Shown here piece by piece: positions 1 to 64,000 of a DNA stretch of 64,000 bases. Source of the stretch: Eutreptiella sp. 'Long Island Sound 2002' (Eukaryota; Euglenozoa; Euglenophyceae; Eutreptiales; Eutreptiaceae); contig OZ038378.1 of the NCBI GenBank assembly GCA_964036045.1, positions 58,875,408 through 58,939,407 on the forward strand, in the 5' to 3' direction. Each line of letters begins with the position of its first letter. Position 1 is the stretch's first letter. A program made the position numbers and the translations under genes. Below the pieces are notes generated by a model that was not told where the DNA came from, made no database searches, and saw only the letters and a list, made by a program, of their open reading frames with translations.

Positions 1-1239
1 CACAAGGCACCGAGCGGCTGCAATGAAAACCGCGAGACACAAAAAAGGGGGGATGGGGGGGGGGGCAACCACCAGAGAGCAGCCAACCGCCAGGCGGGCA
101 ACACGAAAAAAGGCGACAGCGCACAGAGAGCCGAGAAGCGCGAGGCCGACAAAGCAAACGACACACAGCGCCAAGGCCCAGGCCACCCGGGGCTTGAACC
201 AAAGAAAGCAAGAAACAAAGGAAGCACGCAAAGAACAACAACGGAGCAAAGAAAAAAAGGAAAAAAAAGCAAAAGGGGGGAGGAGGGCAAACAAAGGACC
301 AAGAAAAGGGCAACCCCAGCCCGGAGGGGGCCGAGCAAAGCAGAAAGACAAAGCGGCCAAAGGTAAAGGTGAGGCACACCAAAGCGCGCCCGGGAGGCCG
401 GCCAGCCCGACCCGGCGGGGACGGACGAGCAAACGCACACATGCAACGGACCCGGGCGTGGCGTCCACCGACCCACAAGGGGAGGTGTCTGCATCCGGAC
501 GAAACAGCCTCGGTGCACCAGACGAGTCCCCTGTCGAACGACAGAAGGTACAGGAAACCCAAAGCGTCAGTGACCGGGTCCTCACACGCCAACCACCGCA
601 GCGCACGGAGCCCAAGACCTACGCTGGAGGGACCCGCCAGGGACAACCCCATCGCCGGGCCACGAACGGGTACGACGCGGAGCGAGCCCAGCGCCCCTGC
701 CTCGGCGGGGTCTAGCAGCAGGCATATTTGGCCCGGTTCTCGGCCGGCCTCTGTCTGCCCCGCGCAACGACCCAGTAAAGCCGGGGGCACAAGCCTCCGG
801 CCTGGGGAAAGGCGCCACAGCGTCCGGAAAGCCGACCGGAGCACCGAGAGCGACCGGACAGGACTAGGCGCGGCGCACCACGCGGGGCCATGAGGCACGC
901 CAGACAGCCACGCCGCCGGCCACGACCAAGGAGCACGGACAGGTGCCAAGCAGCAACAGCCGTCGGGTGCTGCAAACCCGGACAGCAAGCACAACACGCA
1001 ACGAACCACAGCAAAACAGCAAGGGGACAGGTGCCAAGCAACACCAGCCGCCGTCCGGACGGACGTGTGCGCGCGCGGCAGCCAACCCAGCTCCTGCCGG
1101 CTACGGAACAGCCGCCGTCCGGATGGACGCGTGTGCGCCGAGAGGGTACGCAGCCCCTGCCGGCTACGAACAGCTGCCGTCCGGACGGACGAGTGAACGC
1201 CCCGCAGCGACGCCCCGCACACGCAACCCACAGCACAAC
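1..1239. other. Purine-rich and GC-rich low-complexity lead-in
   Basis: The first 700 bases are A/G-rich and leave a Lys/Arg/Gln-rich frame (23-715, + strand) with no recognisable domain; I read it as a composition artefact. From about 1045 to 1200 a ~62-bp unit occurs roughly three times, each copy holding the palindrome CGTCCGGACG (one copy varies) and the phrase CTGCCGGCTACG. This grades into the minisatellite that follows. No gene is supported. Confidence 0.5.
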
Positions 1240-4200
1240 ACACCGAGCGAACACACCTGTGAACAGGAGCCAAGTGGCCCAGGACACCGCACAGCACACC
1301 AGGCGAGCGCACCAGTGAACAAGAACCAAGGGGCCCAGGACACCGCACACGCAACACAACACACTGGGCGGACACACCGGTAAACAGGAGCCAAGTGGCC
1401 CAGGACACCGCACACACAAAACAACGCACCAAGCGGGCACACCGGTGAACAGGAGCCAAGTGGCCCTGGACACCGCACCAGGAAAACAACGCACCAAGCG
1501 GGCAAACTGGTGAACAGGAGCCAGTGGCCCAGGACACCGCACACACAGGCAACGCACCGAGCGGGCACACCGGTGAACAGGAGCAAAGTGGCCCAGGACA
1601 CGGCACAAGCAAAAAACACCACGAGGAAGCACACCGGTGAACTGGAGCCAAGTGGCCCAGGACCCCGCACTCGCAAAGCAACCCACCGAGCGGGCACACC
1701 AGTGAAGAGGAGCCAAGTGGCCCAAAACACAGCACAAGCAAGGCAACACACCATGCGAGCACACCGGTGAACAGTAGCCAAGTGGCCCAGGACACCGCTC
1801 AAGCAAAGCAACGCACCGAGTGGGCACACCGGTGAACAGGAGCCAAGTGGCCCAGGACACCGCACAAGCAAAACAACACACCCAGCCGGCACACTGGTTA
1901 ACAGGAGCCAAGTGGCCCAGGACACCGCACACACAACACAACACACCGAGGGGGCACACCGGTGAACCGGAACCAAGTGTCCCAGGACACCGCACACGCA
2001 AAGCAACGCACCGAGCGGGCACACCGGTGAACAGGAGCCAAGTGGCCCAGCACACCGCACAAGCAAAACAACACACCCATGGGGCACACCGGTGAACAGG
2101 AGCCAAGTAGCCTAGGACACCGCACAGGCAACACAGCACACCTAGCGGGCAGACCGATGAACAGGAGCCAACTGGCCCAGGACACTACACACACAAAGCA
2201 GGGCACCGAGCGGGCACACCGGTGAACAGGAGCCAAGTGGCCCAGGACACCCTACACGCAACACAACAAACCAGGCGGGCACACCGGTGAACAGGAGCCA
2301 AGTGGCCCAGGACACCGCACACGCAACACAACACACCGGGCGGGCACACCGCTGAACGGGAGCCAAGTGGCCCAGAACACCACACACGCAAAGCAACGCA
2401 CCGAGCGGGCACACCGGTGAACAGGAGCCAAGTGGCCCAGGACACCGCACACACCAAGCAACGCACCGAGCGGACACATCGGTGAACAGGAGCCAAGGGG
2501 CCCAGGACACCGCACACGCAACACAACACACATAGCGAGCACACCGATGAACAGGAGCCAAGTCGCACGGGACACCGCACAAGCAAAACAACGCGCCGAG
2601 CGGGCGCACCGGTGAACAGGAGCTAAGTGGCCCAGTACACCAAACACGCAACACAACAAACCACGTGGGCACGGCGATGAACAGGAGCCAAGTCGCACAG
2701 GACACCGCACACGCAAAGCAACGCACCGAGCGGGCACACCGATGAACAGGAGCCAAGTGGCCCAGGACACCCCACATGCAAAGCAACGCACCGAGTGGGC
2801 ACATCGGTGAACAGGAACCGAGTGGCCCAGGACACCGCACACGCAACACAACAAACCACGCGGGCACACCGTTGAACAGGAGCCAAGTGGCCCAGGACAC
2901 CGCACACGCAAAGCAACGCACCGAGCGGGCACACCGATGAACAGGAGCCAAGTGGCCCAGGACACCCCACATGCAATGCAACGCACCGAGTGGGCACCTC
3001 GGTGAACTGGAACCGAGTGGCCCAGGACACCGCACACGCAACACAACAAACCACGCGGGCACACCGTTGAACAGGAGCCAAGTGGCCCAGGACGCCGCAC
3101 ACGCAAAGCAACGCACCGAGCGGGCACACTGTTGAACAGGAGCCAAGTGGCCCAGGACACCGCACAAGCAAAAAAACACACCGAACGGGCACACAGGTGA
3201 ACAGGAGCCAAGTGGCCCAGGACACCGCACAAGAAAAGCAACGCAAAAAGCGGGCACAGCAGTGAACAGGAGCCAAGTGGCCCAGGACACTGCACACACC
3301 AAGCAATGCATGGAGCGGGCAAACTGGTGAACAGAAGCGAAGTATCCCAGGACACCGCACACACAACATAACACACGGAGCGAGGACACAGTTGAACAGG
3401 AGCCAAGTGGCACAGCACACCACACAAGCAAAACAACGCGCAGAGCGGGCACAGCGGTGAATAGGAGCCAAGTGGCCCAGGACACCGCACACGCAACACA
3501 ACAAACCACGCGGGCTCACCGGTGAACATCAGCCAAGTAGCCCAAGACACCGCACACGCAAAGCAACACACTGAGCGGGCACACCGTTGAACAGGAGCCA
3601 AGTGGCCCGGGACACCGCACAAGCAGAACAACACACTGAGCGAGCAAACGGGGGACCAGGAGCCAAGTGGCCCAGGACACCGGAAACGCAAAGCAACGCA
3701 CCGAGCGGGCAGAGCGGTGAACAGGAGCAAAGTGGCCCAGGACACCGCACAAGCAAAACAACGCACCAAGCGGGCACACCGGTGAACAGGAGCCAAGTGG
3801 CCCAGGACACCGCACACACCAAGCAATGCACGGAGCGGGCACACCGGTGAACAGGAGCCAAGTGGCCCAGGACACCGCACACGCAACACAACACACGAAG
3901 CGAGCACACCGGTGAACAGGAGCCAAGTGGCACAGGACACCGCACAAGCAAAACAACGCACTGAGCGGGCACACCGGTGAACAGGAGCCAAGTGGCCCAG
4001 GACACCGCACACGCAACACAACAAACCACAGGAGCACACCGGTGAGCAGGAGCCAAGTGGCCCAGGACACCGCACACGCAAAGCAACGCACCGAGCAGGC
4101 AGGACGTTGAAACGGAGCCAAGTCGCCCGGGACACAGCACAAACAGAACAACACACTGAGCGGGCACACTGGTGAACAGGAGCCAAGTGGCCCATGACAC

Positions 4201-4455
4201 CGCACACGCAACACAACAAACTACGCGGGCACACCGGTGAACAGGAGCCAAGTGGCCCAGGACACCGGACCAGGAAAGCAACGCACCGAGCAGGCACACC
4301 GGTAAACAGCAGCCAAGTGGCCCAGGACACGGCACAAGCAAAACAACACGCCGAGCGGGCACACCGGTGAACAGGACCAAAGCGGCCAAGGACACCGCAC
4401 AAGCAAAACAACGCACCAAGCGGGCACACCGCTGATCAGAAGCCAAGTGGCCCAC
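1240..4455. repeat. 65-bp tandem minisatellite, about 50 imperfect copies
   Basis: A unit of 64-65 bp repeats across 3.2 kb. Its core reads ACCGGTGAACAGGAGCCAAG, followed by TGGCCCAGGACACCGCACAC and a more variable CAAAGCAACGCACCGAGCGG part. Copies differ by substitutions and 1-bp length changes. Because the unit lacks stops on the minus strand and 65 is not a multiple of three, very long minus-strand frames (up to 725 codons) arise in several phases; they encode a Cys/Val/Leu-rich 65-residue super-repeat and are best treated as non-coding. The array ends at about 4455, where the sequence becomes unique. Confidence 0.92.
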
Positions 4456-7400
4456 GATGGGTCGGGCGCACTGGGGCGACCCAGCAAACCCACCGGGCCA
4501 GCACCACGGGCGGTACTCCAAGGCCACTGGTCTGAGCCCGGCCTGGCTGCATCGGGGACCACGTCAAACATTACCCGGAGCCAAGGAAGCAATCGATGAC
4601 AGGCGAGCTGGTACACAGTCCAGGAAGGGGTTGGCTGCCAAGCAGAAAGGCCCCGCAACTCAAGCCACAAGTGGGAGGCGGTCGTACCGTAGACTAGCAG
4701 GAGCAATACCCCTTGTGGTGAGAGATACTCCACACGGCTAGGCAGCCCCCAGAGCTGCCACCCAAAGGAGGGGGCATGTGACCCTACCCATGGACACATG
4801 TGAAGACACCCTCCTACCTGGGACACCTGGACCGGATGGCCGCGACACTGCCTTCCCAAGCACCTGCGGGAGCGGCTTAAGAGGTACCTGAAATAGGGCA
4901 GTGGAAGGGCAGGATGTCCCCTTGGTAAGAGATTCTTCCCGGATTGTCACGGGGGGGATCCCGAGTTCTGGAAGATACGTACCTACCTACCTCCTTGAAA
5001 GGAGAATTGACCATGTCTACCCCTCCGGCACAAAGCGGGAAATCTGTTTTTGAACGTGCGTATTTCAATGCTTCCAGAGGAGGAGTGTACTGGGCCCCGT
5101 TGTTGGTTTTTTGATGCGCCATTATCTGCGGTCTTCTGCGCATGGGAAGATTGCGGACTAGATCTTGTAGAGGACAGTCGTCTTTGTTGTCGGAGACGCG
5201 AAATGCGCTTTTTGGGTTATCAACTGGTAGAAATTGAGCAGCTTTTGCGTCTCTTGACTTGCTTGATGAAAATGAACCACAAGTTGTTGTTTTGAAGATG
5301 ACAGGTAGGTAAAATTGTACAACTCCCCGGAAACTGAATGCTTAGGTAATTCCACAGGGTTGCGGTCATTTGTGATGGGTCATGCCGACGACCCCAAATT
5401 CATTGTCAATCTTTCTGAATGCAAAAACAATAGACACTCAGAAAGTGAGGATGACAACAAGGTGATACTGCTTTGGAAACGCCCGTTGCAGGTTCCAGCT
5501 CAAGTACGCAAAAGTACTATCAACATTGAGGTTGAGCAAATGAATTATGAGAAGTACATTGAGAGCGCTTGAAGGCCCAAGTGAGTCTCAGTTGATCAGC
5601 TTGAGAGGGCAAAATGCTGCTCCGGTCCTCAGCTTGTACCGCAGCTCTTGCTTGCTTGCGAGCTCTTGACGCCAGGTCAACTAATAGAGAACACGTGAGT
5701 GGGCATGTTCCCACATAAATTCGTTTTTTGCACGCCTTCGGACCTGATAATTTCTGTTACATCCTTAGTAGTCCTGGCATGCCTCTCAAAACCCTGACTC
5801 CAGACTGATTTGGTCATGGGGGCAGCTATGGTTCTTTTTTTACGCAGTTGTAATGGCGTCTATGACCAACGCAACGTCAAACTTTAATCTCCTACCCAGG
5901 TCCTCACGCCAGGGTAGTCACGTGCTGCCCATTTGTGGCCCAATATTTCCTGTGACACTTGAGCCCCTGCCATCCCGACCATGATCCAACAGACCATTTC
6001 ATAGGTCCATCTAGTGTCCTGTACCATCTGAACCTACATTGTTCCCCCCTAAGGGTCGAGGCTACAGAACACATAGCCTAAGTAGGTAGGTAAGTAAGTA
6101 AGTAAGGGCGCACATTTGATTGTCACAAAGCTCCTGATTTGTTCTACACTGTGGTCACCTCTGGCGGGAAGGCAAGCTCTCCACCATTGGTTCCCTGCAG
6201 CAGGCAAGCAGGGCACTACATGCACAGGCACAAAAGGGAATCACACTGAATCCACTGTAGGACCCTTCATATTGCCTACAGACAAACTACCTTCTCAGAA
6301 GTCTAATTTACAAAGCTCAGTGTGGCATCAAGCAGCAGCAGAGTGCACCAAAGCTAATGAATGCATGGCTGAAATACCCGACTTCGTACAACAAACCTTA
6401 ATGCTATAAACCAAGCCCATGCACTGCTTTCATATGTAACTGAAGTTACTTCTGAGATTCGCAGGAGGATCCTCTGATTTGATGGTTCCATGAATTCAAT
6501 TTGCCTCAGACTACACCGACAGCGGCCCACACATGTGTTTCAAACACACAAGAAGTCGTGGAGAGAAAAAGCTCTAGTGGCCTACCATGTAACTGATCTC
6601 TGAACCTTGTAACTCCATTTTTCACTGGCACTTGATGTAACTGAATCGACCTGTAACACATATACAAGGAGGAGAGGTAACCGGAAATGCATGCAGAGGA
6701 ACAGGAAATGCATGTTTGACAATGTAATATTTATCTAACTCAGGAAAAAGAGGCCCTCTGCTTTGTGGGCAGGATCGGGGAAAACCAAAAAATATGTGGA
6801 ATCACTGCATGCTCCTCTTGAGCGCCCCGCACCTTAACATGCACCCGCACCCTACTTGGGCTCCGCAATGCTTGGCCACTGTTCACTATCAGTGGTTCAA
6901 CACATGTGATTATATAATCAGACCCAACTGTGTTGCCAGCCCACATTCCGAAGGTGGCCGGCTGGATTCACGAAACAAAACTTTAATCACTGCCCTTCAT
7001 GTAAATTGGTACGCACACAAAGCAGAACGCACGCACTCCAACACTGTGCACGTGCCTACACACGGGCAAGCGCAAGCACTCCAACGCGCAGAGCGCAAGC
7101 ACTCCAGTGCAAGTATGCAACCAAGCTACCAAAATCTGACAAGACCGTCCAAAATGCCAAGACCAAGGCAAAGCTGCAATCCCTCGCTATACTTTAAGCA
7201 CCAAAACAGTGCTTTAGGGCCAAAATTGGCCTCTGACGCAAGCTTCACTTTTACATTCAGCTCAATCTGAGGTATATTTAGAATAAGAACCCAGCCCCAG
7301 GGGGGAGACATAGTGCAGCGCCTTAGCGGTGCCATTAGAGCTGTTCAGTGCTACAAAGGTACCACATCTTAGCTGTGGTAATAACTCGGCACGGAGTGAG

Positions 7401-9277
7401 GATGAACTAAAGCTGGAACCAGGTATGCAGTAAGAGTCTGCCACACTGCCACACTTCCGGACTCCAACTGTTCCAGAAGCAGGAGCCTAGGCTGAAAAAC
7501 TTCAAGCGCGGTTGAGCACACGGGACACAGTTATATCCTTGCGTTCATTTGCCAGCAGCGCGTTTTAACACTGCTCTCTGTAAGCCTGGTTCGCGCTGCC
7601 CAAGGGCTTTTTCCCGCCCTTCTTCTTACGACGCCCCTGCATGTGCGTTCCTCGAACCTGCATTTGGTGATTACCACTTGGAGGCGTTGCTGTCCCAGCG
7701 CACAACTCTGAGGACCTTGGGGATTTCTCTTGATGAGCGCTCCTTCATTTTCGTTTTCGTACTAGTGACCTTGTTGTACGCTGTGTTGTGCAGTGCGCTT
7801 TTCTGTCGCTGCGCCCCTGTTGATGCTGTCTAGTTTGCATGCAGGGTTGCACTCAAGGCATGAACAGCCGCAGCACTAACGGCACCAGCGTTTGCTGTCA
7901 ACCGTCCCGTTTGCGCGTGGAACGTGGGCCAGTTAAGCACGGCATCTTTTTCCGGTGCGTAGGAATCATTGTTTCTGTGTTTGATCAGCACAGAAACGCC
8001 TGCTCGTTGTACCTACCTTTCTGAGCGGTGACGGTAAAAAGTATATCTAAAATGCGTAACTCCTGCACTCAGGCCCGCAGCTGCGCTGGATGCCGTTGAC
8101 GGCTCTCCGTACTCATTGATAAATGTCCTGTCTAACGCCCAAGAGAGTTGAAGAGGCACCAAAAAAATCTGAACCTGCATTGAAATGCAGCTGATACGCT
8201 GCCCCGGCTGCTCAGCAACGTTATCCAAACTTTTCTCTTCGTCGCTTCTCCCAACCGCAGTGTCGCTGTTTTGCTGATCTTCACACGGATCGTTCAATTG
8301 CCCAAGACAGCGAAATTGTAGCAGGCCAGCGGAGCAATGCATGCACAGGCGGAAAGCGGAATCCCACTGCTTTCACTGTACAACCGTTCATAGTGCAAAC
8401 AGACAAACGAATTGTATTCTTTCATTATGTAAACATACAAAACATTTTTGCATTAGTCAGCAGTCTGAGTATCTCCAGATTTAGATCTGCGAGCAAGCGG
8501 TGAACGCCATGAGCACGCATGTGACGTCTGCATCCCCCTGCTGTCCCGCCTCACGTCCAGAGACTTCAACCAGGTTCCCCTACAGCCTGACCGGCAGTAG
8601 ATTTCTTTCAGGCGCCGCCGTCATGGGTGCTTCCTCCAGTTTCCTTTCGAAGGTTCCTACGGCCTACTCCGCCCGTAAGCACAGCCTTTCGGTTGCATGC
8701 AGGCGATCGTACTGTGGAAAGCCGGCGCGAACAGTGCAGCATTTCATCAACCACATTGCACCACTGCGGATCCCTCACCGGCTGGAGTACCCCCTTGGCT
8801 CCCAAATTTACTTGACTATCCTCCATCAATGGCTGGAGGCTAGGGGCCGGCCGTTTCAACTTTTCCTGGGCGGAGCAACGTGTATTGAGGCCATTGACCC
8901 GGGGACCACCGGGTCAACCCTCAGCCCTGCAGGCACCTCACGGTCATCCCGGATTCGAGGATATTTTCCAGAAATCCCGTGGCCAGGCTCGCTATTGTTG
9001 GCCCATGGTTCACCGCTTCATGGCAAATGGTTTCGCAGTCCCACAGGGCTGTTGCTTGCCGCCTTCTGCCGCGTCTGCCTCTTCTCTGTGGCTCTGCACC
9101 TACGACATGGGGTCTCCTTATTGACGTTCGCTTATCACAGAGAGACCACATCGCGTTGGCCCGTTCCACGTTCTTGCAGTGTATCCGGAGTCTAGCCCCC
9201 TCTTCTTGTTCTGTGACGTACTTAGCGTGTTTATGCCCCACCGGGCCGCGAGCAACCCTGTGGCCTGAAGGACTGTT
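4456..9277. other. Unrecognised intergenic sequence with short microsatellites
   Basis: No gene, RNA or mobile element could be supported here. Short simple repeats are visible: tandem TACC units near 4978-4992 and tandem AGGT/AAGT units at about 6081-6107. Open frames are at most ~230 codons, lack recognisable motifs and overlap on both strands. A stretch near 7590-7640 weakly resembles 11190-11250, which may make it a diverged piece of the same retroelement leader. Confidence 0.4.
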
Positions 9278-9310
9278 TTGTGGTGCACTGCACAGGTTGC
9301 TCCTACCTCG
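9195..9310 (+). repeat. Diverged repeat, first copy (retroelement leader-like)
   Basis: This stretch aligns with 11238-11353: both share CCCCACC, then AGCAACCC.GTGGC, then GCACAG.T.GCTCCTAC, in the same order and spacing. Both lead into a frame beginning with a similar AQ(V/I)APTS peptide. I infer two diverged copies of the 5' end of one retroelement family; similarity is read by eye only. Confidence 0.4.
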
Positions 9311-9994
9311 GCGAAGAAGGAAGCAGCAGCTGCTGTAGCAGCAGCAGCAGCAGCAGCAGCGCATGCGGAGCAGGGTGTCGAGGCAGAGGACAAAGCAGAC
9401 ACTACATTCCAAGCACGGGATGACGTTTCCTCCAAGCTCGAGTCCATTCTGGAGTTGCTGCGAAATCAAGGGCAGGGTCAGGAGGCAGGTAATCAGGACT
9501 CAGTTTCACAGCAGACACAGTTGCCGACACAGATGCCGCAGATGCCGACACAGTTGGTAACACAGGTATTGCAAAGTTTGATGCCACCACCAACACAGCA
9601 CACAGTGCACCCATTGCAAAGTGTCCTGACAGCGTTGCCTCCACAAGGGTTGCCATTGCTGCCAGCACAAGCACAGAACCATAACACGCTGCAGCAACTT
9701 CTGCAAGGGCAGCAACTTCTGCAAGGGCAGCAATTTCTGCAAGGGCAGCATCTCCAGGGGCAGAAGCATTTTCTGCAGGGGAAGCAGCAGCATTTTCTGC
9801 AGGGGCAGCAGGGGCAGCTGTTGCAGCAACTTCTGCAGGGGCAGCAGCAGCAGCAGCTTCTGCAAGGCCAGCAGGGACAGTCACAATGTTTGATTGCTGA
9901 ACTTGAGCTACTTCTCTGTTTCTTGATCAGTGATTATTTCTCAGCAAACCATTGCTGCACAACAACCCACTGCACATTGTGCCACGTTTGCTGA
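9278..9994 (+). CDS. Gln/Ala-rich open frame, possible gag N-terminus of a retroelement
   Basis: A 238-codon frame. Residues ~14-31 are an alanine run encoded by a CAG/GCA trinucleotide tract (about 9310-9362). A short acidic stretch follows (~32-70), then a Gln/Leu/Pro region where LLQGQQ-type units repeat about ten times (~145-200). The C-terminal 30 residues (Cys/His-rich) look like read-through into non-coding DNA. The start codon is uncertain. The second gag-like remnant at 12.2-14.1 kb also has a Gln/Pro-rich segment ahead of its capsid-like part, and the peptide just after the start matches the start of a short frame at ~11330, so this is probably a truncated gag. A real low-complexity host protein cannot be excluded. 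Confidence 0.35.
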   Translation: MWCTAQVAPTSAKKEAAAAVAAAAAAAAHAEQGVEAEDKADTTFQARDDVSSKLESILELLRNQGQGQEAGNQDSVSQQTQLPTQMPQMPTQLVTQVLQSLMPPPTQHTVHPLQSVLTALPPQGLPLLPAQAQNHNTLQQLLQGQQLLQGQQFLQGQHLQGQKHFLQGKQQHFLQGQQGQLLQQLLQGQQQQQLLQGQQGQSQCLIAELELLLCFLISDYFSANHCCTTTHCTLCHVC

Positions 9995-10059
9995 CACCAG
10001 AGGCATGGAGCGCACTGCATGTTTTTTTGTGTTCCTCCATCCATTAGCTGTTGCTGAAA

Positions 10060-10715
10060 TGCAGCAACTTTGCAGCTGCAAGACTCATTTTGCATATTAC
10101 GATTCGTTGATGGTAGTCAGAGTTACAGTTCAGCCAGTGGCCTCTTCTGAATTCATAAGTTAATTGATTACAGCTGTTTTTGAACCATCTGCTGAAGGTA
10201 CAACACACAGCGATGACAGTTTTTCTGTTGCTTCACCAGTTAATATTTATCAGCAACCCGCTGAAGTGCAAAAACCCACTGCGTGCTACGCAAGAATTGA
10301 TGGCAGCACAGACATTTCCTGCATCCATTAGTTGTTGCTGTTATGCTGACATGCAGTTGTTTTGCATGTGCAAGACTCATTTTGCATATTACGATTCGTT
10401 CATGGTAGTTAGGCGGTAAGGTGCAGCCAGTTGTCTGCTGTGCATATGTCAGTAAACTGATTGCTGCTTCTTTTGAACCCTCAACTGAAATTACAGCACA
10501 CAGCAATGCTTTGAAGTTCGAATGTGCATCGTGCAGCTGTGCAGATTGCTGTGCAGCTCTGCAGCTGTGTAGGTGGTACGGTGCAGCTAGTTGTCTGCTC
10601 TGCATATTTCAGTAAACTGATTACAGCTGTTTTTGAACCCTGAACTGAAGGTACAGCACACAGCAATAATTTGAAGCTCGAATGTGCATCGTGCATCTGT
10701 ATGATTTTTTTAGTG
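10060..10715. repeat. Imperfect tandem repeat, about 160-290 bp spacing, three copies
   Basis: Three diverged copies can be aligned. The words ACTCATTTTGCATATTACGA (near 10084 and 10375), GGTGCAGC.AGTTGTCTGC (near 10420 and 10577) and TTTTGAACC...AACTGAA (near 10177, 10470 and 10630) recur in order. The DNA is rich in CAGCTG and TGCAGC. No coding potential is evident. Confidence 0.6.
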
Positions 10716-12163
10716 AAATGTTTGTTATGAAAAGTTGGGGTATTGACGAGCATATCACATTATAACTGCATGGTGCAAGACAAAAAGCACAAGGACAATG
10801 TGAATCGTGTGTAGATCAGGGTCAATCTATGTTGTCTACATACATTGCAATGGTTTCCATTTTGCATTGTGTTGGACAAGTAAATAATTCATTTCTCCAC
10901 ACAAATTGAGTTTTTGTTTTGCCCGAAATGTTGGATGTGCATGACATCTTGGCACTCAAAATGCGCCATGTGTCAACTCTTATTATGAATGATAGGCATA
11001 AACCACAAAACCTTCAAAACAAGCTTAATACACAACAAAGATGTGTCAATCTTGTCAACCATTTGGATAGAATCCGGCCTTTGGCCACTAGTGAGTTATT
11101 TGTGCCCGGTAAAATCAAAGGTGCTACTATTTTTCTGAGCCTCAGCACCTGCTCTGTGGGTTCCCACTGCCACCCTTCTGCAACCGCAGGGACGCCAGCT
11201 CGCGTTGCCCCGTTCCCCTTTCCCGCCCTGTTTCCCGGGTCTACGCCTCTTGTTTCTTTTCCATGACTTACTTTGCTTGATTATACCCCACCAGCAACCC
11301 GGTGGCGCCGCTCTGAGAGATCGTTCCATGACCCATGCACAGATCGCTCCTACTTCTACCTCCTTGTTTGAGTCTCCGCTCCTACACCGTTGGTTAGCCT
11401 AGCGAACCTTCTCCTACCACAGGGACGGCACCACGAGTTGCCTAATTTCCTGTTTCGTGCCTAGTGCGCCGGTTGCTCCTACTGCGCCCTTGTTGGTCCC
11501 TGGTGATGGAGACCCCACCACGCATATCTTCCCCTGCACTTTTGCTATTTGGTATTGCCACCAGGCAGTACGCCGCTCGATGCTGAGGCTGTATTTTCAT
11601 CACCTTAGTCCCGGCTGGCCTCCGTCTTCCTCTCCTCGGTCCTCTGCTCATTCTTGCCTACCGTGAATGTTCCTGGTCCCCATGGTCCCTACGGCAATGG
11701 CCTGCTTAATGTGTTCATAGGTTGTGTTATGGCTTTGAGCAGCAGCAGAGCAGCCACCACGGGAACGCGCGATCACGCACTACAGACGGAAGGCGCTAAT
11801 ATGAAGCATCGTGACCCCAGCATGTGTGAATTGAAATATGTATGATATTTCGATATCTTTTGGACAGGCTTTTGTCTTAGAATTGCGCACTGGATTGGAC
11901 TTGGTGCCCTGCTTAACGCTCTTGTGCGAGGTTGTTGAGTTTTGGTAAACGACACAATCCTCAAGAAAAACAAGGCAACGCAAACGAGATCCACAACAAG
12001 TGGTAGCCAGCTAGTTGGCGGGGTATAATTACTGTCGAACTTCTACGTTTCCATTCTTTGGCGCCGTGTTTGACTATTTGTATCTGGATTGTCTTCGCAA
12101 TCATGGAGAACTTTGATCAGGCTGCAAGGCTATTTTTTATCTGCATTTTGACCTGATTCGGCG
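10716..12163. other. Unrecognised sequence, with second copy of the leader-like repeat at 11238-11353
   Basis: An AT-rich part (10716-11100) has no feature I can name. From 11238 to 11353 it holds the second diverged copy of the repeat described at 9195-9310. The part up to 12163 may be the leader of the gag remnant that follows, but no LTR, primer-binding site or promoter could be identified. Confidence 0.35.
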
Positions 12164-14150
12164 TTGCTTCAAGAACTTTCGAGCTCATTGGAACCACTGA
12201 TGGCAGAACGCATTACGCAACGAGAAGGCGAGTGCTTCGCGTCCATGTTTCATGACGTTCGCAGTTTGAAAGCCGCAGTCACCAAACTACCAGCTGAGTG
12301 TGTCACTTTTGACGCTAAACTGGAAGTACACAAACAGAACCTCGATGTTCGGCAGGTGGCGAAGAAGAAGGCAACCAGGGAGGCAGGGATTGCCTCAGCT
12401 GATGCTGCTGGAGCTTCTCGTCGGGAGTGACTTCAACGATCGCAAGGCAGTAGCTGGGGCGGGAATGCAACGACTGCAGGAGGAGCTATCAAAGACCTCT
12501 TTTGTATTTCACCAGTTTGTGCGTTCTTTCTAGATGGAACCTTCGAACGAGCAGCAAAATCCGCCGAATATCCACCCCAGCATCCGCATCAACAACGATC
12601 TTCGAGCTATCAACCACGACCATCTTTGAGCTATCAACCACACCCATCTTCGAGCCCTCAACCGTAACCGCAGTATCCACTGCAGCATCCACTTCCACAA
12701 CCACCTCCTTCTGACCCGTCCATGTTTCCTCATGCACAAGCATCCGAACCTTTGGACAGAAGAGTCGAGGGCTTACCAAAGTTGGTTCGACCTTTTACTT
12801 GTTGAAAACAATCAGGTGAATTTCGAACATGGAAACTAGACCTGAAGGAAGCAGTCGGCTTGTCCAACGTCAAATATCCCAACAACCACGTTACCGCATT
12901 ACCATTCCTTCTCGACGAAGACGCTATCCATTAGTATCAAAGCCTCACCAAGAACGTGCAAGAGGACTGGGAGGATTTGATACCAGTGCTGGGACAGCTT
13001 TTTAATTGCATCTCGCACGAGCCAGAGTAGTTGTCAAGGATGTTAACGCTGAAAGAAAGTGCATTTTCCCGATATGCAGATTATGTGGGGAAGTTTGTAA
13101 CATGTGTCATCAACTCAAACGTCAACGTGGGTGCCCCCTAGATGGGGTACCTTGTTAATTCTCGAATTGTGGAACCTTTTTCAAATGACTCTGTTCGCGG
13201 ACAATACATTGTTGAGCTTCGTTCAAAGTAGTGCTCGGCGAGACTGTCCGGCTTTGACATGCTGGTGCAAGCGATCGCTCAAGCGTAAATCGCAGCGGGT
13301 TACCAACGCCAGAGGGTTTAGAACGCATCAGCGCTGGCAGGAGACACCATGGGCGCGGCAGTTTTGAGGCCTCTACCCCTGCCAGCAGCAGGAACCTCAA
13401 CCCCAATGACTTTTCCTTCAACTCCCATGAAAACTCGCCATATCAACCCAATGGCAACGCCGAGTGCAGCACCAATGCCTTCCTCGGTGCCTGAGCCAAT
13501 GAAGCTCCATTGCCAAATTTTGAGAGGAATTGCACGCGTACATTGGAGAACGCAGAGGTGATCGACCAAATTGCCACGGCAGCCGAGAAACTGGACGTTG
13601 TTACAACTGTGGCGAGCAACGACATCTAGCTCGGGATTGTCAAAAGCATTGACCACCTCCCAGGGGAAGAGAAGTCCGAGGATCCATATCTGGACAGCAC
13701 GAAGGGAGCACAGCCGAGACAGTAAAGGCCGATTTGAATCATGCTTCAAGAGTAGAGAGCAACCGCCCACAATGGCCTAACAGAAATTTCAAAGACTGAA
13801 GGTGAGTGTCCTCGAAAAGACTTGTACTGCGCAACCAGCCCCAAACACGAAGAAAATCCAACACTTTGAGGTGGCAAGGTTGAGTCAACCGAGCCAGAAC
13901 ATGCGACTCTGTTCTCGGCCCGATGACGCCTTTCTGTGCGTGCAGAAAACTCTTCAGATTCAACAGGAGTATATGAAAATGTACTAAAGTCCTCCCGGTG
14001 GTATTTTACGCACCTGTGTGTAAGCGGGGACGGTAGGGGCGCGTTTCCCTCAGCCCAGCAAGCTACAAGCGAAGGCACAGCACTAGACAAGAAGTCTGAA
14101 ACCTTGCTAAAACTCACAGTGAGCGCGGCAATAAAAAAAAAGTAGGCCTT
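12164..14150 (+). pseudogene. Decayed LTR-retrotransposon gag with CCHC zinc knuckle
   Basis: Coding-like sequence is spread over several frames with many stops. An N-terminal segment (12164-12430) is helical and charged; 12545-12760 is Gln/Pro/Ser-rich; 12818-13210 encodes a capsid-like stretch beginning EFRTWKLDLKEAVGL and broken by at least three stops. At about 13590-13640 one frame reads GRCYNCGEQRHLARDC, a classic C-X2-C-X4-H-X4-C zinc knuckle as in retroelement nucleocapsids. The order (coil, Q/P-rich, capsid, knuckle) is that of a gag gene. No protease or RT follows, because the sequence changes character at about 14150. The knuckle is seen directly; assignment to gag is from family knowledge. 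Confidence 0.65.
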
Positions 14151-14533
14151 TCGCACCTAAAAGGACGACAAAAGATACATCATGCAACCACAAAATCAGT
14201 ATGTACAGAAAGACAAATTGGCACAAAGGGAGTCAGAGAAATTGGACAGGGTCCCATGTGGAAACAAGGGTAGTTATCGAGTCCCAGGCCCTTCATCCTG
14301 ACACACTAGGGGGGGGCAGTATTTAACTCGACACGGGCCCTGAGATGTACCGCAGGCATCAGGGCAGACAAGCAGAAAAAACCAGAAATCAGAGGTCACT
14401 GACAATCAATTGCTGCCCGGCCACCGTGCGGGGCTCTCAAAGAGATTGGTTTGGGAGCATCCAAAGGGCTGCAATCCACCAACATGATTCCAAAAAGTCC
14501 CAGTCTATCTCAACAATATCGGGACACTGTATC
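14151..14533. other. Unrecognised spacer
   Basis: No coding or repeat signal was recognised between the gag remnant and the first direct repeat. A run of eight G occurs near 14311. Confidence 0.4.
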
Positions 14534-15641
14534 TAATCTGATGGGCTGCGCACTTTGGTGAAATTCCCCTACCGTGAAAAACAAGGGACAAAAGAATGCA
14601 AATAATACGACCATAGTGATAGCCTAAGGTTTGGTAAAGTGCATGCACAGATGATTCCACAACAGGTTGATTGTTCCAGAAAGGCTGACCCTACCTCAGT
14701 CTCGCTTTGGAGGGAAGCACAAAACTCCAACAGACACTTTTTGAGGTCATTTTTAGTAACCTGAAAAAGGTGCCGGCAGCATGTTTCACACACAGGATTG
14801 AAGTCAAAATTGAACTGACATATAGACTTGGAACGATCCTTCAAGGATACACAAAGAGTCCAGTGACCCAAAAAGAACCCATAGACACTGCCCTAAGCCG
14901 TGGACAAAAAGCTGGCCCAAAGGTGACCTGTGGCCTGGCCATGCCATGGACCTGAAGTGACCTCATGAAATTAGGAATGTTGACAAAATTCCTGGGAAAA
15001 TTCAAAATACTGACTGTATGTACCAGTAAGCTTCAGATAAATGCTTAGAGTAAGGTCGAGACCACTTTTGAAGCATGGGGCAAGACCCCAAGGTCCAACT
15101 CCTCTAAGGTGTTTTGCTGTTAGCCTGTAACGTGACCACAGGACAGGGTGGTTTTCAAGGCTCCCTATAGACCTGGTTGGAGCCATGTAAAAAAGCGGTG
15201 CCATAGGCTTGGCGAAATAGAATCAAATGACTTAAGTATGTTATCAAGCATGCCCACAGAACTCCCAATACCCAGGGTGGAGAATTTGGATGAATGAGGG
15301 TCACAAGAAAGGGAATTTGACCCAAGGAACGCAGCACACCAAGTCCCTGAAGTTGACACATAACATTTTTGATCTCAAAAACATTTGGGAGATTTGGTCA
15401 AACTGAGATGCAGGTGGCCCGCAATTCACCATACAAACACAATTCAAGGAGTAGTGGGATGTCGCTCGCATAAAGATCACTTTTTGGGTCAAAGATCAAC
15501 AATAGCGTGGAGTACTGAGCTCGACAAGTGAGCACATACACAGGGAAAAATTGAACATGCATGCTTGGCAACTTTTACTACGCATGAAATGAACTCAAAA
15601 GTGCGTGCCCAAATTCATCACAAATGAGCGGCCAGGCGTTA
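14534..15641. repeat. Direct repeat R, left copy, flanking family G copy 1
   Basis: This ~1108-bp block recurs at 17821-18930 in the same orientation, starting at TAATC(T/C)GATGGGCTGCGCAC and ending at GGCGTTA. The copies run in register with only a couple of bases of net length difference and differ at roughly 5-11% of positions depending on the segment. Neither copy encodes anything recognisable. They abut the GC-rich element exactly on both sides, so they behave as an extremely long target-site duplication or as a tandem duplication with an insertion at the joint. Confidence 0.88.
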
Positions 15642-17820
15642 ATGAGGTTTGAGGTTTGATTTTGTGGGTACTAGACGCCCTTCAGCCCCGGTGGGCCTGC
15701 TGGTCGGGCCAGGTGATATCCTCCCCATCGGGTCCTAGTGGGGGGCCCTCCAATACGCACCTCCTGCCTGGTGGCGGAGTCCCCCAGGTTCACAGGGCTC
15801 GGAGCCCCGTCCCTCCCCTGCTTTCCCTTTTCGCCACTTCCCGGTCAGTGCATCAATTTGCAGCCGTGTCTGCGGGCGCTTACCCACTGCGTCGCCCCCC
15901 TAATGCGTGGTCACCCGGGGCACCGGCGCTGCCGGGTTGGTGCTACTGGCTTGTCGCTAGTCAGACCCCCTTGGGCTGGCGCGGTGGCTGCCTAGCCTTA
16001 AGGTTGGGGCGTTGCGCAGTGCGCCACTACTGCCTTGGGGGGTGCAGTGCCCTGGCCGTGTGTGAGCGGCGCTCGCGACCGGTTTTTGGGGGCTCGGGCC
16101 GGTGCCTGGTGTCGTGTCTCCTCCGTTTCCCCCTTCCCGCCCCGCGTGCCCTGCGGTGTATGGGGCGGGCCGTCCTGTCCAGGTGTCCCTCACCCCCGCC
16201 CGCTGGGACGCCATTCCACGCGGTCTGTGCGTTCCGCGAGCTCGGTCCGGTTGCCCTTCTGGTATTCCCCGCGTGCCCTTCGTGTGTGTGTGCGCTCGCG
16301 CTCCCGCAGCGTCCGCGTCCCCCTTCCCTTCCCTGGTTGGTTTGGTGCGCGCACCTGGCGCGGTCCCGGCGCTGGGCGCTGGTAGGGCCGTTCCATGCAG
16401 TCCGTGCCCCTCCGCGTGTCCTGCCCCGGTCCCTTGCTCCGTTTAACTTGCTTGGAGGGGGGCAGCTCGGTCCCGTTTCCCCCCTACCTGGCTTGGGGTT
16501 GTGCGCCCCCCGTGGGGTGGGTCTGCGTGTCCAGGGCGTTCCTGTGCCGGGCGGTGGGGCGGGGGGAGGGGGGGGGGCATCCCGTGCGCCGTGCCCCCTG
16601 CTTGTGCGGCCGGGGGGGCTGGTGGGGCGTGGGGTCGTTTTGCCTCCGTCCCTCTGCCTTCCCTGGGCAGGCAACAAAGCGGGTGTCACTGGCGTCCTTC
16701 TGGTCATGGAGGGTGTGGCCCCCATACGGCTCCGGTCCGTGCTCGCTTGCTGTCTCTGGGCGCGGTCCGTGTGGCGCCCTGGCGCGTTGGTGCGGATTCG
16801 CTTGTTCGCCGCGGTACCTGTTGGAGCAGGCGGCTGGGGCGGGGGGGCGGGCCTTGCTGCGGCCCCCCTCTCGGGCGCCACGGTCCCGCCAGGGGGAGGG
16901 GGGACCATCCCCTCTGCCTCGAGGGGTGGGGGCTGGCGCCCCCGCGGCTTGCGGGCCGCTGGGGGGGGGGTCGCGCCGCGGCCCCACTGCTACCCGTCTG
17001 AGGGGCGGCCTGCGGTTCCCTACCCTGCCCCCCTCTCGTCGCCTGCGCAAACCCCCCCCCGGCGTGCGCGCTCGGTCGGGGTCGCGGGGCCGCCCCGTGC
17101 ACTGGATGCCGCCTGCCTGGCAGAGGGGGGGGGGGGGGAGGAGCGGCCCGCGAGCCGCTCCCCCGGGGGCTCCGACAGACCCAACCCCTCCCTCCGCCCT
17201 CCCCGAGTGGGCAACATTGTGGGTGTCACTGGCGATGCTCTGGTCATGGGGGGCGCGGCCCCCATACTGTTCCGGTTCTTCGTCGCGTGCCGCCCTCGGG
17301 CGTGGTCTGTGCGTTGCTCTGGCGCGCTGGTGCGGGCTCGCCCGTCAGCCGCGACCCCCGCAGGAGCAGGCGGTGGGGGGCACCGGGGCGCGCGGCGTGC
17401 GGGTCCTGGCGTCGCGGTCCCTTCTGGGGGAGGGGGGACGTCTCCTCGGCTCCGGGGGGGCGGAGGGCCAGCGCTCCTGCGGCTCGCAGGCCGGGGGGGG
17501 AGCGTGGGGGGGGGGGAGGCGGGGCCGCTCTGCTGCTTCCCGCCCCCCTGCCCCTTTGCGTGGCCCGTGGCCCCCACCCCTGTCATCCTTTGTCTCCGGC
17601 GCGCCCCTCTGGGGCATACTCGTGCTGTGGGGGTTGCCGGGCGGCCGTGGGCATCGGGCGCGGCCCGGTCGGCCGCCAGTGGGTCAGTGCGGCGGGGGGG
17701 GGGTGGGAGGGGGGGGGGGTTCTCCTCGCTCTGGTCCGCACCCCAGGTTCCCCAGGCCGGCCTCTGAGTGGGCCGCTCCGTTTGCGCCTTCCTGGGTGCC
17801 GCCGTTCGGTTGTCGGTTGG
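15642..17820 (-). mobile_element. GC-rich repeat family G, copy 1
   Basis: A sharply bounded 2.18-kb block of very GC-rich DNA. One end (15642) carries short TGAGGTT units followed by TTTGATTTTG and GGGTACTAGACGCC; the same end occurs in copy 2 (opposite orientation, 50830) and copy 3 (59487), and the next ~750-900 bp is shared by all three. The other end differs between copies, as expected for a retroposed element truncated at its 5' side; on that reading this copy lies on the minus strand with the heptamer units as its 3' tail. Internally a ~540-bp unit is repeated (compare 16668 and 17208, both GGGTGTCACTGGCG downstream of GGCAACA). Long frames on both strands come from lack of A/T-rich stops and show no domain. 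Confidence 0.75.
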
Positions 17821-18930
17821 TAATCCGATGGGCTGCGCACTTTGGTGAAATTCCTTAACAGTTAAAAACAAGGGAGAAATAAATGCAAAAAATACGACCA
17901 TAGTGATAGCGTAGAGTGTGGTAAAGTGCATGCACAGATAATTCTACAACAGGTTGATTGTTCCAGAAGGGCTGACCCTACCTCACCCTGGCTTTGGAGC
18001 AAAGCACAAAGCTCCAACAGACACTTTTTGAGGTCATTTTTAGTAACCTCAAAAAGGTTCCATGAGCATGTTTCACACACAGGATTGAAGTCAAAATTGA
18101 ACTGACATATAGACATGGACCGATCCCTTAAGGATACACAAAAGGTCCAGTGACCCAAAAAGAACCCATAGACACTGCCCTAAGCCTTGGACAAAAAGCT
18201 GGCCCAAAGGTGACCTGTGGCCTGGCCATGCCATGGACCTGAAGTGACCTCATGAAATTAGGAATTTTTGACAAAATTCCTGGGAAAATTCAAAATACTG
18301 GACGTATGTACCAGTAAGCTTCAGGTAAATGCTTAGAGTAAGGTTGAGACCACCATTGAAGCATGGGGCAAGACCCCAAGGTCCAACTCCTCATAGGTGT
18401 TTTGCTGTTAGCCTGTAACGTGACCACAGGACAGGGTGATTTTCAAGGCTCTCTAAAGAGCTTGTTGGAGCCATGTAAAACCACTGTGTCATAGGCTAGG
18501 CGAAATAGGTTCAAGTGACTTCAGTATGTTTTCAAGCATGCGCACAGGTCCCCCAATACCCGGAATGGACAATTTGGATGAATGAGGGTCACAAAAAAGG
18601 GGATTACGACCCAAACAACGCAGCAAACCAAGTCCCTGAAGTTGACACATAACATTTTTGATCTCCAAAAGGTTTGGGAGATTTGGTCAAACTGAGATGC
18701 TGGCTGCCCGCAATTGATCATACAAACACAATTCAGGGAGTAGAGGGATGTCGCTCGCATAAGAATCACCTTTTGAGTCAAGAATCAACAATAGCGTGGA
18801 GTTCTGAGCTCGACAAATGAGCACATACACAGGGAAAAATTAAACATGCATGCTTGGCAATTTTTCCTACGCATGAAATGAACTCAAAAGTGCGTGCCCC
18901 AATTCAACAAAAATGAGCGGCCGGGCGTTA
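17821..18930. repeat. Direct repeat R, right copy, flanking family G copy 1
   Basis: Second copy of the ~1.1-kb block at 14534-15641, same orientation. The right boundary is GGCGTTA followed by GTGGGTTTGATACTC; in the left copy the same GGCGTTA is followed directly by the family G tail. The divergence argues that the duplication is real and old rather than an assembly artefact. Confidence 0.88.
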
Positions 18931-21900
18931 GTGGGTTTGATACTCAACCATATATGCATAGAAAGCACCATATAGACCCTGAAGGATCCAACGTTTGAAA
19001 GCAAGCTCCATACCAGTCCATCTTCATGGTCAACACAAGTGAGGTCATGAGATTCATACATCAAAAATGAAGTTGATCTCTTTGATACTCAAATGTGGTA
19101 CATGAACGCAAAAAACAAAAGCAAAAATGCAATGCTAACACCAAACAAGCAGAAACCTGAATTGGGTTCAAAATTGCAACAGGCTTCGGGAACCGAGGCC
19201 AGAAAGTGAGCCGATGATTAGGGAAATTTGAGTGAAAGTTCACACGCTAATCACACAGTGAAAAAGGCTTAAAATGATTCAACGTATTTTCGAAAAAGGA
19301 GATTTTCCAGGCTGGACAGGGCTCTAACTCTTCTATATATAAGAGGTACGCATCAAATACGTACAAAATAAGCTTTTGCTTGACTTCGGTCTCCATGAGA
19401 TCTTACAGATATCATGTCAAACTTACAGCACATGGAAAAACATGTGCTCAAAAGTAAGTCACTCAACTGAATCAGTTTCTTAGCCAATGGCTCAAAACTC
19501 ATTGGAGCAAACACATACATGCATTCAAACATGCAAAGAACATGCACGTATAACGTTAGCGCAATGGCTTCTCGCACAGAGCTCCCAATGTGGGTTCATA
19601 CCTTGGCCAAACTGGCCTTTTTGGGCAATGGATGGCAGCTCCACCATGGATGGCTTGCTGCACCATGGTGATGAAATGAATTCCAAGCAACAAAATTAAT
19701 TGACCCAAGATGTTTTGCGTCCGTGTACTCATGGGAACAGAGGCATACCTTTCGTTTCATGGGGCAGTGCATGGTATTCTTGGAATCTATATTTATGACT
19801 CAAATTCAGAAAAATTCTCATAACCTCCAGTCTACTTGCAACTCACACGTTGAAAAGTCAAAGATCACAATAGACAGATATGGCTTTCATATGCATTGTA
19901 CTTGGAGGGTTACGAAAACACTGGCTTAAAGATATGCCCTGCTGAAGTGACCCTGTGAAATGCATAAAATGGCATGGCATGCCTAGTCAAAATGTGGGGG
20001 AAAGGGAAAGAACGGCACTGTAAGGTGCCGGCAAAGCCCCTTGACCCACCTAGCATCTTAATGTGCCCGGGCATCATGTCGATGCCCGGTCTTAGAATTT
20101 TACCCCACCGCTTTGTGGGTTTTCAATTCTATAATCAACCTATGATATTCAAACAAGCAACAGCAGAATCAAATCATCATTGCAGGTTCGACGATTTTCG
20201 TCGCACAGGCGCCAACTGGCGGTATTTACGCGAACTGGCAAGATGCCCGTTGACGCAGGCACCGAAGCCAAATCTGAGGTCCTGTACCTTTGCAAAATTC
20301 ACGGAAAATCGCCAATAAATATGAAGGCACTTTATGTCCCTATCAATGGACGAAAAAGAAACTGCGCCTAGTCCCCTGAGACGTTTCCCAACGATTTCAA
20401 GTTTCGGGGACCTTGGAATAAGGACGTCTTGTGGCAAACAAAACACAGATTTAGATCTGAAGAGGGGGGCGTAAAGGATGAATAGTGCAGGACATAGATG
20501 GGGGTTCGGGGGGGTTCTCTGACACCAAACACTCCCCTCCCGAGCTCAGTGCACCCACTGAGGCAGAAGAAACAACCAGGTGGTGGCAGACACAAAACAT
20601 ACAAAGGAATGGGACGGCGGGGTGTAAAATTGTCCTAAACGGCGAAATACTTTTTACACTCCCCTCCCCAGACCAACACAGGATCTGAGTTGGCGCCTGC
20701 TCCCATCGACAAACAGGTGGCCGCCTCAGCTTTCCACCCCCCTCTGCAGCTCAACGCCGGAGACCAGTTTCGCGACCACACTCAGAGAATAAGCTACGAC
20801 CAACTGGCGAGTGGACAAACTATGCACACAAGAACTGAGGTGACTACCTGCAGTATGACTTCCCACTTCCACATATGTACAAGGGTGAAAGGGCCCGCTT
20901 GCCATCAGCGGGTGAAAAAAAAGAAAAGGGTAGGCATTCTCAGCAATGGCGGGCAGGACACGGGAGAGATGGGATAGTATACAATAAAATACGATAAGCT
21001 GCCTGAACTTCAGCACCACACCCAGAAGCAGATTGGTGCCTCATCCTATCATGGTTCTGATCTGTTTAACGTACCCCGGTGTGTATGTACGCGCGCTGGC
21101 GCTGGGAGGGGTGACAGCAGAAAGGTGGTATTCTCATACCCGAGGTACCTCGACGCCAAAGCACTCCAACGCACCCTGCTGGCGTTTGTGATTCCCCATA
21201 GGGTAGTCCTCTTTGACAGTGCTTGCGCAGCGGTCTTATTGCACATTATACGGTGCAACCGCCTGGCCTTCAATCACAGGAAGGCCAAAAAATCAAGTCG
21301 CACACCCTGCTTACTCCTGGCTATATGTCCGTTCAGACTCGGCGCTGCACAGCCACTTCAATGACCTAGCGAGCGCTGGGGGTTCACTGCATTGGCTGGC
21401 ACTGTAGGTCGAAGACATTCCAAGTCAATCCAGGTACATGACCCCAACCGCTGCCCCGCATCGCCGGCGTGCAATGCATTTCAGGGCTCTGACATACCCC
21501 AGGGCATCAAGTCCAGAGATATTCCAGGAGGAGCAGGAAAGGGAGGTACTTCAGACCTGCAAGTCCAGAGATACTTCAGAGGGAAGAAGAGAGAGAGGGG
21601 AACACCAGAGATGCCACCTGATCCACTGCCACTGTAGGCCAGAGACCGGCTTAGGGGCTGCAGGGAAATCCAGGCGGGTGTCAGGGGGTGGAGAACCTGC
21701 CTGATTCAGACCTAAGCTAGACACCAGGCAGGACAGTGTACAGGCACCCTCAGGCTGGGCACCAGGACAGCAGATCAGTCCGTCCAGCCACAGCTTGATT
21801 TCCCGGAGGGAATAAGTGTAATGTCGTGCTGCTGGTTGTAGTCCAGCAAGTCTTTTCTGATGTCATCCAGCAAAGCAGTGACATCATGCCACTCCGGCCT

Positions 21901-22144
21901 GTCAAATCCTCATTATTTGACTCTCCACCAGGGTTTCCCGCCCTCGAAGGGCTTTTTTTACCTCCTCGCTTTCCCTTCTAGCCTTACCTCTATACATGGT
22001 CCAGGACATCCTAGACAACATGGGAGTCGTTGTGCAGGTCCTGAGGCTCAGAGTAATGATGGCGTGGGGGGTGGGCACCATCCTGTTGGGGTATATAGTG
22101 CTTTAACATTGCCAGCGACAGTATGACCTCCTTACCGTTCAGGT
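18931..22144. other. Unrecognised sequence; the low-coordinate end should hold or abut the gypsy 3' region
   Basis: No gene is supported. The segment just below 22144 lies downstream of the minus-strand integrase and should therefore contain the 3' part of the gypsy element and an LTR, but I could not match it to any sequence on the other side of the element, so no LTR pair is claimed. GC-moderate sequence at 20.4-22.1 kb differs in texture from the AT-richer 18.9-20.3 kb. Confidence 0.35.
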
Positions 22145-22639
22145 TTACCAAGCATGTATTCGTGGAATCCTTACAGAAGATATCTGCAAGGCCCTACCAT
22201 ATCCTGTCCAGCTTGGGATGTAGGCCAGGCTGATCAGTCCTGTCTTCGACCCATGGGGGGTCTCCTCCTTAAACCGCAGAGACGGGTGTTTTTTTAGGAC
22301 GGCCTGGTACTCCTGGGCATGGAGGTGGTCGAGCTGTTGTTTAGCGAGCTGGCGTTCGTCCTGAGCCCTGCAGAAGTACTCGGTTGCAACCTCCACCCCA
22401 CTCTTCACGGTCAGGGGGGGTGCCTCGTCAAACATGATAGGGTCCCGGCCGAAAACCAGCCGGTGCCGTGAGAAGGGTGCGATGGGGCCCGGTAGGTTAT
22501 TGAGACCCCAGAGGGCGAATGGCAGGGCATAGATCCAACCAAGTTCGCGGAACACCACGTATAGTCGCAAAGCATTGATAATAGACTGGACTGCCCGCTC
22601 CGCACGTCCATTACTCTGTGGTATATACACTATAGACTT
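22145..22639 (-). pseudogene. Ty3/gypsy integrase, C-terminal part (split by LINE insertion)
   Basis: The minus-strand frame reads KSIVYIPQSNGRAERAV, the conserved segment around the third catalytic residue (Glu in GRAER) of retroviral-type integrases; the rest of the core lies 9 kb away at 31602-32253. Residues after it (LPFALWGLNN, RLVFGRDPI) match the usual end of the core and start of the C-terminal domain. The frame is interrupted at 22639 by the LINE; the 15 bp at the break are repeated at 31587-31601, and the reading frame is the same on both sides. After the core the frame runs to 22145 without a recognised chromodomain. Confidence 0.85.
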
Positions 22640-22653
22640 AGTGTATATACCAC
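22618..22653. repeat. 13-bp perfect inverted repeat across the 5' junction of the LINE
   Basis: GTGGTATATACAC (22618-22630, target DNA) and its exact complement GTGTATATACCAC (22641-22653, first bases of the insertion) flank a 10-base loop. The insertion therefore begins with an inverted copy of the target DNA immediately next to it, which suggests template switching or fold-back priming when the 5' end was joined. Confidence 0.75.
22625..22639. repeat. Target-site duplication of the LINE, left copy
   Basis: The 15-mer ATACACTATAGACTT occurs here and at 31587-31601, bounding the LINE. Removing the LINE plus one copy restores the integrase frame. Confidence 0.93.
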
Positions 22654-22934
22654 TTCTCACTTTCTGAGTGTCTATTTTTTTTCGATTTACCCTCAGAAAT
22701 TCATTGATGGATCCACCAGCAGTCCAGGCTGCTCAGTGATAAACGAAAATCCTGGGCGGTTCAAGGTCTGGGCTGATCCCGTGGAGCCGTGGATTACCAT
22801 CAAAAGTCCCAAAGCCGCAATTTGGAGCCGAGGCAAGCGAAACAACCTTGCTGCCAATTTTTTTTGCCTAGCGCAAAGCCGCAATCGTGAGCGCCGTCCT
22901 AGTTGCCTAGCATCACAACGCCATTTTCTTGGCA

Positions 22935-23615
22935 ATGTCGCAAGTTGGGCCCAAGGAACGTTCCGCAAAGGACAAGACCGAAAGCAAACAGCTGAAGTCC
23001 GTGAGGAACTTCATTGCTCGAACTCAGGCTAAAGTGCACAACAAACTGACTCAAAATCGGCTCTTCTCTCTGTTTCCGCCCGCCAAGCGCGAGAACGACC
23101 CATTTCACCCTTCACTCGACCTTTCCCGGTCACATCATCCAATGTCATTTCAGACGATGAACAACCCGAAAATGTCGCAAAAGAACTCATCCACTCGCCG
23201 AGACAACCGCTCACACCGCCAAAGGAAAGAGAGGCCAAGAACCACAACATCCAGTCCAAGCGCCCGCACTGCCAACCAACTCCGAGAAGGAAGCCATCCA
23301 CGTGATGCCGAAGAGTTGAAACAACAAGAGAAATGTCGCGAAGACCCGTGTGGAGATTCGGCAATGAACAACAACGCCGCTCTCGGCGACAACGCAAGGA
23401 GAACCAATGAGGTTGAGCCCGACAACTCCCTCTTAACGCCACGTGAGGAGCAATCTACGCCAAGCGCTATTCCGTCTCCTGAAGGAACACACGAAAAGGC
23501 CGAAGACGGGGAAGACCCTACTCGGATGATAATTCCGGAAAGCCCTTCTTCAACCCTTCCCTTGCCCCGGATGGTGTCTTTGCAAAATTCTTGGTTAAAC
23601 ATAAAGGTGAGATAA
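22935..23615 (+). CDS. LINE ORF1, basic low-complexity protein
   Basis: About 226 codons from an ATG at 22935 (another ATG lies two codons upstream). The product is rich in Lys/Arg/Ser/Thr/Pro/Gln with no zinc knuckle or RRM that I can see. Position at the 5' end of a LINE and the basic character suit an RNA-binding ORF1 protein, which is inference. After the stop at 23613, a frame covering 23616-23791 (residues such as WGETHDHDTLGIDTNQ) looks like continuing protein, so ORF1 may originally have run into the next ORF. The second LINE (51.7 kb) also starts with a Ser/Pro/Lys-rich segment but shows no clear alignment. Confidence 0.6.
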   Translation: MSQVGPKERSAKDKTESKQLKSVRNFIARTQAKVHNKLTQNRLFSLFPPAKRENDPFHPSLDLSRSHHPMSFQTMNNPKMSQKNSSTRRDNRSHRQRKERPRTTTSSPSARTANQLREGSHPRDAEELKQQEKCREDPCGDSAMNNNAALGDNARRTNEVEPDNSLLTPREEQSTPSAIPSPEGTHEKAEDGEDPTRMIIPESPSSTLPLPRMVSLQNSWLNIKVR

Positions 23616-23745
23616 ACACACACGATCAACAAGCACTATGGGGAGAAACACATGACCATGACACCTTAGGAATTGATACAAATCAACTGGTGTTGGAGAA
23701 ACCCCACAAACAAATCATCTATAACCAAGTACCCCCTACAATAGA

Positions 23746-26165
23746 CCCTTGCGCGGGCGACGGGTGCACCTTTCTCCACAATTGGACATAACAATTTTAG
23801 GTACCTCAAGAACATCCTTCATCACCACCCAAAATTCTACATTTTTCCACACCCACAAGATTACTACAACTCCAAATACAAATACGGCCACACGTGGACC
23901 GAGTGGGCCCATGCCATCAACGAAGCCTTGCAAGAAGCCTTTGATTCCGGTGTTGTGTACGAAGGCTCCTTCATTCTCCCGGGAACGGAAGACAACCTTT
24001 CGGCGGAGACCCTGTACATGAACCCCTTGAACCCCGGCATGATCTCCCTTGCCCCTTGGGTATGTGGAGTAGACCGGCTTTTGGATGCCCACACGTACAA
24101 CCCCTCACCTAATCCTGATGGCTCCGTGTGGCTCAACTGGCTTGACTCTCCTCAATACCCATATTTTCACCTTAACTTCTCCACCCGTCACAAGCACAAC
24201 GCACACATCCGCTACGGCGACATCATGCACCCTCGAACTTGCCTACAATGGGCTATAGATAAGGTAGAGGGCACCGTCCAAGTGGCCGCGGTGCGCACAA
24301 CGCTACGATTCGAAGTTGCACGGCATTTGCTCCCAAACTTCACCGTCTCTTGTCAAAAAGAACTTTCCAAAAAATCCAAGCGGGAACGAGGAGAGTATAG
24401 GCGGCGCCGTGGTAACGCCCGGGACTTTTTTGTCCTCGTCAACCGCCTTTTCCATTTCGAGAACGACCACATCTCGGTCAACTCCCAATGCGCTTTCTTT
24501 CCAGAGGAACGCATAAAGCTTCTACAATCATCCTCCGAACATATGTTCCGCTTCGACTACACCATTCCAACCCCCCTCGCCGAGAAGCTTCTCTCCACCA
24601 TCTTACAACACCCTCTGTGGACGCTTGGCAAAGTCTTTTGCATCCGTGGTTCCGATCTAGGGAAGGACAAAACTTTCAAAGTTGTCCCTTCTAAAGCATA
24701 CAAAGTGGCCATGCCGGAGTTCAAACAAATTGACGTGTGGAAATCCCTCCTTACCAGCGAAGCCGCGCTACGGTGCGGTATCCTAGGGGCCATTCCCAGA
24801 ACACAACACGAGTTTTACGTGTGCATGAACTATCACAACATCCCCTTGCTCCCCCAACGGGATTCCCTCACTTCCATGAGTTACATGCTCTTCCAAGAGA
24901 ATAACCTGGTCACGTATCGGGGCACTACGGGAGCCATGATCTCTTTGGGAGGATACTCCTTGTGGCGCTCCAAACACCCGGGACACAAAATGGACCTATC
25001 CGCTTCTCCCCGAAATGTGCACAAAGATGCCCCTCCCCCGCCCTCCCCAGTGAAGGCTTGCTTCAACCCCCTCCCCGAGCCTCCTGATCCAGAACTGGTA
25101 GAAGTTCACACCCCGTCATTCACGCTGGACGTTGATGTAATGTTTGGGGTCTCCCCGCTTGGGAAAATTCAGCACATTTCCTTGTTCAGCGCCCCCATGG
25201 CTAAGGTGCGAGTCTACCGAGTCAAATATGTTCATCACGAATCCGCGCTCCTTGCAGAAGGCTTCACTGTGTCCAGGCTCGTATTTCACCCCGAATCCCC
25301 CGACACGGCGGCACGCAACAACCTTCTGGGTCCCGCGAACCCCCTAGTTTCAGAAGCCCAGGCTTTCCTATCACGTGTCATCGAGGCGGCGACTGCCTAC
25401 GGCAGCGCGGAACAACTAAGTCTCGCGAGGGACCATTACTTGTCCACAAGCAAGCCCCTCTCCCTCACAGAAGAGATCGCACAGCTCCACCTCCAAACAG
25501 GGAAAATTTTTGACCCCATCCCGGAAATAGCAGGAGCCTTCATATCAAATGAATTTTTCTCAGAAGAAGAAGAAGCCCTGGTGATGTCCTTCAGTGCAGA
25601 TGAAAATCACCAGTGGCTGTCCGAGGGGCACCACACAATGCTTCATTTCGGATTCAGGTACAATCCAGAATCAAAAGAAGTTGAACCTTTTGAGCTGACC
25701 CCTCCTGAGTTTATTCAAGCGATTGGGCTACGGGCATTCTCTGCCTGCGCCAAGGTCCTGCCTTCCTCTCTCTTATGCCCCAACATGTGGTCAGTGGCTC
25801 GATACGAGCCCGGCATTTGCCTGAGGAGCCACGTGGACGTCATTCAGCTAGGCCCTTATGTCCTGGATGGCTCCTTTGGGTCAGTTGCGGAAATTTCTTT
25901 CGAACCGCGTCCCCTCCCCGGATCCACCCTCTTTAAGAAAAGGCAAGAAGTCTTCCTACAGCGCCGCAGACTCCTCCTAATTTCTGGGGAAGCCCGCGAC
26001 AAGTGGAAGCACCAAATCCCAGCCCGCCACTATGACACAGTGGAGAAGCGGCGCATTCTCCGCGACTCCAGGGTATCCCTTGTCTTCCGCCACACTGGTG
26101 TAGGAACCGACCTCCGTACGACATCCTCAGAGCCTTCTGATCCAGGGCAACATGAAGCGAATTAA
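23746..26165 (+). CDS. LINE-encoded protein with C-terminal AlkB-type dioxygenase domain
   Basis: The frame is open from the stop near 23743 to the stop at 26163; no ATG occurs early, so translation may come from read-through or a lost start (numbering here counts from 23928). The first ~510 residues are unrecognised. Residues ~520-725 form a 2-oxoglutarate/Fe(II) AlkB fold, closest in feel to ALKBH8: YEPG, then H635-x-D637 (iron), GSVAEISF, LLLISGEARDKWKH with H695 (iron), and R715-x5-R721 in RVSLVFR (2-oxoglutarate). All signature residues are present. AlkB enzymes remove alkyl groups from nucleic-acid bases; here a role in repairing the element's RNA or cDNA is plausible but inferred. The frame overlaps the next short ORF by a few bases. 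It is the longest unbroken frame in the element. Confidence 0.88.
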
Positions 26166-26496
26166 TGAACCTGCGCTTGGCGTCACCCTTCTGTGCACAC
26201 GAGACGTGGTCTTCGCTTTAAGACTAGGAATGCCCTCCAACACCATTATTGCATGTTCTCCGGCATGGCAAGGCCATCGCTCCACCACTCCCCCTGTGCG
26301 TGACATGAATTCCTTAACCCCTGTGACCGCCAGGTATGCCCTGACCGGGCTGATCGTCGCTCACTGTGTGCCGGACCACAAAGTCCTGTGTTTCCCCCTG
26401 TGGGGAGCTCTGATGAGTCTACGGAATGCTACCCGTCCCCATATTCTTTCTGCCCCCCTCCCACCCGTCAGTGCCACCGCAGTAGATGTAACATGA
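26152..26496 (+). CDS. Short LINE frame after the AlkB ORF
   Basis: A 114-codon frame starting at an ATG that overlaps the stop of the AlkB ORF (ATG at 26152, stop of the previous frame at 26163). No domain is recognised. It may be a real small ORF or the continuation of the AlkB protein after a frameshift. Confidence 0.35.
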   Translation: MKRINEPALGVTLLCTRDVVFALRLGMPSNTIIACSPAWQGHRSTTPPVRDMNSLTPVTARYALTGLIVAHCVPDHKVLCFPLWGALMSLRNATRPHILSAPLPPVSATAVDVT

Positions 26497-26795
26497 GATG
26501 GTGTCAAGAGTTCCTCGCCCGCGTGGGCGTGCACGGTGCCTCCACCACCGCAGCCGTCTCTCGCATCGCGGAGATTCTCCGTGTGGAACAAGCACACATC
26601 AACCCGAGAGTATTGGTCCCAGACACAAGTGTCTCTACAGACCTGACCATACACCCCTCTCTTCGCACTGCCTGTGACACAGCCCTACACCACTCGCCCA
26701 AAGCGTACGCACAAGCACTTCACTCACGGATTTCTACACTAGAACAGTGCAACCCCGACCCCTCAATACAGAATGAGGACCCTGCCCACATATAA
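26493..26795 (+). CDS. Second short LINE frame, before the endonuclease
   Basis: About 100 codons beginning at an ATG at 26493 (RWCQEFLARVGVHG), stop at 26793. It has no recognised domain; helical content is suggested. It is followed by ~200 bp of C-rich DNA with a 14-base C run near 26853. It could be the degraded N-terminal linker of the endonuclease-RT ORF. Confidence 0.35.
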   Translation: MRWCQEFLARVGVHGASTTAAVSRIAEILRVEQAHINPRVLVPDTSVSTDLTIHPSLRTACDTALHHSPKAYAQALHSRISTLEQCNPDPSIQNEDPAHI

Positions 26796-27003
26796 GCGCT
26801 CCTGACTCCCTGCTGGATACCCGCTATTCCTCCATTCGGAAACCCTCCTTCCCCCCCCCCCCCAAGTACACAAGCCCTTCAAGCCTAGACGCTTGCGCCA
26901 CCCTCCCCCTTCTCTTCCCTCCGTCCCGGCCATCCGTGTCGTGTCCTTCAAAGCGACAAAGAGCCAGAACACGCCTGTGTCAATTTTGCATTTTCTAAAC
27001 AGG

Positions 27004-27732
27004 GGATATGACATTATACTCCTTCAGTAGCCAAACTCTCCCCCTCTCCTCCCACAGCGGTACGCCTTCGGCAATGACCGCGCTAAAGTCTTCTCGAATG
27101 TCTGCGGCCACAAACACGGTGTGTCGGTCATTGCAGGCCCCTGCATCGCGAGATATACCAGCTGTGTCCCGCCCAGAGACAGCGAGGGCCTTATCTGTGG
27201 TGCCAAAATATCCCTTCCAGAAGCAGCTCCCCTGCACGTCTTCTCAGTTTACTTCCCTCCGGTGCGCACGGGGGCCCCAGCTCCGTACCGTGACACCATA
27301 CAGCAAGTTCTTGCTTCTTATTTCAACGATCATCCCAATCACATCCTGGGGGGTGATTTTAACTGCGTTCTGGATCCCGAACTTGACCAGCACAGCTTGG
27401 TCGATCTACATGAGTGGCACTGGCTCAAGGGGGAAGTGGAATACCTCCCATCTAGGTCGGTGGACACTTTCAGGTCAGAGCACCCCTCCCTGAGGCAGTA
27501 TACCCGCTACGCAAGCGGCCGCTGGGAAAGCGAAGCAAGACTAGACTACATCTTTGCGTCCCCTCGCCTTGTGTCGCACTTTTCCCTTCTGGATGCATCG
27601 GTCCTCACGGACTACACCATCTCTGACCACCACCCTCTTACGCTCTTACGCTCGACCCCGCCTCCTTCTTCCCCGGCATTTCCGGAGCACATTGCGGAAG
27701 TTCAGTCCGTGGTAAACACCTTACGGTCCTAG
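27004..27732 (+). pseudogene. LINE EEP endonuclease domain, catalytic Glu codon now a stop
   Basis: The frame reads GYDIILLQ, then TAG at 27028-27030 exactly where the catalytic Glu of the LQE motif belongs, then P; the downstream frame is otherwise open to 27730. Later motifs are intact: GGDFN (about 27350), RLDYIFAS (~27540) and SDHHPLTL (~27625), which are the metal-binding, DNA-binding and catalytic His motifs of exonuclease/endonuclease/phosphatase nucleases. This enzyme nicks target DNA to prime reverse transcription. A single base change would explain the stop. Confidence 0.85.
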
Positions 27733-29868
27733 GACGAAACCAAAGCGAAGGGAAAACTTCACAGTAGTCTGGTCCGGGGGGTCCAGATGAAAAGCGCTGT
27801 TGCTCGCACCCTCTGCCCTAAAGACCTGGAGCCTCTCGTTGTCAGAGATCCAGCTACCAAAGAGCTCCTGAGTGACCCGGCAGATGTAGCTAAACTTTTT
27901 GGGGACACCCTGCTTGATCTTGGAGGGCATCCAGATTACGCCACCCCCCGAGACTTCCTCGACGAGGTCCTTTCCCACTCGCCCACATGCCCCGTTTCTG
28001 CCAAGAACGACCACATACCTCCTCTGACTTGGCAGGAGTTCCTGAACCACTTAAAACACAGTAAGCCATCAAAAGCAGGGGACCGGACAAAACAAACAAC
28101 TACATCCTGGCCCTCTGTCCGGAACCCATTCACCGTTTTTTTCACTCCATTTTAAACCGCTTCCTCCATTCACCGCTGCCGCCGCACTGGCAATGCGCGA
28201 AAATATGTTTACTTTATAAAAAAGGCGACCCTTCCTCCCCCTCAAACTACCGTCCTATTGCCCTCTTAAACTGTATTTACAAACTCCTGGCCACTTTTGC
28301 CTGCAAACACCTGCCCGCTCAGGCTTTTGCACACGACATCCTTTCAGAAGTCCAGCACGGTGGCCATCCCGGCCACCAATGCGCTGATCATCTGTATCAT
28401 CTCAAAGCCCCTTATGCAAAATCGAAGAAGAGTTACTCGCTGTTCATCGATTTCAATAAAGCCTTTAATTCGGTGCCTCATGGCACACTCTGGACCGTCC
28501 TCAAACGGGCAAATTTTTCTGCTTCCACAATTTCGCTCATAAAGCAACTATACTCCTTCCCTCAAGACAGCCCCATCATCAATGGCCGCACTCCCCACGC
28601 TTACCTGCAAACCAGAGGCCTCCAGCAAGGATGTCCCCTCTCCCCCCTACTCTTCATTCTCAATCTCAACTCCCTCTTCAACCATTTTTTTGCCACCATG
28701 CCCCCCCCCCGGGCAAATGTCCGCACTAGCCACCACGCTTACATCGACCACATCCTGATCAGAAGTGAGGACGTCGTCTACATCCAAAACAGTCTCAACT
28801 ACGTCGACGGGCCAGCCAGGGACTGGGGTCTGGACATGAATGTGTCTAAAACCGAAGTCCACGCCAATGGCACAGCCCCCCAAAAAGAGTTTCTGACACT
28901 CAGGGGCTCGGAATTCCTCACGTACAACAAAAAAACAGGTCGCCCGCACACATGCTATAAATACCTGGGGGTTTATCTTTTTACTTGCCATCAAGCAAGG
29001 GGCCTGGTTCACATGCTCAAGGCGGAGATCCAAAGTTATTTTGCCCGACTGCCCCCCTTGCCTCTTACACTTAGTGAGAAGGTCCGGTTGACGAACTCTC
29101 AGCTGGTCCCAGCACTCGCCTACCGCTTAATCACCCACTCTCTTTCCCCCAACCAGCTCGAAAAGCTTCAGGCACTCATCTGCGCGGGAGTTGCGTCTCA
29201 AAGCATCACAAGTCTAGTCCTCCCAATAACCGTTTCGCGGCTCTCCCAAAGGGAGGGTTGGGAATGAAATTTCTACCGCACAGCGTCCACGTTGCCACCG
29301 TGAACTATGGATTCCGGGCCTTGCCCCAAAGTCAGTTGGCCCCCTGTACGTCCAGTCCTTACTCAGCTCGCACCAGAGGGCCTCGGATCCGGTGCAAAAC
29401 TCTTGTATGGACTCCATCCATGCCTCAGGCATATCCTTCCACAGCAGAGGCCCGTGGAGACCCACTGCTTCTCGGGATCTAACGCCTGGTACCCAGCTAA
29501 TCGTTAAGTTCCAATCAGGACAGGCCACAGGAAGAGTGACCGAGGCCAACTCCAAATGGGCCAACGTCTCGTTCCATGACGGGGTCTACTCAGTGGATAC
29601 CCACACGTCCTACACCATGCACATGCCATGCCACGCCGTCATGGATTACTCCCGCCCCTCTCACTTCCAGCTCGTCCCTAAATTTTTGCGCCCTCAAGAT
29701 TCCATCCCCGAACCTCCAGCGCCACCGCACAACGCACACGGACTGGGAATCAGCCAACACGGCCATCTCTTTGCTCTGCAGGCACAACACTACCTAGAGA
29801 AGGAGTCTCTCGACGAGTGGGGATGCCATGATGCCGCGGAGGCACTAACCAGGCCGCCGGTCCCCGGC
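27733..29868 (+). pseudogene. LINE reverse transcriptase, with YADD-type motif changed to YIDH
   Basis: The N-terminal part (27787-28078) is followed by a one-base frameshift inside KAG/GPDKTNNYI; the RT core then stays open (about 28200-29267). Visible blocks are LYKKGD.S...NYRPIALLN, motif A FIDFNKAFNSVPHG (Asp codon 28449), motif B GLQQGCPLSPLLF, and motif C, where the expected second Asp is His (HAYIDHILI, His codon 28749-28751). Loss of that Asp should abolish polymerisation. The thumb region runs to 29267; beyond it, frames at 29258-29482 and 29392-29871 continue the protein after further shifts. RT uses nicked target DNA as primer to copy the element RNA. Confidence 0.88.
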
Positions 29869-30506
29869 TAAAGCGGGTGTGGCTATATTCCGATGGCTGC
29901 TCCGGTGAATCCGGCCATGCGGCCGCCGTCACAGCCTTTCTACCCGACGGCACAACCAGAGTCCTGTGCCTCTCCTCACCGCATCTCTCTTCTCTGGGTT
30001 CGCAGTGCTTGGGGGCGGTAGCAGCGATTCGCTGGATGAACAGGGAACTTTCCCAATACGAAGTATGTTTGTTGATTGACAGCGAACAGGTGGTGTCCAC
30101 CCTTCAGAAATGCCGAGTCTATAGGCCCAGCCCGTTCCAGGACGACACATGGACCGTCGCCGTACACAGCGCCCTACTTCTCATCACCGACCCCCTCCAC
30201 ATCATGTGGATTAAAGGTCACGCCAATTTTATTGGCAACGAAATCTGCGACCATTTCTCTAAATGGGCAGCTCACAGCCTGATTTTCACCCCAGACCCCC
30301 CCCCCCCCCCCGGGTCAGTGGCGGTACACCACCTGCCCGTCCTCCACAAGTATAAGGTGCAGCAATTCCGCCACCTATTGCCGCAGCATTCCCACAACAA
30401 CGTAGCGGTCGGCCCCAGCTTCAGCCTGTACAATAAAGCTTCCTGGTTTTCGTCCTTGTTTTTCAAACTGGTGTCCGGGTGCTACAATGTGCACGGGCAC
30501 CAGTGA
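29869..30506 (+). pseudogene. LINE RNase H domain
   Basis: The frame starts VWLYSDGCSG (first catalytic Asp). The segment that normally carries the catalytic Glu (AEL in most LINEs) reads SLGSQCLGAV, so Glu is probably replaced by Gln. LLIDSEQV supplies the third acidic residue, and WIKGHANFIGNEICDHF matches the His/Asp end of the domain. A TGA at 30504 interrupts the frame, which then continues unchanged into the zinc finger. RNase H would remove RNA from the RNA-cDNA hybrid. Confidence 0.85.
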
Positions 30507-31460
30507 AGCAATATCCTTCACGACAACCACTGTTCCAGGTGCGGACAGCACCATCCTTTCCACCCTCTATCCTGCCTGGCCTTCTGCAAAGTGTTAGACC
30601 AGCACGTCCAGGCATACGTCTTTTCCTGGGGGCCCCTTTTCGGCCCCATTGTCCTGCACTGGTGGCTCTCTGGACCCTCAAAGGCTGACCGGAGAAACTT
30701 CATGAGAACTCTGGTACCTAAGTCCCTATGGTCCTGCCTCTCAAAGCCGATCCCGGGCTCCACTCCCGCCGAGCACAGGGCCATGCTTGGCCTAGCCCTG
30801 GAGGAACGCGTAAAGCACCTGGACAAGGCTGTCAACCAAGCACATGACTGGTTGTGTTCGAATCCTCTCCCTTGGGACCCAATACTTTGGGCGCACCCAT
30901 CCGACCCTCTCAACCCCTTCTCGGTTTCGCATGGTGCATTCAGTACCTCCGTCCACATGCCCCCTCGGACCCGCCTCGTATACCAGCACCCCCCACCTCT
31001 CCCAAAACACGCCTCAAAAAAACCGTCCAAGTCAGCGTCAGCCAAAGCACGACCAGCCACTCGTGGCGCGCCAAAAAACTCCAAACGCCCGTCCAGCGGC
31101 GCATCTGCACCACGGGCCGCCCCCCAGTCGGCCATTCCCCGCCCTCCTCAGCACTCACGCCCACGGCCACCACAAACCCATCAGACCACAATCGTTTGGG
31201 CGCCCCCAAAGCGCGCCAACACCACTCCCCCTCTCCCAACCCCACGCTCCAAGGCACGCTACCGTCAAACACGCCTACCTCTCCCCTCTAGGCCCACCGC
31301 TACTAAGTGCCCAGGTCCGTCTGCACCTGCCCCCCCCTACTCCAACGCCTCCTGGGACATCCGAAATTTTTTCCGCCCATCCAGCGACCTTCTGTCTCCT
31401 CCTCTCGATCCCTTCAGCCCTCTGCCCCTTCCTGAACCCCCCCCCTCCCCCACAGGGTAA
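30507..31460 (+). CDS. LINE C-terminal region: zinc finger and proline-rich tail with PCNA-box-like motif
   Basis: Directly after the RNase H stop the same frame gives HCSRCGQHHPFHPLSCLAFC, a C-X2-C...H...C finger of the kind found after LINE RTs. Then follow a helical stretch (KADRRNFMRTLVPKSLW, LEERVKHLDKAV) and about 150 residues rich in Pro, Ser, Ala and Lys. Near the C-terminus SWDIRNFF (codons 31350-31373) fits the I-x-x-F-F core of a PCNA-interacting box, lacking only the leading Gln. A PCNA box is known in human L1 ORF2p, so a replication-fork link is possible but inferred. The frame ends at 31460. Confidence 0.75.
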   Translation, partial: SNILHDNHCSRCGQHHPFHPLSCLAFCKVLDQHVQAYVFSWGPLFGPIVLHWWLSGPSKADRRNFMRTLVPKSLWSCLSKPIPGSTPAEHRAMLGLALEERVKHLDKAVNQAHDWLCSNPLPWDPILWAHPSDPLNPFSVSHGAFSTSVHMPPRTRLVYQHPPPLPKHASKKPSKSASAKARPATRGAPKNSKRPSSGASAPRAAPQSAIPRPPQHSRPRPPQTHQTTIVWAPPKRANTTPPLPTPRSKARYRQTRLPLPSRPTATKCPGPSAPAPPYSNASWDIRNFFRPSSDLLSPPLDPFSPLPLPEPPPSPTG

Positions 31461-31586
31461 ATCAGCGTTCATCTAACCTTACCATCAGAGCAACCGTGTA
31501 CATATCATAAGATGTTGTTGTAAATACTTTCATTGGGGGATGTCAGCCCCAGAACAAATTGATGCGGTTAAGAACATTCAAAAAAA
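31461..31586 (+). other. LINE 3' untranslated region and A tail
   Basis: A short 3' UTR ends in AACATTC followed by 7-8 A (31580-31587, the last A shared with the target duplication). It has no AATAAA signal. Confidence 0.75.
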
Positions 31587-31601
31587 ATACACTATAGACT
31601 T
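31587..31601. repeat. Target-site duplication of the LINE, right copy
   Basis: ATACACTATAGACTT, identical to 22625-22639, immediately after the A tail. Confidence 0.93.
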
Positions 31602-32253
31602 GGCCTGCGTAGTACCAGCCAGACCACACAGGGCGTCGAAGTGTTCTGAGGAGATGATAGACTGATGATCAGAATGTATCTCCCTTGGCATCCCCATAAA
31701 AAAGGCACAATGCTGCAGAAGGAATGCAACGGATTTACGGCTCGTCAGTCCCTCTTGTCTACATGGGATGGCCAAGATATAACCCGTCAGACGACAAACG
31801 ATAACCGTCGCATAATCCACCTTCACCCCCGTCTCAGGATGTTTAACTTCAGGCAGAGATACAACGTCGATTGCCACTGATGCAAAGGGAGGGGAGGGCA
31901 CAGAAAAGGGCTCACATGAGTCAGGATGAGGGCTCCCTAGTGCCATGGACTGTGGACATCCCACCCAGACATCCACAATCTCCTTCACTCTGTCGCGGAG
32001 GTCATCTTCGGAAGCATTATGGACACAGAACTGTCGCTTGAACAGCTCCAGGGTTTTGGGGGTACCCGGATGTGCCAAGTAGTGCAATGCTTCTATTACC
32101 TTGCTCAGGATGGCCAGAGAAGCCACTGCCCTACCATCCACCCCGATATGGGGGTGTCTGCATTATGGTTCATTCCACTGGTAGATTCCATAGTCAATGT
32201 TCTGCTTGATATGGCAGTCCAGCAGGACTTTCGGGTCAGGGTCCTCCCCATGA
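31602..32253 (-). pseudogene. Ty3/gypsy integrase, zinc-binding domain and first part of the core
   Basis: The minus-strand frame from about 32253 (HGEDPDPKVLLDCHI) crosses one in-frame TAA near 32162, then reads HYLAHPGTPKTLELFKRQF and VGCPQS, a zinc-binding HHCC-like domain whose first Cys is missing. AIDVVSLPEV holds the first catalytic Asp (about 31865) and IHSDHQSI the second (about 31668). The third, Glu, lies beyond the LINE at 22145-22639. Integrase inserts retroelement cDNA into chromosomal DNA. The frame is otherwise open up to the LINE target duplication, so decay before the LINE arrived was modest. Confidence 0.88.
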
Positions 32254-32277
32254 GACCCACTGGGGGCGATATTTTCT

Positions 32278-32340
32278 TTGAACGAACTTCAGTCTTCGAA
32301 GGAAGATTCGAATCTTCGAACGAAGATTCGAATTTGAGGA
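32278..32340. repeat. Transposon A, left subterminal palindrome array
   Basis: Closely packed words TTCGAACGAA, GATTCGAATC and CTTCGAAGGAAG next to the left terminus. The mirrored array lies at 37922-37992. Arrays of this kind beside inverted termini are typical transposase-binding sites, which is inference here. Confidence 0.75.
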
Positions 32341-32577
32341 TTATATTTGCTTTAATCGCAATTCAATTAAATCCAATCGAATCCAAGCTGCTGAGGAGAA
32401 TTGCCGCAAAAACGCAGGAACAGCAGCGCGCGCACCAGATTGACAGGTGATTGACGCAGATTTGTCCAAGAAAGACGCACATCTGTGCCAGAAAGACAGA
32501 GATTTGTGCCAGAAAGAAGGGCTTTTGGCTTTTTCAATTGATTCGTTGTATTTTCCAAGGGTGTCACTGTTTGACCA

Positions 32578-33006
32578 ATGGTGCAACTTGGAATTCGACC
32601 CGAAACCGCGGTGGGCACGACGAATGCTTATGGCCAGGACGTTGAGGACGCGCTTGTGCAATTTTTCTCCTCCTTCGGCCTTGGACGCCAGCTTTTACAT
32701 TCAATCTACACAGGAGTCAACCCTGGCGCTGACAAGCAGACATTGAATCACCTGCTACGGTGGCACAGTGATGCTCAATGCTCGCCTGAAAAAGCAGTTG
32801 CTTTGCTTCTTAATTTGGGAATCCCTAGACGCCGCCTTCGGGTTCTATCGCGCTTTATTTGCAAGCTTGCGGACATATGGTACAGACAGACTGGCCTAAG
32901 GTTTGGAAAACCAATGCAAGGCCGCCGGAGAGTCAACTTGGCTTGGAAAAGGATGAAGGAGCCCCTGCACCCTGTTGGCCACATCGACAAGAGAACTGGC
33001 ATCTGA
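32578..33006 (+). pseudogene. Transposon A transposase, N-terminal exon
   Basis: A frame from an ATG at 32578 to a stop at 33004. It aligns with the first exon of transposon B: GTTN....DVEDALVQFF against GGTN....LVDDLFTFF, a shared KQT, then AVALLLNLGIPRRRLRV against AVRLILDLAMPKRRY. The C-terminal part is basic (GKPMQGRRRVNLAWKRMK). Function of this region is unknown; it may be DNA-binding. A 27-bp tandem repeat (GATTTGTxCxAGAAAGA) precedes it at about 32455-32518. The end of the exon is masked by the nested element at 33023. Confidence 0.6.
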
Positions 33007-33022
33007 AACGTCTCCTGGCCGT

Positions 33023-34293
33023 TTGATCACTAGATTCGGGCCACCTCGCTCTCCTGTCGCCATCCTGTCGCCTCCCTGTCGCCTCCCCGTCGCTGTTTTG
33101 GCACTTTTAGCCCCCTGTCGCTCCCCTGTCGCTTGCCTGTCGCTCTCCTGTCGCTATCCTGTCGCTCCCCTGTCGCTCCCCTGTCGCTTCCCTGTCGCTT
33201 TCCTGCCGCCCTCCTGGCGCTATCCTGTCGCTTCTTGTCGCTTCCTGTTGTTTCCTGTCGCCATGCTAATTTTGCCTGGCGCCTTCCTGTCGCTCTCCTT
33301 TCGCTCTCCTTTCGTTCCCTCCTGTCGCTCTCCTGTCGCTCTTTCCTGTTGCCTCCCTGTCGCCCTCCTGTCGCTTGCCTGTCGTCTTCCTGCCGCCTTG
33401 CTGTCGCCTCCCTGTCGCCTCCCTGTCGCCTCCCTGTCGCCCAATGTGGTAACTTGTCGCTCTCCTGTTGCTTGCCTGTCGCTTGCCTGTCGCTTTCCTG
33501 TCGTCTTCCTGCCGCCTCCCTGTCGCCTCCCTGTCGCCTTTCTGTCGCCCAACGTGATAACCTGTCGCTCTCCTGTCGCTACACTTATCTTTATCATTTA
33601 GTTCTCAGTTTCAGGCGAAATCTACCTGCGTAATGAATCGATAAAAGATGAAAATTCCCCAAACGCTAAAAGTTTATCCATCTAACAATGAAATGACACC
33701 TTCATAAGAATCCAAATAAATGTAAAACATTTGTTCTCATTTTCTTTGCATATATCCACCTGTATAAAAATCCGTGTACTATTTTGTCCCACTTGTTGTC
33801 TTCCACAGGCCTGTCGCTCTCCTGTCGCACCCCTGTCGCCTTCCTGTCGCCTTCCTGTCGCCTTCCTGCCGCAAAAAAACACCCCGCCGCTCTCCTTTCG
33901 CTCTCCTGTCGCTCTCCTGTCGCTTTCTCATGTCGCTTCCCTGTCGCTTTCCTGTCGCCGCTAGCCCTGTTGCCCTCCTGTCGTCTTCCTGTCGCTTTCC
34001 TGTCGCTTATCCTGTCGCTATGTCTTGTTTCCTGTCACTTCCCTGTCGTCTCCCTATCGCCACCCTGTCGCCGCCCTGTCGCCCTCCTGTCGCCCTCCTG
34101 TCGCACCTCCCCTGTCGCCTTCCTGTCGCCTGCCTGTCGCTTCCTGTCGCTTCCCTGCCGCTTTCCTGCCGCTGGCCTGTCGTCTTCCTGTCGCCACCCT
34201 GTCGTCTTCCTGTCGCCACCCTGTCGCCTTCCTGTCGCTCCCTGCCGCATTTCACCGTCGCCAGCCTCGCGTGGCCCGAATCTACCGGATCAA
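33023..34293. mobile_element. Nested element C: inverted repeats enclosing a CCTGTCGC minisatellite
   Basis: The left end TTGATCACTAGATTCGGGCC and the right end, reversed, TTGATCCGGTAGATTCGGGC match over ~22 bp with two or three differences. The 1.27 kb between them is nearly all a ~10-bp tandem repeat, apart from a ~210-bp AT-rich core (33596-33804). It interrupts coding between the N-terminal exon and the GDG exon of transposon A. It has no coding capacity and may be a non-autonomous element or an expanded intron with a hairpin-like outline. Confidence 0.65.
33055..34255. repeat. Minisatellite of CCTGTCGC units in two blocks
   Basis: About 90-100 tandem units of NNCCTGTCGC (8-12 bp, mostly 10) lie in 33055-33590 and 33805-34255. 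Variation is concentrated in the two spacer bases and occasional TGCCGC or TGTCGT variants. Open frames within it are repeat artefacts. Confidence 0.9.
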
Positions 34294-34534
34294 CTACGTT
34301 TTCACACATCCTTGCCTCTATGAAACTCTACAGCCCAGCAAAGATAGGTTGGTTTTCATTGTGAGTGGCGATGGTTATCCTGTAGCGGGTGTAAGCTGGA
34401 CTCTGCTTACCATTCGCATCCAAAGTCATCAGCATCTAGCCCGCAATGCAGCACACATTTGGGTTTTAGAGCTGGCATACTGTGGTCACTCCAATCTGAA
34501 GGATTTGCGCCGGGTCTGGAAGAAGAATCTGAGG
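34294..34534 (+). pseudogene. Transposon A transposase exon with first acidic motif (SGDG)
   Basis: The frame reads DRLVFIVSGDGYPVAGVSWT, with Asp at 34370-34372, then a variable stretch and LKDLRRVWKKNLR. Transposon B has DHPYLLIVRGDGFHVEQGHG at the same relative place, followed by a similar DL....KK segment. I take this as the first catalytic Asp of an RNase H-like transposase. The exon ends with codon AGG directly before GTATGT (34535), splice phase 0. Confidence 0.7.
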
Positions 34535-34652
34535 GTATGTTATTTCTTCAAATATTGCCTTCGTTCGAACCTTCGACCGTTCAAACGAAGCTTTTCCTTC
34601 GAACGAACTTGTTTTTCGAAGAAAATTTTGATTGCGGTTTGCACGTTACCAG
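34535..34652 (+). repeat. Transposon A intron holding a palindrome array
   Basis: The 118-bp intron runs GTATGT...TTACCAG. Removing it joins two frames that are both homologous to transposon B. It contains CTTCGTTCGAACC, GTTCAAACGAAG, CTTCGAACGAAC and TTCGAAG within ~70 bp, the same words as in the element's terminal arrays. Confidence 0.8.
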
Positions 34653-35681
34653 GTCCTGCAGCGGATCATAACTACGCGATCTGTCGTCGTGAAGGGCGCA
34701 CGCTGTGCGGCAAGTGTTATGCGGGGCGGAGATTTACCGTTTTTGAACACGTTTTTGGGACTTACTGAGCATTGGTATATACCGTCAGTTCACAACTTGG
34801 GCCTTTGGAACCCTCTCAAGAGGCGGTACCTGGGCTGTGCTCGGCACAGAACGCGCACTGGTGATGCGTCCTGACTTGGCAAGACCCCTGTCTGCAAGGG
34901 AGCTCGTGGCTGCACTTCGAAACCTTTGCTTCAAGTACCACGACACCATGCCATTATTTATGTTCTTCATATGCTTATGCGAATTGGTGCTTTGCTTGGG
35001 GAATACTTAGAAAGGCTATGCTTGTCCGCCAGCAGGGAAGCACAGAACGCTATCAATAACATGCTGAAAATTGCTCCGTGTGGTTGGCAGCTAGGTGGAA
35101 CTTGTAGACCTGATGGACAAGAAACGAAGCGTTTTTTTTATATGGGATGGTATTCCTCAAATTTGTTTTGGGTTGGCCGACGGGCACTTGACTAACCACG
35201 CTGTCATCAGGTTGCCGGAAGTGTTGCAACAGCTCCATCGCACCTGTCAGCGCATCGACATTGACCTCCCAGCGGAATGTCGGCAGGCGGCCTGGGAATT
35301 TCGCGCACACTGTTAGCCCGATACCCATTCTAATTATCTGATAATCTTGGAGTTCGATGTGCCCAGAATCCTAGAGGCAATAGCACCTTACGGGCTTGGG
35401 ATGTACTGCCAGGACTTGCCTGAAACCACGAATGCCAAGCTAAAGGATTTCTACTTGCGGTTCACAAACAGAGGGGGCAGCACCACAGATGACTACCAGC
35501 CCTCTGCTCTACTACAAACCATGGAGCATGCCTTCCCGTACACACACTCCCATATTGTAGCTCACGGTACAACGCGCCCGATCTCTTGCCCAAACGCTGC
35601 ATTTTTCGAATCTTTAATAGACAATGCCGCTCAATGGTGCTGACGAAGGAAGACAAGGCCGATGTCGCAGGACTGGTGGTG
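34653..35681 (+). pseudogene. Transposon A transposase exon with GGD and Glu motifs
   Basis: The exon opens VLQRIITTRSVVVKGARCA and continues MRGGDLPFLNTFLGL, Asp at 34731-34733; transposon B has IIGGDSPRLCNILGL. After frameshifts near 34870 and 34990 and a less clear middle part, the last third reads CQDLPETTNAKLKDFYLRFT (Glu at 35422-35424), matching B's GDIVESLNYVFKNNFLTT. This supplies the second Asp and the final Glu of a D-D-E catalytic triad. A TGA at 35641 interrupts the frame shortly before the splice site GTATGT at 35682 (phase 2). The motif order is like that of a group of uncharacterised eukaryotic transposase-like proteins with SGDG and GGD-x-(K/P)FL-x-LGL; that link is from memory. 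Confidence 0.7.
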
Positions 35682-35847
35682 GTATGTCTTTTTCTCGAAC
35701 CCCTGCAGGCATGCGTTGTAGTCCTTCGATTTTAGCCTTCGTTCAAATCTTCGAATCCTCGAACGAACTCTCGTTGGAAGATTTTTCTTCGTTCAAATAT
35801 TCGAATCTTCGTTCGAAGATATTTTTGAATCTCACGAGTTGCTTCAG
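35682..35847 (+). repeat. Transposon A intron holding a palindrome array
   Basis: The 166-bp intron runs GTATGT...GCTTCAG in phase 2; joining keeps one frame (QDWW to WRTELMPQ). It carries at least seven TTCGTTC/TTCGAA words between 35725 and 35818. Confidence 0.75.
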
Positions 35848-36728
35848 GCGCACCGAACTTATGCCCCAGCGTCACGATCTTCGCCAGGAACACCTTCCCA
35901 GAGTAGTACACAACTGGCTCAGCCCCCAGCCGCAGCGGTCAGCGGATTTGGAGCCGTCACCATCCCCTCTTCGCCGTTTGGATGACCCGCTAGATTTTGG
36001 ATCCAAGGATTCAGAAGAATATGATCCGGATTACGTGGTGGTGAACGAAGTGTTCGATGTCAGCGCCAAGTTCGACACTTGCTGCCAGGTCATCGTAGAA
36101 TCTGGAGTCAGCCGCCCCTACCTTGACCTCATTCTAGGGAGATCCGTACCCAATCAGCATACGCCCATTTTCAGGGACCCGAACTACGCTTGGCTTGCGC
36201 CACTGTCAACCTATGGGCGCTGTTTCGGAAAGTGGTTATCAGCCAATTGCAAAGATGTGTCTGTCAAGAGGGACTTGCCTTGTGCACTGGTCGCATGCGC
36301 CTTCCCTTTCGCAGTCCCGAACAAAAAAGGCACCCCAACCCCTATTATACGTCTGCTTGCGCTTGTTTGGCACGCCTACGGCGCCGTGGAGAGCTGACGT
36401 GAAGACCGTACCGTGATGCTCAGATTCCCCTCCTCAGAGCCCCCAGGGTGGCGCAAATGTACATCAGCGGGCCGCCTGAAAGGCGTCAAGGTCACCGCTC
36501 AGGCGCGGGGTGGTGGTGAAGCAGCCAGGTCGGACGAAGGAGCGCAGCAAGCCGGGGGAGTACAACAAGTGCAAAGCACAACACTGTCGAAGTGGCAGAC
36601 GGTGCTGCAGGCAGCAGTTGCAGCAGGAGTGCAGCATGGCTACAAGGGAGGGGACATTCCTGAATGGGGGGTACCGCATTTACCTTGTAGCTGAGCGCTT
36701 TTGACCATGCATGCGTCCTGTACGTCAT
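35848..36728 (+). pseudogene. Transposon A, downstream coding exon
   Basis: An open frame of about 180 codons continues from the previous exon (RTELMPQRHDLRQEHLPRVV to HAYGAVES, stop at 36396). Coding-like frames continue to ~36704 with a Lys/Arg/Cys-rich segment (KCKAQHCRSGRRCC) that could be a degraded zinc finger. No catalytic motif is seen. The 5' splice site of the next intron could not be fixed. Confidence 0.45.
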
Positions 36729-36833
36729 TCTTCGAAAACCATTCTTCGTTCGAAGAAAAAAACATTCGTTCAAACTTTCGAATCTTTGAACGAAGATTGT
36801 ATTCGAAGTCTTTTACCGCTCCACTGCCCACAG
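36729..36833 (+). repeat. Transposon A intron portion holding a palindrome array
   Basis: Words TTCGAAAACC, CTTCGTTCGAAG, TTCGTTC and TTCGAATC lie between 36729 and 36807. The 3' border is CACTGCCCACAG (36833). The donor site is not identified. Confidence 0.6.
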
Positions 36834-37709
36834 GTTGCATTCCCCTGAGGCAACCGAAGAAAAAGCGTCGACCACCAGTGCTGGTGTGCGGGGCAAAGAT
36901 CCACAAACCGTTGTGTCCGCACAACGGGCAAAGAACCTTGCCGAGAATCTCTCGTCTTACAAGAAGACAAAGCAGCCGAAGAAGAGACGACGAGAAAAGC
37001 CAGCAGCTGAGCAACCTCCGAAGAAAAAGGCAAAGCTGCTGCCGGGTGACAGTTCGGAGAGTGAGGAGTTCGAAGAGACTGAAGAAGATGAGGAGGAGGA
37101 GTCACCTTCCGGAGATGAGGAGGAGGAGCCGCCTTCTGGAAATGATGACGATGAAGGCGAAACTCAGGAGACACAGATTCCAGACCGAGAAGCACTGCCG
37201 TGGGCATGGATTCCCCTCCAACAAGAGGAGCAGTGTGGAGCGTGGAGAGGAGTGCCGGTTTCGAAGTGGTGCCCCTGGCGAATGGAGATACCCAGGGACC
37301 TCCTGCAACAGAAGACCAAACTGGGCTGTGCCGGTACAATCTATTGGGTCCCTGCAGACTACAAGTCTGCTGTGTGGCATTCCGTGGGGGAGTATTGTGT
37401 TGCGGCCCGAAGCTCTGCAACGGAGGAGGAGTGCAAAAACCCGGCGGCAGTGGCGTCAGCAACCTGTGACGTGCCAGCTCCAACTGCCAGGAAGAAGAAG
37501 GTGAAGGCAAAGAGGCCAAAGAAGAAGAGGAAGACGCTAACGAAGAGTAGTGGCAAGCAAGAAGAAGAAGATGCCGGAGAGGGAGACAAAGAGGATACGG
37601 AAAAGACAAACGAGGTTGCAGTACAAGTGTCAGGCAGTGAGTCCCGGCCAGGACTGAGAAAGCTACATTGGACAGGGACACTGGTGGTTTTGCACTTCTG
37701 TTGTTGCCT
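36834..37709 (+). CDS. Transposon A, acidic C-terminal exon with nuclear-localisation-like clusters
   Basis: About 290 open codons between a 3' splice site (CCACAG, 36833) and a 5' splice site (GTATGT, 37710). It has basic clusters KKTKQPKKRRREK and AKRPKKKRK, typical of nuclear localisation signals, and two acidic blocks (SESEEFEETEEDEEEE and DEEEEPP). A Trp-rich middle part (LPWAWIPL, WRGVP, WCPWRMEIP, YWVPADYKSAVWH) may be a small folded domain. The frame is intact over its whole length. No known function is assigned. Confidence 0.55.
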
Positions 37710-37838
37710 GTATGTGCATTTGTAAACGCCGCGTCGTTTTCTTCGAAAAATATCTTCGTTCGAACAATCGAAGGTTCGTTCGGAGAAAAGTCCGCCACAT
37801 TTGGAAAACACATTTCCAGGGCATTTAGGTGGTTGCAG
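37710..37838 (+). repeat. Transposon A last intron with palindrome array
   Basis: A 129-bp intron, GTATGT...GGTTGCAG, holding TTCGAAAAA, CTTCGTTCGAAC, TCGAAGG and TTCGTTCGG. Confidence 0.7.
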
Positions 37839-37880
37839 GCTGAATCCAAAGAAACAAACCCTCACAAATACCTGTGTTGA
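37839..37880 (+). CDS. Transposon A terminal mini-exon
   Basis: After the splice site the sequence reads AESKETNPHKYLC and stops at 37878-37880. The reading phase relative to the previous exon is not proven. Confidence 0.35.
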   Translation, partial: AESKETNPHKYLC

Positions 37881-37921
37881 GCATTTTATCACAATGTTTG
37901 CAGCAAAACGGCCATCCCAAA

Positions 37922-37992
37922 GGCGTTCGAAGAGTTCAAAGTTTTCTTCGTTCGAAGAAATAATCTTCGTTCGAAGGTTTCGTTCGAGGAAA
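37922..37992. repeat. Transposon A, right subterminal palindrome array
   Basis: GCGTTCGAAGAG, TTCTTCGTTCGAAG, CTTCGTTCGAAGG and TTCGTTCGAGG in 70 bp, mirror image of the left array. Confidence 0.75.
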
Positions 37993-38011
37993 ATACCCCC
38001 AGCGGTGGGTC

Positions 38012-39277
38012 CCGTGGGCTCAGCATAATATGGTTCCGAATCCTCATACTGGATACTACGCGGTGGGGGCACATTGACTAATGTGACGGGAGCAATCAGG
38101 ACGTGGAGAGCATGAGGAGATTCCCTCATCGCATGAGCCATACCTTGGAGGTTGAGATCCTCAAAGAACTCAGGACCCAAGGACTCTTCAGCCTCAGTAC
38201 GACAGTCAGGATCATTAAGACCACTGTGCAGGAGATTCAGAACACCAGAGGTGATGGTCTTATGGTGATCCAGGCGATCAGGACACCGAGAGGGGTCAGC
38301 AGTGATTTCTTGATTAGCAGAAGGGGCGTCCAGAGTCACCTGGGCCCTGTATTGCGGACAGAGCAGAGCATCAGCTCTCCTCTGGGCATCCATCTTGTCC
38401 CGAGTCCCTGTTTCCAGGCTGGCACACTCATAATGAAAGCAGGGGTAGTGACTGGCTGCGCGCAGATCGCTATACCCGCTGCAGTGACCATGGCACTTGG
38501 CTGTATGGCTGCACGGGGGTTCAGACTCACTCCCTTCGCGAGATATGGACAGCCGATCACTGAGGGCATCATTTTGGGCCTTTTTCTGGGCTTCCCAGTC
38601 CTCATACCCCTTGAGGTCAGCGTCCAAATCATGGAAGTCGGTGTCCTCCGCAAGCCCCGCAGGATAGGCCCACCGGCTCATCCCGTAGGCGACATCATTG
38701 GCCTTACCTACAATTTTTACACTTACACTTACGCTTACACTTACAACAATTTTGTACCGGGGGAGGAAATCATGCCAACGGTTGCGACGACCGAGGGTCC
38801 CAGCAATCGTTCAGAGATCCTCCTTTCACAACGACTCAGGGGACTTGTGGTCCGTGAAAACAGTGACTTTACGCCCTGATATCCAGCTCTTGAACTTCAG
38901 GAGGCGAGACACCAGTGCGTAGGTCTCCTTGTCTCGCACAGACCACGCCCTTTGCCCAGTAAAGCCCAAGGCTTTGCCCTCCGAACCATACCAGATCTTG
39001 CCTTCGAGGCTTTTTGAGTAGAAGGCGCAAGGAGCCCAGCTACCACCAGCTAATTGCTGCTCCAACACACCGCCTATGCCGCAATCCGAGGTATCAGTGT
39101 GGATCGCATATTCACCTGTGTCATTGGGGATATACACTCCACACTGATGGCACAGTGCCTCTTTGATTTTGGCAAAACTCGGCCTCATGATCTCAGTCCA
39201 TTCCCTGAAGTTGGAATCCTTGCGGACCTTGCATTTGCTTCCCTCAGGCGCTCTCTCAGACTTCCCTTTCAGGCTAA
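38012..39277 (-). pseudogene. Ty3/gypsy RNase H domain and RNase H-integrase linker
   Basis: On the minus strand from 39277: SLKGKSERAPEGSKC, FREWTEIMRPSFAKIKEAL, then YAIHTDTSDCGIGGVLEQQ (first catalytic Asp), PCAFYSKSL, WSVRDKETYALV (Glu) and VTVFTDHKSPESL (Asp): a gypsy-type RNase H. A stop and small shift follow near 38800-38826; the frame then gives WHDFLPRYKIVV, a run of Val-Ser from a GTAAGT tandem repeat (38700-38760), GKANDV and MSRWAYPAGLAEDTDFHD. The linker continues to 38012, where transposon A begins. SRWAYPAG after RNase H is familiar to me from algal/protist gypsy elements, which is weak taxonomic evidence. Confidence 0.87.
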
Positions 39278-39320
39278 CCCTGCGTGCTCATTTGGATCAG
39301 GTACTTTACACAGTGGTTTT

Positions 39321-39394
39321 CCCCGGTTTAACCCGGTTGAACTCAGAAGGGGCGCGGTTGAACCGCTGAACCGCGGTTGAACCGCGGTTGAACC
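39321..39394. repeat. Transposon B, left subterminal GGTTGAACC array
   Basis: CGGTTTAACC, CGGTTGAACTC, CGGTTGAACCG, CTGAACCGC and two CGGTTGAACC(G/A)C words in 74 bp. Each word is a GGTT/AACC inverted repeat with a one-base centre. Confidence 0.82.
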
Positions 39395-39479
39395 ACCGCC
39401 AGCGCTGGCGGCGGCGGCTGCGCCACCGGAGCGCGCTTTTCTGAACAAAATATTTGCATAACCACCTGAAACTGACGCG

Positions 39480-39745
39480 TGAAGAACCTCTTTTAAAGAA
39501 TGTCCCAGCACTGGCTGCAAGTGGTGAGCGACCACTACAGCTGGTTGGGGGGACCAACAGCTGGTGGACGACTTGTTCACCTTTTTTTGCACAATGGGAA
39601 CGACAGTACGCCTATGGAAAAAACTTGCTGACGGAATTGGTAACACACAGAGGGCTTCCAAACAGACAAAAAGGGCTACAAAAAAAGCTTTCACAGGATC
39701 CGACGCTGTGCGCCTCATTCTGGACCTTGCGATGCCGAAGCGAAG
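39480..39745 (+). pseudogene. Transposon B transposase, N-terminal exon
   Basis: Coding-like sequence LKNVPALAASGERPLQLVGGTN shifts frame at a G run (39547-39552) and continues VDDLFTFFCTMGTTVRLWKK ... KQTKRATKKAFTGSDAVRLI ... LAMPKRR. It aligns with the first exon of transposon A in the FF, KQT and AV.L.L motifs. The splice donor GTATGT starts at 39746 in phase 2. Confidence 0.65.
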
Positions 39746-40044
39746 GTATGTGCCATAATGCACACATGCCTACAAGTGGTTCAACGTGGTTCAACGGTGC
39801 GGTTGAACCCTTATCACAAATTAACAATTGTGATTGTGCTTCATGACAACGTTTGCACGGCAAAATAATCGCTTCATCTTGCCCAAAGCATGAACATATG
39901 AGTTGCAACGTGTTGCCCGCGTCACAAATGTGAATACTTTGTGGTTTGTACGATTGGAAGCTTTTTCGTGCCATGACGGCACTCCATTCAACCCTAGGTT
40001 CAACCGCGCACTTTATCCCAATTTCTTGGTTCAACCGTCCCTAG
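39746..40044 (+). repeat. Transposon B intron 1 with GGTTGAACC words
   Basis: A 299-bp intron, GTATGT...CCCTAG; splicing joins PKRR to YKKLISWADAKEK in one frame. It holds GGTTCAACG (twice), CGGTTGAACCC, ATTCAACC, GGTTCAACCG (twice): the same word in both orientations. Confidence 0.8.
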
Positions 40045-41458
40045 GTACAAGAAGCTTATTTCGTGGGCCGATGCCAAAGAGAAGAAAACCCGTGCAAGCA
40101 CCGTCCCATGGACACATTGCTTTCCGTCATATGCAACAATGGATAAAGCTTGGTCCACGTTAAGTGAGAGACAAGTACTAAAAACGACCATAAAGGATTG
40201 AAGAGTTGGGGTTCGTTGGGATGTGGATGATTGGATACAATATATAGGTGATCAAAGGGATGTGCTAGAAGAAATGCACTTCCGAAGATTTGGGGATGAT
40301 CACCCCTATTTACTTATAGTGCGTGGTGATGGGTTTCATGTGGAGCAAGGTCATGGTGCTAAATTGCACGTAGTTTCGCAAACCACATTGAAAAAGCACG
40401 ACCCTTGCTCTACAATTGAACCCTTGACCTTACTCTCGTAAGTGAGCATGAAACGGATCTTGTACGTGTCCTCTTTGGACAGACACTAAAAAAATACAAC
40501 AAATTATTGACCATGGCTACATGTTGCTCCGAGGGTTTTGGGTGCGAACGGTTGTCATTATTGGAGGCGATAGCCCTAGGCTTTGCAATATACTTGGTCT
40601 ATCAACATTTTATGAAATTGGTTCAATTTATTCTTTTGCGACATCGTGTAGGGAGAGAGAAAGATGGGTAGGGTGTGATTGGCGACGAAGTACAAGACTT
40701 GAAGCAAAAGTCCTAAAGTATAGGAACCAAGGAGTTAGTTGTGTTGGTGCAAAAGGGTGCATCGAAAGTCCACTATTGAAAGTGGATTTCCGTATAGGGT
40801 GTGTCATCATGTGTGTTCTTCAGCTTGTGGCGAATACTTAACAACAATTGTGCGCACACGAGCCACAATGTTGACAGTACCACAACGATCCAAGGGTCAA
40901 AGCCTCCTAAAGGATGTTAGGACCAATATTTCTTTGGAAGGCCGGTCCTTCCCCGATGGGGAAGAGACATGGCACTTGTTTGCCAATTGGTTGCACATTG
41001 CAAGGAGTTTGCATCTAACACCACATGTCACCACTATCGTTCAGGACATGGGGAAATTGCTAACCGCTATCTATCGCTGGACATATGATCCATTCCTCCA
41101 AGGGTGTGCACAAATTGCAAAAAGGTTTCAAAACACTATATGTCTCCATAAACGATCACCCTACTTGCTTTGGCTCCGCAACGAGGGAGCCATCGTATTG
41201 GATAATTTGCAACCTTCGGGGGGGACCATGTTTTGTGGCGACATTGTTGAGTCGCTTAACTATGTCTTCAAAAACAATTTTCTAACCACAAGTTCCCAGG
41301 CTGGTGGTCGTAAGGCTACCAAGGAGGAAAAGAATGAGGCAATGCTCCGACACGCGCACAAGCGCACCTTCCTCTACAAGGAGATGCCACGATGGGACGG
41401 GCGGCGACGACAGGATTATAAGCACGTAGTGCACACTCAATTTGAAGTTGGCAACTAG
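40045..41458 (+). pseudogene. Transposon B transposase, catalytic exon (GDG, GGD, Glu)
   Basis: The frame YKKLISWADAKEKKTR meets a TGA near 40199, then continues to HPYLLIVRGDGFHVEQGHGA (Asp 40328-40330). After a stop near 40439 and a shift, HGYMLLRGFWVRTVVIIGGD SPRLCNILGL gives the second Asp (40569-40571). A further shift leads to 40835-41458: SRSFPDGEETWHLFANW-like helical text, then GDIVESLNYVFKNNFLTTSS with Glu at 41249-41251. D-D-E spacing and flanking residues match transposon A. The product would be a cut-and-paste transposase; this copy cannot make it. Stop TAG at 41456 sits just before the next splice donor and may itself be a lesion. Confidence 0.7.
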
Positions 41459-41461
41459 GAG

Positions 41462-41547
41462 GTTTGTGTGTGGTTCAATCGTTGTTCAGGAGGTTCACCC
41501 GTGCGGTTGAACCGGCTTCCGTACGGTTTCACCCCTGCTTCTCTCAG
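41462..41547 (+). repeat. Transposon B intron 2 with GGTTGAACC words
   Basis: An 86-bp intron-like segment, GTTTGTGTG...CTTCTCTCAG, containing GGTTCAATCG, GTTGTTCAGG, GGTTCACCCG, CGGTTGAACCGG and CGGTTTCACC. Almost the whole intron is made of these words. Confidence 0.7.
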
Positions 41548-42145
41548 GTGATTTTGTGCCATGGACAAGGAGTCTTTGGGGAAGGCTCTGCAGGACTGGC
41601 CTGCAGGCATTTGGTACGGGACAAGGCGCCGATCCACCAGCCGCGCCAGGCAGTTGTCGGGGGCCGTAAAGGTGCAGGGGCATCTCCGTGTGCAAGTTGC
41701 AGTGCAACCGAGGGGAGATCCGGACGTGGTCCGGCGCGTGAACGCACACACCCGAAGTGTACCCCCCCAACTAACCTACACTGCGTTCTCAGTGGTCCAT
41801 GGGGTGGGCGATCATCCCATGCTTGTATATAGGCATCCAAAGGATGACAGTCCCCTTACGGGGGAAATAGACCTGGATGATTTTGTGGGGTGGGAACTGT
41901 TTACCAGTGCCCTACTTTGTGCAAATGGGCCTTCTGGTCCTGCATGGATACGTTTGGGGCGTGATTTATTGAGGGGACACATTGTGGATCCTCGATCTGG
42001 GGTCAGGTCTAACGCTCTTAGGCCCCACGTGCCTCTGGCGTGGTCTGGACAGCACATTGTGCTCGTACCGTACACAGACATTGCCTGGGGACCCCTGCCT
42101 GTGGCGATGCAGAATGAACTGGTCACATTTGGCTTACCAAGGTGA
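41548..42145 (+). CDS. Transposon B, C-terminal coding block
   Basis: From an ATG at 41561, 194 open codons to a stop at 42143. The first third is Arg-rich (GTRRRSTSRARQLSG); the rest looks globular: HPMLVYRHPKDDSPLTGEID, DFVGWELFTSALLCANG, AWIRLGRDLLRGHIVDP. I do not recognise the domain. Its position corresponds to the acidic/Trp-rich last exon of transposon A, but I see no clear alignment. The frame is intact. Confidence 0.55.
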
Positions 42146-42180
42146 AGATGTGTTTTTTGTGTAGCGCTTCGTGCAACAGT

Positions 42181-42232
42181 GGTTGAACCGGTGAAGCCGG
42201 TGCAACCGCGCGCCTTTACAGCGGTTGAACCA
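42181..42232. repeat. Transposon B, array after the coding region
   Basis: GGTTGAACCGG, TGAAGCCGG, TGCAACCGCG and CGGTTGAACC within ~50 bp, just after the stop codon. About 390 bp of non-coding DNA separate it from the terminal array. Confidence 0.75.
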
Positions 42233-42622
42233 TCTCGAAAGCCGGTTACATTTTAGTGCAATCCATGAAGAAACAAGCTTCTGACAATCAACTGTAGGCT
42301 TGCATGTAATTATTGTTTACCAAAAAGGGTCCAAGGTCCTAAAGGGAATCCAAACAAGGCGGAGGGGTGTATGTCACCACGCCTAACGAAGAGTTGATGG
42401 TGAGACCCGGGCTGTTTCACCAATACAGCTGCTGCCACTGGCACCTAGGCCACCGCCGCCGTGAAATATGATCCAAGAGAACTAGGTCTCGAGTGTTTTG
42501 CACCAATGAGGTAAGAAGGTTTTCAAAAATATTCTTTTTAGGGGGTGTGGCATGTCTTGGAGGGCTGAAGAATAGCGGTTTTCAGGTTTCTACTTAACAA
42601 TTTGTTGCTGTACCAGGATAGG

Positions 42623-42690
42623 GGTTCAACCGTGGGGAGACCGTAATGAAAGTGCGCGGTTGAACTCGGTTGAACCACGGTTTCACTTGG
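42623..42690. repeat. Transposon B, right subterminal array
   Basis: GGTTCAACCG, GCGGTTGAACTCGG, TTGAACCACGG and GGTTTCAC, mirror image of the left terminal array. A CTGTACCAG just before it resembles a splice acceptor. Confidence 0.78.
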
Positions 42691-42728
42691 GGAATTTAAG
42701 GGTACCTGATCCAAATGAGCACGTAGGG

Positions 42729-42826
42729 AACCATCAGGGGCGCCGCCAGAGAATCAAATTGGGGTATGTAAATGGAATACCAAATACATACCCCGAGTAA
42801 TCTCTTCATCTGCTTGCTGGTACAAA
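42729..42826 (-). pseudogene. Ty3/gypsy RT, segment between the RT core and RNase H
   Basis: The minus-strand frame reads TSKQMKRLLGVCIWYSIYIP QFDSLAAPLMV, a typical gypsy connection segment. It joins 38012-39277 once transposon B is removed. On the other side it is cut off by the start of the tandem duplication, which leaves the RT core out of frame with it. Confidence 0.8.
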
Positions 42827-44480
42827 TCATGGCCTCAGGTCAGTCACGAACTGCAGCCACTGTCTTCGTCTCTGGTGAAGGATGTGACCACAATATTTAA
42901 CCCTTTGACAGAAAAGATGGCACTTTTCGTCCTTCACTTGGGGATGGTGGTCAGCCAGGCATCGGAACAGTTTCCTGACCAACTCACAATGTTCAGGTAT
43001 GGCCTCTCCATTGAGGGCACAACTGTCCAGAAGCTTACCCTTACCCCTTTGGAAACCTTGGAGGGGTGCGTACCCACAAGCAAATCATCAATGTAGGCCC
43101 TTACCGAGGGGGCAAGGTGCCCGATGCAGTAACTGACCATTCTCTGTTAGACCTATGGTCCCACTTTCACCCCAATTGGCAGGACGTTCCACTGATATAC
43201 TCCAGAATGGGTACAGAAAGCCGTCAGCGGAGGACTTTGCTCCGTGAGGGGCATCTGGTGGAACCCATCGTCAACGTTGAGGATGGTCCAGAGATGGTTC
43301 TGATGCTGTCGCTGGAGGAGGTCCTCAATGACCATAGGGGGAATTCATGTCCCTGCAGACATCAATTCAAGTACCCATGATCAACGACCATCCTCCACTT
43401 GTTTACCCCAGGTTTTGGCACCAAAAACCCACGTGCCACCCAAGGGCCTTTGGAACCCTCAATCCACTCTTTTTTCTCGAAACCGTGGCCCTTTTCTGTC
43501 AGCGCCTACTCCCGCAGACCTACTGCTCAGATGGGGCTGAAGGCCACAGGTTTTGAGCCATTCTTCAGCTCCAGCGTGACCCACCCATCAGGTCCTCTCT
43601 CGTCGGCATTGGCCTTTACCTCATCCCAATTATTCACCTCTGAATTAAAAACTGTGTCTTCGAATTCATCAAGGAGCTTTTTTCTGTAGGACTCCACCAA
43701 ATTCTGCAGATGGAGGTTTGAGAACTCCTTGGCACCGGCCACTAGGACCAAACGCACTGACAGAGTTCTTGAGTGGAGGAGTTGCAAGGGGGGGGTCCTG
43801 TGATGGACCCCATTCCGAGTCTCAGTGCCAGCAGGGTTAGGCATCCAAACTACCACTTTTTGGCTGGTAATGGAGGCTTCTACATTCTCGAGGTGATTCA
43901 GGGTGAGTTTAGGGGGCAGCAGGGCTGTCCCAGGACGATGACCCCACTTCAAATCGCCCATCGGGTTCATTTCTGTTGTGCTTAGAGCTCCCCTCGTGGA
44001 ATGCAGCATCAATCAAATCAACGTCAGGGGAGTCAGAAGTGCCATACCCTTCCTTGGCCCTCTTCAGTGCCAGGACATTCCTGTTCCGGCGCTGCATGGC
44101 CAGGGGTCCTTTGCCGAGGTCCGGTGCTGCAGTGGTACCCTGAGGACGCCAGGCTCCCTGATGGAGGACCTCTTTGAGGTCAGATTCACCCCGGGGCCTG
44201 TTTCCAGCTTGTCTGGTTCAGTCCCTCTTGTTCAATACCGAGTGCAGCAAATAATGCAGCCCAGTACTGCAAGTGACCCTCCAGAGAGAGTACTTTCCCA
44301 TCCCAATTCTAAAAAAATACTCTCCCCTTTCGGTATGTCCCACCAATCCACTGCAATCTCTCCTAAACTCCAAAACCAAATCTCTCTCTTTCGGACTGGA
44401 ACCACTTTAACACCCTTACCCGCTTTCCATGTGACCGTTTGCACAGTTCCCGGCAGCTCACGAGCTGGCGGGACCAAAAA
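42827..44480 (-). pseudogene. Ty3/gypsy RT core and preceding region, duplication unit 1
   Basis: Minus-strand coding in several frames: RGPDGWVTLELKNGSKPVAF and EKKEWIEGSKGPWVARGF (N-terminal RT), HLWTILNVDDGFHQMPLTEQ (motif A), YQWNVLPIGVKVGP (motif B), and RAYIDDLLVGTHPS (motif C, about 43063-43099, both Asp present). After a frameshift it continues KCHLFCQRVKYCGHI. The high-coordinate part (43527-44012) precedes RT and may include a worn protease, which I cannot confirm. This whole 1654-bp block is repeated at 44481-46134. Confidence 0.85.
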
Positions 44481-46134
44481 TCATGGCCTCAGGTCAGTCA
44501 CGAACTGCAGCCACTGTCTTCGTCTCTGGTGAAGGATGTGACCACAATATTTAACCCTTTGACAGAAAAGATGGCACTTTTCGTCCTTCACTTGGGGATG
44601 GTGGTCAGCCAGGCATCGGAACAGTTTCCTGACCAACTCACAATGTTCAGGTATGGCCTCTCCATTGAGGGCACAACTGTCCAGAAGCTTACCCTTACCC
44701 CTTTGGAAACCTTGGAGGGGTGCGTACCCACAAGCAAATCATCAATGTAGGCCCTTACCGAGGGGGCAAGGTGCCCGATGCAGTAACTGACCATTCTCTG
44801 GTAGACCTATGGTCCCACTTTCACCCCAATTGGCAGGACGTTCCACTGATATACTCCAGAATGGGTACAGAAAGCCGTCAGCGGAGGACTTTGCTCCGTG
44901 AGGGGCATCTGGTGGAACCCATCGTCAAGGTTGAGGATGGTCCAGAGATGGTTCTGATGCTGTCGCTGGAGGAGGTCCTCAATGACCATAGGGGGAATTC
45001 ATGTCCCTGCAGACATCAATTCAAGTACCCATGATCAACGACCATCCTCCACTTGTTTACCCCAGGTTTTGGCACCAAAAACCCACGTGCCACCCAAGGG
45101 CCTTTGGAACCCTCAATCCACTCTTTTTTCTCGAAACCGTGGCCCTTTTCTGTCAGCGCCTACTCCCGCAGACCTACTGCTCAGATGGGGCTGAAGGCCA
45201 CAGGTTTTGAGCCATTCTTCAGCTCCAGCGTGACCCACCCATCAGGTCCTCTCTCGTCGGCATTGGCCTTTACCTCATCCCAATTATTCACCTCTGAATT
45301 AAAAACTGTGTCTTCGAATTCATCAAGGAGCTTTTTTCTGTAGGACTCCACCAAATTCTGCAGATGGAGGTTTGAGAACTCCTTGGCACCGGCCACTAGG
45401 ACCAAACGCACTGACAGAGTTCTTGAGTGGAGGAGTTGCAAGGGGGGGGTCCTGTGATGGACCCCATTCCGAGTCTCAGTGCCAGCAGGGTTAGGCATCC
45501 AAACTACCACTTTTTGGCTGGTAATGGAGGCTTCTACATTCTCGAGGTGATTCAGGGTGAGTTTAGGGGGCAGCAGGGCTGTCCCAGGACGATGACCCCA
45601 CTTCAAATCGCCCATCGGGTTCATTTCTGTTGTGCTTAGAGCTCCCCTCGTGGAATGCAGCATCAATCAAATCAACGTCAGGGGAGTCAGAAGTGCCATA
45701 CCCTTCCTTGGCCCTCTTCAGTGCCAGGACATTCCTGTTCCGGCGCTGCATGGCCAGGGGTCCTTTGCCGAGGTCCGGTGCTGCAGTGGTACCCTGAGGA
45801 CGCCAGGCTCCCTGATGGAGGACCTCTTTGAGGTCAGATTCACCCCGGGGCCTGTTTCCAGCTTGTCTGGTTCAGTCCCTCTTGTTCAATACCGAGTGCA
45901 GCAAATAATGCAGCCCAGTACTGCAAGTGACCCTCCAGAGAGAGTACTTTCCCATCCCAATTCTAAAAAAATACTCTCCCCTTTCGGTATGTCCCACCAA
46001 TCCACTGCAATCTCTCCTAAACTCCAAAACCAAATCTCTCTCTTTCGGACTGGAACCACTTTAACACCCTTACCCGCTTTCCATGTGACCGTTTGCACAG
46101 TTCCCGGCAGCTCACGAGCTGGCGGGACCAAAAA
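44481..46134 (-). repeat. Tandem duplication unit 2 of the gypsy RT region (1654 bp)
   Basis: An almost exact second copy of 42827-44480 in direct tandem. I noticed only two base differences (43147 T vs 44801 G; 43275 C vs 44929 G). The junction lies at AAA shared with both outer ends (42824-42826, 44478-44480, 46132-46134). 1654 is not a multiple of three, so the duplication breaks the gypsy frame. It holds the same RT motifs, including an intact YIDD. Confidence 0.95.
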
Positions 46135-47830
46135 CAAAGTATGATGCTCCCCTCCCCAAGGGCACACATACCCTTTTGGTGCCTTCTTCGTCTTACGGGG
46201 GAGTGAGAGTTCAGTCCATTTGCGTTTCTTCATTATTCTTGCCCCACTTTGCTGACCCCACTCACGTCACTGTCGACGATTCTCATGCACTCCACCCACA
46301 GCCCCGAGGCGGTCAAAGGGGCTGAGTGTGGGCTGAAGGGGCTCCGTAGTCGCCGTAGCTGTTCCGGACCCCTCACACAATATTTTGCGCCATAGCAGGC
46401 GCAGGTCGTATCTTTCATTCTTGAATACGCCTGGCCGCTTCTTTTTCCGCGCCATCCCAGCGGACTGTCAGGGTCCTATCCTGGAATCTCCTGAGAAACC
46501 CCGGTTGGGGCTGGACTTTCCATGGGGGCATTGTCCTGTGGGTCCTGCAGGTCCATGACAGTAATGTTCGTGGCACCTATTTCCTTACCTGCATGGTCCC
46601 TTGAGTATCCGAACCGACCCGTGAACTCATCGGGCGGATCAAAACCAAAAGAACCTTCATTACCCGAACAGGATTCAAAATCCTGATTGTGGACATCAAT
46701 GGACCGAAGTCCTGAGAGTTCCCGGTCACCCATGTTCAGCCGATCCTCGGCATAGACCGTGATCATCTTGGTCAAGTCCCTAAAGACTTGCAACCGGGCA
46801 GCAGGACATTGATTGAACGACTCTGGCAGGACATCAGCGGAAGGAAGTACAGTGGCGATAGGAAAAAGGGAACAAAGAAATTAGTCCACCATGGCCTCCT
46901 TGGTCTGGTCCCAGTCTGTTCCAGCTGCCGGGACCCTCAGTTGCGACCTGATGGGCTCACCAGTCGGTGGCACTTCAGGCCGAGGTGAATACTATTCTGG
47001 CTGTCCAGAGTGGGCGCCTTCACCTGATGGCACAAGCCAGCCAAGAGGGATGTCATGATGCATAGGGCGTCCACCAGCTGTGGGTTGCCCCTTGTTGGGG
47101 CTGAAGCAGGGTAGGTATTCTTTTCAATCCCCTATCCGGAATTCTGGTGAATCCCAGCCTGGGCGGCTATACTTCCAGCCAAGGCGAGTACAACTGACAC
47201 TAACGTATGGTAATACCGTCCTGTGGACTGAGATTCTGGGTCACTGCCCTTGGGGGCAGCTCCGGTCAGTCTTTGGACCGCTGATGGGTCCTCTCTCAAG
47301 CCCTCCTTAGGCTGTAATCCTGCTGAACTCGGCGTCAACAAACTGCTCTGTAACTCAGGTGTAATGGGGATGATGGTCGAGGGTATGACCTGGGCATCAG
47401 GACCGCTTCACACCTGGTCCCTGCCGATGAGAGTAGAACCTGTGAATGCGTCTCCATCATTTCCTGATCGTACAGATTGTGTGTCCAGTGTTGTATGTGT
47501 AGTGTCCACTGTCCCAGGTAGTGCCGTCACTTCAGAATAGGTCAGGGTATCGATTATGGGCGACGGGGTTTTGAACTGTTAAGACCATGGCACAGAAGTA
47601 CCCAGGCTGCCCTGTGCCCTCTCGCCCGCACCACCTGCATCATGCGTTTGTGGAGCGCAGAGGTATCCCGCGGAGGCAGGGATATGGCACCCATCGACGA
47701 AGGCACATCCGTCTGTGCACGAGTGGACCCCTTCAAAAGGGACAAAAGGTCCAGTGTGAGGCTCCACTAGGGCCTTTAACCTTCCGATGCCCACTCCCAC
47801 AGATCTCACTGAACCCTTGTTTTGATTGAA
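46135..47830 (-). pseudogene. Ty3/gypsy upstream (gag-like) region
   Basis: Minus-strand frames with protein-like composition lie upstream of RT: LTKMITVYAEDRLNMGDREL to DPPDEFTGRFGYSRDHAG (46476-46793), MARKKKRPGVFKNERYDLRL (46267-46455), and MSLLKGSTRAQTDVPSSMGA (47554-47745). No zinc knuckle or protease motif was found, so gag is inferred from position only. The last part (from 47473) is included in the 1012-bp repeat flanking family G copy 2. No 5' LTR could be recognised. Confidence 0.45.
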
Positions 47831-48484
47831 ACCTGAAGGTCAGAGAAGACTGGCGCACCCCCATCATCCTGCAAGTGAAGCAGAGGAGAGATGCTGTTTA
47901 TCATTGTCATTGCTGGTTAATCAGTGAGTCCTGCTTTGGCAAAGGAATTTCTGGCAGTAAAAACAGATTGGAACGCAGGTTGAGCTTTCATCTTCAAGAG
48001 GTTTGCAATGACAGAAAAGGGGACTTGGCAGCCCTGCATATGTGTTATACATCTAGCAGCTTCTTGCAGTGAGCGGTCGCATACAATATCACCGAAAGAT
48101 TCCATACCCAGACTCCCTCTGTCTTTCTTTTGCAAGTAGATGGCAAAGATAGAGAAAAACAAGAAGGCCTACATCCGACGTGCGCGCGTGCGACTTTTGA
48201 CGTGTTGAGTTCTGTCCTTCAGAACTCTGACTATTGTCTTCTGCGGCTCGCTGATTGCCTGCTGAGAATCTGTTTTCTGCCGGCTTCCTTTACACCGGCG
48301 TATTCTGAACTTTTTTCTGTCCTGTAAGACCGCAGTACAGTTTCTGGGTGTCTGATGTCTGTTTCTTCTACTGCGGGTGAAGCCTCCCATGCCCCTCGTC
48401 CTCAGACCGTAAACCCTCTGGATATTCTGCGGAGCAGGTTACCTCCACGTCCGAGCTCTGCTCCAACGCTATCAAAAAAAGATG
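47473..48484. repeat. 1012-bp direct repeat S, left copy, flanking family G copy 2
   Basis: This block recurs at 50831-51842 in the same orientation with a constant offset of 3358 bp and only scattered substitutions (about 1-2% by eye). It begins CAGATTGTGTG and ends CAAAAAAAGATG. It contains the end of the gypsy gag-like region and the 5' part of the second LINE (frame starting MSVSSTAGEASHAPRP near 48355). It is unrelated to repeat R at 14.5 kb. Confidence 0.93.
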
Positions 48485-50830
48485 GACAGCACACAAGCGG
48501 CGGCGCAGGTGATGCCCCAGACGGCAGATGCGCGAGGGTGGGGGGAGGAGCCGGGCCCCCCGACCCACGCCCCCCCCATGGTACGGCACGACGCATGAGA
48601 GCGTGCCACCTCCCGCGGGAGGGAGTACGCAGACAGCGAGCACGGGAGGGAACCTGCTGCCCCGCAGCCCGCTAACCACTGACCACTAACCCTCGGGGCC
48701 GCCCCCGGCCTGCCAGCGCCGCGCGACAACGGCCGGGGGGATGAGGGGCCCCAGCGAGGGCCTGCACGGGGATCCGGCTCTAAATAGAGGGGGGCGGGGG
48801 AAGGGCGCGACCCCCCAGCCGATGGCTGGCCCCCGGGGCCAGGACTGCCATGCCGCCCCCCCCCCCCTGGCCGTCAGGAGGCATCGCCAGGGGACCAGAG
48901 GGCCCCCAACACTCCCCCCCCCCCCCCCGCACCCCCCCCGGCTGGGGAGCCATGGGCGTGGCCCTCCGCCCCCCCGGAGCCGGGGGGGCGACGCGGTGGG
49001 GGGAGCGGCGGCTGGACCTGCTCCCGCGAGCCCACACTGGCGTGCCGGGGCAACGCGCACAACGGAACAGTATGGATGCCGCGCCCCACAGGACCCTCCC
49101 GTGACCACAGCCCACTCAGGGAGGGCAGAGGGGGGGTTCACGTCTGCAAGGGCCCCCGGGGGAGCGGTCGGCAGACCGCCCCTCACCCCCCCCCACCCCG
49201 GGGCGGCACTTCGACCCCGACCGCATGCACACACCGGAAGGGAGCGCGCCGGCGACACGAAGGGGGCCAGGATTGAGTACCGCAGGCCGCCGCCCAAAAG
49301 GGGAGCAGGGAGGCCGCGGAGCGACACCCCCCCCCCCCCGCCCCCCCACCGGCCCGCGGGCTGCTGGGGCCCCGGCCCCCACCCCCCGAGGCAGGGGGGA
49401 TGGTCCCCCCCCGCCTGAGAGAGGAGCCGGAGCGCGACCCGCCCCCCCGCCCCAGCCGCCGGCCCCCATGGGGGCCGCGAAGAACAAGCGAGCCCGCGCC
49501 TACGCGCCAGGACGCCGCACAGATCGTACCCAGAGAAGCCTGGTGAGCACGAACCGGAGTGGTATGGGGGGCAACGCCCCCCATAGACAGCACAACGCCA
49601 GTGACACCCGCTTTGTTGCCTGCCCAGGGAAGGCAGAGGGACGGAATGAGGCAGAGCGACCCCCCGCCCTACAGCCCCCCCCCCGGCCGCACAAACGGGG
49701 GGAACGGCGCACGCCCCCCCCCCCCCAGCCCACCCCCCAGCACATGAACGCCAGGGACCCGCCCCGCGGCGTGCAGCCCCCGCAGGGCGTGCCGGCCGAG
49801 GGGACAGAGCAGGGCCCCCACACCCGCACGCCCGCGCCCAAAACACGTGGACCGCAGGCCCCGGCAGCCCACCCAGTGGGCGGGCAGTCGGGGGGGGGGG
49901 AGCGCATGACCCCAGACGCCCCTCGCAACGGTAGAAGGCACCCCCCCCGGGGACGCCCTGCCGCCGCCCCCACAACCCAAAGCCGGGTAGGGGGGAACCA
50001 GGACCGGACCGCCCCCCCCCAAGCACGCCAGACGGAGCAAGGGACCGGAACAGGACACGCGGAGGGGCACGGACCACGTGGAACGGCCCTACCAGCGCCC
50101 AGTGCCGGGACCACACGAGGTGCGCACGCCACACCACCCAGGGGGAGGGGGAGCGGACACCGCGAGAGCGCGAGCGCACACACACGAAGGGGACACGCGG
50201 GGACTACCAGAAGGGCAACCAGACCGAGCGCGCGGAACGCACAGACCACGTGGAATGGCGTACCAGCGAACGAGGGTAAGGAACACCCGGACAGGACGGC
50301 CCGCCACACGCAGCGCCGAACACGCGGGGCGGGGAGGGGGAAAAGAGAGAGACACAACACCAGGTACCGGCCCGAACCCCCCGAACCGGCCGCGAGCGCC
50401 GCGCACACACAGACGGGGCACTGCACCCGCCAAGGCAGTAGTGGCGCACAGCGCCACGCCCCAACCCCTAGGCTAGGCAACCTCCGCGCCAGCCCAAGGG
50501 GGTCCCACTGGAGACAAGCCAGTAGCACGGGCCCGGCGGCGCCGGCGCCGCGGGCGACCAGGCATTAGGGGGGCGATGCAGTGGGTAAGCGCCTGCAGCC
50601 ACGGCCGCAAATTGATGCACTGACCGGGGAGTGGCGAAACAGGGAAACCGGGGAAGGACGGGGCTCCGAGCTCTGTGAACCCGGGGGACTCCGCCACCAG
50701 GCAGGAGGTGCGTCTTGGAGGGCCCCCCACTAGGACCCGGTGGGGGGGATATCACCTGGCCCGACCAGGTGGCCCCCCGGGGCCGAAAGGCGTCTAGTAC
50801 CTGCAAAATCAAACCTCGAACCTCAAACCT
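48485..50830 (+). mobile_element. GC-rich repeat family G, copy 2
   Basis: A 2346-bp extremely GC-rich block in opposite orientation to copy 1. Its right end reads CTAGTACCTGCAAAATCAAA followed by three CCTC(G/A)AA-type heptamer units, the reverse complement of the common tail of copies 1 and 3. The left end (GACAGCACACAAGCGGCGGC) has no counterpart in copy 1, as if truncated at a different point. It shares with copy 1 the segment around GTGACACCCGCTTTGTTGCC (49601-49620) and the ~800 bp next to the tail. Around 50576-50606, GCGATGCAGTGGGTAAGCGC resembles a tRNA D-arm (A box). Long G- and C-runs are frequent. Long frames are compositional. Confidence 0.78.
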
Positions 50831-51842
50831 CAGATTGTGTGTTCAGTGTTGTATGTGTAGTGTCCACTGTCCCAGGAGGTGCCGTCACTTCAGAATAGGT
50901 CAGGGTATCGATTATGGGCGACGGGGTGTTGAACTGTTAAGACCAAGGCACAGAAGTACCCAGGCTGCCCTGTGCCCTCTCGCCCGCACCACCTGCATCA
51001 TGCGTTTGTGGAGCGCAGAGGTATCCCGCGGAAGCAGGGATATGGCACCCATCGACGAAGGCACATCCGTCTGTGCACGAGTGGACCCCTTCAAAAGGGA
51101 CAAAAGGTCGAGTGTGAGGCTCCACTAGGGCCTTTAACCTCCCGATGCCCACTCCCACAGATCTCACTAAACCCTCGTTTTGATTGAAACCTGAAGGTCA
51201 GAGAAGACTGGCGCACTCCCATCATCCTGCAAGTGAAGCAGAGGAGAGATGCTGTTTATCATTGTCATTGCTGGTTAATCAGTGAGTGCTGCTTTGGCAA
51301 AGGAATTTCTGGCAGTAACAACAGACTGGAACGCAGGTTGAGCTTTCATCTTCAAGAGGTTTGCAATGACAGAAAAGGGGACTTGGCAGCCCTGCATATG
51401 TGTTATACATCTAGCAGCTTCTTGCAGTGAGCGGTCGCATACAATATCACCGAAAGATTCCATACTCAGACTCCCTCTGTCTTTCTTTTGCAAGTAGATG
51501 GCAAAGATAGAGAAAAACAAGAAGGCCTACATCCGACGTGCGCGCGTGCGACTTTTGACGTGTTGAGTTCTGTCCTTCAGAACTCTGACTATTGTCTTCT
51601 GCGGCTCGCTGATTGCCTGCTGAGAATCTGTTTTCTGCCGGCTTCCTTTTCACCGGCGTATTCTGAACTTTTTTCAGTCCTGTAAGACCGCAGTACAGTT
51701 TCTGGGTGTGTGATGTCTGTTCCTTCTACCGCGAGTGAAGCCTCCCATGCCCCTCGTCCTCAGACCGTAAACCCTCTTGATATTCTGCGGAGCAGATTAC
51801 CTCCACGTCCGAGCTCTGCTCCAACGCTAGCAAAAAAAGATG
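50831..51842. repeat. 1012-bp direct repeat S, right copy, flanking family G copy 2
   Basis: Second copy of 47473-48484, beginning directly after the family G heptamer tail. It runs without a break into the rest of the second LINE, so this copy is the one continuous with the LINE body, while the left copy is continuous with the gypsy gag-like region. Confidence 0.93.
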
Positions 51843-52323
51843 CCAAAGAAAAAAAAGTCCTGCCTCGCGAGCTGTCACCGCCACGGCAAAGTCCTTGAAA
51901 TCGGAGTCAAACACCATTGGCAAAACTATTGCACGACTCGAGAAAAAAAATACCCTTGAAGCATCTCGTGACTTACCACCTTCCTTGGCCCCGGGCCATT
52001 CGAAGCATGACATGGCTTCATCGTCAAATGCAAGGGAAGAGACCCTCGCCATTGGTCAACCCACCTCTCCTCTCCCCATCATCTCAACCAATGAAGATGC
52101 TCTTGAAGATGGTGAAAGAAATACCAAACAGCACAAAGAGAGTGACGCCAAGGAAATGCACATGGATGACGGTGCCTCGGACATTACGCCCATCTTCCGA
52201 TCCGTGTCGCGAGTACTAGACGAAAACTCTGAAGTTATTGACGAAGATCTTACATTGGCCGATCCGAAAGAGCTTCTTCGTGGAGCCTTCGCCCCTACTC
52301 CTCAAAAACGACTCCGTTGGTAA
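51710..52323 (+). pseudogene. Second LINE, ORF1-like Ser/Pro/Lys-rich protein
   Basis: A frame begins MMSVPSTASEASHAPRPQTV and reaches a stop at 51896; a shifted frame (KSLKSESNTIGKTIARLEKK) continues to 52321 with Glu/Asp-rich text (DEDLTLADPKELLRGAF). The N-terminal part is duplicated at 48355-48484 by repeat S. Its position ahead of an endonuclease ORF suggests LINE ORF1. No zinc knuckle or RRM is visible. Confidence 0.5.
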
Positions 52324-54183
52324 CACATGCCCCATGCGACGTATCAGATGCTTCGTCACCCCTGGCCGCCTCTTCTTCCAACCCCATCACATTCTTGAAA
52401 GATCCCACCTTCCGTCCCGTAGGTGTGCTCCCCAATGGATTCCCCGAAGCCCGAGATTAGAAGAAGGATGCCCTAGTCTAGCTAGTGGGGAAAATTGCCG
52501 TCAAAGGGCAATCTCGTTTTTCAAAAATTGACGTCCTTTGTCCAACTCCGCTTTTTTACCATGACACCACCACATTGCCGCCCAACCAGTCTTTTGGCCT
52601 CGGTGAACCCGCCCCCACAAATCCTCATATACGGGGATGGAATTCAGTACACCGGCTTCCTTAAATCTTTTTCGGTTGCGCACCTACCCACCTTGGAGTG
52701 GAATAAACTTGCGGGACTAGCGCTCTTTGTTCACCTTCCCTCATTGGCCCCTTTTGAAAATCAGCCCCCATTCCTATCACATAGGTCCGTTATCAAGCAA
52801 TTAGTTTCGTTGTTGCATTATTCAAAGAAAAACAACAAAGTCACTACCATATGGCTTGCATATTGCTCTAGATCCAACGTGGCCGATTGCGAATTTGCTT
52901 CCATCTTAGACGGCCGAATGGACATCATACCTGCTCTCTCCTTCTTGTACGTTTCTGTTGTTTGTTCTATCATTCACCTAGCCCACCGCCACCCCGACAC
53001 AAACGCAATAGTGGACAATGCAAGCCCGCTTGACCCCCCGCTCATACTTATGCATCTCTCCTCTACTCCCTATAGAAATGTTCCCCAAAGATACGTCCGG
53101 TACGGAAAACCCCGCAATTTTCACACCCGAGGCGACCCTATTTCAACTTCGTCTTGACATCCCCTCGAGGGTAGCCGTTGAAATGGAAGGGAATATCGTT
53201 GAATGGGATATCACCGGCACACTTCCCCTCATGCTGATGCTAAATGGCCTCTCACCGGACGACACGTGCAGTATCCTGAAAGACATCACCGTGCCCGAGA
53301 AAACTAAGGAGTATTGGCCGGTGGTAGTCAACGCGTCTCCGGAAAGTTATCGCATTTTCGACTTCCATATCGCAATCCACACCCTCTCCTGCTTCTACGA
53401 TGAGCAAGAGACCCTTGTGGAGATGAATATCTCACTAGGCCTCCTCCACAAACCCGTGAAACCCGATTCTTCGGTCATGACGCACCAACCACGATACCAA
53501 AAAGGTCCTCCCAAGAAAAGGAAAATGGTATCCAATGAAGTGCGTGATGCCAGGACCATGAACTCAGCCCTGCTCAAAGAATTTTCATTTTTAGTTTATA
53601 TGATGTGTTCGGCATGGTCCAGGACCCCATTTTCATCCAATCGGCAGTCCAGGAGATAGAAAACCCAGGCGACATCATCGTTGTATCCGCCACAACACAA
53701 CAGCGCCTCATGGCCCGTGACATTGCACGGCAAGTGTCACCCCCTCACGTTCTTATCGGGCTTCCTCCCATATATGCCATTTTCTTTGGCTCTGTAGAGA
53801 CCCACAAAATGTTCCAACAAATTGGCATGTTGCTGGTTAAGTACCAGGCATCCAAATCCGCAACGACTGCATACGATGCGACCTTCCCCGGCCCAGTGTA
53901 CTTCACCTCAAGGACAACCGAGCATGACAGCCTACTCACTGTAGCTGGACGCCTCGAGCACTTGCGTCTCTCTGAGCTCCCCAACCCCATCCTCAATGCG
54001 GAAAACTCCGGGGTGGCCGGTAAAGGTGGTCCCCCAGCACTGGCCCTTCCTGACATCGGCATCAGCACGTCCAGACCTATCTCGCCGGTGCCATCCATCC
54101 TCCCATCTGGAAATTTGTCTCCTCGAGAGAGTGACGGCACTGTCGTAGGCAACACATCCATTGGGAACCCGTGGTCCCTATGA
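52324..54183 (+). pseudogene. Second LINE, unassigned protein upstream of the endonuclease
   Basis: Three overlapping frames give protein-like text: 52495-53157 (PPPQILIYGDGIQYTGFLKS, LVSLLHYSKKNNKVTTIWLA), 53018-53659 (TLFQLRLDIPSRVAVEMEGN, YRIFDFHIAIHTLSCFYDEQ, basic GPPKKRKM) and 53605-54183 (VQDPIFIQSAVQEIENPGDI, HVLIGLPPIYAIFF). They are probably one protein broken by two or three shifts. The place corresponds to the AlkB-containing ORF of the first LINE, but I see no HxD...H...R-x5-R set here, so no AlkB is claimed. Confidence 0.5.
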
Positions 54184-54930
54184 GCGCCCCGTAATCGCCT
54201 CCCTTCGCCCTTCAGACCATGCCTATGATGATGGACAGCCTAAGCCGATGCATGACCGCCGCTGCCTACCGGTACCTCTGTCTGCCCTCCTTCTCCCCAC
54301 TAATCTTCCCATTTCCACGTACAATTTCCTGCGGACCGTCCTGTCCTGCTGCCGCCCCCTTGCACCATGTACCCGTGCTACACAGGTTGTATTTGAGGGT
54401 TTCACCACAGTGTACGCCTTGCATCTCCTTCATAAAAGGGCCGTTGTCATATCCCTTCTGCTCCACGTCGCCAGGGCCCTGCTACAGGCCCACTCACCTC
54501 ATCTCCAAGTCGCTCCAGAGAGTCAACTCCAGATAATGTCAGGTCCAGCCACCAGGACGATGGTACCGTTACCTGCTTCGGCGCTCATGAGAGTTGTTAC
54601 ATCAGCGCCGGTTCCTCTGTGCATCATATGGTATCTGTATCGGGCTCTGCAACACCTGTACCTCCACCTAACGCTGTGCGCCTTCAGCCTGTGCGTCTCG
54701 ACATCCCCCCCCCTTCCCTCAGCTCCAGCCCCATCGTGGCCTTCGTGCCCCGTGTCCACACGGCCGAAGCCGCCTGGGTCTACAACTGCCCCGCCCATCC
54801 AGCAGACGACCACTTCAGGTCTCACATCAGCGGCGCCCGCTTCGTCTAATGACACACAGCCCACCATGCCCACCCACAACCCCCCTCTGCCCCCCGACTC
54901 CACCACAGCGCGCCCGCAGACATACCCCAT
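54184..54930 (+). pseudogene. Second LINE, linker between the upstream protein and the endonuclease
   Basis: The frame of the endonuclease is open from 54161 but its product here (Leu/Pro/Cys-rich, then Pro/Ser/Thr-rich at 54700-54920) looks like linker or shifted coding. Proline-rich text just before the endonuclease (TTTSGLTSAAPASSND, PTMPTHNPPLPPDSTTARPQ) is plausible as a natural hinge. Confidence 0.35.
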
Positions 54931-55717
54931 GCTCACATTCAGCTCACTCAATGTCGGGGGAGTGGAAATCACGCCTAATAGACTGTGCCACCTTCTCCGT
55001 AGATGTCAGCACCTCCCGCACATTCTTTCCCTTTAGGAGTATAGCCCCAGCTCGCTTTCCACTGCACGAGACCACGAGAGTATTGCCCGCTACTGGGGAT
55101 ACCACCTTCTGATGAGCTCCCCCTCCTCCAAGGAGGGAGTGGCCCTGCTGGTACACACGTCTGTAGCACCCACCGCCCCTGCCATGAAAGTACACAGCCC
55201 AGGCAGGCTGATCTCTGTACAGCTCCCGCTGCTAAGTGACCCCCTCCTGCCTGAAGTCCTTGTATGGTTATTCTACGGTCCCAACAGCTCCAAGGAGCGC
55301 CCTCTGTGCGAAAAGGCCCTTGCGCCAGTCCTGCAAACCTGCTGGATAATTTTGGAAGACTATAATGGAGTCACGTTGGATACTGACACCACAGCTGTAC
55401 AGTCTAACCTGTGGCCGTGGCTCATTGCACGTGATTGCTCTGGATCCATGGTCGACCTGGTGAGGCCAGAATGTACATCCACAACCTACGGCCGGGTTCG
55501 TCCCTACGGTGGCACCAAGAGCTACCGGGTCCGAGCGTACAGTTCTCGGCTCTTCACCTCACTCTTCAGGGTATTGAAGCGGTACCCAGAACCCGTGGCC
55601 CATGGCCTGGAGGCTCGGAAGCCGTCACACCCGCACGGACGCTGTCAACACAGTCCGTCAGCGGAAAGTCCCATTTCTCTGATCCGCGGGATCCAGAATC
55701 CGAGCCCTAACCATTAA
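54931..55717 (+). pseudogene. Second LINE, EEP endonuclease domain; LINE ends here without RT
   Basis: The frame reads MLTFSSLNVGG (conserved Asn), then HILSL, TAG at 55036-55038, EYSPSSL: the catalytic Glu is kept but the Gln before it is a stop. Further blocks are YWGYHLLMSSPSSKEGVALL, LISVQLPLL, ILEDYNGVTLDTDT (in place of GDFN, Asp and Asn kept), and SGSMVDLVR...YGRVRPYGG. The frame stops at 55717, before the SDHxP motif and with no reverse transcriptase after it. Loss of the 3' part is unusual for LINEs, which normally lose their 5' ends, so a later deletion or replacement is likely. Confidence 0.75.
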
Positions 55718-58680
55718 ATCGATGTGGAATTACCATAATTTCACTTTCGTGATCGAATTTCGGTTAGAAATAGGTGAAATACCCGATATCTAACGCGATT
55801 TCTAATTGCCGTGAAATCGCAGCCTGTTGTTGCCTGTTCTCGCGTTTGTGTCGCCTCTCCCCCGCGAGTTTTGCGAGGGACTTTTCTCCTGCACCTTTGA
55901 GGTTGTAAGGGAAGTCCAGGGCTGGGGCCGGAGGGTTTTCAAATGTACTTTCATCTGGTGTGATCACCAGATATCTTCGACGTGGCATCTGCGAGAAAAT
56001 CAGCGCACAAGGTTTTCCGTCGATTGCTCGGACTCATGGATCTCAGGGACAATGAGTTCGGACGGTACCCCACATCTCCCCCCTATGCCTTTTGTCCATG
56101 CCCCCTTCACGTGGGCATTAGGGATGTTTTAGGCAGCATGTGGATGTTGTTAACCCAAGTTGTTTGCGTGCGCAAACGCTAACTTCGTGTGCTTGTGAGC
56201 ATGCACGTAAATCGCTGAACAGAATGCTCAGAAGACCAGGCTATTTTCGTTCTTTTAGCCAACTCAACGATGGCTCCACGCAATTCAATGCGTACCAAAA
56301 CCCGCTTTTTGTGAGAGGGCAAAGTTTGATTGAAAATTTGGCCAAAATGGCCAATCCCCCGAGGCCCGTACTCGAAGCAAATGGGGAGTGACCCTTCAAT
56401 CAAAACAATATGTACAGTAGAGACCAGGAATGACATCTTGGATGGCTTGGTTGGTTTTTGCAACCTTGCCTTATATTTTATATAGCGTCGCCTTGTGAGC
56501 AGGCGTGCCATACTGCCTCTTTGCACACGCGCTCATATGCAAACGCTAATGACATTGGTGGGCGAGGACAATCCAGCCATAGTGGGCATATTTGAGAGCA
56601 CTTACTATCGGCCTACTCCAAAAATGTTTGCTCATATTTTTGTTCCTCAATGACCCATAGATATATGCATGCCAATATCGCCGATATATGCACTTTTCCC
56701 CATAAATGGTGTGCTTCAAGGATTGAGGTGTTAAAAATGTTTCCATAACGCTTTGAACCCACGATTTTGTCGCAATAGGGAAGCAAAGCTTCGGTTTGCA
56801 TCCATCCAAAAGCCCAAGGCCTATCTTCCTTGTGATACGGAGATACGATGTTTCGAGTGACCACTTTTGGGTGCATTTTGGCCGTTTTGCCGCAAAAGGC
56901 CACATACCCCGTCTCCCCCTTAATGTTCGGCCCCAGGTTGCGTGCGCCACCTGACCAAGGGTAAGGGCGATTCGGAGAGGGAACATAAACCCGCATCGAA
57001 TGGGGTGTGTCCCCATATGACCTCTCCTCGTAAAGGGAGAGTTGTGGGTCACCCAATTTGGGGTATGTTGCCATTCTGCCCCATTTGCATGTCATTTTCC
57101 CTCCAAGGGGGAAAAGAGCTAAAGGCGACTACGGGGGTTGGCAAGTGTCAAATGGTGGGACCTAAGTCCCATGTGTCCATAGCATCTTTGGTTGGAAGGA
57201 TCCTCGCTGTGGTCATGGAGATATGGAATCATGAGTGCGGGCCGTTTTGGAGAAATTTTGCTGTTTTTGCCATGGTATGCCATTTTGGAACTGCCATATC
57301 TCAATGGAGCAAGAAACCTGGCAAAAGATAAAGGGCAATTATTGTAGCAGATGACCAAGGGTTGAACGCGATTGAGTTTCCTATTTGCTCCTCAGGCTCA
57401 TCAGGAGTTATGCAACTTTTGGTGTGATCCATGAATCCCCCTTTTGCACCGCACACTGCTTTCTGCCCCATTCGCGTGACCGTCCCCTAGGTGAGCAGTA
57501 AGCAGCCAGTGTGACAATAAGCCAAATCCCAAGGCATGGGACCAGAGAAGAAATCAAGGGCCGTGAATCAAGGCTTGGCGCGGCAAGATCGCCAAGGTTT
57601 TCCACCCAGGACGGTCCGCCAAGACGGCCAATTTTGCCATTTTGGCATTCGTGGACCCCGTTTGGATCCTCACCACGCCGAGGCCCATTGAGATCCTTGG
57701 GAAACAAGTACATGTGAGTCTCTGCTGGACTCCCAGTTGATAACATATGGAACGGCAAATCTGATCTCCAAGCTGGTGTGGGGATACACCATTGGGGATA
57801 CCCTCAATTTTGGCTCATTTTGAGCAGCCAAAATGACCCCCTTTTGAGACCCCAATTTCAGCCCCCCCTGTGGTCCATTGGCGGCCCCATATCACTCTGT
57901 CCATGAGAAGCCCGGACCCAATTTGAGGTTGTGCACGTAGATGGAGGTCTGAGGTTCTGCCTCCTATCCTCTGAGCCATTAACCTTGCCCTGGCCAGGCG
58001 AGCCACCCGTGGGAATGACTACAATTTAGATAATTTCGGCATCATGACCCCACATGGCGAACCCGTGGCACCCTAATGCCAGGCCTCAGAAGGAACCAGG
58101 GTTGGGTGAGGGCTCCAACAAATTCGTACTTGAAGGGCATAGGGTCAGTTGCCTCCTCCCTACCTCTGGCTGGTCCGAACGAGGGGTCAATCTTAGAGTT
58201 TTTCGAGCTAATATCAGTTTTGGCTGAAACAGCCCATTTTCAGCTATCAACTCCTAGGGGATAATGGCGGGGCCCCTCGTCTGCGTCAGAGGGAGTTGGG
58301 ACCTGACGTTAACAGAGCATGGGGACCTTCTGTCAGTTGGCCTTGGAGCCCCTTGGTTTCGGGGATAGCGCCTGTGGCTGGGCGGGACACACCCCCCTAT
58401 TGGCAGGGTTTCAGGGTCGGGATTGAGCAGGGTATGGGTTGTGTTTCAGCCCCTGCCCTTGCCAGCCACTGAGAGGGTCGAGCCTGAGATTGGGATATGA
58501 GTTGGGACTGTGTGCCTATTGTCCTTTGATGCCCTTACCTCAGTCCAGTCTTAACCCCATGTGTACATATCCTGATGTGTTGCTCCACATACTTTCGTAT
58601 CCTTATTTCAGAGTGGCAAGGATCCTGAAACGCTTTGTCACATGACATGAGCATGAGGACGCCCCTGTGAGTGCAGTGCT
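55718..58680. other. Unrecognised sequence, about 3 kb
   Basis: The first 110 bp (55735-55830) contain GGTTAGAAATAGGTGAAAT and GATTTCTAATTGCCGTGAAAT, a short imperfect repeat with partial inversion. A frame at 55982-56182 (RRLLGLMDLRDNEFG, CPCPLHVG) looks exon-like, with an upstream acceptor-like tract, but matches nothing I know. The remainder (56.2-58.6 kb) has overlapping frames on both strands without motifs. On the minus strand near 57990-57950, TGGCTCAGAGGATAGGAGGC resembles a tRNA A box, but no B box follows. Confidence 0.4.
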
Positions 58681-59486
58681 TTGCCTGCCTGCTTGCTTGT
58701 GCGTGTCCACCGCAGCGTCCCGTGGCCAAGGCCCCGGAGGGAACACATCAAAAGCGTTTCACCGCCGCGGGATTACCCATCCCTCGCGTGCCACTCGGGG
58801 CCGCCTGAACTCCGAGTACCACGAGCTTCGCAGCGCCGCCCAGAGCATCGCCCCGAGCATCAGCAGCAGCGCCGAGTCCGTGAAGGAAGTGTAGCGACCA
58901 GAATTCCGCCGTCAGCGAGTTCCTTCGGCCGACCCGTACCGGCCACGCTCCCAGCTGCATCACCCACCTCCACAACCACAATCGGGCGTCTGGCCCCAAG
59001 CCCTGTAGAGAGAGTGGACCGCAGCAACCGCTTCAACAGCCACACCCAGGACTAGTCCATTGAGGGGACCAAGTGCCCACCGAGGACCTCAAGATCCACT
59101 GCGGCACCCGCTCCCATGGTGAACTGGCAAGAGGCGGGGAAGACATGGCCGCAACCCCACCCCCATGCTGTGTACCTGCTGCGTGGGTTGGTGTGGGGTC
59201 AACACTACCGCCACAGCAACCCCCAGTGCGAAGGCGGCATGCCCGGGAGCTTCGAGCTATGCGAGGATATGGGTGCTGACCGCCTGCAGGCAGTGGAAGA
59301 CTGGCTGCAGGCAGAAAGATACGCCTACCGCTTCCGCCACTAGCGCTGGAGGGTCTGGACCCGCCCGGACAGGCGCGGCAAAGGGCTGTGCCCCGACGGG
59401 TTTGAGGATGACGAGAACCCCAACGAGTACCCTTCGGGTGCTACAATCAACGTCTCCATATGGGACATGATCGAAAAGAAGGTTTG
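58681..59486 (+). pseudogene. Broken reading frame of unknown function, cut by family G copy 3
   Basis: One frame gives protein-like text with two in-frame stops (about 59053 and 59341): an Arg/Pro/Ser-rich part, then MVNWQEAGKTWPQPHPHAVY, LLRGLVWGQHYRHSNPQCEG, GADRLQAVEDWLQAERYAYR, PDGFEDDENPNEYPSGATIN, VSIWDMIEKK. It ends exactly where the family G tail begins, so coding was interrupted by that insertion. The family is not recognised; a retroelement gag or a host gene are both possible. Confidence 0.45.
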
Positions 59487-60430
59487 AGGTTTGAGGTTTG
59501 ATTTTGCGGGTACTAGACGCCTTTCGGCCCCGGGGAGCCACTTGGTCGGGCCAGGTGATATCCTCCCCACCGGCTCCTAGATGGGGGCCCTGCAAGACAC
59601 ACCTCCTGCCTGGTGGCGGAGTCCCCCGGGTTCACAGGGCTCGGAGCCCCGTCCCTCCCCGGCTTCCCCGTTTCGCCACTCCCCGGTCAGTGCATCAATT
59701 CGCAGTCGTGGCTGCAGGCGCTTACCCACCGTGTCGCCCCCCTAATGCGTGGTCGCCCGGGGCGCCGGCGCCGCCGGGCACGTGCTACTGGCTTGTCGCC
59801 AGTGGGACCCCCTTGGGCTGGCGCGGAGGCTGCCTAGCCTAGGGGTTGGGGCGTGGCGCAGTGCGCCACTACTGCCTTGGCGGGTGCAGTGCCCCGTCCG
59901 TGTGTGCGCGGCGCTCGCGGCCGGTTCGGGGGGCTCGGGCCGGTACCTGTTGTTGTGTCTCTCCCGTTTCCCCCTTCCCGCCCCGCGTGTTCCGCGCTGC
60001 GTGTGGCGGGCCGTCCCGTCCGGGTGTCCCTTATCCTCGCTCGCTGGTACGCCATTCCACGCGGTCTGTGCGTTCCGCCAGCTCAGTCCGGTTGCCTTTC
60101 TGGTAGTCCCCGCGTGCCCTTTGCGTGTGTGGGCGCTCGCGCTCCCGCGGCGTCCGCTCCCCCCCCCTGGGAGGTGTGGCGTGCGCACCTCGCGCGGTCC
60201 CGGCACTGGTAGGGCCCTTCCACGTGGTCTGTGCCCCTCCGCGTGTCCTGCTCTGGTCTCTTGCTCCGTCCCGTGTGCCCCGGGGGGGCGGTCCGGTCCC
60301 CGATCCCCCCTACCTGGCTTGGGGCTGTGCGCCCCCCGTGGGGCGGGTCCGTGGTGTATGCCCTGTGGGGGCGGCGTGCCGCGGGGTTGGCGGGGGGCCG
60401 TCCGCGGGGGGCTGGCCTGCTAACCTTCTG
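59487..60430 (-). mobile_element. GC-rich repeat family G, copy 3, tail-proximal domain
   Basis: It starts with heptamer units TTTGAGG, then TTTGATTTTG and GGGTACTAGACGCC, as in copy 1. The next ~850 bp match copies 1 and 2, including CACCTCCTGCCTGGTGGCGG, CAGTGCATCAATT-type text and GGTCTGTGCGTTCCGC. It then passes into the 415-bp satellite. The far end of this copy lies beyond the window. Confidence 0.78.
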
Positions 60431-63400
60431 AGGGGCGTCTGGTGTCAGGCGCTGTCCCTCCCCCGGCCGCCTGTCCTCTGGAGCGGGCAGCCAGGGTTCC
60501 GCGAACCGTGTGTCCCGGCTGTGGTCGGTGCGGGCGTGGGGACCCAGCAACGGCCCCACAGCGTGCGCCCTTGCGGGCTGGCATTGCTCGCTGTTGGGGT
60601 GGCGGGAGGGCGTCCCTAGGGTGGGTGCCTTCCACCATTGTGAGGGGCATCTGGTGTCAGGCGGTGTCCCTCCCCCGCCCGCCCGTCCTCTGGAGCGGAT
60701 AGCCGGGGTTCCGCGACCCGTGTGTCCCGGGTGCGGTCGATGCGGGTGTGGGGACCCAGCACCGGCCCCACAGCGTGCGCCCTTGCGGCGTTGCTCGCTG
60801 TGGGGGTGGCGGAAGGGCGTCCCCGGGGGGGGTGCCTTCCACCATTTCGAGGGGCGTCTGAGGTCAGGCGCTGTCCCTCCCCCGACTGCCCGCCCACTGG
60901 GCGGGCTGTTGGGGTCCGCCACCAACATGCTGTGGGCGCGGGTGTGTGGGTGGGGGGGCCCAACACTGTCCCCTTGGCCTGCATGCCCTGTGGGGGCTGC
61001 GTGCCGCGGGGGTGTCGGGGGGCCGTCCCCAGAGGGGGTGGCCTGCCACCGTTGTGAGGGGCGTCTGGTGTCAGGCGCTGTTGCTCCGAGGGCCGCCCGT
61101 CCTCTGGAGCGGGCAGCCAGGGTTCCGCGACCCGTGTGTCCCGGGTGCGGTCGATGCGGGCGTGGGGACCCAGCACCGGCTCCACAGGGTGCGCCCTTGC
61201 GGGCCAACGTTGCTCGCTGTGGAGGTGGCGGAGGGGCGTCCCCGGGGGGGTGCCTTCCACCATTCTGAGGGGCGTCTGAGGTCAGGCGCTTTCCCTCCCC
61301 CGACTGCCCATTCACTGGGCGGGCTGTTGGGGTCCGCCACCCATGTGCTGTGGGCGCGGGTGTGTGGGTGTGGGGGCCCATCACTGTCCCCTTGGCCTGC
61401 ATGCACTGTGGGGGCTGCGTGCCGCGGGGTTGGCGGGGGGCCGTCCCCGGGGGGCTGGCCTGCCACCGTTGTGAGGGGCGTCTGGTGTCAGGCGCTGTCA
61501 TCCCGGCCGCCCGTCCTCTGGAGCGGACAGCCAGGGTTTCGCGACCCGTGGGTCCCCGGTGCGGTCGGTGCGGGCGTGGGGACCCAGCACCGGCCCCACA
61601 GCGTGCGCCCTTGTGGGCTGGCGTTGCTCGCTGTTGGGCTGGCGGAAAGGCGTCCCCGGGGGGGGTGCCTTCCAACCATTCCGAGGGGCGTCTGAGGTCA
61701 GGCGCTGTCCCTCCCCCGACTGCCCGCCCACTGGGCGGGCTGTTGGAGTCCGCCACCCACGTGCTGTGGGCACGGGTCTGTGGGTGTGGGGGCCCAACAC
61801 TGTCCCCTTGGCCTGCATGCCCTGTGAGGGCTGCGTGCCGCGGGGCCGGTCGGGGGCCGTCCCCGGGGGGGGTGGCCTGCCACCGTTGTGAGGGGCGTGT
61901 GGTGTCAGACACTGTCCCTCCCCCGATCGCCCGTCCTCTGGAGCGGGCAGCCAGGGTTCTGCGACCCGTCTGTCCCAGGTGCGGTCGGTGCGGCCCTAGA
62001 GACCCAGCACCGGCCCCACGGCGCGCGCCCTTGCGGGCCGGCGTTGAGCGCCGTGAGGGTGGCGGAAGGGCGTCCCCGGGGGGGGTGCCTTCCACCATTG
62101 TGAGGGGCGTCCGAGGTCAGGTGCTTTCCCTCCTCTGACTGCCCCTCCACTGGGCGGGCTGTTGGGGTCCGCCACCCATGTGCTGCGGGCGCGGGTGTGT
62201 GGGTGTGGGGGCCCATCACTGTCCCCTTGGCCTGCATGCCCTGTGGGGGCTGCGTTCCGCGGGGGTGGTGGGGGGCCGTCCCCGGGGGGGGTGGCCTGCC
62301 ACCGTTGTGAGGGGCGTCTTGTGTCAGGCGCTGTCATCCCGGCCGCCCGTCCACTGGAGCGGGCAGCCAGGGTTCCGCGACCCGTGGGTCCCCTGTGCGG
62401 TCGGTGCAGGCGTGGGGACCCAGCACCGGCCCCACAGCGTGCGCCCTTGCAGGCCGGCGTTGCTCCCTGTGGGGGTGGCGGAAGGGCGTCCCCGGGGGGG
62501 GTGCCTTCCACCATTGTGAGGGGCGTCTGAGGTCAGGCGCTGTCCCTCCCCCGACTGCCCGCCCACTGGGCGGGCTGTTGGGGTCCGCCACCCACGTGCT
62601 GTGGGCGCGGGTGTGTGGGTGTGGGGGCCCAACACTGTCCCCTTGGCCTGCATGCCCTGTGGGGGCTGCGTGCCGCGGGGGTGTTGGGGGGAAGTCCCCG
62701 GGGGGGGTGGCCTGCCACCGTTGTGAGGGGCGTCTGGTGTCAGGCGCTGTCCCTCCCCCGGCCGCCCGTCCTCTGGAGCGGGCAGCCAGGGTTCCACGAC
62801 CCGTGTGACCCGGGTGCGGTCGATGCGGGCGTGGGGACCCAGCACCGGCCCCACAGCGTGTGCCTTTGCGGCGTTGCTCGCTGTGGGGGTGGCGGAAGGG
62901 CGTCCCCGGCGGGGCTGCCTTCCACCATTGTGAGGGGCGTCTGAGGTCAGGCGCTTTCCCTCTCCCGACTGCCCGTCCACTGGGCGGGCTGTTGGGGTCC
63001 GCCACCCATGTGCTGTGGGCGCGGGTCTGTGGGTGTGGGGGCCCATCACTGTCCCCTTGGCCTGCATGCCCTGTGGGGGCTGCGTGCCGCGGGGGTGGTG
63101 GGGGGCCGTCCCCGGGGGGGTGGCCAGCCACCGTTGTGAGGGGCGTCTGGTGTCAGGCGCTGTCATCCCGGCCGCCCGTCCTCTGGAGCGGGCGGCCAGG
63201 GTTCCGCGACCCTGGGTCCCCTGTGCGGTCGGTGCAGGCGTGGGGACCCAGCACCGGCCCCACAGCGTGCGCCCTTGCGGGCCGGCGTCGCTCGCTGTGG
63301 GGGTGGCGGAAGAACCTCCCCGGGGGGGGTTCCCTCCACCATTGTGAGGGGCGTCTGAGGTCAGGCGCTGTCCCTCCCCCGACTGCCCGCCCACTGGGCT

Positions 63401-64000
63401 GGCTGTTGGGGTCCGCCACCCACGTGCTGTGGCCACGGGTCTGTGGGTGTGGGGGCCCAACACTGTCCCCTTGGCCTGCATGCCCTGTGAGGGCTGCGTG
63501 CCGCGGGGCCGCTGGGGGGCCGTCCCCAGGGAGGGTGGCCTGCCACTGTTGTGAGGGGCGTCTGGTGTCAGCTGCTGTCCCTCCCCCGGCCGCCCGTCCT
63601 CTGGAGCGGGCAGCGAGGGTTCCGCGACCCGTCTGTCCGTGGTGCGGTCGGTGCGGCCCTAGGAACCGAGCACCGGCCCCACGGCGCGCGCCCTTGCGGG
63701 CCGGCGTTGCGCGCCGTGAGGGTGGCGGTAGGGCGTCCCCGGAGTGGGTGCCGTCCGCCGTTGTGAGGGGCGTGTGGGGTCAGGCGCTTCCCCTCCCCCG
63801 GCTGCCCGCCCTTTGGGCGGGCTGCCAGGGCTCGCTGGCCAGGTGCTGTGGGCGCGGGTGTCGGTGTGTGCCCCACTACCCACTGGCTGTGGGTGCGGGG
63901 GGTGCGGGCGGGGGGACCCGTCACCGACCCCACAGTGCGCGCTCTTGCGTGCTGTGGGGGCGGCATGAGGGTGCCCGGGGGGGGCGCCTCTTGCCTTGGT
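60431..64000. repeat. 415-bp satellite made of two ~207-bp half-units, at least eight copies
   Basis: GGGGCGTCTGGTGTCAGGCG recurs (with small changes) near 60431, 60641, 61057, 61475, 61893, 62310, 62726, 63140 and 63557, a spacing of 414-418 bp from the third on. Between them lies a related half-unit with GGGGCGTCTGAGGTCAGGCG. One half-unit carries CTCTGGAGCGGGCAGCCAGG, the other CACTGGGCGGGCTGTTGGGG. Long frames on both strands are repeat artefacts. The array continues past the window end. Confidence 0.9.

Follow-up and report, generated by a model that had tools for sequence, protein, structure and literature searches.

The closest described counterpart of the locus reported here is an AlkB protein of Ty3/gypsy retrotransposons in the orchid Phalaenopsis, which, according to the sections of PMC9289625 drawn on here, binds RNA and demethylates m6A in vitro. 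There, as in our case, a lineage of retrotransposons acquired an AlkB domain and has retained it with the cofactor residues intact. The orchid elements are described in those sections as LTR elements with an ALKBH5-like AlkB reading frame apart from Gag-Pol, acquired recently in the authors' view (PMC9289625), whereas the element analyzed here is a non-LTR one, has an ALKBH8-like AlkB fused to the end of ORF1 and occurs in families whose reverse transcriptases are 41% identical. AlkB domains are also reported, in the same sections, from plant RNA viruses (Alphaflexi-, Betaflexi- and Closteroviridae), for which RNA repair has been proposed (PMC9289625). Here too, a mobile RNA-based genome has its own AlkB, a likeness of description and not of sequence; these viruses differ in having no DNA stage. 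Among the literature matches listed on AlkB and dioxygenases in retrotransposons, which cover titles and abstract openings outside subscription journals and Repbase, none reports an AlkB in a LINE, and the AlkB in a LINE ORF1 is offered as an addition beside the published cases in gypsy elements and RNA viruses.

The window, by which we mean the whole analyzed stretch of 64,000 nucleotides from Eutreptiella sp. 'Long Island Sound 2002', contains the element whose features are collected in Table 1. An earlier reading made from the sequence alone (the sequence-only reading) had taken its ends to be marked by a 15-bp target duplication and an A tail, and both are present. At the 5' end, the duplication stands, but 17–18 nt separate it from the usual start of the element, CACTTTCT, which in five of the seven copies tested lies 0–2 nt after a duplication of 15–18 bp; the junction in the window (22618-22653) reads like the result of a template switch by the reverse transcriptase. 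In a blastn comparison with the 19 other copies fetched, in which element bases were counted from 22640, the start falls at element base 15-21 in 15 of the 19, and seven reach the 3' end, base 8946-8947, within the stretch read. Duplications were sought in seven of the 19, since for the other 12 either the alignment or the fetched sequence stops short of an element end or the coordinates are off (L021). Five of these seven show duplications of 15–18 bp together with short A tails; no target duplication was seen at the 5'-truncated L032 or at L035.

Table 1. Features of the window copy of the LINE.
Feature	Positions	Strand	Basis or remark
LINE element, 8.9 kb in window copy	22658..31586	+	blastn against 19 other copies, and duplications
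5' target-site duplication ATACACTATAGACTT	22625..22639	.	15-bp repeat
17–18 extra nt at 5' junction	22640..22657	.	part of inverted flank copy, 22618-22632 versus 22639-22653
N-terminal part of ORF1 (MSQVGPKER...), split from remainder in window copy	22935..23612	+	continuous in P0001
Remainder of ORF1, 806-codon open frame ending in AlkB	23745..26162	+	frame analysis; contains 23928-26162
AlkB-type 2OG-Fe(II) oxygenase domain	25533..26102	+	PF13532 E=6.9e-8, Pfam match 25647-26090
H635-x-D637, metal ligands	25830..25838	+	residue conservation
H695, metal ligand	26010..26012	+	residue conservation
R715-x5-R721, 2-oxoglutarate-side arginines	26070..26090	+	residue conservation
114-aa frame, ATG overlapping ORF1 stop, possible link to ORF2	26152..26496	+	frame list
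ORF2 endonuclease region, stop-interrupted in window copy	26932..27729	+	PF03372 E=2.7e-7 on 27121-27729
ORF2 reverse transcriptase	28065..29264	+	RVT_1 (PF00078) E=1.2e-14 on 28473-29264
ORF2 RNase H	29877..30503	+	PF00075 E=9.7e-7
3' target-site duplication ATACACTATAGACTT	31587..31601	.	15-bp repeat, run of A directly before

When the flanks are joined across the insertion, they give one continuous frame of 351 residues. In the window this frame is split in two; one part has sub-cut-off hits to integrase models (rve, 4.3e-6; H2C2, 0.0026), the other part has no profile match, and the interrupted sequence is read as a probable Ty3/gypsy-like element. Long minisatellite-like tracts, in which short motifs resembling coding sequence recur (AVSWATWLLFTGVPA and LPVAFLSPPCR among them), occupy 712-4859 and 32975-34768 of the window.

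The sequence-only reading had further placed the AlkB domain inside the LINE, upstream of endonuclease, reverse transcriptase and RNase H. This order holds, with the Pfam matches to all three lying downstream on the same strand, and the domain is indeed within the element, but it forms the end of a long ORF1 and not a gene of its own. ORF1 has 1134 residues in the database protein P0001, which represents at least 113 sequences, and ORF1 frames of 1118-1142 codons were found in seven of the 19 fetched copies. The longest ORF2 frame among these copies measures 1605 codons; in L036 and L039, endonuclease, reverse transcriptase and RNase H lie within one frame, and both give a full PF03372 match. 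The assignment to the LINE class rests on the target-site duplications with A tail and on this joining of endonuclease and reverse transcriptase in a single frame. Among solved structures, to which the comparison was confined, the best match of the L039 ORF2 is L1 ORF2p (6.8e-22), with R2-type proteins at 2.7e-13 and weaker. The present element thus resembles L1-type LINEs in having endonuclease and reverse transcriptase in ORF2, and differs from them in its RNase H and in its long ORF1 that ends in AlkB.

The window copy itself looks dead. The N-terminus of its ORF1 is broken, as is its ORF2, with a stop in the endonuclease; about 290 bp near 27635-27646 are absent, compared with 18 of the 19 other copies (the alignment of L029 ends there), and a motif of the reverse transcriptase reads YIDH, against YIDD in L039 and YIED in L036. 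Expression of ORF2 may require reinitiation or a frameshift. The ATG over the ORF1 stop also occurs in L038, and the ORF2 frame of L039 runs without an ATG for about 60 codons.

To place the AlkB domain among other copies, the 2.28-Gb assembly (2205 contigs) was searched with a 745-residue query. The best 60 of 2294 candidate places, the window being one of them, are all near full length with 89–100% identity, and an internal stop is absent from 43 of these 60. No sampled copy lacks AlkB, with the proviso that the samples are the best matches to an AlkB-containing query, so that copies without the domain are under-seen. More distant relatives fall into two groups. An intermediate family, known only from the database proteins P0016 and P0067, has the same ORF1 layout, with P0016 55% identical. 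A search of the genome with PF13532 gave 151 matches among the best 150 of 1107 candidates, including matches of 50–57 bits in long frames, and the three of these loci that were read are near-identical to one another. The upstream part of L050, taken together with L048, holds a distant ORF1 of the same layout, which we call family 2, the window copy belonging to family 1. Family 2 comprises L047 (G000:C10:7306480-7307050), L050 with L048 (C19:14659000-14661860), L049 (C27:18044730-18045330) and L051 (C19:14664050-14664950), and has NDYEPGVGIGWHKD at the site of ARYEPGSGLRSHVD in family 1.

The relationship of family 2 to the other families extends beyond AlkB. Outside that domain, its ORF1 matches P0001 with 131 bits (23% over 560 aa) and P0016 with 150 bits (24% over 577 aa), while 50 shuffles of the comparison with P0001 gave at most 25 bits; the hhalign probability is 99.3. 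Its reverse transcriptase follows about 2.2 kb past its AlkB and, in the 901 bases of this region that were read, is 41% identical over 194 aa. Since AlkB at the end of ORF1 is shared by the copies, the intermediate family and the distant family 2, it appears to be an old trait of this LINE group. The remainder of ORF1 in P0001, P0016 and the family 2 pieces gave no Pfam match over cut-off in searches with E up to 10 (a sub-threshold TMEM171 match in P0016 has E=0.45), and a three-family profile of ORF1 found no solved relative outside AlkB at E <0.05.

Searches of the protein database gave a similar picture. A profile of the AlkB domain retrieved 55 proteins, all 'ena' and 39–94% identical to the query, which apparently belong to the same LINE group; no host or foreign AlkB was among the 55. 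With the three-family ORF1 profile, at least two proteins were found among the best 8000 candidates scored, both of family 2. Pattern scans derived from the ORF1 profile, with two peptides each, hit 52 stretches in viral_contigs and 51 in genome_contigs, and not one of these hits was confirmed.

The domain is recognized as AlkB by PF13532, which matches residues 574-721 (numbered from 23928) with E=6.9e-8 and 33.4 bits, the curated cut-off being 31.2. Higher values were obtained for L038 (40.6 bits, E=4.3e-10), P0001 (41.5 bits) and L048 of family 2 (56.9 bits); the intermediate family remains below the cut-off, with 28.0 bits for P0016 and 29.4 for P0067. The signature residues named in the sequence-only reading, H635, D637, H695, R715 and R721, are all found where it put them, and they are well kept: the first four in all 20 loci and R721 in 19 of 20. 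In the covered database rows, the counts are 56 of 57 for H635, 55 of 57 for D637, 37 of 42 for H695, 34 of 36 for R715 and 30 of 34 for R721. Mean identity in these rows is 93% at the five catalytic positions versus 83% over all well-covered columns, and in the alignment the five positions are kept in family 2 as well. An N-x-Y motif behaves differently in the two families. In family 1, 55 of the 59 covered database rows have Ala for its Asn, and 56 of 58 keep its Tyr; in family 2, both Asn and Tyr are present. An Asn so placed, two residues ahead of the conserved Tyr, is listed as a 2-oxoglutarate stabilizer in ALKBH5 (PMC9289625).

The likeness to ALKBH8 that had been noted from the sequence context is corroborated by comparison with solved structures, in which AlkB homolog 8 (3thp) is the best match, with E=2.1e-7 for the window protein and 4.2e-12 for a 4-row profile. 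The next structure is 5yl6, which we take to be the fission-yeast protein Ofd2. ALKBH8 has an RRM before its AlkB domain and a methyltransferase domain after it. No methyltransferase-domain Pfam match was found in P0001, P0016 or L048, in which ORF1 ends shortly past AlkB, and no RRM match in P0001 or the family 2 pieces with E up to 10, although a diverged RRM could escape a profile search. Judged by the methyltransferase domain, the LINE ORF1 would not appear to be an ALKBH8 orthologue. 3thp and a host locus of the same type (L046) are the best sequence matches of the LINE AlkBs and share with them HxD, H and R-x5-R; they are about 28–36% identical over partial alignments, and the LINE domain stands inside a retrotransposon, in an ORF1 that matches neither RRM nor methyltransferase.

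Selection was assessed by counts and codon models on the 17 copies of equal length among the 20 loci, for which about 2.6 nonsynonymous changes to one synonymous change are expected under neutrality. Changes common to at least two copies number 4 nonsynonymous and 12 synonymous in AlkB, about 0.13 of the neutral ratio, and 17 and 52 in the rest of ORF1, or 0.12 of neutral. Private changes in AlkB number 57 and 45, or 0.49 of neutral, versus 0.39 in the rest of ORF1. One-ratio codon models gave an omega of 0.373 for AlkB versus 0.231 for the rest of ORF1. As the loci were picked by protein score, the nonsynonymous counts and all these ratios are biased downward; setting shared against private changes is less sensitive to this. 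In one family 2 pair, 24 synonymous and 13 nonsynonymous differences were counted over 175 codons. The shared changes show signs of purifying selection on the AlkB domain, and its conservation suggests that it does something useful for the LINE.

As to its origin, the AlkB of P0001 scores 88 bits with that of family 2, 58 with ALKBH8 and 49 with the best of the four host loci compared, out of seven such loci fetched. The sequence-only reading had envisaged a phylogeny against host ALKBH genes as a means of deciding whether the domain was captured once, and the outcome depends on the rows used. A tree of 18 rows unites the seven LINE rows in a single clade (95/93) that adjoins ALKBH8 (95/96). 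When the long or incomplete 8haz, 5yl6 and L044 are included, for 21 rows in all, just 40% of bootstrap trees group the LINE AlkBs together. The tree alone is no proof of a single capture. Because the domain occupies the same place in homologous ORF1s and the LINE AlkBs are most similar to one another, an ALKBH8-like AlkB was most likely captured once, before the families split.

The ORF1 proteins of LINEs bind the RNA of their element, and this offers a possible role for the domain. The reading that we favor, and regard as somewhat better than an even guess, is that the ALKBH8-like tail of the ORF1 protein erases modifications from its own LINE RNA in cis, having been captured once before the families split. 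The ORF1 protein would coat the element RNA, as in other LINEs, if RNA binding is assumed here too; before or during reverse transcription, the AlkB tail would oxidatively rid the coated RNA, in cis, of m6A, m1A or alkylation damage to its bases. As a result, host readers would not silence the element RNA, and reverse transcription would not be blocked. More tentatively, and falling short of an even guess in our estimation, this LINE group may have had an RNA-modification eraser built into ORF1 since before the family split, with RNPs that clean their own RNA as a standing counter-defense. That family 1 mostly has Ala in place of Asn in its N-x-Y motif counts against full activity, and the higher omega of AlkB than of the rest of ORF1 and the score of P0016 under the PF13532 cut-off also weigh against the proposal. 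The closeness to ALKBH8, a tRNA wobble-uridine hydroxylase and not a classic demethylase, counts against a demethylase.

The same observations bear on other roles. That the domain is no longer an enzyme and instead helps the ORF1 protein to bind RNA or to assemble would fit the Asn-to-Ala exchange in 55 of 59 rows and the elevated omega; a structural module, however, needs none of the catalytic positions, which are stricter than the average column and also kept in family 2, and we regard such a role as rather improbable. About as improbable, if not slightly more so, is a retained ALKBH8-like activity on tRNA wobble uridines that would tune the translation of element codons or of host defense mRNAs. 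For both families, AlkB homolog 8 is the solved structure that matches best, and it adjoins the LINE clade in the 18-row tree, but P0001 and the family 2 pieces match none of the other Pfam domains of ALKBH8 with E up to 10, and fusion to ORF1 would point to the element RNP over free tRNA.

The domain might instead act on DNA, clearing methylation or alkylation from bases of the target site or of nascent cDNA, or silencing marks such as 6mA from new insertions. In favor of this, the solved relatives include a DNA N6-methyladenine demethylase (8haz), which the ORF1 profile matches with E=2.6e-7. We consider such an action unlikely, the closest relatives being AlkB homolog 8 and 5yl6 and not homologs 2 or 3. 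Finally, the degraded state of the window copy might suggest a chance fragment of a host gene taken up by a single copy. This has almost no chance of being correct and was rejected for the set of copies examined, since AlkB stands at the same position in many copies and in divergent families; a capture private to the window copy is likewise ruled out by the other copies and family 2. Of the two outcomes that the sequence-only reading had named as telling against it, neither occurred: the AlkB profile gives a hit, and the domain is present in every sampled copy, the samples having been chosen with a query that contains it. That AlkB is a real part of the LINE, as first proposed from the window alone, is borne out by the many copies, the intermediate and distant families, the conserved ligands and the signs of purifying selection.

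If the LINE AlkB is an eraser of RNA modifications, as we favor, it touches on the disputed question of whether retrotransposons gain or suffer from base modifications on their RNA. In human cells, m6A is reported to favor L1 and ALKBH5 to suppress it, in the portion of PMC7873242 cited here, so that erasing the mark need not help a LINE. In Arabidopsis, as told in the cited sections of PMC9289625, ONSEN is restrained by m6A and released by ALKBH9B. A LINE with a kept eraser-type domain fused to its ORF1 protein makes the question of help or harm testable using one protein, and a LINE eraser would set a non-LTR case beside that of the orchid gypsy elements.

The host genome also has AlkB loci of its own. 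By best solved match, L041 resembles ALKBH3 and L046 resembles ALKBH8; L040, L042 and L043 (C2, C1 and C4 of G000) fall together with E. coli AlkB and the 5xeg chain, presumably a rice protein, and apart from the rows for ALKBH3, 6 and 8 that were compared. A search for chlorophyll a/b-binding domains gave 150 matches among the best 150 of 2612 candidates, many of them in long tandem frames of up to 6122 codons (G000:C9:43682069-43694992, C5:109275285-109282430 and C23:19070551-19075362), which recall the antenna polyproteins of euglenids or dinoflagellates.
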